Shown: positions 1 through 62,191 of the stretch, piece after piece
How positions within the stretch are numbered: position 1 is the stretch's first letter
How the letters are laid out: the number at the start of each line of letters is the position of its first letter
Assembly: GCF_002154695.1 (NCBI RefSeq)
Contig: NZ_MTAV01000033.1
Coordinates: forward strand, 1-62,191
Origin: Nostoc sp. T09
GTDB lineage: Bacteria; Cyanobacteriota; Cyanobacteriia; Cyanobacteriales; Nostocaceae
Direction: 5' to 3'
Length of the DNA stretch: 62,191 nucleotides
Made by a program: the position numbers and the translations under genes
Notes under the pieces: model-generated
The model's database searches: none
The model's input: only the letters and a program-made list of their open reading frames with translations
What the model was told of the DNA's origin: nothing

Positions 1-1
1 A

Positions 2-394
2 AGTCGGCGTGATGGGCGAATTGTCAATATTATCGGTGGCGCTGGACGCACACCTCGACCAGCGTTTCTTCCTGGTGGTACAACGAATGCTGCCCTATTG
101 AACTTCACGCGCGGAATCTCTAAAGAACTAGCTCAAGATAATATTCGCATTAATGCCATTTCGCCTGGTCTGACGGCAACTGAACGTGCAGAAACTTTGG
201 CAAAGCAAAATGCTCAAGCTCGTGGTGTGAGTGTTGAAGAAATTAAAACAGAATCCTTGCAGGCGATTCCTTTAGGGAAAATCGTCAAACCGGAAGAAAT
301 AGCTGCACTAACTTTATTTTTAGTATCTGACCTTGCCTCTTCGATTACAGGTGCAGAGATTCTTGTTGATGGTGGACACACCCCTGGTGTTTAG
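2..394 (+). CDS. SDR-family oxidoreductase, C-terminal part (cut by window edge)
   Basis: The frame is open from the window edge, so this is the C-terminal ~130 residues of a short-chain dehydrogenase/reductase; a TTG at 98 is internal. Family signs are the beta-strand ending in IIGGAG, the IRINAISPG segment, and the end ASSITGAEILVDGGH, typical of FabG-like proteins with NAD(P). Where the family normally has YxxxK followed by AAL, this protein has Gly (codon 74-76) and Asn (codon 86-88), so the catalytic Tyr-Lys pair is absent although the rest aligns well. It may belong to a divergent SDR group with altered chemistry or only a binding role. The GST gene starts 38 bp downstream on the same strand and may be cotranscribed. 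Confidence 0.85.
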   Translation, partial: SRRDGRIVNIIGGAGRTPRPAFLPGGTTNAALLNFTRGISKELAQDNIRINAISPGLTATERAETLAKQNAQARGVSVEEIKTESLQAIPLGKIVKPEEIAALTLFLVSDLASSITGAEILVDGGHTPGV

Positions 395-432
395 ATTTAG
401 TCTAGCTGTATCAAAAAAAGTCACACTTGTTG

Positions 433-1143
433 ATGAAACTCTTTTATACACCTAACTCACCTTATGCACGCATAGCACGGGTAGCTGTATTGGAACTCAG
501 ACTCGGCGATCGCATCGAAATGCAAAAAGTTACGGTACGAGATCCAAATAGCAATCTACTGAACTACAACCCTACAGGTAAAGTTCCAACTCTAGCGACT
601 GACGATGGATTTATCTTGAGCGAAACGCGCATAATATGTGTTTATCTCAATCACTTCAATCCTAAAATCAAACTAATTGCTGACATTTCTCATGCTTTTT
701 TACAGCAACTCGAAGGTATAACTGGTGGGTTTCTAGATGGTATTGCTGTTTGGGTGCGGGAGATCAGGCGTTCACGCAATAGACCTCTTGCAAAAGTAAC
801 TTTTGCAAGAGGGGGGAAAGGGAAAAGGTTAAAGGGAAAAGGGTTTTTATTAGCCCTTTCCCCTTACCCTTTTCCCCACTTCTGCAAGAAGTCTAATGAA
901 CAATCACCAGGGATAATTGAGTTAGAGCAATCGCGAGCCTTGAGAGTTTTAGACTACTTCGAGAAAATTTCAGATAAACTTGACCAAACTCCTAAGCTTG
1001 CTCATATCACCCTCGCGTCTGCATTGGGATTAGAAATTCGTCTTCCGGAACTGCAATGGCGACAGAACTATCCTAAACTTGCTTGTTGGTATGATGAATT
1101 TTCTGAGCGACCATCTCTGCAAGTAACTAAACCAGATTCCTAA
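433..1143 (+). CDS. Glutathione S-transferase family protein with in-frame repeat insertion
   Basis: The N-terminal ~75 residues form a thioredoxin-like GST domain (MKLFYTPNSPYARIARVAV, then the cis-Pro region GKVPTLATDDG and the glutathione gamma-Glu site LSETRII). A helical GST C-terminal domain follows. The ATG at 433 is preferred to the two TTG codons at 427/430 because it places MKLFYTP at the normal family start. The C-terminal domain is interrupted by 39 extra residues rich in Gly, Lys and Pro, encoded by the repeat at 781-894; residues before (WVREIRRSRN) and after (EQSPGIIELEQSRALR) join smoothly in homologous proteins as I recall them. The gene has no stop codon, so a longer protein may be made, but the insert falls in the helical domain and may impair it. 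Confidence 0.8.
   Translation: MKLFYTPNSPYARIARVAVLELRLGDRIEMQKVTVRDPNSNLLNYNPTGKVPTLATDDGFILSETRIICVYLNHFNPKIKLIADISHAFLQQLEGITGGFLDGIAVWVREIRRSRNRPLAKVTFARGGKGKRLKGKGFLLALSPYPFPHFCKKSNEQSPGIIELEQSRALRVLDYFEKISDKLDQTPKLAHITLASALGLEIRLPELQWRQNYPKLACWYDEFSERPSLQVTKPDS
781..894 (+). repeat. 114-bp MITE-like palindromic element inside the GST gene
   Basis: The two ends are inverted repeats of 17 bp with two mismatches (AGACCTCTTGCAAAAGT against AGACTTCTTGCAGAAGT read from the other end). Both flanks carry AAT, which may be a 3-bp target duplication. The interior is itself palindromic: a TTGCAAAAG/CTTTTGCAA hairpin near the left end and a purine-rich GGGAAAAGG arm facing a CCCTTTCCCC arm. Element plus duplication is 117 bp, exactly 39 codons, and contains no stop in the gene's frame, so the host frame is preserved. 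No transposase is encoded. It is seen once in this window; its family status is inferred from structure only. Confidence 0.75.
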
Positions 1144-1183
1144 TTCAAACCGCCTATTTTGCTATGCGGTTAATTGTGAATTA
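1141..1183 (+). terminator. Hairpin after the GST gene
   Basis: The stop codon of the GST gene begins an inverted repeat: TAATTCAAACCGC pairs with GCGGTTAATTGTGAATTA around a loop of about 12 bases. There is no clear T-run after it, so it may act as an inefficient terminator or an mRNA end-protecting hairpin rather than a standard intrinsic terminator. Confidence 0.45.
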
Positions 1184-1269
1184 GCTTGACATCGACTCAT
1201 ACAAAATTTTAGGGTATAAAGTCTGGCAATTATAACGACGACCTAGTGCTAGGGATCTTATACCCTTAA

Positions 1270-2316
1270 ATGTCTGGTCTGTTATTCCAGTGGTTTCAGC
1301 AATACAAGCAGGTCTTACGAAGACTTTTTACCGTGTTGGGCATCCTGACGGTTATTCTATCCTCCTTTTTCTTGTCATTTCACAACGTTACTGTGCGAGT
1401 TTTGTTTTCAGAACATCTCGTGCTGGGTTTCTTGTTACTCGGTGGATACGTTAAACCAGATTTGCAAAATTCATTCTTGCTAATGTTTATGCGAATGCTG
1501 CTGGTGGTTCCACTCATGGCTTCTCTATCATTCAAGCTATATCCATCTGCTCCTAAAGAATTTCAAGACTTGTTCAGACGCGATGCCTCCAGCGCGCTAC
1601 GCGATCGCTTGGATGTTATGCTCCCAGCTTTTGGTTGTGGGGTGCTGATGTTTGTGTATATTACTTTACTCTACATTGCTATTGGCTTGATTCCCACTGG
1701 AATTGCTCTCACCCTTTTCTTTACCTATCCCGTGTTTACGGCGCTACTATCTTGGAGGTTTTTTGGCCAACGTCCCACGCCCTTCCGTTGGCTGGTGATG
1801 GGCATTATTCTGGCGGGTGGAGTTCTCACCATTCCCCCATCTTCTACTACTCACAGCAGTCGTACCATTGCGATCGGTATTTGTGCCAGCGTTATTGCTG
1901 GGATTTTTAACGCCTGCTATAACGTCCTCGCCCAAAAATGTTTGCAAAAATTTCATCCAGTTCCCTTCACTTGGATCAGTTTTGCCTCTACCCTGCTGCT
2001 CTCTGGTGTTAGTTTACTGTTTTGGCCTCCTGCCAGTGCCCAACTTGATTGGACACCTATGTGGATTGGCAGTATTTTTTCGGGTCTAGTTAGCTTTATC
2101 GGACACACTTTCAACAATTTGGGGATTCGTATGGTTGGCGCAACTACCGCCTCTATAATCGGCGCGAGCAGTCCTGCAATGACTGCACTAGTTGCATGGG
2201 CAACGATTAGCGAAAGTTTAAACGTGATTCAGAGCGTGGGGATTGGCGTTGTCTCATTGGGGATCGCGTTGCTGAGTGGAGAAGGCTTGATTCAAAAGAT
2301 GAAAATTAGAAGTTAA
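1270..2316 (+). CDS. DMT-superfamily transporter with two EamA domains
   Basis: The 348-residue protein is almost entirely hydrophobic, with about ten predicted membrane spans in two repeated halves, as expected for EamA (RhaT/YdcZ-like) drug/metabolite transporters of the inner membrane. The first half ends with the loop GIALTLFFTYPVFTALLSW; the second ends with TTASIIGASSPAMTALVAW, both typical EamA signature positions. The substrate cannot be deduced. A soluble loop near residues 95-118 contains a short repeat-derived stretch (1580-1608). The stop is three bases before the following HAD phosphatase gene, so the two are very likely cotranscribed. Confidence 0.85.
   Translation: MSGLLFQWFQQYKQVLRRLFTVLGILTVILSSFFLSFHNVTVRVLFSEHLVLGFLLLGGYVKPDLQNSFLLMFMRMLLVVPLMASLSFKLYPSAPKEFQDLFRRDASSALRDRLDVMLPAFGCGVLMFVYITLLYIAIGLIPTGIALTLFFTYPVFTALLSWRFFGQRPTPFRWLVMGIILAGGVLTIPPSSTTHSSRTIAIGICASVIAGIFNACYNVLAQKCLQKFHPVPFTWISFASTLLLSGVSLLFWPPASAQLDWTPMWIGSIFSGLVSFIGHTFNNLGIRMVGATTASIIGASSPAMTALVAWATISESLNVIQSVGIGVVSLGIALLSGEGLIQKMKIRS
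1580..1608 (+). repeat. Short palindromic repeat (HIP1-ending) within the EamA gene
   Basis: The stretch runs from GCGATGCCTCC to CTACGCGATCGC, a form of the imperfect palindrome GCGATGCC...GGCTACGC that is scattered in Nostoc-type genomes. Here it encodes about ten residues of a loop of the transporter in frame. A related stretch lies in the mrp gene (27044-27078) and another in the spacer near 19381-19413. Confidence 0.45.
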
Positions 2317-2319
2317 AAT

Positions 2320-2976
2320 ATGCGTTTTAACGCTATCCTTTTTGATTTAGATGGGACATTGACAGATCCTAAACCTGGCATTACACGCTGTATTCAGTAT
2401 GCTCTATCTGAACTTGGTCATAGACTTCAGGATGCTGATGAATTGCATTGGTGTATTGGTCCACCCATCAAAGAAAGTTTTTCACAACTACTGAAAACCA
2501 AAGATAATACTGTGCTGGAACAGGCGATTTCACTGTATCGCGATCGCTTTTCCACGATTGGATTATTTGAAAATCTTCTTTATCCCCAGATTCCCGAAAC
2601 TTTAAAAACTATTCGCTTTGCTGGTTATAAAACCTTTGTTGCTACTTCAAAACCATATATTTATGCCACTCGCATTATTGAATATTTTGGTTTATCGTCG
2701 CTTTTTGATGGTGTTTACGGTAGTGAACTAGATGGAACCCGCAGCGTTAAAGGAGACTTGATTCATCACATTTTACACAGCGAAAATTTTTCACCTTCTG
2801 ATGTCGTCATGGTAGGCGATCGCAAACACGACATGATTGGAGCCAAATGCCATCAAGTTGCAACCATTGGCGTTACCTATGGCTACGGAACTGAGGAAGA
2901 ATTGAAAACTCACGGTGCTGATTGGATTGTTCATTCTCCAGAAGATATTTCCAAATTGATAATTTCTAATTTTTAG
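2320..2976 (+). CDS. HAD-IA hydrolase, phosphoglycolate phosphatase-like
   Basis: All HAD phosphatase motifs are visible: motif I FDLDGTLTD with the nucleophilic Asp near residue 9, motif II Thr/Ser in TFVATSK, and motif III/IV VVMVGDRKHDMIGA with the Mg-binding Asp residues. A helical cap lies between motifs I and II (subfamily IA). It resembles Gph/PgpA-type phosphatases in length (218 aa) and cap type, and the second half (GVTYGYGTEEEL) is typical of that group. Likely a soluble phosphatase of a small phosphorylated metabolite; glycolate specificity is only a family guess. It follows the transporter by three bases. Confidence 0.85.
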   Translation: MRFNAILFDLDGTLTDPKPGITRCIQYALSELGHRLQDADELHWCIGPPIKESFSQLLKTKDNTVLEQAISLYRDRFSTIGLFENLLYPQIPETLKTIRFAGYKTFVATSKPYIYATRIIEYFGLSSLFDGVYGSELDGTRSVKGDLIHHILHSENFSPSDVVMVGDRKHDMIGAKCHQVATIGVTYGYGTEEELKTHGADWIVHSPEDISKLIISNF

Positions 2977-2985
2977 CTCACAATT

Positions 2986-3207
2986 ATGCCACCATCTTTA
3001 ACTGTTCTCCATAGCTTACTTCTATTCACTACTACTTTTATTGCAGGCGTGATTGTTTGGCAACAGGCGATTTTAATGGCAGTGGGTGGTTCTTTGGGTG
3101 GATATTTAAGCGCCCATTATGCACGTAAACTTAAACCACAATTAATTCGGAAATTTGTTATATTTGTGGCTTTTAGTATGACTATCTACTTTTTTATTCA
3201 CGGCTAG
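2986..3207 (+). pseudogene. Remnant of a TauE/SafE (TSUP) membrane carrier, C-terminal end only
   Basis: The 73-residue reading frame matches only the last two membrane segments of a sulfite exporter TauE/SafE-type protein: a span containing FIAGVIVWQQAILMAVGGS, then GGYLSAHYARKL and RKFVIFVAFSMTIYFF at the C-terminus. Full members have 7-8 spans and ~250 residues, so over two thirds is missing and the frame begins abruptly 9 bp after the HAD gene. It is probably decayed; a short translated product cannot be excluded. Confidence 0.65.
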
Positions 3208-3253
3208 GGATGCTCATGTTTCTTTGTTACCGATATAAATTTTATTTACAACT

Positions 3254-3991
3254 ATGACTAGCATTACTGAAATTGCTCCGGATATCTATCGCATCTCTAC
3301 TTATGACTCAAATATAAATCTGCAATTTATCCAATTTTTAGTAAAAGACGAAGAGCCATTATTATTTCATACGGGTTTGAAGAAACTGTTTCCACAGGTT
3401 CGTGATGCAGTGAATCAGATTATTGACTCATCACAAATTCGCTGGATTAGCTTTAGCCATTTTGAAGCAGATGAGTGTGGATCGCTGAATGAATGGCTTT
3501 CCATTGCACCAAATGCTCAGACAGTTTGTACTCCGATTGCAGCTTTTGTAAGTGTAGATGATTTTGCCATCCGTCCATCCACAACTTTGCAGCACAATGA
3601 AGTTTTGAATACTGGGAAATATCGCTTTCAGTTTCAACATACACCGCAACTCCCGCACGGTTGGGATGCAGGATTGTTTTTTGAAACTACCAATAAAACA
3701 CTGTTGTGTTCAGATCTATTTCATCAGTTTGGAGATGTAGAACCAATAACTGAGTCTGATGTAATTGAGCGTTTCCGGCAAACCATCGCTAATTATGAAG
3801 CCAGTCCCTTTCCTAATTACATACCCTATACAACCCATAGCGACCGCATTCTCCAAGAATTAGCAGCACTCAAGCCGCAAACCCTGGCAACAATGCACGG
3901 TTCCACGTTTGTGGGTGATGGTGAACATGCATTACAGGATTTAGCATTAGTACTGCATGAAGAGTTGGTAACAAAGCAAAAAGAGGTTTAA
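3254..3991 (+). CDS. Metallo-beta-lactamase-fold di-iron protein (flavodiiron-like, no flavodoxin domain)
   Basis: The protein has the ligand pattern of the oxygen-binding di-iron (ODP) subgroup of the MBL fold: HFEADECG near residue 75 (H-x-E-x-D), an Asp in [12 protein letters not shown] near residue 158, and a late His in MHGSTF. The usual flavodoxin domain of flavodiiron proteins is missing (245 aa rather than ~400-600). Members of this group reduce oxygen or NO in full flavodiiron proteins; the role of stand-alone domains is unknown and they need an outside electron donor. The Nudix gene starts 3 bp after the stop, suggesting an operon. Confidence 0.8.
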
Positions 3992-3993
3992 AT

Positions 3994-4554
3994 GTGGATT
4001 TGTTAAATTGGAATATATTAAAGTCTAGATATCTAGTAAAAGATAAATGGCTTACACTTCGTGCTGACACTTATCAAATGCCTGAGGGACAAATAGTAGA
4101 GCCTTTTTATGTTTTTGAATATTCTACATGGGTTAATATCGTCGCCATAACTAAAACTCAGGAAATTGTGTTAGTTGAACAATATCGCCACGGTATTCAA
4201 AAGACAGTTTTAGAATTACCTGGTGGTGGTATGGAACCAGAAGATATTTCTCCACTAGAAGCAGCAAAACGCGAATTATTAGAAGAATCGGGATACAGTA
4301 GCGACAATTTTATCAAAACAGGAATAATATCACCAAATTCAGCGACTCATAATAACCTAATCCATTGTTTTTTGGCAACAGATGTAGAGCTTGTAGCCGA
4401 TTTAAACTTAGATCCAACAGAAATAATAAATGTAAAGCTACTGCCATTAAACAATTTAATTCAAAATCTTGATAACGGTATCCTTCTCCAATCATTTCAT
4501 ATTAGTTCATTATTTTTTGCTTTAAAAAAATTGGGTAAGGTTCAATTTTCTTAG
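3994..4554 (+). CDS. Nudix hydrolase, ADP-ribose pyrophosphatase-like
   Basis: A complete Nudix box is present around residues 80-102: GGGMEPED, then EAAKRELLEESGY, matching Gx5Ex7REUxEExGU. The upstream strand with VEQYRHG and the downstream HNNLIHCFLA fit the ADP-sugar pyrophosphatase branch (NudF/YffH-like). It would cleave a nucleoside diphosphate derivative to a monophosphate with Mg. The GTG at 3994 is the only good start; an ATG two bases earlier is in a frame that stops at once. It sits directly behind the MBL gene. Confidence 0.85.
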   Translation: MDLLNWNILKSRYLVKDKWLTLRADTYQMPEGQIVEPFYVFEYSTWVNIVAITKTQEIVLVEQYRHGIQKTVLELPGGGMEPEDISPLEAAKRELLEESGYSSDNFIKTGIISPNSATHNNLIHCFLATDVELVADLNLDPTEIINVKLLPLNNLIQNLDNGILLQSFHISSLFFALKKLGKVQFS

Positions 4555-4635
4555 ACAATTTAAATTTTATTGCCCTTAATCCCCAATCTTTAATCCCCAG
4601 TCTCTTCTACCAACATCAAAAAATAGGGTAGTAAA

Positions 4636-5403
4636 ATGCCAGATAAATGGAATCCCGTATTATATGAACGATTTCAAACAGAAAGAAGTCGCCCCTTTTA
4701 TGACTTAGTAGATTTGCTCAATCCCCAAGAAAACTTACGAGTTTTAGATTTAGGATGTGGAACAGGAAAGTTAACCAAGTATCTCCATGAAAAATTAGTT
4801 GCTAAGGAGACTTTAGGTATAGATGCTTCTGAAAAAATGCTATCTGTAGCGCGTCAATTTGCAGGGGATGGGTTGCGGTTTGAGCAAGGAAAAATTGAGG
4901 ATAGCCCAGGAGAAGGTAAGTTTGATGTCGTGTTTTCTAATGCTGCTTTACAGTGGTTAACGGGACACGAAGCATTATTTTCAAAATTAAGAGACAAGCT
5001 ACAACCGCGTGGACAATTAGCTATCCAAATACCAGCAATGGATAATGAACCAGTGCATCAGTTAGCAGTGGAAACAGCAAAAGAATTTAGTCAGGAATTA
5101 AGTGGATATGTGCGGCGGTTAGAAGTACTTTCTCCTGTAGCTTATGCTAAACTGCTTTATAAATTAGGCTTTGTTAAGCAACAAGTAAAGTTGCAAATTT
5201 ATGGGCATTTGTTACCTTCACGAGAAGCTGTAGTGGAATGGTATCGCGGAACTTTGCTTACAGCCTATGAGACGCAGTTAGATACCCAAACTTATGAGCT
5301 ATTTGTAGAAAGGTATCAGCAAAAATTATTCGATGTTTTACCCGATGAGCGTCCATTCTTTTTTCCTTACAAACGCATTTTAATGTGGGGACGTATTTCA
5401 TAA
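4636..5403 (+). CDS. tam: Trans-aconitate 2-methyltransferase-like
   Basis: A class I SAM methyltransferase of 255 residues. The opening WNPVLYERFQTERSRPFYDL is characteristic of Tam, followed by the SAM-binding motif I VLDLGCGTGKLT and post-motif acidic residue LGIDASEKML. Motif II/III are FDVVFSNAALQWL and LQPRGQLAIQIP. Tam methylates trans-aconitate, a toxic by-product of aconitase, in the cytoplasm. The length and motifs match the E. coli family, so the name is fairly safe, although some cyanobacterial relatives are only generic methyltransferases. Confidence 0.8.
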   Translation: MPDKWNPVLYERFQTERSRPFYDLVDLLNPQENLRVLDLGCGTGKLTKYLHEKLVAKETLGIDASEKMLSVARQFAGDGLRFEQGKIEDSPGEGKFDVVFSNAALQWLTGHEALFSKLRDKLQPRGQLAIQIPAMDNEPVHQLAVETAKEFSQELSGYVRRLEVLSPVAYAKLLYKLGFVKQQVKLQIYGHLLPSREAVVEWYRGTLLTAYETQLDTQTYELFVERYQQKLFDVLPDERPFFFPYKRILMWGRIS

Positions 5404-5432
5404 TCCATTGTTGTAGGGTGGGCTTAAATATT

Positions 5433-5570
5433 GCGTGGCAGCAAAAGTGTTATAAAGTTATACTTTTAACTAGTTCAAAGCGTGAGGAAACCTTGAACTT
5501 TTATGAGCAAGCAGGATTAAAGCGCGGTGTGAAAACTAGATTTATCGCCTTACCACCAGAGGAATTATAA
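5433..5570 (+). pseudogene. GNAT acetyltransferase remnant (C-terminal ~45 residues)
   Basis: After the tam stop, a short frame encodes CYKVILLTSSKREETLNFYE and then QAGLKRGVKTRFIA, the last strand-helix-strand of a GNAT acetyltransferase (the NFYEQAGL part is the usual Y-x-x-x-GF motif). The N-terminal acetyl-CoA-binding part is absent: upstream lie the tam end and a short GTAGGGTGGGC repeat piece. It is most likely a deletion remnant. Confidence 0.6.
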
Positions 5571-5583
5571 AGCTGTGTCCACA

Positions 5584-6546
5584 CTATATTCTCGTTCGCT
5601 CTCCAATCTTCTGAATTGCTTTTTGTGCGTAGATACTAACCTCCCGATCGGGATCGTTTAGCGCTTGTTGAAGGGCGTTTAAAGCTTCAGTTTTACCCAA
5701 ATTACCAAGAGCGATCGCAGCTTCTTTTCTCACATCTGAATATTCATCTGTTAGCGCTGCAATTAGTGCGGGTAAAGACTGTATATCCGGTATTTTCTGC
5801 AATACTTGGATAGCAAATTTTCTCACCTGCCAATGTTCATCTTTCAATGCTAATAGTACAGTAGGAATAATTTTGGCATCAGCATGAAGTGCTAAAGATT
5901 TGGCAGCATTGCGGCGCACCTGCCAATCTGTATCATTATTTAACGCGTTACTAAGTAAATCTACTAACTCTGTATCTACCAAATGCCCTAGCGTCAGCGC
6001 AGCCGCACGACGGACATTGTCATCGCGATCGCTCATTAAAGATAATGCTGGTGGGCATATCTGCACTTGATTGAGATAGCTAAGAGTGGTGACAGCCGCT
6101 TCTCGCAATTGAGGATGTTCCGACTCAAAGAAGGATAGCACCGCCGAGAGTGACTGAGCATCGTGTATCTTTCGCAACAGAATTAACACATTGAGTTGCA
6201 GATTAATATCCTGTTGCTGTAACGCATCTAATAACAGCAGCAAATCTTCTGACGATACCAACTCACCCAAAGCTGACAACGCCTCACTGCGAATTTCTGC
6301 ATCTGGTGAAGCGAGACAGGGTAATAAAGCTGGAACAGCAGCGGGATTGGCAAGTTCCCATAAAGCAGTGACAGCGATTTTTTGCACGGCGGTGCTTTCG
6401 TCTTGCAGAGCTACAATTAGAGCGTCAATAGCCGCCTCATCCCCCAAGTGTTGCAGAGTTTTGACTGCAACTAAGCGATCGCTTACATCAGGCGATCGTA
6501 ACATTTCCAACCATTGGTTTAATTCAGAGTCTATATTTGCAGACAT
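5584..6546 (-). CDS. HEAT-repeat (PBS-lyase-type) protein
   Basis: The whole 320 residues consist of about nine to ten ~31-residue helical repeats with the HEAT/PBS-lyase pattern: D-x-x-V-R-x-x-A-A-x-A-L-G (for example VRRAAALTLGHL, VRKEAAIALGNLG, VRRNAAKSLALH). Such proteins form solenoids. In cyanobacteria some act as phycobilin lyases (CpcE/F-like) and others as generic scaffolds. This one lacks a neighbouring phycobiliprotein gene, so a scaffold role is as likely as a lyase role. It is convergent with the GNAT remnant and reads toward it. Confidence 0.8.
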   Translation of the reverse strand: MSANIDSELNQWLEMLRSPDVSDRLVAVKTLQHLGDEAAIDALIVALQDESTAVQKIAVTALWELANPAAVPALLPCLASPDAEIRSEALSALGELVSSEDLLLLLDALQQQDINLQLNVLILLRKIHDAQSLSAVLSFFESEHPQLREAAVTTLSYLNQVQICPPALSLMSDRDDNVRRAAALTLGHLVDTELVDLLSNALNNDTDWQVRRNAAKSLALHADAKIIPTVLLALKDEHWQVRKFAIQVLQKIPDIQSLPALIAALTDEYSDVRKEAAIALGNLGKTEALNALQQALNDPDREVSIYAQKAIQKIGERTRI

Positions 6547-6658
6547 TTTGAATCCTGATAAAACTGGTTAATTCTTTTACCAAAGTCTTGTAGTAGGAGT
6601 GATTTCAAAAAATTAATTTTTTTTGTATTCTTTACAAAGATTCAATACTATTTAATTA

Positions 6659-7168
6659 ATGGCAAAAAAGAAACGACCCAAAGAGCATATTATAGCAGAT
6701 TTAAGCGTAAATCATGTTGAAAAATACGTGTTTTTATGTGGTTATTCAGTAGAGCGAGTTGAATATGACTATGGTTTTGATTTAATTATCTTTACATATG
6801 GTGTAAATAGTGAAATTGAAAATGGTCAGATCTATCTACAGTTAAAGGCTAGAGATTCTCTTAGAACACTTGCAGACCAAGAAACTATTGCTTTTACAAT
6901 AGCGCGAGCAGATTTAGAATTGTGGTTGTTTGAGCCTATGCCCTGTATTCTGATTGTATATGATGCTCAGTTGGATATAGCTTATTAGTTATACTTACAA
7001 GCGTATTTTGAAAATTTGCCAGGGTTTGACCTATCCAAACTTGGTGAAAGTGTTACTGTTCGCTTGCCTAAAACAAATATACTAAATCAAGAGGCAATCA
7101 AAAAATTCGCTGATTATCGGAATTATGTTCTCAAGCAGCTAAAAGGAGTAATTCGTCATAATGATTAG
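6659..7168 (+). pseudogene. DUF4365-type gene interrupted by an in-frame amber codon
   Basis: The frame begins at ATG 6659 and encodes the DUF4365 pattern (RPKEHIIADLSVNHVEKYV, YDYGFDLIIFTY, IYLQLKARDS, which resemble a restriction-endonuclease-like fold with D and Q-x-K). A TAG at 6986-6988 stops it at 109 residues, yet the same frame continues for another 59 codons with good family sequence (LYLQAYFENLPGFDLSKLG ... FADYRNYVLKQLKG) to TAG 7166-7168. The broken codon fits a Trp (TGG to TAG) in AY-W-LYLQAYFE. The frame end overlaps the next gene by 8 bases, showing that the pair was one unit. Readthrough or sequencing error is possible. Confidence 0.7.
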
Positions 7169-7412
7169 AAATATTCAATTTACTGACCTAGAACAATTAC
7201 TTTTAAAGATAGGTTTTACCAAAGTACCGACAACTGGATCTCAACAAGTTTATCAGTCTTCATCTTCAGGAGCTTTGATCGTTTTACCAGCTTACGAGCA
7301 GCAAGCGTATGTTCAGCCTGTGCATTTGGTAGCTGTACGTCGAGTATTGATAGAAAATGATTTAATCAACACGAATACTTTCGACAGTTTTTTAGAAAAG
7401 GTTGCAAGCTAA
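7161..7412 (+). CDS. HicA-like small protein paired with DUF4365 gene
   Basis: The 83-residue protein has the arrangement of a HicA/YcfA-like double-stranded-RNA-binding-fold: LEQLLLKIGFTKVPTTGSQQ, then a beta-strand ALIVLPAYE and a helix VRRVLIENDLI. The catalytic His of HicA (usually GSHh) is replaced by Gln in GSQQV, so RNase activity is doubtful. It overlaps the end of the DUF4365 frame by 8 bp, so translation is probably coupled. The combination recurs in cyanobacteria to my knowledge but has no established function; a toxin-antitoxin or defence role is inference. Confidence 0.6.
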   Translation: MIRNIQFTDLEQLLLKIGFTKVPTTGSQQVYQSSSSGALIVLPAYEQQAYVQPVHLVAVRRVLIENDLINTNTFDSFLEKVAS

Positions 7413-7427
7413 AGTGGGAAAACTTAA

Positions 7428-8591
7428 TTAAGTTGAGTATTTACCGTTAATTTCTACGTAACCTTCTGAAAGATCACAACCCCATACAGTTGCGACAGCC
7501 TCGCCAATATTGAGGCTAACATGAATATTTACTTTATCCTTAGACATAACTTGTCGCAACTGTTCCAAATTTTCCTCATCTAAAATATTAGGATAGACTT
7601 TAACTTTATCAAACCTGATTACAACATCTTCTGGATTGATTGCTAGTTCATTTTCACATTTGCCTATAGCCATAGCTACTCTTCCCCAATTCGGATCTGC
7701 GCCATAGACAGCAGTCTTAACCAAAGGTGAATTTACAATAACTTTAGCAACTCGTTTAGCTTGTGTATAATTCAAAGCCGAATCTACAGTTACTTCAATT
7801 ACTTTAGTAGCACCTTCACCATCTCGTGCAATTTTTAGAACTAATTCATGGGCTATTTCTTGCAATGCGCTAGCAAATTCTTGTTCTGAAACTTCGCCTG
7901 CTAAACCATTAGCCAAAATGATGGCAGTGTCACTTGTAGAAGTATCGGTGTCGATACTTAGGCAATTAAATGTTTTATCTACTGTAGAACGGAAAATTGA
8001 ACGCAGCGCATCAGCAGAAATCGCCGCATCTGTAAAAAAGAAAGCTAGCATTGTCGCCATATTTGGCTCAATCATACCAACACCTTTGGCAATTCCTACT
8101 AGTTTGGCATTTCCAACTTGTCGCGCCGCTAGCTTAGGTACAGTATCGGTTGTCATAATACCGCGTGCTGCCAAATTAAAATCAGCCGCAGTTAATTTCG
8201 TCCCAATTCCTAACAATCCTGTACGGATTTTTTCTATAGGGTAACGTCTACCAATTACGCCTGTGGAAGCTATCACAATATTGTGTGGAGAAATATCCGT
8301 TTCAGTTGCTACAAGTTGAATAACTTCTTTTGCATCAGCAGTACCAATGGCACCATTAGCTACATTTGCATTTTTAGATATAACAACAATTCCCTGCGCT
8401 TGATGATCTTTTAGGTGCTGGCGGCTAATAGTCACACTTGGCCCAGCAAAAAGACTTTGTGTAAATACTCCATCAGCAACACAAGGAACATCCGATTTAA
8501 TCAATACAAAATCGTTAGTAGTGTCCTTGATGCCTAAGTTAGTAATAAACGTACTAAATCCTTGAGGAGTTGAAGATGGAGTTAATGACAT
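7428..8591 (-). CDS. ArgJ-family ornithine/glutamate N-acetyltransferase paralogue
   Basis: The protein is an Ntn-fold ArgJ relative. The self-cleavage and nucleophile site is intact (KGVGMIEPNMATM, Thr180) and so is the oxyanion hole (STGVIG, T110-G111); C-terminal DPNWGRVAMAIG is also typical. At 387 aa it is shorter than usual ArgJ (~405-415) and its N-terminus diverges. Classical ArgJ moves acetyl from N-acetylornithine to glutamate. The position as last gene of an operon with a flavoprotein, ferredoxin, GNAT and methyltransferase rather than with arginine genes suggests a paralogue acting on a different acylated amino acid, as for clavulanate-cluster OAT2; that is inference. Confidence 0.85.
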   Translation of the reverse strand: MSLTPSSTPQGFSTFITNLGIKDTTNDFVLIKSDVPCVADGVFTQSLFAGPSVTISRQHLKDHQAQGIVVISKNANVANGAIGTADAKEVIQLVATETDISPHNIVIASTGVIGRRYPIEKIRTGLLGIGTKLTAADFNLAARGIMTTDTVPKLAARQVGNAKLVGIAKGVGMIEPNMATMLAFFFTDAAISADALRSIFRSTVDKTFNCLSIDTDTSTSDTAIILANGLAGEVSEQEFASALQEIAHELVLKIARDGEGATKVIEVTVDSALNYTQAKRVAKVIVNSPLVKTAVYGADPNWGRVAMAIGKCENELAINPEDVVIRFDKVKVYPNILDEENLEQLRQVMSKDKVNIHVSLNIGEAVATVWGCDLSEGYVEINGKYST

Positions 8592-8731
8592 TTGTTATAT
8601 AAAACTCTTATAATTGCGTGATTTTATACTAAATTTAGTTTAGCGATCGCCTTTTTAAGGCTCTCATTTTTTAGCAAAAATTAATATCTTTGTAAAATAG
8701 GCATTCCCCACCATACTATATTTTGTCTACT

Positions 8732-8959
8732 TTACCGTAACAAAAAAGGAATTTGCACTGTAATGGCATTTGTCGGACATTCCTTTTCACAAGGTAGACA
8801 AAACCAGCATTCGTCATATTTCATATATGCTTTTCCTGTTTCCGGATTTTTCGCTAATACATCGAGCGGACAAACTTCGATGCAAGCTACACATTTTTCT
8901 AAACATTTAGATTCATCCACAATCACAGGAACATCTACTCTTTGATTAATTAAAGCCAT
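8732..8959 (-). CDS. Two-[4Fe-4S] ferredoxin, AprB-like partner of the flavoprotein
   Basis: The 75 residues carry eight cysteines in two cluster motifs: C19-x3-C23-x2-C26-x3-C30-P and C51-x2-C54-x2-C57-x3-C61-P. The first motif with three residues between the first two Cys and the Trp next to C51 (ECWFCLPC) resemble the iron-sulfur subunit of adenylylsulfate reductases, but the C-terminal tail of AprB is missing. It likely carries electrons to or from the AprA-like flavoprotein encoded 1.4 kb upstream in the same operon. A GAGGT Shine-Dalgarno lies before ATG 8959. Confidence 0.85.
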   Translation of the reverse strand: MALINQRVDVPVIVDESKCLEKCVACIEVCPLDVLAKNPETGKAYMKYDECWFCLPCEKECPTNAITVQIPFLLR

Positions 8960-8989
8960 ATCATACCTCTAGGTTTATTAGTTTATGTG

Positions 8990-9772
8990 CTAGTTTGCAA
9001 TCGATGCTTTAAAAAAACGGTAACCCACATCAATTTCTGTTAACTGGCGAATCTCTCCATATTTTTTATCCCATTCACCACTACTCAAATCTGCTGCAAG
9101 AGATTTAACACCAGATTCAATTAAATTAGGATTCCCTAAAGCAAAAGAAGATATTCCCGCACGCACTTCTGGCTGAAGATACAATTCAGGTCGCCTCCAA
9201 GCTGCTGCGGCAAATAAATCAGATAAATCGTAGGGTAACATCAAAGGTATTACTTCAATAATCCTTTGAGTATTCTTCTCAATCAAATTTGTAATTTCAT
9301 TAACTGGAAGAAATTTTAGTGCATCTTCCCACAACCAAGGGAAATAATCATACAGCCAGATTTTCTGAGCAAATCTAATATCAAAACTTAACAATATAAT
9401 TGCCCCACCTTTAATAATCCGATGCATTTCCTGAAAAGATTTCTCTAAATCGGAAAAATGATGAATTGTTAAAATACTAATTACCCCATCAACAGATTTA
9501 TCAGGTAAAGGTAAAGCTTCTGCATATCCAGTCAACCATTTAATTTGGGGATGTTCTGATGCTTGTTTACGCATTACTGATGATGGTTCTATAGCGTAAA
9601 CAGAAAATCCTTGATGAGCCAGCGCTTGAGAATAACCACCAGTACCCGCCCCAATATCAGCAATAATGCTACCTTGCGGTAAATTGAGTAAGTCGATTAT
9701 CTTCTGGACAATTCGCGGATCAGGGACGCGAGTTTTTGTATATTGTTTCCCAATGGAATCATAAAGAGGCAT
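8990..9772 (-). CDS. Class I SAM-dependent methyltransferase
   Basis: A 260-residue UbiE/Methyltransf_11-type enzyme. Motif I is IIADIGAGTGGYSQAL, followed by acidic post-motif YAIEPSSVMR; motif II/III are VDGVISILTIHHF and IIKGGAIILLSFD. The opening YDSIGKQYTKTRVPDPRIV is typical of a family of cyanobacterial and Bacillus methyltransferases of unknown substrate. It lies 30 bp upstream of the ferredoxin gene in the same operon, so the methylated compound may be part of the same pathway. Confidence 0.85.
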   Translation of the reverse strand: MPLYDSIGKQYTKTRVPDPRIVQKIIDLLNLPQGSIIADIGAGTGGYSQALAHQGFSVYAIEPSSVMRKQASEHPQIKWLTGYAEALPLPDKSVDGVISILTIHHFSDLEKSFQEMHRIIKGGAIILLSFDIRFAQKIWLYDYFPWLWEDALKFLPVNEITNLIEKNTQRIIEVIPLMLPYDLSDLFAAAAWRRPELYLQPEVRAGISSFALGNPNLIESGVKSLAADLSSGEWDKKYGEIRQLTEIDVGYRFFKASIAN

Positions 9773-9839
9773 TTGTAAAACACCGAAATTTTAATTAATA
9801 AATGGCTTACAAGTAATTTTCTGTAGGTGGGCATTAAAC

Positions 9840-10292
9840 CTACTCCGAAGCAATTTTTTTATAAAACGTCATTTGCTGTTTTGTATTGGTGTAACCTATT
9901 TTTTTATAAAAAATGTGAGCCTCTGTGCGTTTAATATTAGAACGTACAATAATGCCCTCACATCCAACTAAAGCAGCCCATTCCTCAATATACTGCATTA
10001 ATGTACGTCCAAATCCTGCATGACGATAATCTTCATCCACCACTAATCCAAAAAGTAATGCTTGATTTGGAATAATGATTAAATCACAAGTGTGAGCGTG
10101 TGCCCAACCAATAATATAATCATTTGCTAAGGTAGCAACATAAACAACATGACTTTTGTTATCTTGAATTTGCACAAGACGTTGCTCTATCTGTTGCGAC
10201 GTAGCAGAATATCCAAGCTGATCGCAAAGCACTGCAATTCGCGCTGCATCTTTACCCTCAGCCAATCTAATCTTAATTTTCTCATTGTTCAT
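9840..10292 (-). CDS. GNAT-family N-acetyltransferase
   Basis: The 150-residue protein shows the GNAT fold: IRLAEGKDAARIAVLCDQLG at the start, the beta4 strand LFGLVVDEDYRHAGFGRTLM with the pyrophosphate loop R-x-x-G-F-G, and the late FYKKIGY motif. The ATG at 10292 (MNNEKIKIR) fits the family better than the TTG at 10301. It is inside the flavoprotein-ferredoxin-ArgJ operon. A GNAT and an acetyl-transferring ArgJ relative in one operon suggest protection of an amine by acetylation and later removal; this is inference. Confidence 0.85.
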   Translation of the reverse strand: MNNEKIKIRLAEGKDAARIAVLCDQLGYSATSQQIEQRLVQIQDNKSHVVYVATLANDYIIGWAHAHTCDLIIIPNQALLFGLVVDEDYRHAGFGRTLMQYIEEWAALVGCEGIIVRSNIKRTEAHIFYKKIGYTNTKQQMTFYKKIASE

Positions 10293-10310
10293 TAGCAACA
10301 AATTTCTTAT

Positions 10311-10354
10311 TTCTCAGTGCCCCTCTGCGTGAACCTCTGCGCCCCTTTGCGTTT
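10311..10354 (-). repeat. GCAGAGG/CGCAAAG-type simple repeat in operon spacer
   Basis: Read on the minus strand this is a string of CGCAAAGGGGCGCAGAGG-like units, a low-complexity repeat found widely between genes in filamentous cyanobacteria. A relative occurs at about 24174-24216 (CGCAAAGACACAAAGGACAC) and a degenerate one near 49915-49960. It sits between the flavoprotein and GNAT genes, in the 113-bp gap of the operon. Confidence 0.5.
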
Positions 10355-10405
10355 AAAAATGAAATCAAATATTAAAATTTTAGCCTTAATTTACTGACTA
10401 TGAGT

Positions 10406-12115
10406 TTATTTCACCGCCACATCATAAACCTCTCTTCCTAAATCCACATCCACAATATAAGGTTCAACATCACGCTTAAATAACACCATTTCTTCTGCTT
10501 CATTCTTTCTCAAATTCACATGACAAAACCATTCTTGGTTATTCTTCTCTGGAAAATCTAAATGATAGTGATAAAGTCCCCACCGGCTTTCTCGGCGATA
10601 TATTGATGCTCGTGCAGCCATCTCTGCACAATCTCTAATAAAATGCACCTCCATACAGCGCATGAGTTCGTGAGGATCGTGCGCTCCCATGTGGGCCAAC
10701 GTATCATGATAACGAACAAAATTATTCAGTCCAATCTCCATTTTGTAATTTGATTTTGGCGGTTGTAAGTAGTCATTCACTAGTCGCCGCAACTTATATT
10801 CAACTTGAGTATGGGGAATTCCACTCGGCTGATTTAAAGGTGCATAAATCCTTGCTTTTTCTGCTGCCAAAAACTCAGGATCGGGTTCCAAATGATCCAA
10901 ATCTTGGATGTATTCAATCGCATGAGTTCCTGCCAAACGACCAAATACAAACGCTCCAATCATATAATTGTGGGGAACACTTGCCATATCTCCGGCTGCA
11001 TACAATCCTGGTACTGTGGTTTCTGCCTTTTCATTTACCCAAACACCAGAAGCACTATGTCCACTACACAAGCCAATTTCGGAGATATTCATCTCAATAC
11101 CATGAGTGCGGTAGTCTTCGCCTCTACCTTCGTGAAAGCGTCCCCGGCTCGGTCGTTCATTTGCCCATAAAATAGACTCAATTTCGGAAATAGTATCTTC
11201 ATCCAAATGAGTCATTTTCAACTGAATTGGCCCTTTACCAGAGTTCAATTCTTTCCAAATCTCTAGCATCATTTGACCACTCCAGTAATCACAATTAATG
11301 AAGCGGTGTCCTTCTGCGTTGGCGGTATATGCGCCAAAAGGCCCAGCAACATAAGCACAAGCCGGGCCGTTGTAGTCTTTAATCAAGGGGTTGATTTGGA
11401 AGCATTCAATGTTACTCAATTCTGCTCCCGCGTGGTAAGCCATTGAGTAACCATCGCCAGCATTAGTGGGGTTTTCATAAGTGCCGTAGAGGTAGCCTGA
11501 TGCAGGTAATCCTAATCGCCCACAGGCCCCTGTGCAAAGAATTACGGCTTTGGCTTGGATAACAACAAAATCGCCACCGCGCACATCAAAACCAACTGCA
11601 CCGATCGCTCTTCCTTCTTTTACCAAAACCCTTGTCGCCATGACGCGGTTGGTAACATTGACTTTATGGCGCTTTACCTGTCGGGTAAGAATCGTTTTTA
11701 GATCTTTACCTTCTGGCATTGGCAATACATATTTGCCTACCCGATGCACTTGCTTGAGATCGTAATTTCCTTGGGGGTCTTTTTGGAACTTAACACCCCA
11801 ACTTTCTAGTTCTTGAATGGTTTCATAGCCTAGCTTTGCGGTTTGGTAGACAGCTTTTTGATGAACGATACCATCATTAGCAATCGTGACTTCGCGTACA
11901 TACTGTTCTGGCGTAGAGTGTCCGGGAATGACTGCTGTATTCACGCCATCCATTCCCATTGCGATCGCACCACTCCGACGAATATTAGCCTTCTCCAAAA
12001 TCAGCACTTCTGCCTCTGGATTAGCCTGTTTCGCCTTAATTCCCGCCATCGTCCCCGCCGTACCGCCGCCAATCACTAGTACATCGGTTTTTATCCATTG
12101 GGTACTTGTTTCCAT
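10406..12115 (-). CDS. AprA/fumarate-reductase-type FAD-dependent oxidoreductase
   Basis: About 569 residues of the fumarate reductase/succinate dehydrogenase/AprA flavoprotein superfamily. The dinucleotide site is TDVLVIGGGTAGTMAG (residues 10-25); the FAD-contacting RRSGAIAMGMDGVN is closer to adenylylsulfate reductase alpha (RSGAVAQGL) than to SdhA. The C-terminal FAD region is VPGLYAAGDMASVPHNYMIG. ATG 12115 is chosen because AGGTG lies 7-8 bp upstream; a longer in-frame version from 12151 has no such site. A binding-protein gene precedes it and an AprB-like ferredoxin follows, so this is probably a two-component flavin/Fe-S redox enzyme on an imported substrate. Function as true APS reductase is unlikely because the genomic context lacks Sat/Qmo genes. 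Confidence 0.85.
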   Translation of the reverse strand: METSTQWIKTDVLVIGGGTAGTMAGIKAKQANPEAEVLILEKANIRRSGAIAMGMDGVNTAVIPGHSTPEQYVREVTIANDGIVHQKAVYQTAKLGYETIQELESWGVKFQKDPQGNYDLKQVHRVGKYVLPMPEGKDLKTILTRQVKRHKVNVTNRVMATRVLVKEGRAIGAVGFDVRGGDFVVIQAKAVILCTGACGRLGLPASGYLYGTYENPTNAGDGYSMAYHAGAELSNIECFQINPLIKDYNGPACAYVAGPFGAYTANAEGHRFINCDYWSGQMMLEIWKELNSGKGPIQLKMTHLDEDTISEIESILWANERPSRGRFHEGRGEDYRTHGIEMNISEIGLCSGHSASGVWVNEKAETTVPGLYAAGDMASVPHNYMIGAFVFGRLAGTHAIEYIQDLDHLEPDPEFLAAEKARIYAPLNQPSGIPHTQVEYKLRRLVNDYLQPPKSNYKMEIGLNNFVRYHDTLAHMGAHDPHELMRCMEVHFIRDCAEMAARASIYRRESRWGLYHYHLDFPEKNNQEWFCHVNLRKNEAEEMVLFKRDVEPYIVDVDLGREVYDVAVK

Positions 12116-12195
12116 ATAATCACCTGAGTTAAATATCGGAAAAGGGGGCAAGGGGGAAAGGGTAAAGGAGAATGCCAGATGACAAATGACAAAAA

Positions 12196-13284
12196 CTACT
12201 TATTTCCTTGCCAAATTATGTCCTTCACATTAATTTGTTTTGGTATAAGTTTGATTTTGTAGAAAGCATCAGCAACCTCTTGCTGTTTCGCAATCACTTC
12301 ATCGGTAATTGGAAGCACGCCATAATCACGCCGCTTTTCTGCTAACTCTAAAACAGCAGCATCAATACCCAATGCAGGCGAGAGGAATTTAGCAACTTCG
12401 GTGGGATTACTCTTAGCCCAGTCACTAGTCTTTTTCACTTCATCTAGAACTATTTTCAAAGTGTCAGGATGTGCTTCGACAAAAGACTTGGCAGCAAGAT
12501 AATAACCACGATTCGGTGCTAATCCTGTTGCATCAGTTAAAGTGCGTGCGCCTGTTGCTTTCTCTGCTACGGCTAAATATGGGTCCCAAATTGCCCAAGC
12601 ATCAACGTTTTTACCTTCAAAAGCAGCACGCGCATCGGAAGGCTGGAGAGTAACTGCTTGGATGTCAGTATATTGTAGTCCGGCTTTTTCCAGTGCTTTT
12701 ACTATTAGGTAATTAGTGTTTGAACCTTTAGCAAAGGCAACTTTTTTACCTTTGAGATCCGCCACTGTTTTAATCGGTGAATCTTTAGGAACAAGGATAG
12801 CTTCAGCCTTTGGACTCCAGGGATCGTAAGCCACATAAACTAAAGGCGTACCTGCGGCTTGAGCAAATATTGGCGGTGATTCTCCTGTGTAGCCAAAGTC
12901 TATACTGCCAGAGTTGATGGCTTCTAACATTGGCGGCCCTGATGGAAATTCACTCCAAGTTACAGAAGCACCAGAAGCTGCCAAAGCTTTTTCTAACTCC
13001 CCTTTTGTTTTCAATGCACTTAAAATAGTTCCCGCTTTCTGGAAGCCAATCCTAACAGTATTACTACTAGTTGCTGAACTCTGATTAGGTGTTGTTGTTG
13101 CCTGTTCTGTAGGTGTTGTTGTTGCTTGCTGGTTTGCGTTTGAAGAACAAGCTGAAACAAATAAAACTAAGCCAAGCCCAACTGCAAACAGTAAAGAAAA
13201 AATCCGTATTCTTCTCTGTTTAAAGTTTTGGAGAAAGCCGATAGAAATGTTTAATATTCGAGATTGTAAGAGCTTGGACAACAT
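12196..13284 (-). CDS. SsuA/TauA-type ABC substrate-binding lipoprotein (copy 1)
   Basis: A NMT1/SsuA-like periplasmic binding protein. The N-terminal IRIFSLLFAVGLGLVLF ends in the lipobox VSAC, so it is anchored by a lipid; a Thr/Gln/Pro linker follows. The ligand-binding core carries RIGFQKAGTIL, GSIDFGYTGESPPIFAQAAG, VKDSP-like LVPKDSPIKTVADLKGKK and WAIWDPYLAVAEK, all SsuA hallmarks. The ATG at 13284 is preferred over the GTG at 13311. It begins the operon that continues into the AprA-like flavoprotein, so the ligand is probably that enzyme's substrate or a precursor. No permease gene is adjacent. Aliphatic sulfonate, taurine, or another small anion are candidates. Confidence 0.85.
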   Translation of the reverse strand: MLSKLLQSRILNISIGFLQNFKQRRIRIFSLLFAVGLGLVLFVSACSSNANQQATTTPTEQATTTPNQSSATSSNTVRIGFQKAGTILSALKTKGELEKALAASGASVTWSEFPSGPPMLEAINSGSIDFGYTGESPPIFAQAAGTPLVYVAYDPWSPKAEAILVPKDSPIKTVADLKGKKVAFAKGSNTNYLIVKALEKAGLQYTDIQAVTLQPSDARAAFEGKNVDAWAIWDPYLAVAEKATGARTLTDATGLAPNRGYYLAAKSFVEAHPDTLKIVLDEVKKTSDWAKSNPTEVAKFLSPALGIDAAVLELAEKRRDYGVLPITDEVIAKQQEVADAFYKIKLIPKQINVKDIIWQGNK

Positions 13285-13547
13285 AAATACTCTGCTTCTA
13301 ATGGTAAACACCTATGCAACACAAATAAACTACAGTAAATGGATTGTATAACCGTAGTTAAAAGAGATAAAAATATCACCAACTAAAAGATTATCTCTCA
13401 GACATAGCCTAGAAACTGGGGCGAATACTGCTTTTGAAAGCAAGCAATGGAATTATTTCAGCATAATACTACGGTATATGTATCAAATTACAGGCAATTA
13501 TAGTAAAATTTATTAAGGGTTTGATTATACCCGATGAAAAGCTGGCA

Positions 13548-14237
13548 ATGAAAAATAATATTTTGCAACAACAAATTGCCTACTATCGTGCTAGAGCTAA
13601 CGAATACGATCAGTGGTTCTATCGTCTTGGTCGTTACGATCGCGGTGAGAAATTAAACCAGCTTTGGTTTAAAGAAGTTGATGCTGTCAAACAAGCTTTA
13701 CACCAAATTCGACAAGCTGAGGAAATTTTAGAATTAGCCAGCGGAACGGGAATTTGGACACAGGAGCTTTTAAAAATTGGCAAGAAAATTACTGCAATAG
13801 ACTCTTCCGAAGAAGTACTTAAAATTAATTGCAGTAAGTTAAATTCACCGAATGTAGACTATCACCAAATAGATTTATTTGCCTGGGAACCCGATGCTGA
13901 ATATGATTTAGTATTTTTCTCCTTCTGGTTATCTCATGTACCGCCAGAATTACTTGAAGCATTTTTGCTAAAAGTTTATAAATCTGTGCGCGTTGGTGGA
14001 CAAGTATTTATTGTTGACTCGCGCTTTGAACCGACATCTACAGCTAATAACCATATTCTTAATGATGACGGCAGTATATACAAAAGTCGTAAATTAAATG
14101 ATGGGCAAGAATTTCAAATTATCAAAGTTTTTTATCAGCCAGATGAACTGCAAATGCATCTAACAGAAGTTGGTTTTAAAGCTGATGTAAAATTGACAGA
14201 GCATTATTTTATCTATGCAAATGCTACGAAGTTTTAG
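13548..14237 (+). CDS. Class I SAM-dependent methyltransferase
   Basis: A 229-residue methyltransferase. The start QQQIAYYRARANEYDQWFYR is a recognisable N-terminus of a small cyanobacterial methyltransferase family; motif I is ILELASGTGIWTQEL, then AIDSSEEVL, and FDxx-like YDLVFFSFWLSHVP. The ATG at 13548 is chosen over a TTG at 13521. It is divergent from the sulfonate-type operon across a ~260-bp spacer that must hold both promoters; no operator could be defined there. Substrate unknown. Confidence 0.8.
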   Translation: MKNNILQQQIAYYRARANEYDQWFYRLGRYDRGEKLNQLWFKEVDAVKQALHQIRQAEEILELASGTGIWTQELLKIGKKITAIDSSEEVLKINCSKLNSPNVDYHQIDLFAWEPDAEYDLVFFSFWLSHVPPELLEAFLLKVYKSVRVGGQVFIVDSRFEPTSTANNHILNDDGSIYKSRKLNDGQEFQIIKVFYQPDELQMHLTEVGFKADVKLTEHYFIYANATKF

Positions 14238-14280
14238 AGGTTGTTTTAAAAGTATTTGGCTGTGACTTTATACACTTATT

Positions 14281-14394
14281 GATCCCCCCTACCCCCCTTA
14301 AAAAGGGGAGAATTAAAGTCCCCTTTTTCAAGGGTAGCCACTGCATTGGGCGGGTTCCCCGACTTGTAGCAAGTGGCGTGGATTTAGGGGGATC
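14281..14394 (+). repeat. 114-bp composite palindromic repeat with GATCCCCC ends
   Basis: The ends are inverted: GATCCCCCCTACCCCCCTTA on the left and a TTTAGGGGGATC end on the right, a repeat type very common between Nostoc genes. Just inside is a AAAAAGGGG/CCCCTTTTT hairpin. A second palindrome is nested within it: GCCACTGCATTGGGCGGG... to ...GTAGCAAGTGGCG. It lies 43 bp after the methyltransferase stop, in the spacer before the next HAD gene, where it could also act as a transcript-end hairpin. Confidence 0.7.
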
Positions 14395-14497
14395 TAAAAG
14401 TATTTGCTATATTATCGAGGACTTTTCAAACATCCTCTTAGAATTAATTTGTGAGCATAACTAGGTCGGCGTAAAATAACATAACTAGATTAAATGA

Positions 14498-15163
14498 ATG
14501 CTCAAGGCAATCCTTTTTGATTTAGATGGAACTCTACTTGATCGAGAGACTTCACTCAAGCAATTTATTTCTACTCAATACGATCGCTTTGCCTCGGTAC
14601 TACATGGCATTCCAAAAGACGATTATATTTCTAGATTTATTGCGTTAGATAGTCGGGGTTACGTTTGGAAAGATACAGTTTATCAAAGCTTGATATCTGA
14701 GTTTTTTATTCAAAAGCTAAGTTGGCAAGACTTACTCAGAGATTACGAAAATCAATTTATTTTTTCCTGTGTTCCTTTTCCTCACTTGCAAAGTACGCTG
14801 GAAGCGTTGAAGACAGAAGGATACTTGTTAGGAATAATTACCAATGGTCTAGAAAAATTTCAGAAACGCACAATTCAAGAATTAGGAATTGAAAATTATT
14901 TTGATGTCATTGTTATTTCTGAAAGTGAAGGAGTAAGAAAACCAGAAGCAGAAATTTTCTCTAGAGCATTACGGAAATTAGGAGTACAAGCACAGCAAAG
15001 TGTATTTGTTGGAGATCATCCCACAGTTGATGTGTTGGGAGCCAAGAATATTGGAATGAAAGCAGTATGGAAACGCGATAATTACTGGGGCGAACCAGTA
15101 GAATGTGATGCAATTATTGAGGATCTAAGTATGCTTCCTGCACTCATCCAAAGCTTTGAGTAA
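14498..15163 (+). CDS. HAD-superfamily hydrolase (subfamily IA)
   Basis: Motif I ILFDLDGTLLDRE carries the nucleophile Asp near residue 8; motif II is LGIITNGLEKFQKR; motif III Lys is in GVRKPEAEIF; motif IV is VFVGDHPTVDVLGA. The cap is helical and the size (221 aa) matches phosphatases of the YjjG/YfnB or haloacid-dehalogenase group. Compared with the other HAD gene at 2320, it has the GVRKPEA motif typical of nucleotidase-like members. Substrate not predictable. Confidence 0.85.
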   Translation: MLKAILFDLDGTLLDRETSLKQFISTQYDRFASVLHGIPKDDYISRFIALDSRGYVWKDTVYQSLISEFFIQKLSWQDLLRDYENQFIFSCVPFPHLQSTLEALKTEGYLLGIITNGLEKFQKRTIQELGIENYFDVIVISESEGVRKPEAEIFSRALRKLGVQAQQSVFVGDHPTVDVLGAKNIGMKAVWKRDNYWGEPVECDAIIEDLSMLPALIQSFE

Positions 15164-15195
15164 GCAAGATGAGCAACGAAAAAATCAGATTTTTC

Positions 15196-15222
15196 AACCT
15201 CTCCCTACTTTGGGGAGAGGTT
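15196..15222 (+). terminator. Strong hairpin between convergent genes
   Basis: AACCTCTCCC pairs with GGGGAGAGGTT around a loop of a few bases, 33 bp after the HAD stop and 12 bp from the end of the next minus-strand frame. On the minus strand it is followed by a short T-run (GGTTGAAAAATC reads as A-run on that side), so it may end transcripts from either side. This common CCTCTCCC hairpin is also a repeat type in cyanobacteria. Confidence 0.5.
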
Positions 15223-15233
15223 TAGAAAAAGGT

Positions 15234-15437
15234 CTACTTTTGAGCCGCAGCCACAGGGTTGGGTTCACCTAGAACTTTGGCAAATCGTTCAAAATAGAAG
15301 CTAGTAGGATTTTCTCCGGCTTGAATGGATTCGCGATCGCGCAGCTTTTTTATTTCTACATGGTAGCTATAGTTGGGTAATGTGGCAGTAGAATGGGGTT
15401 TGTGCTTTGGAGTTGTTCCTGTTAATCCTGGCTGCAA
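15234..15437 (-). CDS. Unrecognised small protein or gene remnant
   Basis: The frame gives 67 residues from a TTG at 15437, but is open further upstream to about 15505 with no ATG. It ends in SFYFERFAKVLGEPNPVAAA and contains a basic charged stretch (YHVEIKKLRDRESIQAGENP). I do not recognise the family. The lack of a good start and its position immediately after the SDR gene suggest the C-terminal remnant of a longer gene, perhaps lost when the SDR region arrived; a genuine short gene is possible. Confidence 0.35.
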   Translation of the reverse strand: MQPGLTGTTPKHKPHSTATLPNYSYHVEIKKLRDRESIQAGENPTSFYFERFAKVLGEPNPVAAAQK

Positions 15438-15509
15438 TTTTGCACTTTGGTAAAAGTTTGAGATAAGTTCAAATTTGCCTTTTCCCGTTCTCCCGTATTT
15501 CTAGAGAAT

Positions 15510-16259
15510 TTACCAATGTTGCAATGTTGGTCGAATGAGAATTTCATTCACATTCACACGGGGTGGCTGTGTCAGGGCGTAAACGATCGCGGCCGCAATG
15601 TCTTCACTTTCTAAAGGTGTCACAGAAAGACGACGTTCTTCAATTTGTTGTTTAAAAACAGGGTCTGTAATGCGATCGCTTATCTCTGTATTAACTAACC
15701 CAGGCTCAATAACCGTGACACGGATATTTTCCTTGCAAACTTCCTGCCGCAAGGACTCTGAAAAACCATTGACACCCCATTTTGTTGCATTATATACACC
15801 TATACCAACCCGTGCAGTTCGTCCGCCAACAGATGAAATATTGACGATATGTCCTGCACCTTGAGCTTTCAAGATTGGTAATACGGCATGGGTGACATAC
15901 AGCAATCCCAACAAATTGAGATTAATCATATCCTTCCAATCTGAGGTATTCCCACCAGCGATCGCACCCACAGCAGCAATACCTGCATTATTGACGAGGA
16001 TATCTATCTGACCGAATTCCGTTTTTGTCTTCTGGACTAAATTCTGTACTTGAGTCTCGTCTGTAACATCAGTAATTATGGCTAAAGCTGTGCCACCACT
16101 GGTAACAATTTTTTTGGCGACGGCATTTAAGCGATCGCCTCTGCGAGCTGCCAGTACTACTGTTGCGCCCTCTGCTGCTAATGCTAGTGCTGTGGCTTCA
16201 CCAATACCAGAAGACGCTCCAGTAATAATTGCGACTTTGCTATTTAATTTACCTGTCAT
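15510..16259 (-). CDS. Classical SDR oxidoreductase
   Basis: A complete 249-residue classical short-chain dehydrogenase. The cofactor site is AIITGASSGIGEATA (TGxxxGIG), NNAG is present in ILVNNAGIAAVG, the catalytic Ser lies in IVNISSVGG and Tyr/Lys in VGVYNATK-like GVYNATKWGV. An Arg-Arg after strand 2 (LAARRGDRL) suggests NADP. It resembles YdfG/NADP-dependent serine-dehydrogenase-type enzymes. ATG 16259 follows the methyltransferase stop by only a few bases, so it is the distal gene of the 18993-15510 operon. Substrate probably a small hydroxy compound. Confidence 0.85.
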   Translation of the reverse strand: MTGKLNSKVAIITGASSGIGEATALALAAEGATVVLAARRGDRLNAVAKKIVTSGGTALAIITDVTDETQVQNLVQKTKTEFGQIDILVNNAGIAAVGAIAGGNTSDWKDMINLNLLGLLYVTHAVLPILKAQGAGHIVNISSVGGRTARVGIGVYNATKWGVNGFSESLRQEVCKENIRVTVIEPGLVNTEISDRITDPVFKQQIEERRLSVTPLESEDIAAAIVYALTQPPRVNVNEILIRPTLQHW

Positions 16260-16265
16260 GATCAA

Positions 16266-16931
16266 TTAACGTTTGATTGCTAAAGTGAGTCCATCTGCTA
16301 TGGAAATCAAGCTTAAATCTATTCGATCATCTTGATGCAGCTTGCTATTAAAATCTCGGATCGCATTAGTAGCTGGATCTTGGATATCTAGTTGTACCGC
16401 ACGTCCCGACCAAAGTACATTATCAACGACAATCAACCCACCCGGTCGAATTAACTTTAGCACTCGCTCGTAGTAAGCATAATAGTTTTCCTTATCCGCA
16501 TCAATAAATGCAAAATCAAAGGTTTCTGCCTCTCCTTCTACCAATAATTTATCTAAAGTATCGATGGCTGGGGCAAGTCGCAGGTCAATTTTTTCTGTTA
16601 CTCCTGCTTGCTCCCAATACCGACGAGCGATTCCTGTAAATTCTTCGCTGACATCACAAGCTATGATTTTACCGTCAGGTGGTAACGCTAAGGCGACGCT
16701 CAGAGAACTATAACCTGTAAAAACTCCTAACTCCAGAGTCTTCTTTGCTCCAATCAGTTTGACTAAAAAACCAAGAAACTGTCCTTGCTCTGGTGCAACT
16801 TGCATATTTGCTCTGGGATGACGCGCCGTCTCTTCCCGCAGCTTGAACAGTAATTCTGGTTCTCGCAGAGAGATAGACAGTAGATATTGGTAAAGTTCGT
16901 TTGATAGATGCAGTGTTTTACTAAGAGACAT
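16266..16931 (-). CDS. Caffeoyl-CoA-type O-methyltransferase
   Basis: A 221-residue cation-dependent O-methyltransferase. Signature stretches are TLELGVFTGYSSLSVALALP (SAM site), FDFAFIDADKENYYAYYE (metal-binding DxDK), and GGLIVVDNVLWSGRAV, in the family's order. The start at 16931 (MSLSKTL) is preferred because the in-frame upstream part is repeat-like spacer and would overlap the next gene's C-terminus. Such bacterial enzymes methylate catechol-type hydroxyls. It lies between the DszC-like and SDR genes with spacings of 58 and 6 bp, so one transcript is likely. Confidence 0.85.
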   Translation of the reverse strand: MSLSKTLHLSNELYQYLLSISLREPELLFKLREETARHPRANMQVAPEQGQFLGFLVKLIGAKKTLELGVFTGYSSLSVALALPPDGKIIACDVSEEFTGIARRYWEQAGVTEKIDLRLAPAIDTLDKLLVEGEAETFDFAFIDADKENYYAYYERVLKLIRPGGLIVVDNVLWSGRAVQLDIQDPATNAIRDFNSKLHQDDRIDLSLISIADGLTLAIKR

Positions 16932-16989
16932 AGGGACTGGGGATTGGAGAAAAGGGAAAAAGGGGCAACACCAAATGCCAAACGCCAAT

Positions 16990-18177
16990 TCACGAATACT
17001 GAGTAACAATTGGTAACTCTTGATTGAGTAACCAATTACCAATGTGATTGAGTTTGTAATCGACTGGATCGTGGAGGGTAAAAGTTCGCAAGTCTCGCCA
17101 GTAGCGGTCAAAGCCGTATTTACTAGCTGTGGATCTGGTTCCTGTAACTTCAAAAATGCCGTTGCTGATATCTAATCCCACACGGGTAACAAAGGCTTTG
17201 GCTGAGAAAACGGCGATCGCCACTTCTCCTCTTTCCTCAAAAGTTAAGTCAGATCCTTTGTCCCAAGCTTGTTGAACTTGGGCGGCGGTGCGATCGCTCA
17301 AAGCAATGGCGGCTTGCAGTTCTGCCCAAAATTCACCATAATGCCGCAGAATATAGGGGTCTTTGCTGGCGCTGTCTACTCCAGAGGTAATCCAAGGTCT
17401 GGTTTGAGTTTTCGTGTACTCTTTAGCCGCAGCTAATGCACCTTCTGCAATCCCTAAATAAATGTAGGTTTTGGTTAATTGAGCGATGATTCCCAAAAAT
17501 GTAGCAAAACCACTATCAGAAGGATGAGGATATCCCAGGATTTCATCTTTTTTTACCAAGACATCATGAAAGGTGAATGTATCGCTATCTGTGCGTCGCT
17601 GTCCGATATTATCCCAATCTTGGTTAGAAACTACCCCTGGTCTGTCTTTAGGAATGACAAACAACCAGGGCGCTTCTACACCATCCTGAAGGGCAGAGAA
17701 GACACGCAAATCTGCGATCGCTACACCAGTACCAAAACTTTTTGCGCCATCTACGCGGAAATTTTCGCCATCGGGGGTAATTTTCAGCCTGGTATCTCGC
17801 GTATTAATGGCATTTGCCCAAAAGAGATTTTTCTCGGCTGTTTGGCGGTAATATCTTTCTTTTTGCTCTGGTGTGCCAGAAACATGAGCTAAAGTTGTTA
17901 AGTTCAGATGATTGCCATACAACTGCCCAATAGAACCATCTGCTGTTGAGAGTTGTTGAATCACCTTAAAAGCTTCTGCCCAAGTTGCACCTGTACCACC
18001 ATATTCTTTTGGTACGACCAAAGGTAATAAGCCACTTTCCCGCAGCCGTTGAATTTCTATATCGGGAAGTCCAGCTTTTTGGTCTCTTTCCACTGCGGTT
18101 GCTGTCAGTTCCGCCGCCAAGGAAGATGCGATTGCAATCCAATCTTGGGATTCTTCTTTAACTAATAGTTGTACCAT
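16990..18177 (-). CDS. Acyl-CoA-dehydrogenase-fold flavin enzyme, DszC/SfnB-like
   Basis: The 395-residue protein has the acyl-CoA dehydrogenase fold (N-terminal helical part to ~110, beta domain to ~215, C-terminal helices). Typical points are LPLVVPKEYGGTGATWAEAF, the FMN/FAD contact GAKSFGTGVAIADL, and the C-terminal RSTASKYGFDRYWRDLRTFTLHD split in two. That last segment is found in FMNH2-dependent monooxygenases such as DszC and the sulfur-acquisition oxidoreductases (SfnB/SfnC) rather than in true acyl-CoA dehydrogenases, whose catalytic Glu is missing. Together with the SsuB-type ATPase 24 bp upstream, a role in cleaving an organosulfur compound is the best guess. It would need a flavin reductase. 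Confidence 0.8.
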   Translation of the reverse strand: MVQLLVKEESQDWIAIASSLAAELTATAVERDQKAGLPDIEIQRLRESGLLPLVVPKEYGGTGATWAEAFKVIQQLSTADGSIGQLYGNHLNLTTLAHVSGTPEQKERYYRQTAEKNLFWANAINTRDTRLKITPDGENFRVDGAKSFGTGVAIADLRVFSALQDGVEAPWLFVIPKDRPGVVSNQDWDNIGQRRTDSDTFTFHDVLVKKDEILGYPHPSDSGFATFLGIIAQLTKTYIYLGIAEGALAAAKEYTKTQTRPWITSGVDSASKDPYILRHYGEFWAELQAAIALSDRTAAQVQQAWDKGSDLTFEERGEVAIAVFSAKAFVTRVGLDISNGIFEVTGTRSTASKYGFDRYWRDLRTFTLHDPVDYKLNHIGNWLLNQELPIVTQYS

Positions 18178-18201
18178 TGCTCGTCTTAATTACGAATTTT
18201 G

Positions 18202-18993
18202 CTAAGCTGCTTCTGAATTGAGTGCATAAGAAGAGCGATCGCTCTCTTGCTTCGTCATTACCCGTTCTAAAATTGCCTCAACTGTCTTCGCAAACTCTGC
18301 ATTTCCTCTAGAACGAGGACGAGGAAAATCAATCTTGACATCCAGACCAATTTGACCATCTTCAATCACCACTACTCGGTCTGCTAAAACTACGGCTTCT
18401 TCCACATCATGGGTAATTAACAGTGCCGTAAATTGCTGTTCCTGCCATAAATTCTCTAATAATTGCTGCATTTCAATGCGTGTTAATGCATCCAACGCTC
18501 CTAGAGGTTCATCTAGCAGCAATAAAGAAGGTTGACTCGTCAAGGCTCTAGCTAGCGCCACCCGTTGGCGTTGCCCACCAGAGAGAACGGCAGGCCACTC
18601 ATTCGCGCGGTCTTCTAATCCCACTGCCCGCAGCACTTGTAAAGCTCTCTGTTTTGGATAAACTTTAGAATTAGAACCCAGTAATCCCAGTTCCACATTT
18701 GCTAACACTCGCTGCCAAGGCAGAAGTCGAGCATCTTGAAACATCATTCTGATGGTGGGATTAATCTGCTGGTGAGATTGTTGGTCATTCAAAAACACAC
18801 CACCTGCACTCGGTGCATCTAAGCCTGCGATTAGGCGTAGCATAGTACTCTTACCACACCCACTACGACCAACAATAGCCACAAATTCGCCCGGTTTAAT
18901 TTCTAAATCAATATTTTGCAGAACTGTTTTTGTTCCAAAAGATTTACTCAGCCCTGACAATTTCAAGTGCATTCCATGTGTTTTCAATGCCAT
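18202..18993 (-). CDS. SsuB/TauB-type ABC transporter ATPase
   Basis: A 263-residue nitrate/sulfonate/taurine-type ATPase. Walker A is [10 protein letters not shown]-loop [11 protein letters not shown] (the DARLLPW form is a hallmark of SsuB/TauB/NrtD), signature [15 protein letters not shown], Walker [13 protein letters not shown] and H-loop [11 protein letters not shown] near-perfect Shine-Dalgarno (AGGAGGT) lies about 8 bp before ATG 18993. It starts the operon of DszC-like, O-methyltransferase and SDR genes. No permease (SsuC) gene occurs in the window, so it must pair with one elsewhere or be an orphan. Confidence 0.88.
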
Positions 18994-19873
18994 GCCAAAA
19001 AACCTCCTAATTTTTGAGTGATTTTCTGTGAATATATAGAAATGCAGAAATTTTGCTTACCTGTTTTATTCAAAGATCTACTTATTAGCCATCAATGTTG
19101 CGTTTTTGCTTTCTCAGGTAAATCTCTAACAGAGATAAGCAGATAAACTAAATGGCATTATCACCCTAGTTTCTAAATGCGCTTTTGACCAACTATCCTT
19201 AGCTGACGAAGATTATCCTTGGCATTGCTGCCTGAAGATTTTATGAAGATTTACACAATAAAGCTTAAATACGGTAAATTGGTAGGTTTTTAGTATTTTG
19301 CTAATGAAAGTTTCACATATTTAAAGACAAAAGGCAAGGGTTTTTGTCATTGCTCATTCGGTAAGGATCAATTGGCAATGGGTGCGTAGGCGCAGCCCGT
19401 CGTAGGCATCGCTTTCACAATTTCTGGATATAATAAAGCCCATTCTAGTACTTGCAACTTCCTAAAATGTTGCTACACACGATAAAATCGCGATCGCTAT
19501 CCAGTGCTTTTCCTATAACTCATGGATTTTACGGGAAATTTATCAGTCTCACTTGGGACATTTTCCAAGTGAACGGGAAGTTGAACGTTTTCGTCATCAG
19601 TTAATGATTCGCCTGATGCTGAATGAAATCACTCAATCACCTTAGGCATTCCAGGTATAGATACGCTTGACCCTAAAGTGGGGATTCTGGCATCTTAATT
19701 CACTGGTTCGGAAATAAAGAAATATTGACTTGAGTTTTATAGAAAATCAAAAAAATGGTATGATTAATTTTAATCTACTATATGTCTATCAATTTTAAGT
19801 AGATTTTTCCTTTCACATTAAACAAATATGCCTGCTGCTTCAACTCTCAACAATTGAGATGAAGGAATAAAAT
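18994..19873. other. 880-bp spacer between divergent transport genes
   Basis: This spacer must contain the promoters for the ATPase operon and for binding-protein copy 2. 18994-19370 is AT-rich with nothing recognisable. About 19381-19413 is a copy of the GCGTAGGCGCAGCC...GTAGGCATCGC palindrome. From 19466 to the TAG at 19643-19645 a plus-strand frame stays open with protein-like sequence (SWILREIYQSHLGHFPSERE then VERFRHQLMIRLMLNE) but no start codon, so it looks like the tail of a lost gene; I do not recognise it. A permease would be expected here and is absent. Confidence 0.5.
19772..19805 (+). promoter_or_regulatory. Inverted repeat upstream of binding-protein copy 2
   Basis: AATCTACT (19772-19779) and AGTAGATT (19798-19805) form a perfect 8-bp inverted repeat with 18 bases between, about 70 bp before the GTG start. 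It could be the operator of a dimeric regulator or a leader hairpin. No regulator gene lies nearby, so its role is unproven. Confidence 0.35.
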
Positions 19874-20947
19874 GTGGTGAATTCTTTAAAAAAGCATAAC
19901 TTTCGCGCTCAGCAAGTGTATTCTGCCAGTAGTTTTTTGGTTGCGGTCTCATGTCTAAGTTTGATGGTTACTGGTTGCAGTCAAAAAACAGCAGTTAATC
20001 CCCCAGCTAACTCAAATTCTGCCTCACAAGTTGTCAGTAGTAATCAAAATCCAGAAAAAAGCAACGCAGTTCGCTTGGGATACCAAAAAGGCGGGATTAT
20101 TCCCATCTCACGTCAGCGCGGCAACCTAGAACGTCAGCTATCAGCTCAAAATATTCAAGTTGAATGGACTGGGCCATTTGACCGTTGTGCAACGTTGCTA
20201 GCGGCTCTTAATGGTAATCGTGCAGACATTGGTGGTTGCGGTGATATTCCTACCATCTCCGGGATTGCTTCTGGACAGCCACTTTGTATTGGTTCTGTAC
20301 AGCGTCCTCAACCAGATTCTTTAAGTAGTGCCATCTTAGTTCGCGGTGATTCTTCTATTCGTAAACCTGCTGATTTAGTCGGTAAAAAAGTTGCAGTTAA
20401 TCAAGGGGGCGCAGGTGAATACCTGTTATTAAAAGTCTTAGAAACAGAAAATATCCCTAAAGAGAAAGTCCAGCGAGTTTATTTATCGCCAAATGATGCT
20501 GCACCAGCGCTTTACCAAGGATCTGTTGATGGTTGGGCAGTTTGGGAACCTTATATTTCCATTGCAGAACTAGAACATCAGGCGCGGAGAATCACCACTA
20601 CGCACCCTGCACCTACCTACGGCATTATGGTTGTGCGAAGTGATGCTGCTAAAGACAATCCTGTAGCAGTTAAATCTGCACTGACAGCGTTGAGCCAAGA
20701 TGGTGAATGGCTGAATCAGCATAGCGATGCAGCCGCAGATTTTATGGTAAAAGAGCTAAAAGTTTCGGAAGCTGTAGCCAAGCAAGCCACTAAGAATCGT
20801 GGCCCAGAGTCTTACGTCTTTCCCAATGCAGATGATATTGGCAAGCTTCAGAAAACAGCTGATTGGTTACTAGAGCAAAAAATTCTTCCTAAACGAGTAG
20901 ATATTGCAGCTTCGGTGTGTCCGTTAGGAACTACTGCGGCGAGGTAG
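19874..20947 (+). CDS. SsuA/TauA-type ABC substrate-binding lipoprotein (copy 2)
   Basis: A 357-residue lipoprotein: hydrophobic segment FLVAVSCLSLMVTGC with lipobox VTGC, then a polar linker. The core has the SsuA features RLGYQKGGIIPISRQRGNLE, GNRADIGGCGDIPTISGIAS, ILVRGDSSIRKPADLVGKK and GWAVWEPYISIAELE. It differs clearly from copy 1 and copy 3, so it is not a recent duplicate. GTG 19874 is the likely start; an ATG two bases earlier is in a frame that stops immediately. The cysteine-dioxygenase-like and aldolase genes follow on the same strand, which hints at a ligand metabolised by them. Confidence 0.85.
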   Translation: MVNSLKKHNFRAQQVYSASSFLVAVSCLSLMVTGCSQKTAVNPPANSNSASQVVSSNQNPEKSNAVRLGYQKGGIIPISRQRGNLERQLSAQNIQVEWTGPFDRCATLLAALNGNRADIGGCGDIPTISGIASGQPLCIGSVQRPQPDSLSSAILVRGDSSIRKPADLVGKKVAVNQGGAGEYLLLKVLETENIPKEKVQRVYLSPNDAAPALYQGSVDGWAVWEPYISIAELEHQARRITTTHPAPTYGIMVVRSDAAKDNPVAVKSALTALSQDGEWLNQHSDAAADFMVKELKVSEAVAKQATKNRGPESYVFPNADDIGKLQKTADWLLEQKILPKRVDIAASVCPLGTTAAR

Positions 20948-21054
20948 GAAGTTGGAAGGGAGACAAGGGAGATGAGGAAGCAGAGGACAAATGACAAAAA
21001 AGGCAGAGTGCGTAAGTCTTAATCCCAAAAGTTAAATTACAAATCTGGAATTTT

Positions 21055-21702
21055 ATGACTCATACAACTATTCTCCAATCCTTAGAAACAGATGAATGGT
21101 TTATTGATAGTCCAGACTTACGTGAGTTTGTGGCGATCGCCAAACAAATTATCTCTAACACAACTCGCGATCGCAAACAAACCCTCAATACCCTAGAACC
21201 CCATTTTGCCGCACTCCTGAAAAAACAAGATTGGTTAACAGAGGAATTCGCCCAACCAAATCACCATAGCGGCTTGGGGGGTGGAATTGGGCAATGGTTG
21301 CTGTATCGTTCTCAGGATCGTTCTCTTACTATCTTTAGTTTGGTGATTCCGCCTAATTCCATAACTCCTGTCCACGACCATTTATCTTGGGGACTTGTAG
21401 GTTTGTATAAAGGCAGACAAGAAGAAACTGTCTACCGTCGCCTAGATAAAGGTGATGTAGAAGGAAGCGCCCAGTTACAAAGTCTCGGTGTCTATAAAGT
21501 AAAAAGTGGTGATATTTACCATCTGTTACCGCCTGACGGTGATATTCACTCTGTGAAGGCTACAACAGTCTTTACTCCTTCCATTTCCATTCATGTCATG
21601 GGGAATGATACTGGTAATATTTTACGCAACCACTATCACCCAGAACAAGAAACTGTCAGGTCTTTTCGCTCTGGATATTCCAACGCACCATTTAAGGAAT
21701 AA
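21055..21702 (+). CDS. Cysteine-dioxygenase-family cupin
   Basis: A 215-residue double-stranded beta-helix protein of the cysteine dioxygenase type I family. The iron ligands are expected in PVHDHLSWGLVGLYKGRQEE (two His in HDH) and a late His in GDIHSVKA. The Cys-Tyr cofactor of mammalian CDO is not present (Gly follows the position), as in many bacterial thiol dioxygenases acting on 3-mercaptopropionate or other thiols. It would oxidise a thiol to a sulfinate using iron and oxygen. It lies between binding-protein copies 2 and 3 with an aldolase 10 bp downstream, which supports an organosulfur role for the block. Confidence 0.8.
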   Translation: MTHTTILQSLETDEWFIDSPDLREFVAIAKQIISNTTRDRKQTLNTLEPHFAALLKKQDWLTEEFAQPNHHSGLGGGIGQWLLYRSQDRSLTIFSLVIPPNSITPVHDHLSWGLVGLYKGRQEETVYRRLDKGDVEGSAQLQSLGVYKVKSGDIYHLLPPDGDIHSVKATTVFTPSISIHVMGNDTGNILRNHYHPEQETVRSFRSGYSNAPFKE

Positions 21703-21712
21703 AAGGAAAACC

Positions 21713-22474
21713 ATGCCGAGATACGATAGACCCCAACCACCAGTTTTTGAACGAGTCGAAGAAGAACGCCTCCACCGCAAACAACGCCTGGCTGCTGCAT
21801 TTCGCCTATTTGCTCGTTTTGGCTTTAGTGAAGGTATCGCAGGTCATATTACTGCCCGCGACCCAGAATTTACTGACCATTTTTGGGTAAATCCTCTAGG
21901 AACATACTTCGGTCATATCCGTGTGTCTGACCTAATTTTAGTTGACACAGAAGGCGAGGTTGTTAAAGGAGATGCTGCCGTCAACCGCGCCGCCTTTGCT
22001 ATTCATTCCCAAGTTCATGAAGCACGACCTGATGTAGTTGCAGCTGCACACGCCCATTCACTGCATGGTAAATCTTGGTCAAGTCTAGGTCGTCTACTAG
22101 ACCCCTTAACTCAAGATGCTTGTGCTTTTTATCAAGACCACACCATATTTGATGACTATAAGGGTGTAGTTCTAGATACCTCTGAAGGTAAAAGAATTGC
22201 TGAAGCATTAGGAGATAAAAAAGCTGTCATTCTGCGGAATCACGGCTTTTTGACAGTAGGAAGAACAGTAGACGAAGCGGCTTGGTGGTATATAAGTTTC
22301 GAGCGTTCAGCTCAAGCTCAACTTTTAGCAGAAGCAGCAGGTAAACCGATTTCCATTGACCATGAAATTGCTACTTTAACCCATAGCCAAGTTGGAACTC
22401 ATGCGGCTGGCTGGTTTAGTTTCCAACCTCTCTACAACAGGATTGTGCGCGAAGAACCAGATTTGTTGGAATAG
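21713..22474 (+). CDS. Class II aldolase/adducin-family protein
   Basis: A 253-residue protein of the FucA/AraD/adducin head fold. Zinc ligands fit AAHAHSLHGKSWSS (His-x-His) and a later His in VILRNHGFLTVG; the SEGIAGHITARDPE start is a typical family opening. ATG 21713 follows AAAGGAAAA and comes 10 bp after the cupin gene, so the two are cotranscribed. Class II aldolases cleave or epimerise sugar phosphates, but this subgroup (first residues RYDRPQPPVFE, 250-260 aa) is widespread with no assigned substrate. It is probably soluble and zinc dependent. Confidence 0.85.
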   Translation: MPRYDRPQPPVFERVEEERLHRKQRLAAAFRLFARFGFSEGIAGHITARDPEFTDHFWVNPLGTYFGHIRVSDLILVDTEGEVVKGDAAVNRAAFAIHSQVHEARPDVVAAAHAHSLHGKSWSSLGRLLDPLTQDACAFYQDHTIFDDYKGVVLDTSEGKRIAEALGDKKAVILRNHGFLTVGRTVDEAAWWYISFERSAQAQLLAEAAGKPISIDHEIATLTHSQVGTHAAGWFSFQPLYNRIVREEPDLLE

Positions 22475-22560
22475 TCGGGCATGGGGCAAGGGGCATTGGT
22501 TCTCTGCATCATTTTCCTCGTCCCCTGTCTGTAAAATTTTGCTCAATTAGGAAGACTAAT

Positions 22561-23637
22561 GTGTATACCAAGCGGCTGCGTCAAAATTTTATCTTCCCTG
22601 TGGGTTACTTGTTGAGTTTAACAACAGTAGCTTGTTCAGAGGTTAATTCTACTAGTCCGGCTAGTCCGGTCAGTTCTGTTAGTTCATCCATTCCGGCAAT
22701 TACTGCCGCTAACCCTACCCCAACTGGCACAACAGCTTTAAATTCAACTGATTTGCGTGTTGCCAAATACAAAGGTGGTTGGGACTTAAATTTAAAATTA
22801 GCTGGGCTGGATAATTTCTCCTACAAAACTCAGTTTACTGAATTTACTGGGGGTAATTTGATGGTGCAGGCAATTAATGCTGGTGCAATTGATCTAGCCT
22901 CAGCTAGTGAAATTCCGCCGATTTTTGCTCTTGAATCCAAGGCATCTGTAAAAATTATTGCCTCCACTAAAGGGCCTACAGTTGGTCAAGTTGTACTCAT
23001 ACCCAAGAACTCGGCAGCAAAAACGATCGCGGATCTTAAAGGTAAAAAGGTAGGTTATGTTAAAGCCACGACTGCCCACTACTTCCTAATCAAGATGTTA
23101 GAGAAAGTCGGACTCACGATGAAAGACATCAACGCAGTTCCTCTTTCAATACCCGATGGGCTTTCTGCTTTTCGCAAAGGCGATCTAGATGCTTGGGCTA
23201 CCTATGGTTACTCAATTGGGCAAGCACAAAAAGAAGGGGCGCGGGTACTGGAATCTGCCAAAGATATTTTAAGCGGTAACTTTGTGATTATTGCAGCGCC
23301 GAATGCGATCGCCGATCCCCAAAAAAAAGTCGCTATCGCAGATTTTCTCTGCCGCTTGCAAAAGTCACAAAACTGGCGGGAATCTAATCTCAAACAGTGG
23401 TCTAAAAGTTATGCAACTGCTATCAATGTTGATGAAGGCATTGTTTACAAGGATGCCCAGGAAGGACAACAACAACGTCCCCAAAAATTACTTCCTGTGT
23501 CTCAAGAGGCGATCTCATCTCAGCAAAAAGTTGCTGATACATTTTTCAAAGCAGGCGTAATTCCTACTAAAGTTGATGTCAAGCCACTTTGGGACAACAC
23601 ATTTAACGAAGATATCGCCAAATGTAATAGAGGCTAG
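22561..23637 (+). CDS. SsuA/TauA-type ABC substrate-binding lipoprotein (copy 3)
   Basis: A 358-residue lipoprotein: LLSLTTVAC lipobox, then a Ser/Pro/Thr-rich linker (TSPASPVSSVSSSIPA). The core shows GGNLMVQAINAGAIDLASAS, EIPPIFALES, LIPKNSAAKTIADLKGKKV and DAWATYGYSIGQAQKEG, as in SsuA/NMT1-like proteins. It starts with GTG at 22561. It follows the aldolase by 86 bp and ends the plus-strand group. The distinct sequence from copies 1 and 2 suggests a different ligand. No permease or ATPase is next to it. Confidence 0.85.
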   Translation: MYTKRLRQNFIFPVGYLLSLTTVACSEVNSTSPASPVSSVSSSIPAITAANPTPTGTTALNSTDLRVAKYKGGWDLNLKLAGLDNFSYKTQFTEFTGGNLMVQAINAGAIDLASASEIPPIFALESKASVKIIASTKGPTVGQVVLIPKNSAAKTIADLKGKKVGYVKATTAHYFLIKMLEKVGLTMKDINAVPLSIPDGLSAFRKGDLDAWATYGYSIGQAQKEGARVLESAKDILSGNFVIIAAPNAIADPQKKVAIADFLCRLQKSQNWRESNLKQWSKSYATAINVDEGIVYKDAQEGQQQRPQKLLPVSQEAISSQQKVADTFFKAGVIPTKVDVKPLWDNTFNEDIAKCNRG

Positions 23638-23814
23638 TACAGCACGGCGTAAATAAGCGCAAAGTTGAGCCATAACTCTTCACATTTCCTGGCGCGACTT
23701 GCGAATTTTTACCCTAAACGACCCCGTAAATTACAAAATCCGCAATATCGGTAACTGTGTACTCTACCATGAACACCCAATAGTCATAGCATATTCCTAA
23801 CAAAGGTGAACATT

Positions 23815-24027
23815 ATGTTTCATAATACAGAAAGAGAATTATCTGATGGAGAACCTTGGTCATTTGGGCAATATTCCCATTTACCACCTCATCTCCAGTT
23901 ATTAGTAGAAAAAGAACAGGCAAGACAAGATATTTGGGATTTACCTAACCAAGAATCTAATAGCAATGTCCTAATTCAACCACCTAATCAAAAACCGGAT
24001 GCGGCTTTTAAACCACGTCCAATTTAA
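23815..24027 (+). CDS. Small hypothetical cyanobacterial protein
   Basis: A 70-residue acidic, Pro/Gln-rich protein (ERELSDGEPWSFGQYSHLPP, later AFKPRPI) with no membrane segment and no family I recognise. ATG 23815 has AAAGGTG 6-8 bp upstream, which favours it over the GTG at 23806. A strong intrinsic terminator follows 29 bp after the stop, which supports a real, separately expressed gene. Confidence 0.6.
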   Translation: MFHNTERELSDGEPWSFGQYSHLPPHLQLLVEKEQARQDIWDLPNQESNSNVLIQPPNQKPDAAFKPRPI

Positions 24028-24055
24028 CAGCTTAATTTTTTCCAACTTGTATATT

Positions 24056-24096
24056 ATTCGGTTCTAACATACAACTCTAGCTAGAACCGAATTTTT
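24056..24096 (+). terminator. Intrinsic terminator of the small gene
   Basis: A perfect 11-bp stem, ATTCGGTTCTA (24056-24066) with TAGAACCGAAT (24082-24092), closes a 15-base loop and is followed by a T-run (24092-24096). It sits just after the small gene ending at 24027. Confidence 0.8.
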
Positions 24097-24148
24097 GGTT
24101 TTAAACTTTGAATAATTGAAAAATGCAAAATTTAAACAATGTCTGTTT

Positions 24149-24240
24149 CAGGACTTACGCAAAATTATGAAAAAACGAACCGCAAAGACACAAAGGACAC
24201 AAAGGAAAGAGGGTTTTAGAGGGTTCTTGCATAAGTCCTA
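24149..24240 (+). repeat. MITE-like element with AGGACTTACGCAA ends
   Basis: The ends are inverted repeats of 13 bp with one mismatch (AGGACTTACGCAA left, TTGCATAAGTCCT right). The inside holds CGCAAAGACACAAAGGACAC, the simple repeat also seen near 10311. No protein-coding content is convincing; an open frame across it is an artefact. Sequences with AGTCCTTACGCAA-type ends are frequent in Nostocales genomes. Confidence 0.65.
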
Positions 24241-24383
24241 TGTTTATATAATAGATTTACTAGGTGAAAACGAATTTAAATGTGAAAACAAATCTAAAAT
24301 TACAAAATTTTACTGGATAGGGAAAGCAGTTTCAAGTCCAAACTCTCGCTCATATTGCCTTTAAATTTATATTCAGTTTTATT

Positions 24384-25691
24384 TTATTGGCTAATTAAAC
24401 CCATTTCTCTATAAATTGAAGATACTATTTTTGTTATTTTTGGTAATTTTCTTATAAAAAAGCCTGCTCCTATTAAACAAGAAATACCACCGAATAATAA
24501 AGCATTATCAACTCCTATTTTACTGGTCAATCCTCCAAAAAATAAATTACCGAATGGCAATATTCCTAAAAAACCTGTTGTAAAGATACTTGTAACTCTA
24601 CCTCGCTTATTTTCATCAACCAGAATTAATTGCACAAAGTTACTAATGGCTGCCAATGTAAGAGTATTTGTCATACCAACTATACAGATTAATACCAGGC
24701 AAATCTCTAGATTATTAAAGCGAGAGAAAATTATTAAACCTAAACCTAGAATTGTAGTAGAAACCGCTATAACTTCTAATAATCCTGTAGCTTGCTTCCT
24801 TAAAATTAGATAAAGACCTGCAATTATAGAACCAAGTGCAGAAGCTGTCATCAAAAAACCCATAGTTTCTGCATTACCGTTTAAAACTTCCTTCACAAAA
24901 ACAGGCATGAGATTCACATGAGTCATCACCATAAAACAAATCAAAATTTGTAAAATCAAAACATACCTAATCGGTAGAAAATTATACGAAAAAGCAAAAC
25001 CCTCTTTTAAATTCTGCCAAATATTTGTTTTTTTAAGTGAATAATTATTGAAATCTGATTTAAGTTGAGCAGTTAATATGGCAGAGATAAAAGGTATATA
25101 ACTGATGCTATCAACTAAGAAACATGAAGCTGCTCCAACTCTGGCAAGTAGTAATCCTCCGATCATTGGGCTGACAAACTTGGCTGTATTAATTAAGAAT
25201 GAATGAATAGAAATTGCACTGTAAGTATCTGCTTTATTATTCACAAGCCTAGGAATAGCTACTAGACGCGCTGGCAGATCAAAGGCTTTAACAGTTCCTT
25301 GCATGATCCCAATGATAATAATCCAGGTCACAGTAATTTGACCGTTAATAGTGAGAACGGTGAGAGTAGCAGATAGCAAAATAGAGACTAACTGAGTCGT
25401 CAGTAATACATAACGTAAATTCCAGCGATCTAAGAACACACCTACCAATGGTGTAATAATCAAGCCCATAAATTGATTAGTAAACCCAACTATGCCAACT
25501 AACATGGCTGAATTAGTGATTTGATAAACCATCCATATGAGGGCAATTTGAGTCATCCAAGAACCAAAAAAAGATACGCTTTCTCCAATAACAAAACAAC
25601 AAACATTTGGAGATTTTAAAGCAGGCGGAATATACAAAAAGGTAAACAATAGTTTGCCTACTTCCGAGCTTTTTTTATTACTTTGTTGCAT
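24384..25691 (-). CDS. MFS transporter (enterobactin-exporter-like MFS_3)
   Basis: A 435-residue protein with about 12 hydrophobic spans. The opening FVIGESVSFFGSWMTQIALIW and loop FLDRWNLRYVLLTTQLVS are typical of the EntS/MFS_3 branch (efflux of siderophores or drugs). ATG 25691 with AAGGAAA about 10 bp upstream is preferred to the TTG three codons earlier. AT-rich codon use relative to neighbouring mrp is visible. Substrate unknown; located in the inner membrane. Confidence 0.85.
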   Translation of the reverse strand: MQQSNKKSSEVGKLLFTFLYIPPALKSPNVCCFVIGESVSFFGSWMTQIALIWMVYQITNSAMLVGIVGFTNQFMGLIITPLVGVFLDRWNLRYVLLTTQLVSILLSATLTVLTINGQITVTWIIIIGIMQGTVKAFDLPARLVAIPRLVNNKADTYSAISIHSFLINTAKFVSPMIGGLLLARVGAASCFLVDSISYIPFISAILTAQLKSDFNNYSLKKTNIWQNLKEGFAFSYNFLPIRYVLILQILICFMVMTHVNLMPVFVKEVLNGNAETMGFLMTASALGSIIAGLYLILRKQATGLLEVIAVSTTILGLGLIIFSRFNNLEICLVLICIVGMTNTLTLAAISNFVQLILVDENKRGRVTSIFTTGFLGILPFGNLFFGGLTSKIGVDNALLFGGISCLIGAGFFIRKLPKITKIVSSIYREMGLISQ

Positions 25692-26064
25692 CAATATTTT
25701 CCTTGAGGGACTTGAGCCAATTTTTGGATGAAAAGTTCACTGACTTTGCTACTTTCCCACCGATTACTGAGATACTATTAGAGTGACTTAAATTTAGATA
25801 TTCATAAAGTTAGCATACTTAACATAATCTGACAAGGATGCTGAGGTTGTAGATTAGGTACTTTCTGAGCTTTGCTGAGGTAACTTATCGTAAATTAAAA
25901 GCTTTAAGACTCTCTCTTACAAATTTCTGAGTGCTGGCTTCCGGTGCTTAGACTTTACCCTACAGGAAGCAAGCTACAGTCGGGGTTTAAATCCTCCGCA
26001 GTCGCACCCGCAAAGCGCTGCTTCTGAAAATGGCAAATTTTTGATAACTAACCTTTTCCGAACC
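25692..26064. other. 373-bp divergent spacer with repeat debris
   Basis: This lies between the MFS gene and mrp, so it carries both promoters. About 25937-25970 is a GCTTCC...GGAAGC hairpin and up to 26025 follows CCGCAGTCGCACCCGCAAAG, a piece of a repeat type often seen in Nostoc spacers. No gene is seen. Confidence 0.4.
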
Positions 26065-27147
26065 ATGTCTAACCACGAATCTCCCTTTCAGCATCCAGAA
26101 GATCAGTTAAAACCAGATACTAATTCTCATCAGCAAGAAGTAGTCAAACTTCTGAAACAGGTTATAGAACCTACCTTAAAAAATGACATCGTTAGTTTAG
26201 GAATGGTACGAAATCTCCGTATAGTTGATCAGTATATTTATTTACGGTTATACATTGGTTCTCATCAGCACCAATTACATACAGAAATTCAATCTGTATT
26301 ATCATCTCTATCTTGGTGCAAAAAAACTTATCTTCAAATTTGTACAATTCCTGGTGTTAGAACAACTCTAGCAGTTTCTAGTGGTAAAGGTGGCGTAGGC
26401 AAATCAACAACGGCCGTAAATCTAGCCGCAGCCTTAAGATTACAAGGTGCAAAAGTCGGGCTGTTAGATGCTGATGTTTATGGGCCGAATTTACCGCAAA
26501 TGTTAGGTTTAGGCCAAGCTGATATTCAAGTGATTAATACTTCTACAGGGGATAAGTTTTTACCCCTGGAAGTTCAGGGAATAAAACTAATGTCAGTCGG
26601 TTTACTTGTAGAAGCAAATCGCCCTTTGGCGTGGCGAGGCCCTGTGTTGCATAAAATTATCACGCAATTTTTACAAGACGTGGAATGGGGCGAATTGGAT
26701 TATTTATTAATAGATTTACCGCCCGGTACAGGTGATGCTCAAATCACAATTATCCAAGAAAGCCCAATTTGTGGAGTCATTCTAGTGACAACTCCTCAAC
26801 AAGTGGCGATCGCAGATGTACGACGGAATATCAATATGTTTCGCCAAGTCGGTGTTCCTGTCCTTGGCATCATTGAAAATATGAGCTATTTAATCTGTGG
26901 AGATTGTGGTTCACGCACACCAATTTTTGGTAGTGGTGGCGGCGAACAACTGTCCGCAGAATTACAAGCACCTCTGTTGGGGCAAATCCCCATTGATCCT
27001 GATATTTGTAGCGGTGGTGATACTGGAAACCCGATCGCCATTGGCTTCGACATAGCCCAAGCGAAGCATCGGACTTCGCCAGCTAGTGAGGTTTTTGCCA
27101 AAATTGCTACTGCAATTAACGCAACTTTTCTGAGGATAGCTGAATAG
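26065..27147 (+). CDS. Mrp/NBP35-family Fe-S cluster carrier ATPase
   Basis: A 360-residue Mrp/ApbC-type P-loop NTPase. An N-terminal DUF59 (MIP18-like) domain covers about residues 20-95 but lacks its conserved Cys. The deviant Walker A is SSGKGGVGKSTTAVN (~104-118), switch DADVYGPNLPQML, and the cluster-binding CxxC is C278-G-D-C281. It binds and hands over 4Fe-4S clusters in the cytoplasm. The ATG at 26065 is preferred to a TTG at 26041. Residues near 327-338 are encoded by a repeat-like stretch (27044-27078) and differ from the normal C-terminus. Confidence 0.88.
   Translation: MSNHESPFQHPEDQLKPDTNSHQQEVVKLLKQVIEPTLKNDIVSLGMVRNLRIVDQYIYLRLYIGSHQHQLHTEIQSVLSSLSWCKKTYLQICTIPGVRTTLAVSSGKGGVGKSTTAVNLAAALRLQGAKVGLLDADVYGPNLPQMLGLGQADIQVINTSTGDKFLPLEVQGIKLMSVGLLVEANRPLAWRGPVLHKIITQFLQDVEWGELDYLLIDLPPGTGDAQITIIQESPICGVILVTTPQQVAIADVRRNINMFRQVGVPVLGIIENMSYLICGDCGSRTPIFGSGGGEQLSAELQAPLLGQIPIDPDICSGGDTGNPIAIGFDIAQAKHRTSPASEVFAKIATAINATFLRIAE
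27044..27078 (+). repeat. Short repeat stretch within the mrp C-terminus
   Basis: The stretch GGCTTCGACATAGCCCAAGC then GAAGCATCGGACTTCGCC resembles the GCGTAGGCATAGCC...GGCATCGC palindromes scattered in this genome type. It encodes about a dozen residues (FDIAQAKHRTS) at a place where other Mrp proteins have a shorter GxPxxxxxP link. Confidence 0.4.
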
Positions 27148-27313
27148 CTTATTCACCCAAAAGAATTATGAAAAACTACACTCACAAGGGGATTAAGCCT
27201 GATAAAAGTAACCCACCTTTGTTGATTTAACACCAAAAACGAATGGGAGTTTGTATGGATGCGCCCCAATCAATAACTCAGCTATATTTGCTTTCGATGG
27301 CGCGAACAGTAAG

Positions 27314-28279
27314 TTAAGTCTTCTGCGCGATGCGCTGCTGGAAAATTACGACCAGAAGGAGGAAGCCGCCGCGGAGGACGAGCTGCCACCACGGAGTAAT
27401 CGTCCCTTCGAGATTCAGAAGGTTATACATCATTCCGAGCAAAAGGACACCGGCAAGCGTCGGAAACACGCTCCCTTGCCCTCCTCCGAGAAACGTTCCT
27501 CCCATGACAGCCGCAGCGATCGCATCCGTCTCCCAGCCAAAAGCGGCCACAGGCTGACCCGCCCCTAGACGACCCGCGAGAATAACACCAGCAAGCCCTG
27601 AAAGCAGACCGCTGATTGTGTAGACCGCAAGCTTTACCCGATCCGGGTTCACACCCATGAGCCGGGAGGACTCCTCGTTGTCACCGACAGCGAATATATG
27701 CAACCCTAATAGGCTTCTGTGCAACATAAACCAAGCTGCGAAATACAAAAGCGCAACCATCAGCACAGGGACAGGAACCGGGCCAATGAACCCCCTACCT
27801 AGCCAAACAAGTTCCGAAGCAGCCGATGATATGGCAATCGACTTTTCCTGAGTGATGCTCAATGCCAGCCCACGCGCAGCGCTTGCGGTAAATAAAGTCA
27901 CAACGAATGGCTGGATTCTGGCACGGGACACGAGAAGACCGTTGACCACACCGAGCAAGGTGGTGCTGGCAATACCGCCGGCGATTGCCACAAGGCTTCC
28001 CTGTCCGGCGAGCATTGCGGCGACGACACCGCCTAAAGCAACGAGACCACCCACAGACAAATCAATTCCTCCACTCAGGATCACAACAGTCATGCCCAGC
28101 GCCACGATCGCGAGCATACTGTTCTGTCGCATGATGTTCATCAGGTTAAGCGGTGTCAGAAAGGTTTCATAACGAAACGATGCGAACAGAGCTAAACAAA
28201 AAAGCAGGAGCAGCGCACCCTGCGAGGTAAGTAGCTTCGCAAGCCGCGTACCGACAAGCGCAATCCTTGTGGCAGCCAT
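27314..28279 (-). CDS. yjfF: Sugar ABC permease, YjfF-like
   Basis: A 321-residue permease of the ribose/galactofuranose family (BPD_transp_2) with about eight to ten spans. Signature pieces are ILSGGIDLSVGGLVALGGVV and the loop SRLMGVNPDRVKLAVYTISG, followed by AVMGGTFLGGG. It is the last gene of the four-gene operon 31944-27314, 6 bp after the first permease. E. coli yjfF holds the same place. Base composition is visibly more GC-rich than the flanking cyanobacterial genes. Confidence 0.8.
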   Translation of the reverse strand: MAATRIALVGTRLAKLLTSQGALLLLFCLALFASFRYETFLTPLNLMNIMRQNSMLAIVALGMTVVILSGGIDLSVGGLVALGGVVAAMLAGQGSLVAIAGGIASTTLLGVVNGLLVSRARIQPFVVTLFTASAARGLALSITQEKSIAISSAASELVWLGRGFIGPVPVPVLMVALLYFAAWFMLHRSLLGLHIFAVGDNEESSRLMGVNPDRVKLAVYTISGLLSGLAGVILAGRLGAGQPVAAFGWETDAIAAAVMGGTFLGGGQGSVFPTLAGVLLLGMMYNLLNLEGTITPWWQLVLRGGFLLLVVIFQQRIAQKT

Positions 28280-28284
28280 CCCCG

Positions 28285-29232
28285 TTAGACCTCCCTAGGA
28301 CGCTGTAAAAAAACAGCGAAAAGAATAATTACGGATTTCAAAACCAATGACCAGGTGAAGGGAATCAAAAGCATATTGAAACTTGTGGAGATCACCTGCA
28401 TGATCAAGGCTCCCACAACAGTTCCGAGCACATTTGCACGGCCACCAGAGAAGGGCGTGCCGCCAACAACAACAGCCGCGATCGCATCGAATTCTGCGTT
28501 AACACCAATCTTACTGGGATCGCCCATAGCCAGCCTTGCTGTCTCGATTAACCCAGCCAATCCAGCCAGCAGGGCGCTAATTATATAGACGATGGATTTC
28601 ACACGCTCCGCACGGATACCCGCCAGCCGTGCAGCCTGTTCGTTACCGCCGACTGCAACGATGTAACGCCCAAAAAGTGTAGACCGGATACAGAAGAACG
28701 CGGCTGCAATTACAACTGTGGCAATCACAACCTGAATTGGGATAGGGCCGAGATAGCCCTTGCCCAGCGCTTCAAAGGTGGGATGGGCAAAAGGAACAAT
28801 CTCGCCGTCCCCGATCACTTGAGCAATTCCACGCCACACAATTAGAGCCGCCAGAGTGGTGATTAAAGGCTCCAGTCTCAGCCGTGAGATCAGAAAGCTG
28901 TTAAGCAGACCAATCAACAGGGCACTTCCCAAAGCAGCTAAGAGAGCGATCGCCATCCCATACTTGATCAGCAATGCCACAATAATTGAAACCAATGCCA
29001 TAGTCGAACCAACCGTGAGGTCGATACCGCGTGAGGCAATAACGAACGTCATCCCAATGGCAACGATCATCGTCGTAGACACCTGGAGCAACATATTCAG
29101 GGTGTTGCTCACCGTAGCGAAACGCGGAGTCAAAACGGCGTTCGCAACATAAAGAATGAGGAGCGCCGCGGGTGCGCCGAAGTTTGGGTTCCACAGGGTT
29201 CTCCAACCCGAACTGAGCTTTTTGCTATTCAT
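28285..29232 (-). CDS. ytfT: Sugar ABC permease, YtfT-like
   Basis: A 315-residue permease with GMTFVIASRGIDLTVGSTMA, NEQAARLAGIRAERVKSIVY and AVVVGGTPFSGGRANVLG, the RbsC/YtfT signatures. ATG 29232 overlaps the end of the ATPase gene (the stop TAG lies at 29225-29227), a typical case of translational coupling. A longer in-frame version starting 46 codons earlier would overlap the ATPase and is unlikely. It should form a heterodimer with the YjfF-like protein. Confidence 0.82.
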   Translation of the reverse strand: MNSKKLSSGWRTLWNPNFGAPAALLILYVANAVLTPRFATVSNTLNMLLQVSTTMIVAIGMTFVIASRGIDLTVGSTMALVSIIVALLIKYGMAIALLAALGSALLIGLLNSFLISRLRLEPLITTLAALIVWRGIAQVIGDGEIVPFAHPTFEALGKGYLGPIPIQVVIATVVIAAAFFCIRSTLFGRYIVAVGGNEQAARLAGIRAERVKSIVYIISALLAGLAGLIETARLAMGDPSKIGVNAEFDAIAAVVVGGTPFSGGRANVLGTVVGALIMQVISTSFNMLLIPFTWSLVLKSVIILFAVFLQRPREV

Positions 29233-30775
29233 TTGCGTCTTGCTCTGTTTCACGATCTGCACCTTCGGCCATAGCGTGCAGAATTGCTTTGATATTCTTC
29301 TGCTCGCCACTGAGTTCTGCAACTGACCGCCCATCACGCAGAACGACAACATACTGTGAGCCTTCAACAAGTTCTTCCACTTCCGATGAAATCATCAGAA
29401 CTCCCAGCCCTTGCTCTGCGAGTTCGGCAATCAGCCGCTGAATTTCGCGCTTTGCACCAACGTCGATTCCGCGAGTTGGCTCGTCGAGGAGAAGAAGTTT
29501 CGTATTCTTGCACAGCCATCGCGCCAGCAGAACTTTCTGCTGATTGCCACCTGAGAGTTCGTGGATCTTCTGCTCGGCGCTGGCGGCCTTGATGCCAAGA
29601 CGCTGCATAAAACGATTGACGAGTTCGCCCTGTCGTTTTTTGGAAACGATGCCCCATTGCGTAAGAGAAGGTAGGGCAGCGAGTGTGAGGTTTTCACGCA
29701 CCGAAAGCTCAGGGATGATACCATCCGCCTTGCGGTCTTCTGAGAGGAAAGCCATTCCCGCGTCGATGGCGTCATGGGGACTACGCACTTCCAGAAGGCT
29801 ACCTTCGAGTTTTACGGTTCCACCGTCAAGTGGTTCGGCACCGAATAGAGCGCGCGCCGTTTCGCTGCGACCAGAACCGAGCAAACCCGCAAGCCCAACG
29901 ATTTCGCCATGCCGGACTTCAATTGAGACACCAGCGAGTCGGTTTTGATATTTGAGTGCTTCCGCCTGCAACAGCACTGGCCGACCTGCTGCGTTTTGCG
30001 ATCGCTCAGCAAAGGCTGTAACTCCTTCGCTCACCTCATCGGGCTGGCGGCCCAGCATATGACACACCAGATCCAGGCGATTGAGCGTGGTCAGCGGCTG
30101 CGTCACGATGTTGCGCCCATCACGCAGGACTGTCACGCGATCGCACACGGCGTAAAGTTCTTCAAAACGGTGGCTGACGTAAACGATGGCTGTCCCTTCC
30201 GACTTGAGCCGGCGCATAACGTCAAAAAGAACAGCAACCTCGGTTTCCGTAAGCGAACTCGTAGGTTCATCGAGGATCAGCACACGCGCACCAAAGGATA
30301 TAGCGCGGGCGATCGCCACCATCTGGCGATGGGCAATATTGAGCGAACCAACTACCGAGCGCGGATCGATATGCAACCCCAAGCGCCCCAGGATTTCGAC
30401 CGCTCCGGTATTCATGCGCTCTCTATCGATGATGCCAAAGCGATGTGGCTCTCTGCCAAGAAAAATATTCTCGGCAACAGTTCGGAAACCCACAAGCTGA
30501 ATCTCCTGGTAGACGGCTACGATACCTGCCGCCTGCGCTTCGGTCGGGTTCTGGAATGCAACGCGTTCATCGTCGTACTCTATAATGCCTGAGTCCCGTC
30601 GATACGCTCCCGTCATAATCTTAATCAGCGTTGATTTGCCAGCGCCGTTCTCGCCAACCAGCGCATGAATCTCGCCTGCCTTGAGTTCAAAATCAACGCC
30701 CCAGAGCGCTGGCACGCCGGAAAAACTTTTCTTGATGTCCGTCATGCGAAGGACAGTTCGAGTAGCCTGATTCAT
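29225..30775 (-). CDS. ytfR: Sugar ABC ATPase with two ATP domains, YtfR-like
   Basis: A 516-residue duplicated ATPase of the MglA/RbsA family. The N-domain has Walker A GENGAGKST and signature LNIAHRQMVAIARAI with Walker B VLILDEPTSSL; the C-domain has GLLGSGRSETARALFG as degenerate Walker A, LSGGNQQKVLLARWL and LLLDEPTRGIDVGAK. The ATG at 30775 with AGGTAAAG upstream is preferred to GTG 30823. Both the gene order and overlap with ytfT match the galactofuranose transporter operon. Confidence 0.85.
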   Translation of the reverse strand: MNQATRTVLRMTDIKKSFSGVPALWGVDFELKAGEIHALVGENGAGKSTLIKIMTGAYRRDSGIIEYDDERVAFQNPTEAQAAGIVAVYQEIQLVGFRTVAENIFLGREPHRFGIIDRERMNTGAVEILGRLGLHIDPRSVVGSLNIAHRQMVAIARAISFGARVLILDEPTSSLTETEVAVLFDVMRRLKSEGTAIVYVSHRFEELYAVCDRVTVLRDGRNIVTQPLTTLNRLDLVCHMLGRQPDEVSEGVTAFAERSQNAAGRPVLLQAEALKYQNRLAGVSIEVRHGEIVGLAGLLGSGRSETARALFGAEPLDGGTVKLEGSLLEVRSPHDAIDAGMAFLSEDRKADGIIPELSVRENLTLAALPSLTQWGIVSKKRQGELVNRFMQRLGIKAASAEQKIHELSGGNQQKVLLARWLCKNTKLLLLDEPTRGIDVGAKREIQRLIAELAEQGLGVLMISSEVEELVEGSQYVVVLRDGRSVAELSGEQKNIKAILHAMAEGADRETEQDANE

Positions 30776-30987
30776 CGGCTTTACCTGTTTTTGTCCTGAT
30801 TGCCCATAGTGGATATCCTTCACTTCGCACGATAGTAATCTTTGTCTATCGTGGAAGCTCAGGATAATTCCAGGTTATCTTTTCTTTATTTTAGGGCGGG
30901 AACTACTTAGTACTTCACCACATTAATTTTGATGGAAATCTTTCCTCGCTAATCCTCAATGCCCCATGCGCCATGCCCAATAGACCA

Positions 30988-31944
30988 CTAGTATGCTTCA
31001 TGCACAAAATCCTTGGCGTTGGTCGCGTCGAAGAGTCTATCCTTGAGAATGATCCGAGGAGGAATTTTTTCACCGACAAAATACTTCTCCATCGTGGCGA
31101 AAACAAGCGGCCCAAAACGTGGATTTGACTCGACACTGACGCCAAGCTCGCCGCGGATAATCGCTTCGAGCGCAGATTTCTGACCGTCGATTGAACCGAT
31201 GATTACATCCTTACCCGGCTTCATGCCTGCGGACTTGATAGCCTGGATTGCACCCAATGCCATTTCATCGTTGTGAGCATACACTGCGGTGATCTCAGAA
31301 CCCTTAGCCTGGATGATGTTTTCCATTACACGCTGGGCCGCAGCCCGTGAAAAATCTGCCGTCTGCGTGGCGATGATTTTCATGTTGGGATAAGGAGCGA
31401 TCGCGTTGCGAAATCCCTTAGCCCGATCGATTGCGACCGATGAACCCGCCGTTCCCGTGAGTTCCACGACGGATGCCTTACCGTTGGTCGCCTTGGCCAA
31501 CCATTCACCAACGCGGCTGCCTTGCGCGATGAAATCCGACCCCAGAAAGCTAATGAAGTCCTCGCCTGGTTTTCCCGCAGCTTCACGGTCAATGAGAAAC
31601 ACTGGTATCTTTGCCGCTCTCGCCGCTTCCAAAGCTGGCGTCAGACCCTCATACTCACGTGGTGCGAGGAATATGGCATCGACTTGCCGTGCGATCAGAT
31701 CCTCAATGTCGGCGAACTGCTTCGATGTCTGCCCTTGGGCGTCTGTCATCAAGAAATCGTAAGTTTCCTTACGCTTGGCGGCTTCGGCTTTGATGCTATT
31801 TGTTTCCGCGACGCGCCACGGGCCAATGTTCTCTGTCTGCGAAAATCCGACAATCTTTTTCGTTTTCTCGCGCACGCAGCCAGCCAGCGAGAAAGCCGCT
31901 ACGGTAATCGCAACGTAAGCGCTAAATACCAGGAACCTTGACAT
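30988..31944 (-). CDS. ytfQ: Galactofuranose-type periplasmic binding lipoprotein, YtfQ-like
   Basis: A 318-residue type I binding protein, the same length as E. coli YtfQ. Segments that correspond are VGFSQTENIGPWRVAETNS, DAIFLAPREYEG, VVELTGTAGSSVAIDRAKGF and YAHNDEMALGAIQAIKSAG. The N-terminal SAYVAITVAAFSLAGC ends in a lipobox, so here it may be a lipoprotein rather than a free periplasmic protein. The start at 31944 (MSRFL) gives a normal signal peptide; in-frame ATGs at 31989 and 32013 would add 15-23 residues, and an AGGAG site lies upstream of the 31989 one. First gene of the ytf operon. Confidence 0.82.
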   Translation of the reverse strand: MSRFLVFSAYVAITVAAFSLAGCVREKTKKIVGFSQTENIGPWRVAETNSIKAEAAKRKETYDFLMTDAQGQTSKQFADIEDLIARQVDAIFLAPREYEGLTPALEAARAAKIPVFLIDREAAGKPGEDFISFLGSDFIAQGSRVGEWLAKATNGKASVVELTGTAGSSVAIDRAKGFRNAIAPYPNMKIIATQTADFSRAAAQRVMENIIQAKGSEITAVYAHNDEMALGAIQAIKSAGMKPGKDVIIGSIDGQKSALEAIIRGELGVSVESNPRFGPLVFATMEKYFVGEKIPPRIILKDRLFDATNAKDFVHEAY

Positions 31945-32162
31945 ATAGACTCGGACAGCTGAGTATCCAAAACAGGTTTGATTGTTCATAGACCCATTAG
32001 ATCTCCTATCCATCGTGTCTGAGCGCTACTTAGAGCTTATCTTGAAACAAAGACTAGTGATGTGGAAATATCTTTGATGCGATCGCCCCCCAAATATACC
32101 CCAATCACGGCATCTACACCCTGATGCAATCAAACTCCCCAACTGTGCTAAATGCCAAATGA

Positions 32163-33887
32163 CTAACTAAACTGTTGCGCATAAAACCGTGCATAGCGGC
32201 CATGAAGCTCTAAAAGTTCTTCATGGGTTCCTGATTCCACCATTTGTCCTTGTTCCAGCACTAAAATGCGATCGCATCTTCTCACTGTACTTAAACGGTG
32301 GGCAATAATTAACACTGTGCGACCTTGCATCAGTCTTTCCAAGGCTTCCTGTACCAGTGCTTCTGACTCCGAATCTAAAGCCGATGTCGCCTCATCCAAA
32401 ATCAAGATTTGTGGATTGAGAAGAACAGCACGGGCGATCGCAATTCTTTGTCTTTGTCCCCCTGATAAATTCACCCCACGCTCACCTACCCAAGTATCAT
32501 AACCCTCTGGTAGCTGGCTAATAAACTGATGGGCGTTAGCAATTTTCGCCGCTGCTTCCACTGCTGACATTTCAAATGAGTCTTGTCCAAAAGCGATATT
32601 TTGGGCAATAGTTCCAGAAAACATGATGGTTTCTTGGGGAACAATTCCTATTTGTCGCCGCAGACTATGGAGTGTGACATCTCGAATATCCACACCATCA
32701 ATCAGGATTTGACCAGATACAGGGTCATAAAAACGGGGTAGGAGATTCACAAATGTAGTTTTACCAGCACCCGAAGCACCCACAAGAGCGATCGCTTCTC
32801 CTGGTAGTGCCAACAAACTGATATCTTTTAATACAGGTTCACCAGGCTTATAAGCAAAAGCAACACGAGCGTATTCCACCTTGCCTTGCACAGGAGGAAG
32901 AACTATGGCGTTTGGCTTTTCTAATACCGTCGGTTGAATTGCCAATAATTCAAAAACTCGGTCAACCGATGCCTCACCTTGCTTAAATTCGTTGTAATTA
33001 TTGGTAGTATGTCCAATCGGGTCAATTAATAACGCCGCCGCCGCCAGGTAGCTGAAAAACTCTCCTACTGTTAAATTGCGTTGAGAAATTTGCCAGCCTC
33101 CCACCATTAATAGCGATAAAGCACTCACCGCTTCTAAAAATCCCACGATAGGGATTTGAATTGCTTTGAGTCGTTCTGCTGAGTATTTGGCTTTGAGGCT
33201 GCGTTCTGCTTCTCGGCTAAATCTGGCAATTTCGTAGTTTTCGGCAGCAAAAGCTTGTACTAAACGAATCCCACTAAAAACTTCTGTAAGTATCGCAGAT
33301 AAAGTTGATACACGATTTTGACTACGACGAGAATACTTCTGTAACCGTTCGCCAAACCAGCCAATTAAAATCCCCATTAGCGGCGCAACAATCACCGTTG
33401 CTAGTGTCAGCTGCCAATTCAGACAAATCATGTAGATGGGAATTGCTAGCAGCTGCAAAACACAAGGAATAAAATCGTGAAATATTTTATTGACTACTTC
33501 CCCTACCCTGTCAATATCCTCAGTCAGGCGGTAAGATAAATCACCTGCTTTTGCTGTTTCAAAATAGCTGAGATTAAGTTTTTGTAGATGGGCATAAACT
33601 TGCTTGCGGAGATTAAAAGCTACTCTTAAAGCAGCTTGCGCCATATATATATCTTGCACAGACTGAAAAAAGCCGCGGACAAGAAATACTACAGCGCAGA
33701 TTCCAGCTATTTGTGCGATCGCTACTACATTACCGTCTCCAAAAGGAACTGCCAATTTACCTGCGAGATTAATCAGCGTTAATGTAGCTAGCACATATCC
33801 TAAAATGCCAATAAATCCCTTAGTGATGGTTTGCCACTGGGGTTGGATATAAGGTAGCAGTTGCCAATAATTAGATCGCGTTTTCAA
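32163..33887 (-). CDS. ABC exporter, MsbA/HetC-like half transporter
   Basis: A 574-residue fused exporter: six membrane spans to about residue 300, then ATPase. Walker A is GASGAGKTT, Q-loop IVPQETIMFSG, signature [15 protein letters not shown], Walker B LILDEATSALDSESE, H-loop IAHRLS. It is like lipid- or drug-exporting MsbA-type and the heterocyst glycolipid/HepA-type cyanobacterial exporters, but no partner gene is near, so the substrate is open. The only usable start is TTG at 33887. Confidence 0.85.
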   Translation of the reverse strand: MKTRSNYWQLLPYIQPQWQTITKGFIGILGYVLATLTLINLAGKLAVPFGDGNVVAIAQIAGICAVVFLVRGFFQSVQDIYMAQAALRVAFNLRKQVYAHLQKLNLSYFETAKAGDLSYRLTEDIDRVGEVVNKIFHDFIPCVLQLLAIPIYMICLNWQLTLATVIVAPLMGILIGWFGERLQKYSRRSQNRVSTLSAILTEVFSGIRLVQAFAAENYEIARFSREAERSLKAKYSAERLKAIQIPIVGFLEAVSALSLLMVGGWQISQRNLTVGEFFSYLAAAALLIDPIGHTTNNYNEFKQGEASVDRVFELLAIQPTVLEKPNAIVLPPVQGKVEYARVAFAYKPGEPVLKDISLLALPGEAIALVGASGAGKTTFVNLLPRFYDPVSGQILIDGVDIRDVTLHSLRRQIGIVPQETIMFSGTIAQNIAFGQDSFEMSAVEAAAKIANAHQFISQLPEGYDTWVGERGVNLSGGQRQRIAIARAVLLNPQILILDEATSALDSESEALVQEALERLMQGRTVLIIAHRLSTVRRCDRILVLEQGQMVESGTHEELLELHGRYARFYAQQFS

Positions 33888-34432
33888 TCTGTCACATCCA
33901 CAATAATCTTTCCTTTGTCTGACGCTATCAGTTTTTGTGGAGTTTCTGAATAGTTATCGATAATTTCCGGCTCGGATCAATTTTAATTACCAAAACTATT
34001 TTGCGATCGCAAAAGACTGCACTTGAGAGTGTTGAGTTCTAGTTTCTATAAAACGACTAAGAAAAAAAATTGTGTGGTGCGATGCGATCGCGTCCATTAG
34101 TCAAAGAAATGGTTAAGGTGAACATCAAACCCTTGCAACTGAGGCACTGCAAACGCTCCCTTCCTTAATTAAGCGATCGCCAATCTTCTGTAGGATGCAA
34201 GCCAAAATGCTCTTGGATAGCTGAGTTCAAGCTCTCTGGTATAAAGCTTTCATCGCCTCCCCTAAAATTTGGGTATGTTTGGGGATTCTTATTTATCTTT
34301 TGGTAGTACAATTGTTCTAGTAACAAACTTTATTTCCCAACTTCCACTAACTTGAGTGCGATTGCCTTCTAGCAAGAACCTAAGGCGATGGATTTGTTGT
34401 GCATATTGGGGATTTTTTAGGAGGTCAACATC
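33888..34432. other. 545-bp spacer with a gene remnant
   Basis: The spacer has several HIP1 sites. Minus-strand bases 34326-34165 form a 53-codon frame from a TTG with GGDESFIPESLNSAIQEHFG then LHPTEDWRSLN before its stop; the sequence is protein-like and has no ATG, so it may be a remnant. The rest shows nothing recognisable. The end carries the strong ribosome site of the next gene. Confidence 0.4.
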
Positions 34433-35110
34433 ATGATCACACAAGTGCAGAGTGTAATTCCAACGCAGGTTGACTCTAAAGCCATTACAAAATCAGAGTT
34501 TGAGCAATACGCTCAAGAAAAAGCCAATGCTCTCAAAAGTGTTGGTGGAGAAAAATTCTCCTTACTTTCACTGGCTGATGTTACCAAAACAATTTTACAT
34601 CATGCCTTTTGGTTAGCCGAACAAAAACAGAAGCTTTCACTGAAGCAGTACAAAAAACTACTTGTTGACCGAGGCTGGATGGGTGAGGAAAAAAGGTATC
34701 TGAAGATTGCGGCGGTATTTGATGAATTTTCGCCCCAAGATTTAGCACAAATTGAACCCTTGACTGTATATCAGCTCGCAAATAACAGTAATAAATACAA
34801 GCAGGTAATAGACGCGCTTTTAGATTTGAGCACCATTACCCAAGAAGCGGTGCGTTCTTTAATCAAAGAACATCGCACTCCCAAAGCACCAAAACCGGAA
34901 AAACCAAGTATTTGGCGGCGCACTAAGAATGGCGGAAGATATTGCCAAATTCCTGCCATTCATGAAGAGGATGAGCGCACAGGGGTAACTCTGCAACGCA
35001 TGATGGATACAGAGGGTTTAAGCGCCCAACAAATCGTAGCAGAAGCTATAGCCTTACGACAGGCATATCAAGAAGGACAGCTAGTTTTGATCAACGAAGA
35101 CAAAAATTGA
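34433..35110 (+). CDS. Hypothetical protein with very strong ribosome site
   Basis: A 225-residue, soluble, charged protein without recognised domain. Helical segments (HAFWLAEQKQKLSLKQYKKL, then DRGWMGEEKRYLKIAAVFDE) recall the short DUF3102-like regions found on cyanobacterial plasmids, where a protein binds DNA, but this match is weak. It ends in a Gln/Arg helix. AGGAGGT at 34419-34425 lies 7 bp before ATG 34433, an unusually strong site for a cyanobacterium and a hint of high expression. Confidence 0.65.
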   Translation: MITQVQSVIPTQVDSKAITKSEFEQYAQEKANALKSVGGEKFSLLSLADVTKTILHHAFWLAEQKQKLSLKQYKKLLVDRGWMGEEKRYLKIAAVFDEFSPQDLAQIEPLTVYQLANNSNKYKQVIDALLDLSTITQEAVRSLIKEHRTPKAPKPEKPSIWRRTKNGGRYCQIPAIHEEDERTGVTLQRMMDTEGLSAQQIVAEAIALRQAYQEGQLVLINEDKN

Positions 35111-35212
35111 GCGAAATTATAGTGGTTTCGACTTATGGTAGAAGCAAAATGTTTGTTTCATCTCTACTATTAAGACCGTAGAAATAAACCGCAGTCTAAC
35201 TGCTGTGTAAGT

Positions 35213-35422
35213 ATGGACTTTAAATACAGATGGAAAAATGGCGCTCCGCCAAGTCGAGATCAAGCAGCACGGAATCGGCATTTACTTGATGAAAGTCAGT
35301 TTGAGAATGAGCAAGACCGTAGCTTAGCAGAGGAAATGGCAAGAAAACATTTAAACGTACCTCTGACAACTTCAGATGAAGACCGTTCTGTATTGCCACA
35401 AGCTGCTCCCCCTGAAGAGTAG
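35213..35422 (+). CDS. Small hypothetical protein
   Basis: A 69-residue hydrophilic protein (RWKNGAPPSRDQAARNRHLL, LAEEMARKHLNVPL) with an acidic tail. It has no membrane segment or known domain. It follows the previous hypothetical gene by about 100 bp on the same strand and may be in the same transcript. I do not recognise it; similar short proteins occur in filamentous cyanobacteria as far as I recall. Confidence 0.55.
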   Translation: MDFKYRWKNGAPPSRDQAARNRHLLDESQFENEQDRSLAEEMARKHLNVPLTTSDEDRSVLPQAAPPEE

Positions 35423-35581
35423 CATTAGTAGTGAATTTTTAGGTTGGTGACTGAACCTAATTATGATTAATTCCTCCCATCCACTGTCCTATTTCATGGC
35501 GGCTAGTATGGGTAAATGGCTTTGGGAGGAAAACTAATCCTTAATGAATTAGCCGAATGCGATCGCTTAATTTTTGATAAT

Positions 35582-35755
35582 TTATTTTTTGATATTTTTT
35601 AATTTCTCTACCTGCTCACAATTTGTAAAAGGCAGCATAAAGCTAACTGATGCACCATCCTCAACAGCATCAATTCGGATCTCAGCAAACTCAGACAGAC
35701 GATCTGTAGCTTCACCAGCTTGCATCTGTACAATTTCATAGGTAAAGTTAGGCAT
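35582..35755 (-). pseudogene. GNAT acetyltransferase N-terminal remnant
   Basis: From ATG 35755 the 57 codons read like the beginning of a GNAT (MPNFTYEIVQMQAGEATDRL, later EDGASVSFMLPFT), but the frame ends before any acetyl-CoA-binding motif. The upstream in-frame part (to 35956) is not similar to this family. No ribosome site precedes it. It is best read as a truncated gene, the counterpart of another incomplete GNAT at 5433-5570, though the two need not come from one gene. Confidence 0.55.
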
Positions 35756-36118
35756 AACACAATACGATTCAATTAAAACTAAAAAGCTAATTAGAGATGT
35801 GAGATATGGGAGATTGAACAAGTTGTCCACTACCTCTATTTTTTGGCTTTTTAGAACGAAACGTGGTTGCTTTGTATCTATGGAGACAACAGTGAGAAAT
35901 CTTGAAGATGCACCAAAGTTAATTTCCATTTTAGGAATAACCGTCAACTTACACAACTTTGAGGCTTAACTGAACCGTATTAGATGATGAGCTTCCTATA
36001 TCCTAGGTTTTGTTAGGTTTTTCTATTGCCACATCCCAGGTAATACTTTTTATTTTATAGAGAGAGATTATTAAAATAATAACAAACAGTATAATTCAAT
36101 AACTAAGATTGTTCATTT

Positions 36119-37585
36119 ATGGACTTGAGTGATGATGATTTAATTTCGTCTTTTGTCAGCGATGCTCAATTTTATCAGGCTCAAGGTTTATACGATCAAA
36201 CTTTAAGTTGTTATATACAATGTCTAGAATTTTCTAAAAATCGTTGGGGAGAAGAACATCCAGCCGTTGTTACTAGCCTCAACAACTTAGCATCTTTCTA
36301 TTATTCTCAAGGTAGAAACGGCCTTGCTGAATATTTTTACGTTAAATCATTAGAACTTACGCGCAGACTGTGGGTAGCAGAACATCTTGATGTCGCTACT
36401 AGTCTCAACAATCTAGCATCTTTCTACTATTCCCAAGGTAGATACAGCGAAGTAGAACCGTTGTACATCGAAGTCTTGGTAATTAGGCGCAAGCTGTTGG
36501 CAGCAGAACATCTTGATGTTGCTACCAGCCTCAAAAATCTAGCATATTTATATTGTTTCAAAAGTAAGTATAGCGAAGCTGAAACTTTGTATATCGAAGC
36601 CTTGGCAATTAAGAGTAAGCTATTGGGAAAAGAACATCCAGATGTCGCTACTAGCCTCAACAAATTAGCAGAAATTTACTGTTACCAAGCTAAATATAGC
36701 GAAGCCGAACCTTTGTATATTGAAGCTTTAAAAATTAGGTGCAATTTGCTAGGAGAAGAACATCCCGATGTCGCTAATAGTCTCAATAACCTAGCAACAC
36801 TCTACTGTTCCCAAGGTAAATACAATGAAGCCGAAACACTCTATGCCCAAGCATTAGCACTCAAGTGTAAACTGCTGGGAGAAAAACATCGTGATGTTGC
36901 CACTATTTTTAACAACTTAGCAACACTCTACCGTTACCAAGGCAGATATAGGGAAGCTCGATTATTGTTCACTCAAGTATTAGCACTCAGGCGCAAGCTG
37001 CTGGGAGAAGAACATCGTGATGTCGCCGTTAGCCTCAACAACTTAGCAGCACTCTCTTACTCCCAAGGTATGTACAGGGAAGCTGAATTATTTATTATAC
37101 AAGCTGGGTCAATCATTAAGAAGCTGCTGGGAGAAGAACATATTGATTTTGCCACACACCTCAACAACCGAGCAGAAATCTGTCGTTTCCAAGGCAAATA
37201 CCAACAAGCAGAACAATTTTTTATGCAAGCCTTAGCACATAAGCGCAAGCTACTGGGAGAAGTACATCCCGATGTGGCTAATATCCTCAACAATCTAGCA
37301 GTTGTCTACTACTCTCAAGGTAAATTCAGCGAGGCTGAACCTCTGTTTATCCAGGCTTTAGCAATTATACGTCAGTTGTTGGGAGAAGAACATCCAGATT
37401 TTGCTACTAGCCTCAACAATCTAGCATTTTTTTACTATTCCCAAGGTAGATACAGCGAAGCTGAACCTCTGTTCATCCAAGCTTTAGATATTTTAGAGCG
37501 ACGATTAGGGACAAATCATCCCCATACTTTTAGTGTGCATTACAATTTAGCAGATTTGCACGATTCTCTCAACTCAGAACAGTAA
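36119..37585 (+). CDS. Kinesin-light-chain-type TPR repeat protein
   Basis: A 488-residue protein made of about eleven 42-residue TPR units with the consensus LGEEHPDVATSLNNLAxxYYxQGKYxEAEPLYIQALxIRRK. The corresponding 126-bp DNA units are highly alike, so the gene is a tandem array prone to slippage. The unit number may vary between strains. TPR solenoids bind peptides or proteins; in Nostoc-type genomes they often sit with AAA or NB-ARC domains, but here no enzyme domain is attached and the neighbours do not point to a partner. No signal peptide is present. Confidence 0.88.
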   Translation: MDLSDDDLISSFVSDAQFYQAQGLYDQTLSCYIQCLEFSKNRWGEEHPAVVTSLNNLASFYYSQGRNGLAEYFYVKSLELTRRLWVAEHLDVATSLNNLASFYYSQGRYSEVEPLYIEVLVIRRKLLAAEHLDVATSLKNLAYLYCFKSKYSEAETLYIEALAIKSKLLGKEHPDVATSLNKLAEIYCYQAKYSEAEPLYIEALKIRCNLLGEEHPDVANSLNNLATLYCSQGKYNEAETLYAQALALKCKLLGEKHRDVATIFNNLATLYRYQGRYREARLLFTQVLALRRKLLGEEHRDVAVSLNNLAALSYSQGMYREAELFIIQAGSIIKKLLGEEHIDFATHLNNRAEICRFQGKYQQAEQFFMQALAHKRKLLGEVHPDVANILNNLAVVYYSQGKFSEAEPLFIQALAIIRQLLGEEHPDFATSLNNLAFFYYSQGRYSEAEPLFIQALDILERRLGTNHPHTFSVHYNLADLHDSLNSEQ

Positions 37586-37981
37586 AATTTAAGTTTCCAG
37601 CCTCACCAATCAAGCTTTTATCTCCAAGTTTTGGATTCTGAACTCAAAGTTTCGAGTTCCAAAAGAGAATGTTTCTTTTTTAAACCAATACAGTTAAAAA
37701 TAATTATTAAACAGCGAAGACCGAATAACACTAAAAAAAAGTCTTTTAAAATATCACTTGGACAGTTGTAGGTAAGCATTATCAACAATAAGTCAAATAT
37801 CTGAGCAATGCTACGTAGAAAGATTTCACAAATTAAATAATAACGCTATAAAAGCGGAAAAATACTTAGTATTTATTTTTATGAAGCAGCTTTTGAGACG
37901 TAAAGCTAATTCTGATATCTTTTATAGACATATTACTAAAAACGCAAATTGTCTGTTTAATGACATTGCAAGGATATTTTA
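37586..37981. other. 396-bp AT-rich spacer
   Basis: No gene, strong hairpin or repeat is evident between the TPR and CD225 genes. An AT-rich promoter for the downstream small membrane genes should be in the last 150 bases. Confidence 0.3.
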
Positions 37982-38242
37982 ATGCAATCTCAGAATGTAC
38001 CAAACTATTTGCCGCAAGCAATTTTAACTACGCTTTTCTGCTGTTTACCGTTTGGAATTGTGGCGATCGTTTATGCGGCTCAAGTAAATACAAAGTTGCA
38101 AGCCGGGGATTATGAAGGTGCGATGCAAGCATCTAAAAGTGCTAAAACATGGTGTTGGGTATCTTTTGGTTCAGGACTCGCTGTGATATTAGTATATTTT
38201 CTCCTAGCAGTTTTGGTATCTTTAGCCCCGCAACCACGCTAA
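37982..38242 (+). CDS. CD225/dispanin-family small membrane protein
   Basis: The 86-residue protein has the dispanin arrangement: a first hydrophobic segment (LPQAILTTLFCCLPFGIVAI) followed by the conserved intracellular loop YAAQVNTKLQAGDYEGAMQA and a second hydrophobic helix. The CCxPxGIVAI and the A-x-x-A-x-x-S pattern are the CD225 hallmarks shared with animal IFITM proteins. The role in bacteria is unknown. A DUF2752 gene follows 56 bp downstream on the same strand, and this pairing recurs in other bacteria as I recall. Confidence 0.85.
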   Translation: MQSQNVPNYLPQAILTTLFCCLPFGIVAIVYAAQVNTKLQAGDYEGAMQASKSAKTWCWVSFGSGLAVILVYFLLAVLVSLAPQPR

Positions 38243-38298
38243 AAGTTATGTAATTAAAAATTGAAAAACTTTAGCAAGAAAATTCCTGAAATCCGAAA

Positions 38299-38730
38299 AT
38301 GAACATAATTTATCGTCGCTCATCTTCTGTATCTACAAAAACTTTGAAAGTAGCAGCCCTTTCCGGGATTATCGTTTTAGCTGCAATTATTTTATACTTT
38401 TTTAATCCCAGCAATTCCCCTGTTTACCCCCCTAGTCCATTTCGGTCGCTGACTGGCTTATATTGTCCTGGCTGTGGCACGCTAAGAGCTTTACACCAGC
38501 TACTTCACGGGCATATACTCAAGGCTTTTGAGTTGAACCCCTTGATGATGTTAGCCATGCCATACTTAGTTTATTCTTATGTATGCTACAGCGCGCCTAT
38601 AATTATTGGTGCAAAAATTCCCCAAATTTTTATTAAACCTGCTTGGATTTGGCTGGTTTTGAAAATTATTCTTGGCTATTGGGTATTAAGAAATATCCCT
38701 TTTGCTCCTTTTTCTTGGCTAGCACCTTGA
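38299..38730 (+). CDS. DUF2752 membrane protein
   Basis: A 143-residue membrane protein with three hydrophobic segments. The defining DUF2752 motif is present: LYCPGCGTLRALHQLLHGHI with the CPGCG pair of cysteines, followed by AFELNPLMMLAMP. Function is unknown. It is adjacent to the dispanin gene, and the two may form a membrane unit. Confidence 0.85.
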   Translation: MNIIYRRSSSVSTKTLKVAALSGIIVLAAIILYFFNPSNSPVYPPSPFRSLTGLYCPGCGTLRALHQLLHGHILKAFELNPLMMLAMPYLVYSYVCYSAPIIIGAKIPQIFIKPAWIWLVLKIILGYWVLRNIPFAPFSWLAP

Positions 38731-38834
38731 AAATATACCGATAGCAATTGTCTATAGGAATTCCTTAAACTATTAGATATTAGGATGTTCCTATTTTTTT
38801 TATTTACAAGCGCCAGCAAACACAGTTCCACTAA

Positions 38835-40970
38835 TCAACTTGCTTGCCAAATCCTAATAGTCTTATCTTCGCCAGCGCTGGCGAGGGTTTGTCCATCGGG
38901 ACTGATATCGAGAGCTAGCACGCTAGCAGTATGCCCTGTCAGAGTTTGCAGCAACTTCCCAGTTTGTAAACTCCAAATCTTGATTGTGCGATCGCCACTA
39001 CCACTAATCAGAGTTTGCCCATCTGGGGTAACGATCAGACTTTGAATTAAGCCATTATGTCCTTCCAGACGCTGCTGTAGCTGTCCTGTGTAGAAGTTCC
39101 AGAGGTTGATAGTTGCACCGTAGCCGCCACTGGCGATAATTTGCCGGACTGAGCTAATGGCAACAGCACGCACAAAGGCAGGGTTATCTGTAATCGTGCG
39201 TAGCAGTTCGCCATTGTCCAACTGCCAAATTTTAATTGCCTTATCGCTACCAGCACTAACGAGAAATTTACCATCTGGGCTGATAGCTGTGGTGTACACA
39301 AAGCCACTCTGTGCGGGAAGGGTTTGCTGTAAATTTCCTGTCTCCAGTTGCCAAATTCTAATTGTTTTATCCCTACTTCCACTCACAAGAATCTGCCCAT
39401 TAGGACTGATGGACAGCGAGTTAATTAAGTCAAAATGTCCTCTGAGGACGCGCTGCGGTTTGCTAGCGCCCAGATGCCAAACTTTAATTGTCTTATCGCT
39501 ACTACCGCTAACAAGAGTCTGCCCATTGGGAGCGATCGCCGCCACTACCCAAAGCCCAGTTTCATAAAGCACACCTTGCACTTTGCGTGTTTGTAAGTTC
39601 CAAGTCCTGATTGTCTTATCATTGCTGCTACTAATCAGGGTTGGGTAATTCCTACTGAAGGCAACAGACCTCACAAGCTGGGAATGTCCACTTAAAGCAT
39701 AGGCGAAAGCAGCTTGTTGAAATTGCGGTTGAGACTGCACAGGTGTATGGTGGCGCTGCATAGCGATAATTTTCTCCCGACCTTGAATTGCCTCTACAAA
39801 GTTGGGATTGATGCTCAAAACGCGATCGAAGTCTGCAAGTGCAGCATCATACTTGCCCATTTGGAAGTAGACATTACCTCTGTTACTCCAAGCTTCAATA
39901 TAGCTAGGATTAATCTGTAAAGCTTGATTGAAATCAGTAATAGCCCCTTGGTAGTCTTGGCGTTGTACCTTATCTAATCCCCAAAAATTGTAGGCTTGAG
40001 CATTAGCTGTTGATTGGGAAAAAATTGGAATTGTCGGTGGCACACTAGATGTAGTATTTTGCAAGTCTTGCAAAACTTCTGCTGCTGTTTGATACCTTTC
40101 CTTGACAAAATGTTTCAGTAACTTATCGAGAATATGTCCTAAATCATTACTAATGCTTAAACCTTGCTCTTTAAGTCGTTCCCGCCACAACCACCGCGCC
40201 TCGTTGACATCATAAAGAGTATCAGCAAGATTGCCATAGGCATCTTGTAACGGTAAACACCGCGTTAACAGCCGCGCACAAGTCGCACCCAATGCATATA
40301 AATCACTTGCAGGATAAGCGTATCCTTGCATTTGTTCCAAAGGAGCATAACCAATCGTATAAATTCCCGTTCCTTGGCGGGCTAAGGTAGTTTGTGTAAC
40401 TTGCTTAGCACCGCCAAAGTCAATGAGTACTAATTTGCGGTCATATGCCCTGCGAATAATATTTTCTGGTTTAATATCCCGATGAATTACATTGCGATCG
40501 TGAATAAATTGCAGAATCGGCAATAAATCAGCTAACAGTTCTCGGATCTGGATTTCACTAAAAGTGTGTTGTTGGAGTTCTTCTGATAAAGTTTCCCCAG
40601 AAATAAATTCTTGCACTAAATATAAATTTAATCCTTGCTCAAAATAGGCAACCAGTCGCGGTATCTGGGGATGATTTTCTCCTAGCTCAAATAAGCGCCT
40701 TGCCTCTTCCTTAAACATTTCTGCTGCTTTTTTCAGTGCACCTGTTCCCTGTACTTGTGGTACAAATTGCTTGATTACGCAAGGTGCATCTAATCTATCT
40801 ATATCTCTTGCTTCATAGGTTTTACCGAAACCACCTTCACCTAATAATCTGTTGATCCGATAGCGGTTTTTGAACAACACACCAAAGCTGTTTGAACCAC
40901 AACTGGTGCAAAATCTATTGCCGTCAAGGTTAAAGGGATTTGAGCAATTGGGGTTTTGGCAGATTTGCAT
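38835..40970 (-). CDS. Ser/Thr protein kinase fused to TPR and WD40 repeats
   Basis: A 711-residue protein. Residues 4-25 form a zinc ribbon (CQNPNCSNPF...CTSC). A Hanks-type kinase runs from ~33 to 300: G-loop LLGEGGFGKTYEA, lysine VIKQF, catalytic loop VIHRDIKPENII, DFG in LIDFGGAKQV. Two TPRs (~325-395) precede seven WD40 repeats with the repeated FSPNGQ/ISPDGQ and DKTIRIW motifs, closing a propeller from ~430 to the end. Such kinases are typical of multicellular cyanobacteria. Likely cytoplasmic and in a regulatory scaffold; targets unknown. Confidence 0.9.
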   Translation of the reverse strand: MQICQNPNCSNPFNLDGNRFCTSCGSNSFGVLFKNRYRINRLLGEGGFGKTYEARDIDRLDAPCVIKQFVPQVQGTGALKKAAEMFKEEARRLFELGENHPQIPRLVAYFEQGLNLYLVQEFISGETLSEELQQHTFSEIQIRELLADLLPILQFIHDRNVIHRDIKPENIIRRAYDRKLVLIDFGGAKQVTQTTLARQGTGIYTIGYAPLEQMQGYAYPASDLYALGATCARLLTRCLPLQDAYGNLADTLYDVNEARWLWRERLKEQGLSISNDLGHILDKLLKHFVKERYQTAAEVLQDLQNTTSSVPPTIPIFSQSTANAQAYNFWGLDKVQRQDYQGAITDFNQALQINPSYIEAWSNRGNVYFQMGKYDAALADFDRVLSINPNFVEAIQGREKIIAMQRHHTPVQSQPQFQQAAFAYALSGHSQLVRSVAFSRNYPTLISSSNDKTIRTWNLQTRKVQGVLYETGLWVVAAIAPNGQTLVSGSSDKTIKVWHLGASKPQRVLRGHFDLINSLSISPNGQILVSGSRDKTIRIWQLETGNLQQTLPAQSGFVYTTAISPDGKFLVSAGSDKAIKIWQLDNGELLRTITDNPAFVRAVAISSVRQIIASGGYGATINLWNFYTGQLQQRLEGHNGLIQSLIVTPDGQTLISGSGDRTIKIWSLQTGKLLQTLTGHTASVLALDISPDGQTLASAGEDKTIRIWQAS

Positions 40971-41535
40971 ATATTAATATTGCTGTGCAGAATTCAAAAT
41001 TTAAAATTCTCTAAGGAAAGCCTTAGCGGCGTCAAAAAGTTTTATTCTATACTTTTAAGATTTTTTAAATTGTAAAATTCTTACTACCTTACAGTAATAG
41101 TTTACTTTTAAAAATTTTGTAAAATCTTACTAAAATTTTCTGTGTCTTCTCCTGCTTAGCGTACTTGGAGGTTATTTAGAAACAATTTTCACAAATCAGA
41201 GAATTTTTGGATTTCGTAAAATGGGCATCGCCCACCTAGAGTTTATCTGCTGGATATTGAAGTATTGGTGGGCAGTACCTAGGCTGTTCACTTTGATGGA
41301 ATTTTCCCATTTTTGGTTCATGCAACTTTTCTGTCTACTGGAAAGTCTCCCTTTAGTCATTGCGAGCAAAGCGTTCGCAATGACAACACATATTTTGCAT
41401 GATTTTTCCACTCCTAAAAAGGCACAGAGTCAACAGCCTAGGCAGTACCCACCCTACTAGTTTGGTTTGAGAACGAATAAATAAATTATCAATATTTAAA
41501 TACACCATCTTCAATCACTAAATCGCAAAATTTAT
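40971..41535. other. 565-bp spacer filled with repeats
   Basis: This spacer lies between two minus-strand genes. Its first 240 bp are AT-rich with no gene. At about 41223-41236 is a GGGCATCGCCCA hairpin, then the MITE-like element 41267-41453 with a nested palindrome. The last 80 bp are AT-rich. Confidence 0.4.
41267..41453 (+). repeat. 187-bp MITE-like element with GGTGGG...CTAGGCTGTT ends
   Basis: The ends match as inverted repeats of about 22 bp with a 6-base centre that differs (left GGTGGGCAGTACCTAGGCTG, right end reverse complement GGTGGGTACTGCCTAGGCTG). Within it at 41356-41384 is a nearly perfect palindrome, GTCATTGCGAGC...TTCGCAATGAC, a REP-like sequence. An open frame crosses it but shows no family. 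It has no transposase. Confidence 0.65.
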
Positions 41536-42678
41536 TTAGGATTTACTTTTAGGAATCGACCCTTCAATTCCCTCAACATACCAATCCATTTCCAGTTGTG
41601 CTTTATTATCCAACACTTTACCCTTTGGTACTCTTACAACTCCCTTTTGGTCTTTTACCGGGCCGTCAAAAGGATTGGCAGTACCCTGAATAAACTGATT
41701 GCGTTTAGTATTGACTAATTGCTGAACATCGCTAGGAATCACTGGATTCATCGGGGAAATATCTACCATGCTTTGAGCAATACCATGCCAAATCGCTTGC
41801 GGCTTCCATGTGTTGTTTATGACAGCCAAGGCTGTATCTATATAAAATTTTCCCCATTTATTAATTGCTGATGTGAGGTGTGCCTGAGCACCAAACTTAC
41901 TCATATCGGTATTGTAACCAAAGGCATAAATGCCTTTCTCTGCTGCGAGTTGAATAGCAGCCGCAGAGTCAGTATGTTGGCTTAGTACATCTGCACCTAA
42001 ATTAATCAAAGCTTGGGCGGCGTCCCTTTCTTTTGCAGGATCGTACCAATTTTGTACCCACATCACCCTGACTTTTGCCTGAGGATTTGTTGTCCGCAGT
42101 CCTTGGGTAAATGCGCCGATCCCGCGAATTACTTCTGGGATTGGATGTGCCCCAATAAAACCAATGACATTAGATTTGGTCATCTTACCCGCAATCAGAC
42201 CGGTTAAATAGTGCGGTTCTTCAAAGCGTCCTGAATAAGTACCGACATTGGCAGCAAGTTTGTATCCTCTACAATGTTCAAATGCAACATGAGGAAAGTC
42301 TTTGGCAACTTTAATTTTGGAGTTCATGTAGCCAAAGGAAGTTGTAAAAATTAATTTATTACCGTCTAATGCTAGTTGCCGAATTACTCTCTCAGCATCA
42401 GCACCTTCACTAACATTTTCCACAAAGGTAGTTTTAACCTTATCTTGGAGATTCGCTTCCATTTCTCTGCGACCTAAATCATGGGAGTAAGTCCAGCCAA
42501 AGTCACCGACAGGCCCCACATATACAAATCCCACTTTTAGCGGTTCGTTGACTACCACAGGGGAGGCTGTTGGCACTAGTTCGCTTTGTGATTTGGAATT
42601 TTTACCTTGAATACAGCTAGTCAAGGCAAAGCTAGATCCTGCTAAAGTCGCATACTTGAGAAAATTCCGACGATCCAT
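41536..42678 (-). CDS. BMP-family (Med/BmpA) ABC substrate-binding protein, orphan
   Basis: A 380-residue protein. The start MDRRNFLKYATLAGSSFALTSC combines an RR-x-FLK twin-arginine-like motif with a lipobox-like SC. The core has the BMP features VGFVYVGPVGDFGWTYSHDLG, VIGFIGAHPIPEVIRGIGAF and ALINLGADVLSQHTDSAAAI. Relatives bind purine nucleosides or lipid-like ligands in ABC importers. No permease or ATPase of this class is adjacent, so it is orphan within the window. Confidence 0.85.
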   Translation of the reverse strand: MDRRNFLKYATLAGSSFALTSCIQGKNSKSQSELVPTASPVVVNEPLKVGFVYVGPVGDFGWTYSHDLGRREMEANLQDKVKTTFVENVSEGADAERVIRQLALDGNKLIFTTSFGYMNSKIKVAKDFPHVAFEHCRGYKLAANVGTYSGRFEEPHYLTGLIAGKMTKSNVIGFIGAHPIPEVIRGIGAFTQGLRTTNPQAKVRVMWVQNWYDPAKERDAAQALINLGADVLSQHTDSAAAIQLAAEKGIYAFGYNTDMSKFGAQAHLTSAINKWGKFYIDTALAVINNTWKPQAIWHGIAQSMVDISPMNPVIPSDVQQLVNTKRNQFIQGTANPFDGPVKDQKGVVRVPKGKVLDNKAQLEMDWYVEGIEGSIPKSKS

Positions 42679-42994
42679 TGTTAAGCAATTTAAAATTCAA
42701 CAAGGGTCAAGAGTCAAGGGTCATTTGATTACTGATAACGGTAGACGTAGCCTAGTACCGCTTGGCGGAATTTAATGATTTACTGATGATAGCAATTACC
42801 TAGTAGAGTAGGCGATCGCATCTCATAATCCAGCAATTTATCTAACAGCGATCGCCTCTTCATCTCTCCACTCTCACAATGGATCTCTAAACAGGAATTT
42901 CTAAAGAAAATCTAATGTAGCAAATGGTGCCAGCTACAAAACCTGATAATGCATTAGGATTTACTAAACTATCAACCTTAAAGCATTTATACCT
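42679..42994. other. 316-bp divergent spacer
   Basis: The spacer holds promoters for the BMP gene and the FMN-reductase gene. It contains two HIP1 sites and a piece GTAGACGTAGCC of the scattered palindrome. No gene is visible. Confidence 0.35.
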
Positions 42995-43573
42995 ATGACA
43001 TATACACCTAAAATTCTAGCCTTTGCTGGCAGCACCCGCGCAGACTCTTACAACAAGAAATTGGCTAAAATCGCAGCGAATGGTGCTAAGACCGCAGGCG
43101 CGGAAGTAACTTATTTAGATCTGCGCGATTTACCGATGCCTCTTTACGATGAGGATCTAGAAAAACAAGAAGGACAACCTGAAAACGCAGGTAAATTTAA
43201 GGAGTTGCTAATTTCGCATCAAGGATTGCTAATTGCTTCGCCTGAATATAACAGTTCGATTTCAGCAGTTTTAAAGAATGCGATCGATTGGGCATCCCGT
43301 CCAGCGCCAAATGAACCTCCTCTAGCAGCTTTTTCAGGCAAGGTGGCTGCGCTGATGAGTGCTTCACCTGGGGCACTAGGTGGTTTGCGGGGGTTGGTTC
43401 ATCTGCGCAGTATTTTAGGAAATATTAGAGTCTTGGTGCTTCCCGATCAAATAGCTGTACCCAAAGCTTACGAAGCTTTCAATGCCGACGATACATTAAA
43501 AGATGAGAAGCAACACCAATCTATTGAAAAGCTGGGTGAAAGCTTAGCCACAATTCTGGCAAAGCTCAACTAA
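42995..43573 (+). CDS. NAD(P)H-dependent FMN reductase
   Basis: A 192-residue flavodoxin-like reductase. The phosphate-binding loop is AFAGSTRADSYNKKLAKIAA, the flavin loop is ASPEYNSSISAVLKNAIDWA, and the C-terminal GGLRGLVHLRSILGN is typical. It belongs to the NADPH-dependent FMN_red family, which includes quinone and chromate reductases. As a free-flavin reductase it might supply FMNH2 to monooxygenases such as the DszC-like one 25 kb away, but proximity does not support that. It is convergent with the TSUP gene (6 bp gap). Confidence 0.85.
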   Translation: MTYTPKILAFAGSTRADSYNKKLAKIAANGAKTAGAEVTYLDLRDLPMPLYDEDLEKQEGQPENAGKFKELLISHQGLLIASPEYNSSISAVLKNAIDWASRPAPNEPPLAAFSGKVAALMSASPGALGGLRGLVHLRSILGNIRVLVLPDQIAVPKAYEAFNADDTLKDEKQHQSIEKLGESLATILAKLN

Positions 43574-43578
43574 ATTTT

Positions 43579-43950
43579 TCAGCGGTTAATTAAATAGCGA
43601 GCACCTAGGAGTAGCAAAAAGATACCATACAGTTTTTTCATTGTCTCGCTGCTAATAAAAGGCTGATTTGCAAACAATGCTCCAAATAAATTGCCCACTA
43701 CTAAACCAACTGCAATAATCACAGCATATTTGATATTCAGCTGACCATTGCGATAGTAAACTGCGGCTCCTAAAATACCAATTGGTAATATCTGTGCAGC
43801 AATGGAAGTACCTGTGGCGAACTTCTGATCCATACCCATCAGTAACACCATTGCTGGCACCATTATTGCTCCGCCACCAATACCAAACATACCTCCAGCA
43901 ACACCAGCAACTAAACCAATTAGTAACAGTTGGATGAGAATATTAGACAT
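43579..43950 (-). CDS. Half-size TauE/SafE (TSUP) membrane carrier
   Basis: A 123-residue protein with about four spans, one half of the normal TSUP fold. The repeat-unit motif GGMFGIGGGAIMVPAMVLLM with GIGGG is intact, followed by KFATGTSIAAQI. Half-size TSUP proteins occur and may work as dimers. Possible transport of sulfite, sulfonates or other anions. It lies 24 bp before the formamidase gene on the minus strand, which may be an operon (formamidase first). Confidence 0.8.
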   Translation of the reverse strand: MSNILIQLLLIGLVAGVAGGMFGIGGGAIMVPAMVLLMGMDQKFATGTSIAAQILPIGILGAAVYYRNGQLNIKYAVIIAVGLVVGNLFGALFANQPFISSETMKKLYGIFLLLLGARYLINR

Positions 43951-43974
43951 AATAAGTGGTCTCTAGATGTGAGG

Positions 43975-44940
43975 TTATAAACTAATTGTCTGAGACAAAA
44001 TTGATTTAGGTAGCATACCATGCACTCCTTTTTGCGGACTATTCACAACTTGAGTAATCCGAAAGTTTACCGCTAAACTACAAAGTACATATGCATCTTC
44101 TGGTGATAAATATGTGAAGCGTTCTAGAAAATCAATCATATTTTTCAAAGCTTTTTCTAAGGCTTCATCTAAGGTTTGACCAAAGCCCATTGTGATGATA
44201 TCAGTAGGAGTTTCCCCAATTGGTGTTGTTAAATGTAAGTCTTTACGAACTGTAAGTTTAATTGTACCGTTCATAGAAGTTTCAATAGCAGTAACATTTA
44301 CTTCACCATCTCCTTGTGCTGCATGACCATCACCAAGAGAAAATAACGCGCCTGGAACAAAAATCGGTAAAAATAACCGAGAACCTGCCTGTAATTCTCG
44401 GTTATCAATATTACCGCCGTAACTACCAGGAGGAATTGAAGTTCGAGATGCTTCTGGAGTAGCAACACCAAGGATACCAAAAAATGGTTTGAGGGGAATT
44501 TTGATGCCAGTACCTTGAGGAAATTCAGCAATTTTGTTTTCTAGATCGAGGGGAATAAATCTTAAAGCAGGTTGATGAAACTTTTCAGGTAAAGCTCCCC
44601 AACCTGTACGAATTGCATTGAAGCCTACAGGTAAACTCGGTGCGATCGCTTCTAATTGTACTTCCAAAACATCTCCTGGTTCCGCACCCCGCACATAAAT
44701 TGGCCCTGTCAGTAAATGTGGCCCTCCTGCAATTTTGCGTTCTGACGGCAAATTTTGGCAGATATCAAGAAATTCTTGGTTAACAAACTCAGGTGGTGCT
44801 TTCTCATATACATAATAACCACTGTAAGTTTCCACCTCAATAGTGTCACCAGAAGCAACAGTTAGCACGGGTGATAGCAAATGCGAAAAACCACCGAGAT
44901 GAACTGTTTCTTTAGTTGCTTTTAAAATGTGATGGGTCAT
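43975..44940 (-). CDS. Acetamidase/formamidase family enzyme
   Basis: A 321-residue FmdA/AmdA protein. Conserved pieces are GGPHLLTGPIYVRGAEPGDV, FGILGVATPEA, PPGSYGGNIDNREL, SLGDGHAAQGDGEVNVTAIE and the late MIDFLERF. Enzymes of this family hydrolyse formamide or acetamide to ammonia and the acid; the metal ligands are expected in GDGHAAQGDGE. The neighbour TSUP protein could export or import the ion product. Promoter region upstream (44941-45297) has no clear signal. Confidence 0.88.
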   Translation of the reverse strand: MTHHILKATKETVHLGGFSHLLSPVLTVASGDTIEVETYSGYYVYEKAPPEFVNQEFLDICQNLPSERKIAGGPHLLTGPIYVRGAEPGDVLEVQLEAIAPSLPVGFNAIRTGWGALPEKFHQPALRFIPLDLENKIAEFPQGTGIKIPLKPFFGILGVATPEASRTSIPPGSYGGNIDNRELQAGSRLFLPIFVPGALFSLGDGHAAQGDGEVNVTAIETSMNGTIKLTVRKDLHLTTPIGETPTDIITMGFGQTLDEALEKALKNMIDFLERFTYLSPEDAYVLCSLAVNFRITQVVNSPQKGVHGMLPKSILSQTISL

Positions 44941-45297
44941 CTGAGCATTATTCTGATTCAGCAGTATTAGTGAAATTTAATCTAATTAATGCCGTTAAGT
45001 ACTGCTAGCTTGGCATAAATTTGCAGCTAATTAACAGATGCTTATAAAAAGTATGAAATACTATAAGTCTACGCATATTTATATCAATCATAAAACTGTA
45101 AGTAAGAGCCAGTGCAAACTTGTTAACTCATTCAAACTTGGTTAAGCTTCTGTGAATAAGTAACTTATACAGTGTAAGATGAATCTCATTTTTACAAGCA
45201 ACCTAGAGTAAACATCTTCGCTAGATTAACTTGTAAAATCTGGTAAAATTTTTACTTAATTTAAGACAATAAATTTCTACTTTTTGAGATTGAGAAT
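44941..45297. other. 357-bp AT-rich spacer
   Basis: No gene or repeat was identified between the formamidase gene and the AT-rich nuclease-like gene. Confidence 0.3.
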
Positions 45298-46458
45298 TTA
45301 AAAAGGTATATCTGTAAAATCAAATTTTCCAGTATACCTATAAACATTTTTTAGGAGCTTTCCTGTTTCCAATTTTATTTTTCTATTATTTTGTATTTTT
45401 TCAAAAATATGCTCTGGTAAATGTAAATATATTTCTAATATATTATTTTTGTTATAGCTAAAGGAGCAATCATGTTTATTTACCTGTAAAACATGAGTTA
45501 CTTTATCAAAGAATAAATCATGCAACTCAAAATAAATACTATTATTTTTATTATTAAAATATCCTAAAATAATTTTTTTCAATTTATAATAAAAAACATC
45601 AAAAAATAATATATTTTTATGATTATTAATTGCAGCATCAGTGTAAAATAAATTATAATGCTCTCTAAAAAATAAACAATTTTCGTTGTGAAGATTATCA
45701 TATTGATTTAATTTTTCTTTAAAAGCAGATGCTTGTATAAAATGTATACTAGCAAACGTTTGCTCTTTTTTTATAATATATCTTGCTATATAATTATCTT
45801 CTTGTATCTCTGAAGCATTAATATTAGTCTCTTCAAAATGGATTCTTATTAATTTTGAATCAATTAATGATAAAAGATTGAATTGGTATATTGTATTAGG
45901 TCTTTTATCATTTCTCTCTATTAGAGAATTCATTTCATATGATTGAGCTTTCATTAAAGAAGTTATTGAATCATAGATAGCACTATCATTTTTCGGTTTT
46001 GCTTCCTGAATATCCATTTCTTGAAACGCAAAAATATGAAATTCAGGCACTTTTATAGCGCTTTTAATATTTTTTGTCTCAATATAGCTATAATATTTAT
46101 CTTTGAAATTTTCGTGTGAAATTATAAAATTCAAAACTTTATTATTTGTCCATATATGAACTGGTTTTAATTCTAAATTAGGATCTTTTACATCTAGATT
46201 TTTAGAAAGTAAAGCCCATAAATTTTTTTCACTCTTTTTACAACTTATAACTAAAGTAGTGTATATAATAAAATCATCCTGTACCTTTGATGCTTTATAA
46301 GCTATTAAATCTATTTCACGAACTTTATCTTCATAATCATCTATATAGTATTTATTGTTTATTACTGTCCACCCATTATTACGAAGAGTTTCAGATATCC
46401 TGAACTCCAATTCAAATCCAGTTTTACAGATATTTTCTTTAAATTTGTCAAGATTCAT
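45298..46458 (-). CDS. AT-rich hypothetical with PD-(D/E)XK-like nuclease region
   Basis: A 386-residue protein of unrecognised family. The N-terminal ~90 residues fit a restriction-endonuclease-like core: helix with Glu in TGFELEFRISETLRNNGW, then REIDLIAYKAS with the Asp, then TLVISCKKSEKNLW with a Lys-Lys in the S-x-K position. The rest is Asn/Ile/Lys-rich without known domain. The gene is far more AT-rich than anything around (one 60-base line, 45541-45600, has only 5 G+C) and is a single unit, which suggests recent arrival, perhaps as a mobile defence gene. A DNA-cutting role is inference. Confidence 0.55.
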   Translation of the reverse strand: MNLDKFKENICKTGFELEFRISETLRNNGWTVINNKYYIDDYEDKVREIDLIAYKASKVQDDFIIYTTLVISCKKSEKNLWALLSKNLDVKDPNLELKPVHIWTNNKVLNFIISHENFKDKYYSYIETKNIKSAIKVPEFHIFAFQEMDIQEAKPKNDSAIYDSITSLMKAQSYEMNSLIERNDKRPNTIYQFNLLSLIDSKLIRIHFEETNINASEIQEDNYIARYIIKKEQTFASIHFIQASAFKEKLNQYDNLHNENCLFFREHYNLFYTDAAINNHKNILFFDVFYYKLKKIILGYFNNKNNSIYFELHDLFFDKVTHVLQVNKHDCSFSYNKNNILEIYLHLPEHIFEKIQNNRKIKLETGKLLKNVYRYTGKFDFTDIPF

Positions 46459-47010
46459 AGATTAAATAATAATTAAAACTTACTTATTAACCATAAAACT
46501 TTATAGCTATTATAAATTTGCTTTTTACAGTAGGATAAAAATCCTTACTTCAAATTGAGGGTATTGTTTAAATTAAATAGTAAGTCTGTAAAACTTAGTA
46601 TTTAATTATACTATAATTTACTAAATATTGATAGCTTAAGTATTCCCTTTAAAGATTTTATTCCAACATTGTTTGCTTTACTGTAATGATTTTCATGACC
46701 AGGCAGATTATATAGCTTTAGTAACATTAGGCTCCGGGAGAAGTTAATTTGTGGCTTCGTAAGCCATAATTAAAAATTCCAATATAAACCACAGCATATT
46801 AACTTCAATCTTAGCCGTGTATAGTCACGCGATCGCACAACTCTCTGTCTAATATTCATAGAGTAAGAGCGATCGCTCACACTTACTCAGTAAATGGACA
46901 GCAGGGGATGAGAGGAGAATTTGCTAGATAATTGTACTTTTTACTCAATGTTTAAAGAAATATAAAATTTAATTGCGGTATTGTAAAAGAGGCTTTTCGT
47001 TAGATAAGTT
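46459..47010. other. 552-bp spacer upstream of the phytochrome gene
   Basis: AT-rich, with HIP1 sites in the last third (about 46829 and 46870) and a short TGTGGCTTCGTAAGCCA palindrome near 46750. It should carry the promoter of the phytochrome module and of the AT-rich minus-strand gene. No gene seen. Confidence 0.35.
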
Positions 47011-49278
47011 ATGAGCCAGTCAGAAGACAAAACTGCCCAAACTGCTTCTTTGACTAATCACGATCGCAAACCAATTCATATCCCTGGCTCAATCCAACCT
47101 CATGGTGTACTGCTGGCTCTTAGTCCCCAGCTAGATATTCTGCAAGTTAGCGATAACACCCTGGACTACTTGGGCAGAACTACTCAAGAATTGCTTGGTC
47201 AACCCCTAAACACCTTGCTGGCTCAAGAACAAGTTGCAGCCATCAGGCAATGCTGGTCAAAAAAAGTTGATAGTGTCACAAGTTACAAAGTATCAATTAT
47301 TACTTTAAATCAAGAGCGATACTTCGACTGTATTGTCCATCGTACAGAAGATGTTGTAATTCTTGAACTAGAACCGATTCATTCTAGAGATGAGGTGAGT
47401 TTCTTAAGTTTCTATACTTTAGTCAATGAAGCGATCGCCCAAATGCAAAAGACATCAAACCTGACAGAATTTTTGCATCTGGTGGCAACAGAACTTAGAG
47501 AAATTACAGCTTTTGACCGAGTGATGGTCTATCAATTTGATCGTAATGCAGCAGGTTCCGTCGTTGCCGAAGCCAAACGTGAGGATTTACCACCATATTT
47601 AGGGCTACATTATCCCGCTACAGATATTCCCGCACAGGCTAGAGATTTATACACGCGTTCTTTGCTGCGATTTATCCCTAATTTAACTGCTCAACCAGTC
47701 AAGCTAGTTCCCATTGAAAATCCCATCACACATCAACCTCTAGACTTAAGTCTATCTGTACTCAGGAGCGTTGATTCATGTTGTATTGAATATCACCAAA
47801 ATATGGGCGTAGCAGCACTGTTGGTAATCTCGCTGATTCAAGAGCAGCAGCTTTGGGGTTTAATTTCCTGCCATCATCACACGCCTAAACATATTTCCTA
47901 CGAACTGCGTCAAATCTGCGAGTTTTTGGGACGGATTGTGTCCTCAGAGTTAACGCACAAAGTTAATCAATTGGAATTAGATTATAAAGTCAAACTTAAA
48001 TCTCTACAGTCTGAGTTTATCGAGTCTATTTCCCAAGCCGATAATTTTATTGATGCTTTGATTAAGCCAGAACTCCGCTTGCTAGATGTTGTTAGCGCCT
48101 CTGGTGCAGCAGTTTGTTTAGATAATGAAATTACACTTGTAGGAGCAACACCCGATATTGAGCAAGTTCGTGCCCTAATTGAATGGGCAGATACTCAAGT
48201 AAAGGACAACCTATTTTCTACAAATTCTCTACCGCAGCTTTATCCTGATGGCATTGCCTTTAAAGATACTGTCAGTGGCTTATTACTACTGCGGATTTCT
48301 CAAGTCCGACGCTATTACATTCTCTGGTTTCGTCCCGAAGTTATCCAAACAGTAAATTGGGCAGGTAACCCCAATGAATTTATTCACTTAGCAGATGATA
48401 CTCTCACCCTGAATCCGCGCAAATCCTTTGCCAAATGGCAGGAAACGGTGAGATTAACTTCCTTACCTTGGAAACCATGTGAACTTGATAGTGCGATCGC
48501 TCTCAGGAATGCAATTGTTGGTATTGTGCTTTCTAAAGCAGATGAGTTAGCCAAAATTAACCTAGATCTAGAACGCAGCAACCGCGAACTAGCCTCTTTT
48601 GCCTATGCTGCTTCCCACGATCTGAAGGAACCTTTGCGGGGTATCTATAATTACTCAACAATTCTGTTGGAAGATTACGGACTAGTTCTGGATGATGACG
48701 GGATTGAGTGCTTAGAGACAGTCGTGACTTTATCGGTGCGCATGGAAACTCTGATTAATGCGCTGCTGCGACTCGCCCAGTTAGGAAAAGCACAACTGCG
48801 CAAGCGAGCCATTGATTTTAACGAATTGCTCAACCAATTAATTGATGTCTTTCGTGCTAGCCGTCAAGATTCTCAGCTTTTGGATATTCGCATTCCTCGA
48901 CCTTTAGCAACAGTTCAGTGTGATTCAGTTCTCGTTAACGAGGTCTTTAGTAACCTGATTGGCAATGCATTCAAATACAACGATAAGGCAGAGCAATGGG
49001 TTGAGATTGGCTATTTAGATCCCGATGAGCAGCAGACAAAAGAGCAAACTCCAGTACCCCCGCTGTTTTATGTACGAGATAACGGTATTGGCATTCCAGA
49101 GCATCACCGCGAAACCATCTTTCGACTTTTTAAGCGACTCCACTCCCAGGAAAAGTACGGTGGGGGAGTAGGTGCAGGGCTAGCTATTGTTAAGAAGATT
49201 GTAGAGCTGCATAACGGCCGGATTTGGGTTGAATCTACCGTAGGCATTGGCTCGACGTTTTATTTTACTCTGGAATAG
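47011..49278 (+). CDS. cphA: Cyanobacterial phytochrome histidine kinase
   Basis: A 755-residue PAS-GAF-PHY-HisKA-HATPase protein. The PAS/knot region has IHIPGSIQPHG; the GAF domain has the DIP motif (D205) and chromophore region VLRSVDSCCIEYHQNMGV. The Cys expected to bind phycocyanobilin (Cys257) is present but the next residue is Cys258 instead of His. At the bacteriophytochrome N-terminal site the usual Cys is His17 (LTNHDRKPI), so the chromophore attaches in GAF. PHY tongue NPRKSF is intact. The kinase phospho-acceptor is H536 (ASHDLKEPLRG), with N, G1 boxes NLIGNAFKYND, DNGIGI. It senses red/far-red light; an Rcp gene follows by 53 bp. Confidence 0.9.
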   Translation: MSQSEDKTAQTASLTNHDRKPIHIPGSIQPHGVLLALSPQLDILQVSDNTLDYLGRTTQELLGQPLNTLLAQEQVAAIRQCWSKKVDSVTSYKVSIITLNQERYFDCIVHRTEDVVILELEPIHSRDEVSFLSFYTLVNEAIAQMQKTSNLTEFLHLVATELREITAFDRVMVYQFDRNAAGSVVAEAKREDLPPYLGLHYPATDIPAQARDLYTRSLLRFIPNLTAQPVKLVPIENPITHQPLDLSLSVLRSVDSCCIEYHQNMGVAALLVISLIQEQQLWGLISCHHHTPKHISYELRQICEFLGRIVSSELTHKVNQLELDYKVKLKSLQSEFIESISQADNFIDALIKPELRLLDVVSASGAAVCLDNEITLVGATPDIEQVRALIEWADTQVKDNLFSTNSLPQLYPDGIAFKDTVSGLLLLRISQVRRYYILWFRPEVIQTVNWAGNPNEFIHLADDTLTLNPRKSFAKWQETVRLTSLPWKPCELDSAIALRNAIVGIVLSKADELAKINLDLERSNRELASFAYAASHDLKEPLRGIYNYSTILLEDYGLVLDDDGIECLETVVTLSVRMETLINALLRLAQLGKAQLRKRAIDFNELLNQLIDVFRASRQDSQLLDIRIPRPLATVQCDSVLVNEVFSNLIGNAFKYNDKAEQWVEIGYLDPDEQQTKEQTPVPPLFYVRDNGIGIPEHHRETIFRLFKRLHSQEKYGGGVGAGLAIVKKIVELHNGRIWVESTVGIGSTFYFTLE

Positions 49279-49331
49279 TTTAAGATAAGTAACAAAAATC
49301 TTTTAATTATTACATTTTGTTAAGACAACTG

Positions 49332-49775
49332 ATGACAAGGAAACTTCATGAACCTCTGCTGATAGTTGAGGACAGCAATGAAGATTTTAGGATATTGCAA
49401 CGCCTAATGCGACGCATGGCTGTCCAAAACCCCATATATCGCTGTACAAATGGGGACGAGGTTTTAGACTTGCTGTATAAAGAGGGCAGCAATGAAAATT
49501 CTCATGTAGCGCTCAGACCCTCTGTTATCCTGCTCGATCTAAATTTGCCGGGTATTGATGGTCGTGACATTCTAGAGCGACTCAAGCAAGACAGAAGTTT
49601 CAGAGAAATCCCTATAGTTGTTTTCACTACATCAGCTAACCCTAGGGATATTGAATTGTGTTACCAAAAGGGCGCAAATGGCTATCTTGTCAAGCCAATG
49701 GATGCGCAAGAACTGCAAAAGACGATTCAAGCATTTGTAGACTATTGGCTTGAGGCTAATACTCCGCCAGCCTAA
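49332..49775 (+). CDS. Rcp1-type response regulator for the phytochrome
   Basis: A 147-residue single REC domain. Acidic pair EDSNED, phospho-acceptor D69 in VILLDLNLPGIDG, conserved Thr/Ser in VVFTTSANPRD and Lys in GYLVKPMD are all present. The long loop before D69 (EGSNENSHVALRPS) and the PRD after it are typical of Rcp1. The ATG at 49332 is preferred to the TTG at 49317. It is the natural phosphate acceptor of the preceding kinase, as in the Synechocystis Cph1-Rcp1 pair. Confidence 0.88.
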   Translation: MTRKLHEPLLIVEDSNEDFRILQRLMRRMAVQNPIYRCTNGDEVLDLLYKEGSNENSHVALRPSVILLDLNLPGIDGRDILERLKQDRSFREIPIVVFTTSANPRDIELCYQKGANGYLVKPMDAQELQKTIQAFVDYWLEANTPPA

Positions 49776-50173
49776 AACTGATTTGTGTCGTTCTTGTAGA
49801 TGCGGTAGTCGGAAGAAAAGAAGGCCGTGGAGCGCAACACAGGAGTAGACTGTATGCGTCTGTTGAGGCTGGGTTTTGATACCCATATGGCACAAAGGCT
49901 CTCAGCGAGTCTGTTTCTCTGCGTCTTCGCGATCTCTTCGTTCTCCGCGTCACCTCGTATCCCCCTGTTAGTGTCGATTTCTGGATTTTCTTTACTACTA
50001 ATTGCTTACGACTTAATACCGACGTGGTTTTTCGGGCACGTTAGTCAATCGCTTTAAGTTGTTTCAATAAATTTTAGATTTTATTTATATTTATTTTAGA
50101 TTATTTTTAGAATTATGCAATAGATCGCAACCTGCTCAAAAAATCTATATACTCTCCTGCTCCTCATACTTTT
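49776..50173. other. 398-bp spacer with simple repeat
   Basis: Around 49900-49965 it holds CTCTGCGTCTTCGCGATCTC-type low-complexity repeat, the degenerate relative of the CGCAAAG repeat at 10311 and 24174. The rest, up to 50173, is AT-rich with the promoter of the next kinase gene. An open frame over the repeat is not a gene. Confidence 0.4.
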
Positions 50174-51856
50174 ATGCTGGACATATCGACGTTACTGATA
50201 ATTGATGATTGTGCAGCGGATCGGAAAATTTATCGTCGATATCTTTTACAAGATCCGTACCAGTCCTATCAGATTTTAGAGGCAGACTGTGCAGAGAATG
50301 GACTGGCTTTGTGCCAAAAAAATCATTGCCATGTAATTCTGCTGGATTTCTGCTTACCTGATATGAGTGGATTGGAATTCTTTGACAAATTAGCACAAGA
50401 AAGATTTGATCCTCCGCTAGCAGTGATTATGCTAACTGGACGGGGTGATGAAGAGGTCGCCGTACAAGCAATGAAACGGGGTGCTCAAGATTATTTGGTC
50501 AAGCATTACCTGAAACCAGATGTACTGCAACTAGCTGTGCGCAATGCAATCAAGCAATCGTGCTTGCAAGCCCAGCTATGTAAAAATCGAGAACGACAGC
50601 GCTTAATTGCTACGACTGCTTTACGAATTCGTCAGTCTCTCGATCTGGAGCAAATATTAAATACGGCGGTGGTGGAGGTACAGCAACTTCTCAAGTGCGA
50701 TCGCGTCTTGGTGTATAAGTTTGCCGCAGATAATGGCGGTAAGACTGTAGCCTCCTCTGTTGAGTCATGGGAGACTGTGACACAATGCAATGATATCCAA
50801 GCTATCTGTCATGAGGTAGGAGGCGAAAATCATCATTGGGGATGCAAGTTAGCTATTCCTCAACTCTCCGAAGCTGGTTTGAGTCATAGTTACCTCAACC
50901 TATTAAAACAATTTAATCCAAAAATAAATTTAGTAGTTCCGATTAATTTGAGTAATAATAGCAAACCAGAAGATCAGATCTGGGGCTTGTTGATTGCTCA
51001 CCACAAGTCGGGAGAACGGCAGTGGCAAGCTGATGAAGTAGAAATACTCAATGAATTGTCAGTGCAACTAGCGATCGCCATCCAACAGGCTGAATTGCTT
51101 GCCCAAACTCAAGCGGCGCTTGTGAAAGAAAAGCAACTCAATACATTTAAATCCCAAATCGTAGCCACAGTTTCCCATGAGTATCGCACGCCGTTAACTT
51201 CAATTTTGGCTGCTGCATCAACTCTGATCAAACATAGTCAGCGATTGGATGAGCTTAAACAACAGAGGTTACTAGGAATTATTGAGCAGAAAGCTAGGTC
51301 TATGTCGAAACTCGTAGATAACATGCTGATGGTTAACCAAATTGAACTAGACAAAACCAGATTTCAGCCCATCCCACTCGATCTGCTGCAATTTTTCTGT
51401 GATCTAATGGAACAAGCACAAGAGACATTAACTGAGCGCCATGAATTAATTTTTAACAGTAGTGGAAATAACAAAGGCTTCTGTGGCGATCGCGGGCTTT
51501 TGCAACAAATATTTGTAAATTTAATCTCCAATGCTATTAAGTATTCTCCGCAGGGAGGTAGTGTAGAGGTTTACCTACTTGGCAGAGAATTAGATGTGAT
51601 GTTTTACATCAAAGATGAGGGTATTGGGATACCGATGGCAGATCAACAAAAGTTATTTCAATCCTTTAGTCGCGGAAGTAACGTTGGTACAATTTCTGGA
51701 ACAGGTTTAGGGCTAGCGATCGCTAAATCTTGTGTAGAGTTACATGGAGGCAGTATTACTTTGTCTAGTCAAATAGGGCAAGGAACTAAAGTGACAGTCA
51801 GCTTACCCAAGCAACCTCCTTTTAGTGGTTATAATACAGCGTCTAATCAAAGTTAG
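50174..51856 (+). CDS. REC-GAF-histidine kinase (inverted hybrid)
   Basis: A 560-residue protein. N-terminal REC domain with phospho-acceptor D58 (VILLDFCLPDMSG), TGRGDE and K in YLVKHYL; GAF domain ~145-310 without a chromophore Cys in the phytochrome position (VYKFAADNGGKTVASS start); HisKA with H335 (TVSHEYRTPL) and HATPase with NLISNAIKYSP and DEGIGIP. It fits a relay: the REC may receive phosphate from the phytochrome or other kinase and set the kinase domain. Placed after the Rcp gene by 398 bp, same strand. The output regulator is not in the window. Confidence 0.88.
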   Translation: MLDISTLLIIDDCAADRKIYRRYLLQDPYQSYQILEADCAENGLALCQKNHCHVILLDFCLPDMSGLEFFDKLAQERFDPPLAVIMLTGRGDEEVAVQAMKRGAQDYLVKHYLKPDVLQLAVRNAIKQSCLQAQLCKNRERQRLIATTALRIRQSLDLEQILNTAVVEVQQLLKCDRVLVYKFAADNGGKTVASSVESWETVTQCNDIQAICHEVGGENHHWGCKLAIPQLSEAGLSHSYLNLLKQFNPKINLVVPINLSNNSKPEDQIWGLLIAHHKSGERQWQADEVEILNELSVQLAIAIQQAELLAQTQAALVKEKQLNTFKSQIVATVSHEYRTPLTSILAAASTLIKHSQRLDELKQQRLLGIIEQKARSMSKLVDNMLMVNQIELDKTRFQPIPLDLLQFFCDLMEQAQETLTERHELIFNSSGNNKGFCGDRGLLQQIFVNLISNAIKYSPQGGSVEVYLLGRELDVMFYIKDEGIGIPMADQQKLFQSFSRGSNVGTISGTGLGLAIAKSCVELHGGSITLSSQIGQGTKVTVSLPKQPPFSGYNTASNQS

Positions 51857-52004
51857 AAATGATATCAAGCCCGATTTATTAGTTATAATTCTCGCATCTA
51901 TGCAAACATCAGAAAACTCTTTTTCTCCTTGTTTTCCTGCTGTCTTAATGATCAGTCTTTCACCGAACAAGATATCACTTCCCTTGCAGCAATTGGGCAT
52001 AATT

Positions 52005-52814
52005 TTAGATAATTGCTTCTTTTTGAGCGACAACTCCCACCGTGGCGTGATAGATGGCCCAAGTACTTGGCTCATCTGCAAATTGGCAATATTGCTCAAT
52101 GTCATGATCAGTTGCTTGACCAGTTGCAATGTAATTTTCTGCAAGTTGTATCGCAGACATTTTCATCACTGTTGCTATCCCAAAACCACCATTGGCTAAA
52201 GGTGTATCGTTCTCTACAGATAAATTTTGTAATCCTAGCCTTTGGAAGATAGCAGGTAACTTCACACCAAGAGCATAATCAAGTCCTTTATTTGCAAACA
52301 TCCGCAGGATAGCTTGATTAACTCGATTCACAGATTGGAGTGCTTCTGAATTTCCCACAATTGCCCTCGCAGCAGCAAAGTCAGGCTCCTCAAGCACAAT
52401 CCATCCACCTGGTTTTAGCAGGCTCAACATTTGGGATAAAGCAACTCGAAAGTCGGGTATGTGGACGAGAACGAAACGTGCATGAATCAAGTCAAAAGAT
52501 TGGTTCTCCAGCACTAGATGCCGAATATCCTCTTTTAATACTTCAACATTAGATGGCTGTAGCTCTGTTAAAAAACGAGTATCTACATCTACAGCAACAA
52601 CCCTACCGCTTTCTCCAACTATGTCTGCCATCCATCGCATGACTGAGCCAGCCCCCGCGCCTACTTCCAGACATCGCCAACCTGTTGTCAATCCTGTTGC
52701 TAAAATTCGTCGTTGGCTTGCTGGATCAAATACTTTTTCAATTGTTTGAAGTCTTTCAAGCTCTCTAAGATGTTGGGAATTAGCAAAAACGTAGCTAGAC
52801 TCTGGCACACTCAT
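52005..52814 (-). CDS. Class I SAM-dependent methyltransferase
   Basis: A 269-residue methyltransferase. Motif I WRCLEVGAGAGSVMRWMADI, acidic post-motif VAVDVDTRFL, DLIHARFVLVHI and LLKPGGWIVLEEPDF. The FVLVHI...EEPDF form belongs to a group near UbiE/coumarin-type methyltransferases widespread in Actinobacteria and cyanobacteria. It is convergent with the kinase gene. Substrate unknown. Confidence 0.85.
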   Translation of the reverse strand: MSVPESSYVFANSQHLRELERLQTIEKVFDPASQRRILATGLTTGWRCLEVGAGAGSVMRWMADIVGESGRVVAVDVDTRFLTELQPSNVEVLKEDIRHLVLENQSFDLIHARFVLVHIPDFRVALSQMLSLLKPGGWIVLEEPDFAAARAIVGNSEALQSVNRVNQAILRMFANKGLDYALGVKLPAIFQRLGLQNLSVENDTPLANGGFGIATVMKMSAIQLAENYIATGQATDHDIEQYCQFADEPSTWAIYHATVGVVAQKEAII

Positions 52815-53088
52815 GTTAACCTATTCCTTATTCAACATACCCTTAGCAATCTCAAGATTTAGCTGACCGACGCTAAATAGCTAGAAAATACGTCTCCAAG
52901 AATGAAGCAATCCGTTCGGTACTGTAATCTTTTAGACTAACAATACTTTTTTAACACATAGATTATAAATGAGTCTAAGCGAACATACTCTTAATCTGGC
53001 AGCCACTTGTTTTGTTAGATAAGTTCACTAGCTTAAAGATAAAGTTGAACCGAGCTTTATAACTTAGAACTCAGCGCCACTAAATATG

Positions 53089-53607
53089 TTAGGTAATATC
53101 CCATGCTTCTCGGTTGATGCCATAAATTAAAGCTTCTCTACCAAAAACTGTGGTCTTTCCTTCAAGTTTCTCTCCTAACCGCTTAGCGACTTGGATCGAT
53201 CTGATGTTATCAGGATAGATGAGGCTAATGACATGCTCTTGACCTAGCTCGCTAAAACCATAATTAAGTGCGGCTTTTGCCCCTTCAGTGGCGTAACCTA
53301 ATCCCCAATAAGCTGGCTTCAATACCCATCCAATTTCAAATCCAGGCCAGCCTTCAGGGTAAAAAAATCCGATGCGACCAACTAAAATTCCACTTTGACA
53401 TTCTTCAACCGCCCACATTCCATAGCCTCGTAGTTGCCAATGTCCCAGCATGACAGCCAAACTACGCCAAGCTGCAAAGCGTGACAAGGGTTTGCCATCG
53501 CCAAGATAGCGGGTTACTTCAGGATCGCTAAATATCGCAGCATAATCATCGAAATCTTCTTCACGGAACATTCGCAGCAGCAGACGTTCTGTTTCGAGAG
53601 TTACCAT
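53089..53607 (-). CDS. RimJ/RimL-like GNAT acetyltransferase
   Basis: A 172-residue GNAT of the RimJ/L type: start ETERLLLRMFREEDFDDYAA, core VGRIGFFYPEGWPGFEIGWV, acetyl-CoA loop YWGLGYATEGAKAALNYGF, and late NIRSIQVAKRLGEKLEG. Enzymes of this branch acetylate amino groups of proteins or small amines. No operon partner is evident. Confidence 0.85.
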   Translation of the reverse strand: MVTLETERLLLRMFREEDFDDYAAIFSDPEVTRYLGDGKPLSRFAAWRSLAVMLGHWQLRGYGMWAVEECQSGILVGRIGFFYPEGWPGFEIGWVLKPAYWGLGYATEGAKAALNYGFSELGQEHVISLIYPDNIRSIQVAKRLGEKLEGKTTVFGREALIYGINREAWDIT

Positions 53608-53633
53608 ATACCTTAATCGTTTATGTAAAACTG

Positions 53634-53957
53634 CTATTCAACAATACTTAGCCCCGATACTTTAATATAAAACTTCAACGCTGACTTGATGTATTGATAT
53701 TTTGGAGAGCCATCAAGCTGAGTAAATATCTCTACTACATCCCCCCGATCTTCAAACCTGATTTTATACATCACAGTACCTTCCATAAGGTAATCATAGA
53801 ACTCTTGCCAATTATGGAATAACTCTTCTGGGGTTATAACATTTCTGCTAATTGCTGTCGGCATTGCTGAAAAAACTAATTTTCCATCATCCCTGATTAC
53901 AAAAAGCTTTGATATCACTTCTTGTTTTGTTCCAGCAATTTTCATTCCAACAGCCAT
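53634..53957 (-). CDS. Hypothetical protein
   Basis: A 107-residue soluble protein with beta-rich sequence (KLFVIRDDGKLVFSAMPTAI; VMYKIRFEDRGDVVEIFTQL). No motif is recognised. It is 26 bp upstream of the GNAT gene on the same strand, so the two may be cotranscribed. An in-frame ATG at 53957 is the only reasonable start. Confidence 0.5.
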   Translation of the reverse strand: MAVGMKIAGTKQEVISKLFVIRDDGKLVFSAMPTAISRNVITPEELFHNWQEFYDYLMEGTVMYKIRFEDRGDVVEIFTQLDGSPKYQYIKSALKFYIKVSGLSIVE

Positions 53958-54064
53958 TGATAGGCCCCTATCTAAACAGGTTCATACTGAGTGCGATCGC
54001 ACTCAAGCTTTCCTTCTAGCGAATGCTAGCATTGGCTTAAAGTTAACCAAGCAGGTGTTCAGCA

Positions 54065-54295
54065 ATGACTGTGGCACAAACTCAGCCCAAATCAAAGCGT
54101 ACAGTGCTGCTTTATCCCGGCGAAGATGGATATTTTATTGTTGAAGTCCCAAGTTTACCAGGTTGTATTAGTCAAGGGAAAACACGTGAGGAGGCTTTAG
54201 TAAACATCGAAGAAGCAATTACTCTCTACATCGAAGTTTTACAAGAACAGGGTGAACCTGTTCCAGAAGATAGAGTTGAAATTGTTTTGGTATGA
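54065..54295 (+). CDS. hicB: HicB-family antitoxin
   Basis: The 76-residue protein has the HicB partial RNase-H-like fold: LLYPGEDGYFIVEVPSLPGC, SQGKTREEALVNIEEAITLY. It lacks the DNA-binding tail of longer HicB proteins, so autoregulation may depend on another factor. The start overlaps nothing and the stop overlaps the toxin start by 4 bp (ATGA), a sign of translational coupling. Confidence 0.85.
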   Translation: MTVAQTQPKSKRTVLLYPGEDGYFIVEVPSLPGCISQGKTREEALVNIEEAITLYIEVLQEQGEPVPEDRVEIVLV

Positions 54296-54513
54296 CTAAG
54301 CTACCTGTTGTCTCAGGTGCACAATGCATCAAAGCTTTGGAAAAAATTGGCTTTATTGTGACTCGACAACGGGGCAGTCATATTATTTTAGTTCGTGAGG
54401 AGCCTAAAACAACTGTTACTGTGCCAAATCACGATGAACTAGACCGAGGTACTCTACGTGCAATCATTCGACAAATAGACTTGACCGTTGAAGATTTTAT
54501 TGCGCTGTTGTAG
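54292..54513 (+). CDS. hicA: HicA-family toxin
   Basis: A 73-residue double-stranded-RNA-binding-fold mRNA interferase. The key His is present in QRGSHIILVRE (SHxxf form), followed by VTVPNHDELDRGTLRAIIRQ, where the second part TLRAIIRQIDL closes the fold. It is neutralised by HicB. Order here is antitoxin then toxin, the reverse of E. coli but common in cyanobacteria. Confidence 0.88.
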   Translation: MTKLPVVSGAQCIKALEKIGFIVTRQRGSHIILVREEPKTTVTVPNHDELDRGTLRAIIRQIDLTVEDFIALL

Positions 54514-54622
54514 TGTAGGCACAACCGAAAGGTCAGATCGCACTAGTAAATGTGACAGTAGTCTCAGGAGTTTAGAGTAAAATTTTTGGTTCTCCGATAT
54601 TCATCGTGCTAGACTAAATAAA

Positions 54623-54635
54623 ACCGATCGGTCGG
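54623..54635 (+). promoter_or_regulatory. Palindromic operator-like site of the TetR gene
   Basis: ACCGATCGGT (54623-54632) is a perfect 10-bp palindrome, extended by CGG, ending about 11 bp before the ATG of the TetR gene. Its form, with ACCGAxCGGT, is the typical binding sequence of TetR/AcrR repressors, so it likely mediates autoregulation by overlapping the start region. Binding is inferred. Confidence 0.6.
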
Positions 54636-54645
54636 AAAAGTTTTA

Positions 54646-55233
54646 ATGTCTAAAGGCGAAGAAACAAAAGCAAAAATTCTCCAACAAGCAGCCGAACTGT
54701 TTAACCAACAGGGGTATGCTGGCTCGTCAATTTCCGACATTATGCGTGTTACTGGTTTGCAGAAAGGCGGAATATACAATCACTTCCAAAGTAAAGATGA
54801 ACTAGCATTACAGGCTTTTGACTATGCGATCGCCTGCGTTAGTCAGCATACCAGAGCTGCATTGCGTAGCAAACATCATGCGATCGAACGTCTGCAAGCA
54901 ATAATTGGAGTATTTAGCAGCTTTGTAGATAACCCCCCGATTAAAGGAGGCTGTCCACTACTGAATACTGCTATTGAGAGCGATGATGCGCATCCAGCAT
55001 TACGAAAACGCGCTCAACAGGGGATGGATTCTTGGCGTCAACTCATTGGTCTAATTATTGAAAAAGGAATATCTAGGAATGAAATTCGTTCTGGAGTTGA
55101 TGCAGATGAAGTCGCCACGGTCATAATTGCAACTTTGGAGGGAGCCATTATGATGAGCAAGCTATATGGAGATTCGATTCACATGCAAAGAGCAATTAAT
55201 CACCTGAATCAATATATAGGAAGTCATCTTTGA
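54646..55233 (+). CDS. TetR/AcrR-family transcriptional regulator
   Basis: A 195-residue regulator. The N-terminal helix-turn-helix is ILQQAAELFNQQGYAGSSIS, DIMRVTGLQKGGIYNHFQSK, which matches the TetR_N domain. The C-terminal ligand domain (with GGCPLLNTAIESDDAHPALR) is of the AcrR/TetR_C_33-like kind. The palindrome immediately upstream and the thioesterase downstream point to a repressor that controls itself and the acyl-thioesterase; the inducer is unknown. Confidence 0.88.
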   Translation: MSKGEETKAKILQQAAELFNQQGYAGSSISDIMRVTGLQKGGIYNHFQSKDELALQAFDYAIACVSQHTRAALRSKHHAIERLQAIIGVFSSFVDNPPIKGGCPLLNTAIESDDAHPALRKRAQQGMDSWRQLIGLIIEKGISRNEIRSGVDADEVATVIIATLEGAIMMSKLYGDSIHMQRAINHLNQYIGSHL

Positions 55234-55290
55234 AATTTTTTTGATAATTAACAGACAGTTCGGTTTTATTTATGAAATTCAGGAGTAATT

Positions 55291-55716
55291 ATGTCATTAA
55301 CTGATAACTTGCACAGACCACTAGAAGTAGAGCTTGCTATACCTGTAAGAACCTATGATATTGATTTTGCTGGCATTGTCAGCAATATAGTTTATATCAG
55401 ATGGCTAGAAGATTTACGCTTGAAATTCTTAAATGAACATTTACCTATTGAGACACAAATCGCTCAAGGATATGCACCTATACTTGCAGGCACTGAAATT
55501 GAATATAAACGTCCTGTCAAATTGATTGACCAAGTGATTGGCCGTTTATGGTTAAGTAATTTGGGGCGGTTAAAATGGACTGTACAAGCAGAAATTTTAG
55601 CTAACAATGTTATAGCAGCAGTAGCTACACAAAAAGGTGCATTTGTGAGTTTTCAGAATGGTCGCCCTGTGCCAGTTCCCGATGAATTACAACAAAAATA
55701 TAGCAATCCGATTTGA
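55291..55716 (+). CDS. Hotdog-fold acyl-CoA thioesterase
   Basis: A 141-residue 4HBT-type thioesterase. The catalytic Asp site is VRTYDIDFAGIVSNIVYIRW (D-x-D-x-A-G-I-V form), a variant of YbgC/FadM-like DxxGHVNN motif. EYKRPVKLIDQVIGRLW is the second typical strand. It hydrolyses short- or medium-chain acyl-CoA. Located 57 bp after the TetR gene and probably in its regulon. Confidence 0.8.
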   Translation: MSLTDNLHRPLEVELAIPVRTYDIDFAGIVSNIVYIRWLEDLRLKFLNEHLPIETQIAQGYAPILAGTEIEYKRPVKLIDQVIGRLWLSNLGRLKWTVQAEILANNVIAAVATQKGAFVSFQNGRPVPVPDELQQKYSNPI

Positions 55717-55727
55717 TTACTGAAATT

Positions 55728-55810
55728 ATTTACGTAGGGAGGGAACAGGGAAGAAGGAATAAAACTGTACTGAGTTTTTTTCAAAAATCAAATATGAGTC
55801 CTATATGTGA
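55728..55810 (+). repeat. Dispersed repeat, copy A
   Basis: Starts CGTAGGGAGGGAACAGGGAA and ends AAAAATCAAATATGAGTCCT; a longer relative with the same ends is at 58955-59045 (copy B). It lies right after the thioesterase stop. The shared ends with a variable, G-rich middle suggest a small non-autonomous element. Confidence 0.55.
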
Positions 55811-55942
55811 ATTGCCAACCAGTAGATCAATAAATTTGAATTGTATATTTATTAGGGTGGTCATTTGTCATTTATATTTACAAAAGACAAATAACAAATG
55901 ACCTTCTTCAGAAAAATATCTGCGATTTCAACGCACATTAGC

Positions 55943-56354
55943 TTAGGACTCGCTGGCTTCTCCCAAGCGATCGGGATTTTGCACACCAGTCAACCGATTC
56001 CAAAGCTGATAACCAACCTCGGTCTTCGGTACATACCAATTATTAGGGCCAGCTTCCATTCCACCCATTGCAGTCAACTCTCTACGTTCTGGATCATTCA
56101 GGTCAATTTATTTTGCACCTTGTTCTAGACGACTTCCGGGGGGGTAGCACTGTAATTTGCTTGAGTTCGTCATCTGTATAATCTGAGAGTTGCTGATGCA
56201 GTTCCTTAACCTCATAAGCATTCAGCTCTGCTTTCTCTGGATGCGGTCCCTCAAGACCATGATTTCGGCCAGCCATAGGCTGCGGATTTAGGTCTTGTTG
56301 CCACTCATCTGGCTTAGCATCAGTTGGTCGGCCTGGTTTTTGAGTTTGAGCCAT
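55943..56354 (-). pseudogene. Frameshifted small gene (poly-C slip plus stop)
   Basis: The minus strand encodes, from ATG 56354, MAQTQKPGRPTDAKPDEWQQ, GLEGPHPEKAELNAYEVKEL and DYTDDELKQITVLPP. In a run of seven C (56139-56145) the frame is lost. With one C fewer it continues as GSRLEQGAK, then a TAA in place of a sense codon, then DLNDPERRELTAMGGMEAGP, NNWYVPKTEVGYQLWNRLTG, ending TAA at 55943. Two lesions together suggest a pseudogene rather than a sequencing slip, though the first could be an error. The protein is a small hydrophilic cyanobacterial type of unknown function, often near stress genes. Confidence 0.75.
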
Positions 56355-56829
56355 TGAAGTTTTCTCCTTTGGGCAATAGAAATTCCGAAAAAGTAATGAG
56401 TAAATCTACCAAGCAGAGCGAATCATACTTTCGCTTTACTATTAGTACGCCTCACGAGAATTACAATGCCGACTGCCAAAAGAAGGAATTAAAAAGTTAT
56501 TTTTTCAGATAGAGCCTTACTTTACTCCCTGTCTCTAAAAAGATTGCAAATTAAATCTGCGAAAGCTTATTAGCCCGTAGAACGAAGATTCATATCTGAA
56601 TCAGGGTTCCATCTTGAGTCAGGATGCTTGCTTGGTGGTAAGCGATCGCTTGATTATCAATAGCAAGATACTGGAGACTGGGGATTTGACTAGCTTCGTT
56701 ATCTCTAAACACTGTTTACAACTACATATATACGCTGTATGGTTGTAAAAATTTTCACAGGAACTGATTTGAAGCAAACAAATTCTTAGATTTAGTAGTT
56801 GTTAAATAATTTCCATAATCACAATTTCT
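56355..56829. other. 475-bp spacer
   Basis: Between the pseudogene and the WD40 gene. One HIP1 site near 56641; about 56720-56820 is AT-rich promoter-like sequence. No gene is supported. Confidence 0.3.
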
Positions 56830-58710
56830 ATGAAATCAGGCACTAAAATATTTGCCATCTCACTGCTACTGACAATTTCTTGTAGTGCTTTTGCGGTTCT
56901 TGATCGCATCTTTGGAGGAGAAGGCGTTGGTGAAGCGATCGCACAAATTCCATCTAGTCCCAAATTTTCAGCTATTGAAAGTGTGCAAGCGGCTAATCCC
57001 CCAACAGTAGCTACAAAGAAATCTTGGCAAAATGCCCGCCTAGTTCGGACTCTACCTCCAAGTTACGGTTATCCAATTTTGAGTCCTGATAGTCAAATTT
57101 TGGCAACATACCGCAGAGGGGAACAAAAAAATCCTGACAATAGCATCAGTCAAACTAACGAAAATATTATTACTTTAACAAGTATACAAACAGGTACAGT
57201 AACTCACATTCTTACTTATACTTCGCCTTCAGAAATTAAGTCTTTAGTTTTTAGCCCTGATGGAGGCGTTTTGGCGACTCAGAATTATCATCAAGGGGTT
57301 TTAACAATTAAATTATGGGATGTGGGTAGTGGAAAAGAAATTAAAACATTGCGACGTATGATCAAGCCTAAAAGAATTCGCGGAACTGGCTCAGATCCTT
57401 CAGAAAATTCTGTAATTGCTTTTAGCCCTGATGGTAATTCGTTAATTAGCTTTTCTGGTGGTAATCCAGCTATTCAGGTTTGGAACACTACTGCTAGTTC
57501 AATGGCAAAGAAAGAAGGTAGTAATTCAACTAAGTTAACTCCTTCATTAATTGCAGAAGATAAAAATTCTCTAACCCAGCCTACCAATAAACAAATACAA
57601 GAATCTGTAGCAAAAGACCGTCAGCGCTATCCAGATGATGAAGTACTTGATTACGATATTGTCACAGATGCACTTGACGCTGGTAAGAATTTTTCTGAGA
57701 TTGAGCAATTGTTGATAAAACAAAGTAAGATGGTGCAACGATGGCGAAAGACTGAAGCCAAAAATATTTATCAAGCAAAAACAAACTACTATGTTGATTT
57801 AATTGCTCGATTGCAAACTATCAGTTATGTACATTTGCGTACTCGCCTTATTTTAGACGAGTTTGGTACAGATACAAGTGAAGGTAAGCGCAGATTTACA
57901 GGACAAGGTTATTTAATTGAAAGCAGTAATAATAATTATTTGGTAGCTGATAATAATAGCAACAGAGTAATTATGAAAATAAAAGATGGCAGTTATGATT
58001 TAAATACTAACCCATCTTTTCAAGACGTAACTCAAATTAAATTATTGATTAGCAATTTACTCAATCAAGGTTCCTTTCAATTTAATCTCACAAGGCACAC
58101 AGACGAAATCACCACTTTTGCTTTTAGCCCTAATGGACAAATTTTAGCAAGCGCCAGTGCTGATAAAACAATTAAATTATGGGATTTGAAGACGGGCAAG
58201 TTAATTAATACCATCAAGAGTAATAATGCATCTGGTATTACTCAGATGTCTATCAGTTCTAATAGCCAGGTGTTAGCAACTGCTGGAATAGAAGAAAACT
58301 CCATGAAATTGTGGGATTTAAAAACTGGCAAGCTGATTCGCAAAATTTCAGTAAATGGGTTTGCTAATTCTATAATTTTTAGCAAAGATAGCAATCAATT
58401 GATGGTTGTAGCTTCTAAACCTTTTGATAGTATGAAAGTTGAGGTTTGGAATGCAAAAGATGGTAAATTAATTCATCGTGGTTCTGCAATAGGCACTCCT
58501 AAAAATACTTATGTGGGAATTGACATTAGCCCTGATGGTAAAACTTACGCTGTTACCGGAGAGGAAACATATTTACAGTTACAAGTTCGAGATTTAATGA
58601 CAGATAAAGCTATTGTTAACTTTGGTAAAAATGACGACTGGGTAATTTACACTAAAGATGGCAAAACTCTAGTATCAGGCGGGAGAGAAGGAATTAGAAT
58701 TTGGCAATAA
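56830..58710 (+). CDS. Exported WD40-repeat protein with a large insertion
   Basis: A 626-residue protein with an N-terminal signal/anchor (FAISLLLTISCSAFAVL). WD40 units occur around 65-225 (SLVFSPDGGVLATQNY, VIAFSPDGNSLISFSGG) and again from ~421 to the end (FAFSPNGQILASASADKTIK, DISPDGKTYAVTGEE). Between them lies a ~190-residue segment that is not WD40: RYPDDEVLDYDIVTDALDAG, a helical LLIKQSKMVQRWRK with long charged helix, and GTDTSEGKRRFTGQGYLIES. The insert splits the propeller; I do not recognise it. Likely periplasmic or membrane-anchored scaffold. Confidence 0.75.
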   Translation: MKSGTKIFAISLLLTISCSAFAVLDRIFGGEGVGEAIAQIPSSPKFSAIESVQAANPPTVATKKSWQNARLVRTLPPSYGYPILSPDSQILATYRRGEQKNPDNSISQTNENIITLTSIQTGTVTHILTYTSPSEIKSLVFSPDGGVLATQNYHQGVLTIKLWDVGSGKEIKTLRRMIKPKRIRGTGSDPSENSVIAFSPDGNSLISFSGGNPAIQVWNTTASSMAKKEGSNSTKLTPSLIAEDKNSLTQPTNKQIQESVAKDRQRYPDDEVLDYDIVTDALDAGKNFSEIEQLLIKQSKMVQRWRKTEAKNIYQAKTNYYVDLIARLQTISYVHLRTRLILDEFGTDTSEGKRRFTGQGYLIESSNNNYLVADNNSNRVIMKIKDGSYDLNTNPSFQDVTQIKLLISNLLNQGSFQFNLTRHTDEITTFAFSPNGQILASASADKTIKLWDLKTGKLINTIKSNNASGITQMSISSNSQVLATAGIEENSMKLWDLKTGKLIRKISVNGFANSIIFSKDSNQLMVVASKPFDSMKVEVWNAKDGKLIHRGSAIGTPKNTYVGIDISPDGKTYAVTGEETYLQLQVRDLMTDKAIVNFGKNDDWVIYTKDGKTLVSGGREGIRIWQ

Positions 58711-59224
58711 GAAGTTAATTAAAAGCTAAAGATCTTTCATACATAAAAGAACAGTCATTCCAAAAATGCATCCTCTAGTTCCCCAAGTTTAGACTACAAT
58801 TATTACGTTAAGCACAAGAACCACCACACAGGTAGATGATATTAATTATTATTGTCTTGGAACCCAACGCTTCTATCTGATGGGTCTGCTCATCAATCCT
58901 CAACTTTACCGTGCATATCAATTAGAATATATAGCAGTCTTGAACGTCTTGAACTTACTCGTAGGGGTAGGGAACAGGGAACAACAAAGAAGGGGAGTAG
59001 AGGTTTACCTAGACTTTGCAAAAATCAAATAAGAGTCCTATATAAGCTTATGTCTGGAGTAGGATGCAAACTAAAAATGTCAAAAGATAATATAGCACTC
59101 CTGAAGTATTTGCAAAAAAAAATCTATAGCCTATAGCCTACCTCCATGAGTAAATTCACAAATAAAATATTACTGCTATACAATAGACAAATAAATCTAT
59201 TTTTATATAAATTACATACTCATT
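58711..59224. other. 514-bp spacer with repeat
   Basis: Contains copy B of the dispersed repeat (58955-59045) and otherwise AT-rich sequence. An open frame across the repeat is not supported as a gene. Confidence 0.35.
58955..59045 (+). repeat. Dispersed repeat, copy B
   Basis: Same ends as copy A at 55728: CGTAGGGGTAGGGAACAGGG on the left, and GCAAAAATCAAATAAGAGTC then CTATAT on the right. The middle (AACAAAGAAGGGGAGTAGAG) differs. This supports a small element of about 90 bp. Confidence 0.55.
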
Positions 59225-60268
59225 GTGACCAATGAAAGCTCTGAAAATATGCTTAATCTTCAGCTAGAAACGGCATCGAATAATGGCTATAAGTTTAGCT
59301 GGTTTGATTGGTTTTGCCTATGCTATCCTCCAGGTTGGTTAATTTTATTTAACCGCCACTGGCAGCATTACCATACAGATCCAGATGGTTGGAATTGGTT
59401 GGAATATATATTATTTTTGTTACCCGGTGGGTTTTATATAGCGCTGCTGATTCGATGGTTGCGTCTTGGATGCCGTTCTCCAAGAAAAGAAATTGATGAA
59501 TTTGATCCAAATTATCAACGAGCTTTTCGCGAAGAAGTTCTTACTCCTATCGTTAAACATTATTTTCAAGGGGAATTGCACCAAGTTGAAAAATTACCAC
59601 AAACAGGGCCATTGATTGTGGCAATGAATCATGCAGGGATGAGTTTTCCTTGGGACTTTTTGACTTTGGGTTATTTATTAAGTCAAGAACGCGGATGGGT
59701 AGTGCAACCGCTAGCAGGAGTGTCATTGTTTGAGCATCCTTGGGTAATTTGGTGGTTACCGCCTGGATGGTCACGCGTTTTAGGTGGTGTGCGCGCAGAA
59801 TTAGATGATTTTGAAGCCGCTATGCAGCAACGTAAAATTCTGCTTTATGCACCTGAAGGTTTACGCGGGCCTTTGAAAGGTTGGAGAAGACGCTATCAAT
59901 TACAAAAGTTTGATATAAGTTTTATGCAGTTGAGCGATCGCTATCAAGTTCCCATTCTCCCAGTTATTTGCATCGGTAATGAATATTTGCATCCTTGGAC
60001 GGTAAATCTCAAAAAATTGCAACGATTATTTAAATTGCCATTCTTACCTTTATCGCCTTTGATGCTGCTGTTGATACTATTTCCCTCAATGGGGGTATGG
60101 GCAATGAAAACTCGCCTACGTTATTTTATTCAACCTTTAGAACAGTTAGATAAAGAAGCAAATTTAGAAGCTCAGTCAATAAAAAAGCGTGCAAATCTAT
60201 ATCAAAAAGTGCAACAATTTAGAGACAAGTTACAAATGCAAATCAATCAATTGGTGATTAGTAAATAA
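59225..60268 (+). CDS. Lysophospholipid-type acyltransferase
   Basis: A 347-residue PlsC-like acyltransferase. After two N-terminal hydrophobic segments, motif 1 is a variant MNHAGMSFPWDF (H-x7-D instead of H-x4-D) and motif 3 is LLYAPEGLRGPLKG (EG). Motif 4 is VPILPVICIG. Such enzymes add fatty acyl groups to glycerol phosphates or lysolipids at the membrane. The unusual spacing in motif 1 is found in a cyanobacterial and plastid-like subgroup; the exact acceptor is unknown. GTG 59225 is the likely start. Confidence 0.82.
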   Translation: MTNESSENMLNLQLETASNNGYKFSWFDWFCLCYPPGWLILFNRHWQHYHTDPDGWNWLEYILFLLPGGFYIALLIRWLRLGCRSPRKEIDEFDPNYQRAFREEVLTPIVKHYFQGELHQVEKLPQTGPLIVAMNHAGMSFPWDFLTLGYLLSQERGWVVQPLAGVSLFEHPWVIWWLPPGWSRVLGGVRAELDDFEAAMQQRKILLYAPEGLRGPLKGWRRRYQLQKFDISFMQLSDRYQVPILPVICIGNEYLHPWTVNLKKLQRLFKLPFLPLSPLMLLLILFPSMGVWAMKTRLRYFIQPLEQLDKEANLEAQSIKKRANLYQKVQQFRDKLQMQINQLVISK

Positions 60269-60292
60269 CGATAAGCCACAACCTATCCGGAG

Positions 60293-60889
60293 CTATTTCA
60301 CAAGCGTCTGTTGAAAAGTCTTAATAGCATCCACATGATTTACCATATTAATGCAACGTAACAACAAATCCAGATCGATTCCTTTCACCTCTTCACTACT
60401 AGAAATTCTTTCATAGTGAAGCGCATTTGCCTCTGCCCGGAGGTGATAGACCTCTAACACGCCATCTTCCCAAAACCACACTTCCTTTATTTTCAGCCGC
60501 TTGTATGCGTCCAGCTTGTCGATACCCCCACTGGTAAATACCACCTCAATTGCTAAATCGGGACGCACTCGACTAGGGGCAAGTTTATAAGATTCATCTG
60601 CCTCTCGCTTGACAGCACCCGATTCACTTTCCAAGGTCATTAAACCAGTGGGAGTAAAGTCAAATCCTGCCATAAGCAAGTACAGTTCCAGCAATGCCGC
60701 AATTCTCTTCTTAACGGTTTCGTGTGGTTCTCCAGACATTCTGCGTATCTCCAAAACTCCATCCAGGAAAGACAGTCGATATCCTGGACGGTCTAACAAC
60801 TGCTCAACCGCTTTGAACTCTCTCCAGGTCAGTCCCTCAAATAAAAGGGATGATTCCTTTTTTGGTGTGGCAATTGTTGCTGGGGTCAT
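60293..60889 (-). CDS. Uma2-family (DUF820) endonuclease-like protein
   Basis: A 198-residue Uma2/DUF820 protein with the PD-(D/E)XK fold: LTWREFKAVEQLLDRPGYRL, EIRRMSGEPHE, RVRPDLAIEVVFTSGGIDKL (Asp and Glu of the active site) and YKRLKIKEVWFWED with the Lys. The ATG at 60889 is preferred over an in-frame ATG at 60940. These proteins are hugely expanded in cyanobacteria; function is uncertain but nuclease activity is assumed from the fold. Confidence 0.88.
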   Translation of the reverse strand: MTPATIATPKKESSLLFEGLTWREFKAVEQLLDRPGYRLSFLDGVLEIRRMSGEPHETVKKRIAALLELYLLMAGFDFTPTGLMTLESESGAVKREADESYKLAPSRVRPDLAIEVVFTSGGIDKLDAYKRLKIKEVWFWEDGVLEVYHLRAEANALHYERISSSEEVKGIDLDLLLRCINMVNHVDAIKTFQQTLVK

Positions 60890-61014
60890 AGAAGTCTCCC
60901 GTCTGTTTTCAGATGAGAAATAATGAGGTTTGAAGAGCAATTTTCTAATTGTAACTTCTTTAAGAATCGAGGGTTAGAGCGATCGCATCTTTTTGCACAG
61001 TTCGGTTACTAATC

Positions 61015-61707
61015 CTACTCTCCCGTAACAGCGCCAAAACGATAGCCTTTGCCATAAACAGTGTGAATTAACTGACTTTCGCCAGCAACCTCAATCTTAC
61101 GGCGCAGTAGGCGAATTAATGCAGCAATCACATTGCTACTTGGTTGTTCCTCATCTTGCCAGAGATTTTGCATAATCTGGGCGTGAGTCAAAAGTTGCCC
61201 ACTGTGTTCCATGAAGTATTGCAGCAATTGGCTTTCTTTTTGGGATAGCTCAATTACTCGTTCGTGACGATAGGCTACTTGGTTTTCAATATCTAGTTCT
61301 AAATCAGCTACTATCAGGCGTCCTGTTGTGGTGCTGTATGTCTCGACGCCAGAACGACGTAACAAGGCGCGGACTCTGGCTAACAATTCCCGCAATTCAA
61401 AAGGTTTTACCAAATAATCATCTGCACCTGCATCTAAACCTTCAACTCGGTCATCTAGAGTATCCTTGGCTGTCAGAAACAGCACGGGAGTGGTTTTACC
61501 TTGGTGGCGTAATTCCTGACAAATTTCTAATCCTGTTTTTCCTGGCAACATCCAATCTAAAATTAGCAGGTCATAACTGCCTGTTTGTGCCAGATTGCTG
61601 CCACTTGTTCCTTCATAAGCCGCATCTACGGTATAACCCTCACGGGATAATATCCGACTCAAGGGGCCAGTTAGTTCAACTTCGTCATCAACTAATAAAA
61701 TTCTCAT
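61015..61707 (-). CDS. rppA: OmpR-type response regulator, RppA-like
   Basis: A 230-residue regulator. REC domain: MRILLVDDEVELTGPLSRIL, phospho-acceptor Asp in LLILDWMLPGKTG, Thr in LFLTAKD, Lys in YLVKPFELRE. C-terminal winged helix: LELDIENQVAYRHERVIELS, then IRLLRRKIE and HTVYGKGYRFG. The RILLVDDEVEL start and overall sequence fit the cyanobacterial RppA (nickel/redox-response) family. ATG 61707 matches the REC start; a version from 61755 adds 16 unrelated residues. The partner RppB kinase gene is not in the window. Confidence 0.85.
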   Translation of the reverse strand: MRILLVDDEVELTGPLSRILSREGYTVDAAYEGTSGSNLAQTGSYDLLILDWMLPGKTGLEICQELRHQGKTTPVLFLTAKDTLDDRVEGLDAGADDYLVKPFELRELLARVRALLRRSGVETYSTTTGRLIVADLELDIENQVAYRHERVIELSQKESQLLQYFMEHSGQLLTHAQIMQNLWQDEEQPSSNVIAALIRLLRRKIEVAGESQLIHTVYGKGYRFGAVTGE

Positions 61708-61889
61708 ACTGCTTCTGGTCAGTCTTGTTAAAGCCTGAATACATAAGGCTTTCACAATTCTGAATCTTTTTCGCTACTCAAATGCTACTCAAAACAGGCA
61801 TTCTTATCCTAATATTTTGCGATCACTCAGTGCGATCGCGCTACCCAAATGCTACTCACCGCAAAAGTTAATAGAGTGAATTTTAACTA

Positions 61890-62123
61890 ATGCTTAAAAA
61901 AAACCAAGCTCAAGAACTAATAAAAATTTTTGAAAAAGCCTGCCAGGGTATGGAAGAAAAAAGATACATAGATTATGAATTTGTTGGTATGGAATGGGAC
62001 GACGAGACAGATACATGGGAAGTAACTTTTTACACTGAATACGGTAACAATAATTTTCCAGTGATGTGCGTTGCGCCCGTAAAGAATGGCTACAGGTTGG
62101 CGGGACGAGTGTACAAGGATTGA
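61890..62123 (+). CDS. Small hypothetical protein
   Basis: A 77-residue acidic soluble protein (IFEKACQGMEEKRYIDYEFV, DDETDTWEVTFYTEYGN, GYRLAGRVYKD). It looks like a complete alpha-beta fold but I do not recognise the family. The start ATG 61890 and stop at 62123 are clear. It is divergent from the RppA gene. Confidence 0.6.
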   Translation: MLKKNQAQELIKIFEKACQGMEEKRYIDYEFVGMEWDDETDTWEVTFYTEYGNNNFPVMCVAPVKNGYRLAGRVYKD

Positions 62124-62191
62124 TGAGTCTGACTAGAGTGAATCCCCAGCTTAATCACACACATAATGACATGATGTTAACTGATGATATT

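Follow-up and report, generated by a model that had tools for sequence, protein, structure and literature searches.

Comparison of the window, the whole 62,191-nucleotide stretch of a Nostoc sp. T09 contig analysed here, with related loci revealed that the conserved unit consists of an AprA/PAPS-reductase-like flavoprotein, a small ferredoxin and a HEAT-repeat protein, and not of the six genes listed by an earlier sequence-only reading. A role of this module in sulfur metabolism is well supported. Judging from its genes, the locus could be a sulfur-scavenging module in which a ferredoxin-driven flavo-iron-sulfur enzyme releases sulfite from an imported organosulfonate, a proposal to which we give close to an even chance. 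The genes are listed in Table 1.

Table 1. Genes of the module and its surroundings in the window.
Gene product	Place in the module	Position	Strand	Family match, bits (cut-off)
SsuA-type substrate-binding lipoprotein		12196-13284	-	NF008588 309.5 (299); TIGR01728 263.7 (163.5)
AprA/PAPS-reductase-like FAD protein, 569 aa	core enzyme	10406-12115	-	NF006131 1008.3 (587)
GNAT acetyltransferase	accessory	9840-10292	-	PF00583
Class I SAM methyltransferase	accessory	8990-9772	-	PF08241
Two-[4Fe-4S] ferredoxin, 75 aa	core, AprB-like predicted electron partner	8735-8959	-	
Second ArgJ (ornithine acetyltransferase)	accessory of the window's own clade	7428-8591	-	TIGR00120 357.3 (298)
Small gene, unknown	outside	7161-7412	+	
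Small gene	outside	6659-6988	+	DUF4365
HEAT-repeat protein, 320 aa	core partner	5584-6546	-	PF13646 201.8
Mrp/NBP35-type Fe-S carrier ATPase	module's own kind, 13 kb away	26041-27147	+	

The six genes from the binding lipoprotein to ArgJ lie on one strand, as had been read from the sequence, with gaps of 80, 113, 67, 30, and 143 bp between neighbours. The lipoprotein, which scored above both SsuA cut-offs, is a probable organosulfonate binder and adjoins the flavoprotein in 7/7 sister genomes. ArgJ and HEAT are 881 bp apart in the window, and this gap holds the two small plus-strand genes; in the sister genomes L048, L049, L050, and L051 the matched stretches of ArgJ and HEAT are separated by 17 bases only, stop codon included. 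Judging by spacing and conservation only, the six genes may be co-transcribed. A promoter and terminator scan counted 22 consensus promoter-like sites versus 23.9 (sd 5.7) in shuffles, hence no excess.

Gene neighbourhoods were surveyed in 95 deduplicated loci (48 cyanobacterial and 47 other) from the nearest of at least 589 flavoprotein relatives, the relatives scan covering the nearest 80; all surveyed loci carry the flavoprotein, and near-identical loci, L008, L009, and L067 among them, were each counted. The ferredoxin gene was found beside the flavoprotein gene in 90 of the 95 loci and the HEAT-repeat gene in 89, each on the same strand every time. HEAT is missing from six loci; in five of these the contig ends at most 1.6 kb from the flavoprotein, the exception being L060. 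The association is hardly due to chance, as cyanobacteria, proteobacteria, and an actinomycete plasmid all carry ferredoxin and HEAT beside the flavoprotein and oriented alike. The neighbourhood comparison, which had been set as a test of the six-gene set, therefore bore out the core but not the acetyl-handling genes, and by these counts HEAT is a more constant partner of the flavoprotein than GNAT, methyltransferase, or ArgJ. In Tsukamurella, flavoprotein and HEAT are naturally fused in one ORF of 893 aa. The best NCBIfam match of the HEAT protein is the C-terminal part of NF010374, the N-terminal part of which matches the flavoprotein, and we infer that HEAT is a subunit of the enzyme complex.

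The Mrp protein of the window is 84-89% identical to the Mrp encoded 3' of HEAT in L062, L072, L073, L074, and L075, and HEAT-following copies in L078, L079, L089, and L007 fall in the same range; identity to the other Mrp of the same genome is 44%. No copy of the module type was found in 7/7 sister genomes. HEAT, Mrp/DUF971, and regulators were not part of the sequence-only reading.

GNAT, methyltransferase, and ArgJ are accessories, almost all of them in Nostocales. Among the 48 cyanobacterial loci GNAT occurs in 14 (13 on the same strand), methyltransferase in 15, and ArgJ in 5, while none of the three was found in the 47 other loci. Sister genomes have the operon without GNAT (L046, L047, and L051), without methyltransferase (L051), or without ArgJ (L046 and L047), and keep the core. 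Since the three genes are restricted to some cyanobacteria, acetylation does not belong to the core chemistry, and the amine acetylation and deacetylation step proposed earlier was not borne out. All six genes do co-occur in the window, as they do in L045, L048, L049, and L050 (in L050 the GNAT match is in two pieces), and two Nostocales clades keep both GNAT and methyltransferase between the flavoprotein and ferredoxin genes. Nevertheless, given their minority occurrence and the cores retained without them, a single six-gene pathway with amine acetylation, methylation, and deacetylation flanking the redox step is hardly credible; as a functional unit the set was ruled out by the survey. The family tree was used only to place these three genes, as the AprA outgroup sits on a very long branch and the root is uninformative. 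ArgJ is indeed a paralogue: a second ArgJ is encoded on another contig of the same genome, 37.5% identical to the copy in the window. Both carry the ATML motif, which we take to be the self-cleavage site, and the TIGR00120 score exceeded its cut-off.

In a sequence search, the best PDB relative of the flavoprotein was the PAPS reductase of Methanothermococcus thermolithotrophicus (MtPAPSR, 8a8o_A), which, like the module, combines an FAD alpha subunit with a small two-[4Fe-4S] beta subunit. Foldseek with an AF2 model of the flavoprotein (mean pLDDT 76.8, weak in the active-site loops) also ranked 8a8o_A best (TM 0.85/0.87), with 1jnr_A at 0.81/0.73, in line with an AprA/PAPS reductase fold. 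The earlier assignment to an AprA/AprB-like pair thus holds for the architecture but not for an AprA-type enzyme in the strict sense: the flavoprotein stayed below the curated AprA cut-offs (TIGR02061, 185.5 of 641.75; NF005331, 318.6 of 557) and the ferredoxin below that of AprB (TIGR02060, 35.8 of 135.65). With 75 aa, compared to 150-166 in AprB, the ferredoxin is reduced in size, as had been noticed before, and has no AprB C-terminal tail. Its eight cysteines, forming two four-Cys cluster motifs, and Trp52 are present in 91/91 aligned sequences, and Trp52 aligns with the Trp of D. gigas AprB.

The active site differs more strongly. The position of AprA Arg265 (A. fulgidus numbering, counted from the alignment), which we take to be the catalytic residue, is occupied by Leu in 98/98 relatives. 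Trp234, Tyr95, and Gly274, presumably residues of the pocket, are replaced by Tyr, Glu, and Cys, respectively, and R260 by F or Y, again in 98/98. Because Arg265 and Trp234 are replaced throughout, AprA chemistry is not directly transferable. N59, equivalent to Af N74, and H353, equivalent to the active-site His of the Mt enzyme, are retained in 98/98, and the family has invariant residues of its own, H124, H303, R321, R324, and H328. The module therefore resembles AprAB in the flavoprotein-ferredoxin pair, N59, H353, and the ferredoxin Trp, but its nucleotide/sulfite pocket is replaced. It differs from MtPAPSR in the Leu for Arg, in its own five residues, and in the HEAT partner; MtPAPSR, an enzyme of the dissimilatory type, was reported to have retained the catalytic residues of AprA and to be found together with genes for sulfate activation (PMC10322725).

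Pfam assigned FAD_binding_2 and Succ_DH_flav_C to the flavoprotein, and its NCBIfam family is NF006131/NF010374, named "fumarate reductase/succinate dehydrogenase flavoprotein subunit," with an NF006131 score well over the cut-off. In a profile alignment, the His of QFHP in SdhA, presumably dicarboxylate-binding, corresponds to Asn242, and the Arg before SIMIEI, which we assume to be catalytic, to Gly280. With these SdhA residues not retained, identity as a succinate dehydrogenase or fumarate reductase was rejected.

The absence of the usual sulfate-reduction partners, remarked on in the sequence-only reading, extends across the family: cysC, cysD, and cysN were found near the flavoprotein in 0/97 loci (tblastn, E 1e-5, half the query), while all three adjoin the P/APS-reductase-type pair of Ilyobacter. 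The proposed organosulfur context was supported in some loci by neighbours from clusters built at ≥27% identity, of which one member each was scanned. An SsuD cluster occurs in 16/97 loci, TauD in 11/97 (one duplicate pair), DszC/SfnB-like genes in 6/97, a family 2A encapsulin shell in 7/97, and cysteine desulfurase cargo in 8/97. Sulfite-exporter-type genes were of the YeiH type in 13 and of the TauE type in 8 of the 48 cyanobacterial loci, with the TauE type in 1/47 others. Each kind of sulfur-source or sulfite-exporter-type gene is found in a minority of loci. The family 2A encapsulin of Synechococcus is reported to be induced by sulfur starvation (PMC8049743). Inflow of electrons is suggested by FdxA, present in 10/97 loci, and by a gene annotated as ferredoxin-NADP reductase in L015. 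Several loci have a longer binder (475-490 aa), in one case annotated as nitrate-type; that of Pseudanabaena scored below the SsuA cut-off (133.6 of 163.5) and might thus bind a different ligand. As the same Nostoc genome encodes a CysH-type (PF01507) protein and SsuD, the module is probably used for a different substrate or under different conditions.

In the proposed sulfonate-scavenging mechanism, the SsuA-type lipoprotein would capture an organosulfur anion, most probably a sulfonate. A cytoplasmic complex of the FAD protein, the two-cluster ferredoxin, and the HEAT partner would be fed by reduced ferredoxin, supplied in cyanobacteria by photosystem I and in some proteobacteria by FdxA together with a reductase. 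Electrons would reach FAD by way of both [4Fe-4S] clusters and the conserved Trp, and the SO3 group would be split off the substrate reductively. The sulfite would enter cysteine synthesis via sulfite reductase, and surplus may be exported. Loading of the Fe-S clusters is probably aided by Mrp in cyanobacteria or DUF971 in proteobacteria. Gene order, its conservation, the fusion, the cofactor-type motifs, the substituted active site, and the sulfur-gene neighbours are computational findings; transport specificity, electron direction, the sulfite product, reductive cleavage, and the function of Mrp are points that we infer. Reductive C-S cleavage is chemically demanding for this type of flavoenzyme, and we know of no precedent among flavoenzymes like this one. 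For the P/APS reductase type of enzyme, an FAD-sulfite intermediate has been proposed (PMC10322725).

The electrons might also run in the opposite direction, the sulfonate being dehydrogenated or oxidised as in succinate dehydrogenase or aspartate oxidase, with transfer to ferredoxin and later release of sulfite. Membership of the SDH/FRD superfamily is compatible with this, the available data fix no sign for the electron direction, and GNAT or methyltransferase of some Nostoc could act on a product. We nonetheless consider oxidation rather unlikely, as the flavoprotein is nearest in sequence and fold to the P/APS reductases, the aligned SdhA positions are not conserved, and FdxA and the reductase neighbour hint at electron input. 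Reduction of another sulfur oxyanion is a further alternative, in which a bond easier to reduce than C-S, as in a sulfate ester, a sulfamate (N-SO3), or an S-sulfo-thiol (S-SO3), would be cleaved, the product still being sulfite. Such a substrate is nearest to APS chemistry (O-SO3 bond), is compatible with the sulfite-exporter-type neighbours, and fits the small anions bound by proteins of the SsuA/NrtA kind; yet the SsuA score in the window and the SsuD and TauD neighbours point to sulfonates, making it the less expected substrate and, in our view, an unlikely one. A P/APS reductase for sulfate assimilation would share fold, subunit pair, N59, and H353 with MtPAPSR, but the altered active site (R265, R260, W234, and Y95 to L, F/Y, Y, and E), the subthreshold AprA/AprB scores, the neighbours lacking cysC, cysD, and cysN, and the CysH-type protein in the genome make it very improbable, and it was rejected.

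Sulfonate assimilation as known so far is mostly oxygen-dependent. The SsuD/SsuE alkanesulfonate and TauD taurine systems share their ecological role with the module, but SsuD and TauD are an oxygen-dependent monooxygenase or dioxygenase, whereas the core of the module includes no oxygenase. In our literature searches a single enzyme turned up that cleaves sulfonates reductively for sulfur assimilation, the nitrogenase-like isethionate reductase Isr of Rhodobacter capsulatus, which is reported to release sulfite, independently of oxygen, from a sulfonate serving as sulfur source and whose locus also carries SsuABC (PMC11423573). Isr is a NifHDK-like enzyme with a radical-SAM partner, unlike the flavin/ferredoxin complex of the module. 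Tentatively, and short of calling it probable, the module may represent a second class of oxygen-independent desulfonase, this one flavin-based: a ferredoxin-driven complex resembling AprAB, with a new active site and a HEAT subunit, that would free sulfite from organosulfonates reductively in proteobacteria, actinomycetes, and cyanobacteria, Prochlorococcus among them. If true, a widespread ferredoxin-linked flavoenzyme would explain oxygenase-free sulfonate use by phototrophs and others, and a misleading database name would be replaced. The three-protein set is defined and directly testable.

Literature searches found no experimental paper on the flavoprotein family. The pTcM1 plasmid of Acidithiobacillus caldus carries a locus of the same family in the order GntR-flavoprotein-ferredoxin-HEAT-FdxA; a plasmid-borne copy is also present in Leptolyngbya sp. 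BL0902. A 2025 paper labels plasmid cargo as ferredoxin/APS reductase/GntR, with two operons predicted to be for organosulfonates (PMC12375680); this cargo and the pTcM1 module are presumably the same genes, and an organosulfonate role for the Acidithiobacillus relative was apparently already predicted there. A text search of its main text found no mention of the HEAT-repeat protein, and its section on plasmid cargo does not discuss active site or family spread. Passages of a Gordonia paper (PMC7661421) and of another A. caldus genome paper (PMC3826726) contain nothing on the family. A Paraburkholderia NifA RNA-seq study describes a flavoprotein and a sulfonate operon, with no tie to the module family in the part available (PMC8305402). 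In R. capsulatus, the FAD oxidoreductase rcc02232 was reported to be strongly induced on isethionate, yet dispensable there (PMC11423573).

The six genes that the sequence-only reading had joined in one operon were all recovered where it had placed them, running in one direction on the minus strand, and their families were borne out: SsuA (the binder scored above two cut-offs in a family-profile search), AprA/SDH-type flavoprotein, GNAT, class I methyltransferase, two-cluster ferredoxin and ArgJ. The flavoprotein family was single-copy in the genome, five other matches reaching at most 35% identity. ArgJ had been called a paralogue; a second genomic ArgJ is 37.5% identical and both copies hold the ATML site, so the window copy is apparently an intact paralogue.

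Features of the window discussed in the text
Feature	Position	Strand	Remark
HEAT-repeat gene	5584-6546	-	beyond ArgJ, same strand
DUF4365 gene and small unknown gene	6659-7412	+	inside operon, between ArgJ and HEAT gene
ArgJ	7428-8591	-	
Two-cluster ferredoxin	8735-8959	-	
Methyltransferase	8990-9772	-	
GNAT	9840-10292	-	
AprA-like flavoprotein	10406-12115	-	
SsuA-type binding lipoprotein	12196-13284	-	
DszC/SfnB-like oxidoreductase and adjoining SsuB-like ATPase	16990-18993		368.5 bits to DszC, below cut-off
SsuA-family binding protein	19874-20947		
Class II aldolase-like gene	21593-22474		between two SsuA-family binders
SsuA-family binding protein	22561-23637		
Mrp/NBP35-type gene	26041-27147	+	away from core
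Sugar-type ABC set	27314-32013		adjoins Mrp gene
Protein kinase domain fused to TPR and WD40 repeats	38835-40970		

Gene neighbourhoods were compared at the loci of the nearest of at least 589 flavoprotein relatives (95 deduplicated loci, 48 cyanobacterial and 47 other). A conserved association was found, comprising the flavoprotein, a same-strand ferredoxin (90/95 loci) and a same-strand HEAT-repeat protein (89/95), the last absent from the original gene list. Five of the six loci lacking HEAT (L076, L088, L090, L093, L127) have a contig end within 1.6 kb of the flavoprotein; the sixth, L060, showed neither partner within its 5.3 kb. The HEAT protein belongs to the core. It is most likely a physical subunit, since the NCBI model NF010374 (898 aa) spans both proteins (positions 9–565 match the flavoprotein, 609–896 HEAT) and Tsukamurella carries a natural fusion, one 893-aa ORF matching the window flavoprotein at 12–569 (61%) and HEAT at 751–858 (34%). 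In the Tsukamurella operon the fusion stands after GntR, ferredoxin, binding protein, permease and ATPase. The 89 aligned HEAT sequences share two motifs of the WQVR type, around W208 and W239. In the window, ArgJ and HEAT are 881 bp apart, a gap holding two opposite-strand genes; in sister genomes L048–L051 the matched stretches lie 17 bases apart, stop codon included. Only the second inserted gene was matched in sister L045, as if a small inserted unit were in decay. Mrp stands upstream on the opposite strand in three Dolichospermum/Anabaena loci (L058, L059, L060), and other genes separate flavoprotein and HEAT in L058 and L059.

The acetyl-handling genes had been read as part of the conversion, a claim that the survey did not support. 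Methyltransferase, GNAT and ArgJ occurred at 15, 14 and 5 of the 48 cyanobacterial loci, respectively, and at none of the 47 others, and sister genomes keep the core without an operon GNAT (L046, L047, L051), methyltransferase (L051) or ArgJ (L046, L047). On the flavoprotein tree, only two groups within the Nostocales carry the methyltransferase, and ArgJ is seen in a single group, the window's own, with eight members; GNAT is additionally found in L054 (Nostoc) and L084 (Nodosilinea). Elsewhere the module exists without needing these three genes, which may tailor a substrate or a by-product. The GNAT match of L050 (10766–11217) is split into two overlapping pieces, and the gene is possibly frameshifted there.

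The proposed likeness to AprA/AprB stood for the architecture and fell for the pocket. The nearest solved protein to the flavoprotein is the PAPS reductase alpha subunit of M. thermolithotrophicus (1e-66), followed by AprA, a ranking repeated by structure comparison of an AF2 model (48 sequences, pLDDT 76.8, pTM 0.86, active-site loops weak). Eight cysteines are conserved in 91/91 ferredoxin sequences, and so is the Trp belonging to the AprB electron path. Five residues that we take to be functional in the AprA pocket were paired along the printed alignment in 98 proteins (95 loci, window, Tsukamurella, A. caldus): Arg265 is replaced by Leu244, Trp234 by Tyr213, Tyr95 by Glu75 and Gly274 by Cys253, each invariant in 98/98, and Arg260 by Phe/Tyr239 (Phe in 92, Tyr in 6). 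Asn59 and His353 are retained, and H124, H303, R321, R324, H328, C238 and C350 are family-invariant but differ in the reductase of Ilyobacter, taken for comparison. The family therefore resembles PAPS reductase and AprA in fold and subunit pair but not in its active-site pocket, and its substrate is probably not APS. PMC10322725 describes the M. thermolithotrophicus enzyme as keeping the catalytic residues and differing in a nucleotide-contacting loop.

The usual sulfate-reduction partners had been noted as missing, in agreement with the survey: whereas the Ilyobacter P/APS-reductase-type pair has cysC, cysD and a CysN-like gene for a GTP-binding protein as neighbours, these were matched at 0/97 module loci (E 1e-5, half of query). 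Other sulfur genes fell into loose clusters, each profile-scanned through one member and counted within the fetched flanks of module loci alone: SsuD (613 bits, cut-off 518) at 16/97, TauD (485, cut-off 313) at 11/97, DszC/SfnB-like (below cut-offs) at 6/97, the family 2A encapsulin shell (522, cut-off 380) at 7/97 and its cysteine desulfurase cargo (926, cut-off 800) at 8/97. YeiH-type proteins (PF03601) occurred at 13/48 cyanobacterial loci, and TauE-type (PF01925) at 8/48 and 1/47 others. The shell was formerly named 'major membrane protein I'. In R. capsulatus with isethionate replacing sulfate, cysteine desulfurase, 'major membrane protein I' and serine acetyltransferase rose more than 1000-fold (PMC11423573), and in Synechococcus the family 2A encapsulin responds to sulfur starvation, though a knockout grew without a defect (PMC8049743). 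Further along, the window encodes a DszC/SfnB-like oxidoreductase and an SsuB-like ATPase, which form a second organosulfur-type cluster beside the module, and another two binders of the SsuA family. Neither of the two permease queries used matched anything in the window at E 1e-5. In two Prochlorococcus loci (L086, L087) the core is accompanied by a YeiH-type exporter and an ABC transporter; Mrp was seen in L086, and L087 stops at a contig end.

We propose that the SsuA-type ABC system would import a sulfonate, ferredoxin would reduce the small subunit, electrons would pass on to FAD, the bond to SO3 would be cleaved and sulfite would enter assimilation. Electron direction, substrate and product are all part of this proposal; FdxA at 10/97 loci and an annotated ferredoxin-NADP reductase in L015 suggest flow into the complex. 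Nine proteobacterial loci (L092, L094, L104, L105, L107, L112, L117, L120, L143), several from sulfur oxidisers, show the core followed by FdxA, by an FAD oxidoreductase of very large size (1260 aa in L117, Pyr_redox_2) or by both, perhaps electron donors of the core.

Among 292 genomes sampled from the phylum, the flavoprotein family scored above its cut-off in 12, window genome included, with a clear score gap (975 versus 330 bits); within the genus it was found in 8/8 genomes, at no less than 94% identity. It is often plasmid-borne (54 records at E <1e-40, the lowest-ranked including an AprA-type match and fragments). Such a patchy distribution is consistent with a mobile accessory trait in nutrition. 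Since a CysH-type (PF01507) protein and SsuD are also encoded in the genome, the module would be expected to extend the range of substrates or of conditions, the latter perhaps to low oxygen. The A. caldus pTcM1 module belongs to the same family. It presumably corresponds to the plasmid cargo named ferredoxin/APS reductase/GntR plus ABC-type sulfonate transporter in PMC12375680, which predicts two organosulfonate assimilation operons in A. caldus. Our literature search, covering few subscription journals, found no functional test of the family. Given that prediction and this search result, we rate the module as a branch of the AprAB architecture that is uncharacterised and distinct in active site and partner, in a role of a known type.

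Mrp lies near the core at 36/48 cyanobacterial and 0/47 other loci; the latter instead carry a DUF971 protein (36/47) and a GntR/UTRA regulator (38/47). A 666-aa regulator with a LysR part, mostly divergent, occurs at 18/48 and 2/47 loci, respectively. The window Mrp is 84–89% identical to those standing after HEAT in L062, L072–L075, L078, L079, L089 and L007, versus 44% to the genome's other Mrp, and no copy of this module type was found in 7/7 sister genomes (at best a 53% partial match). The sugar-type ABC set adjoining the displaced Mrp comprises two BPD_transp_2 permeases, a double ATPase and Peripla_BP_4, and a kinase–TPR–WD40 fusion lies further on.
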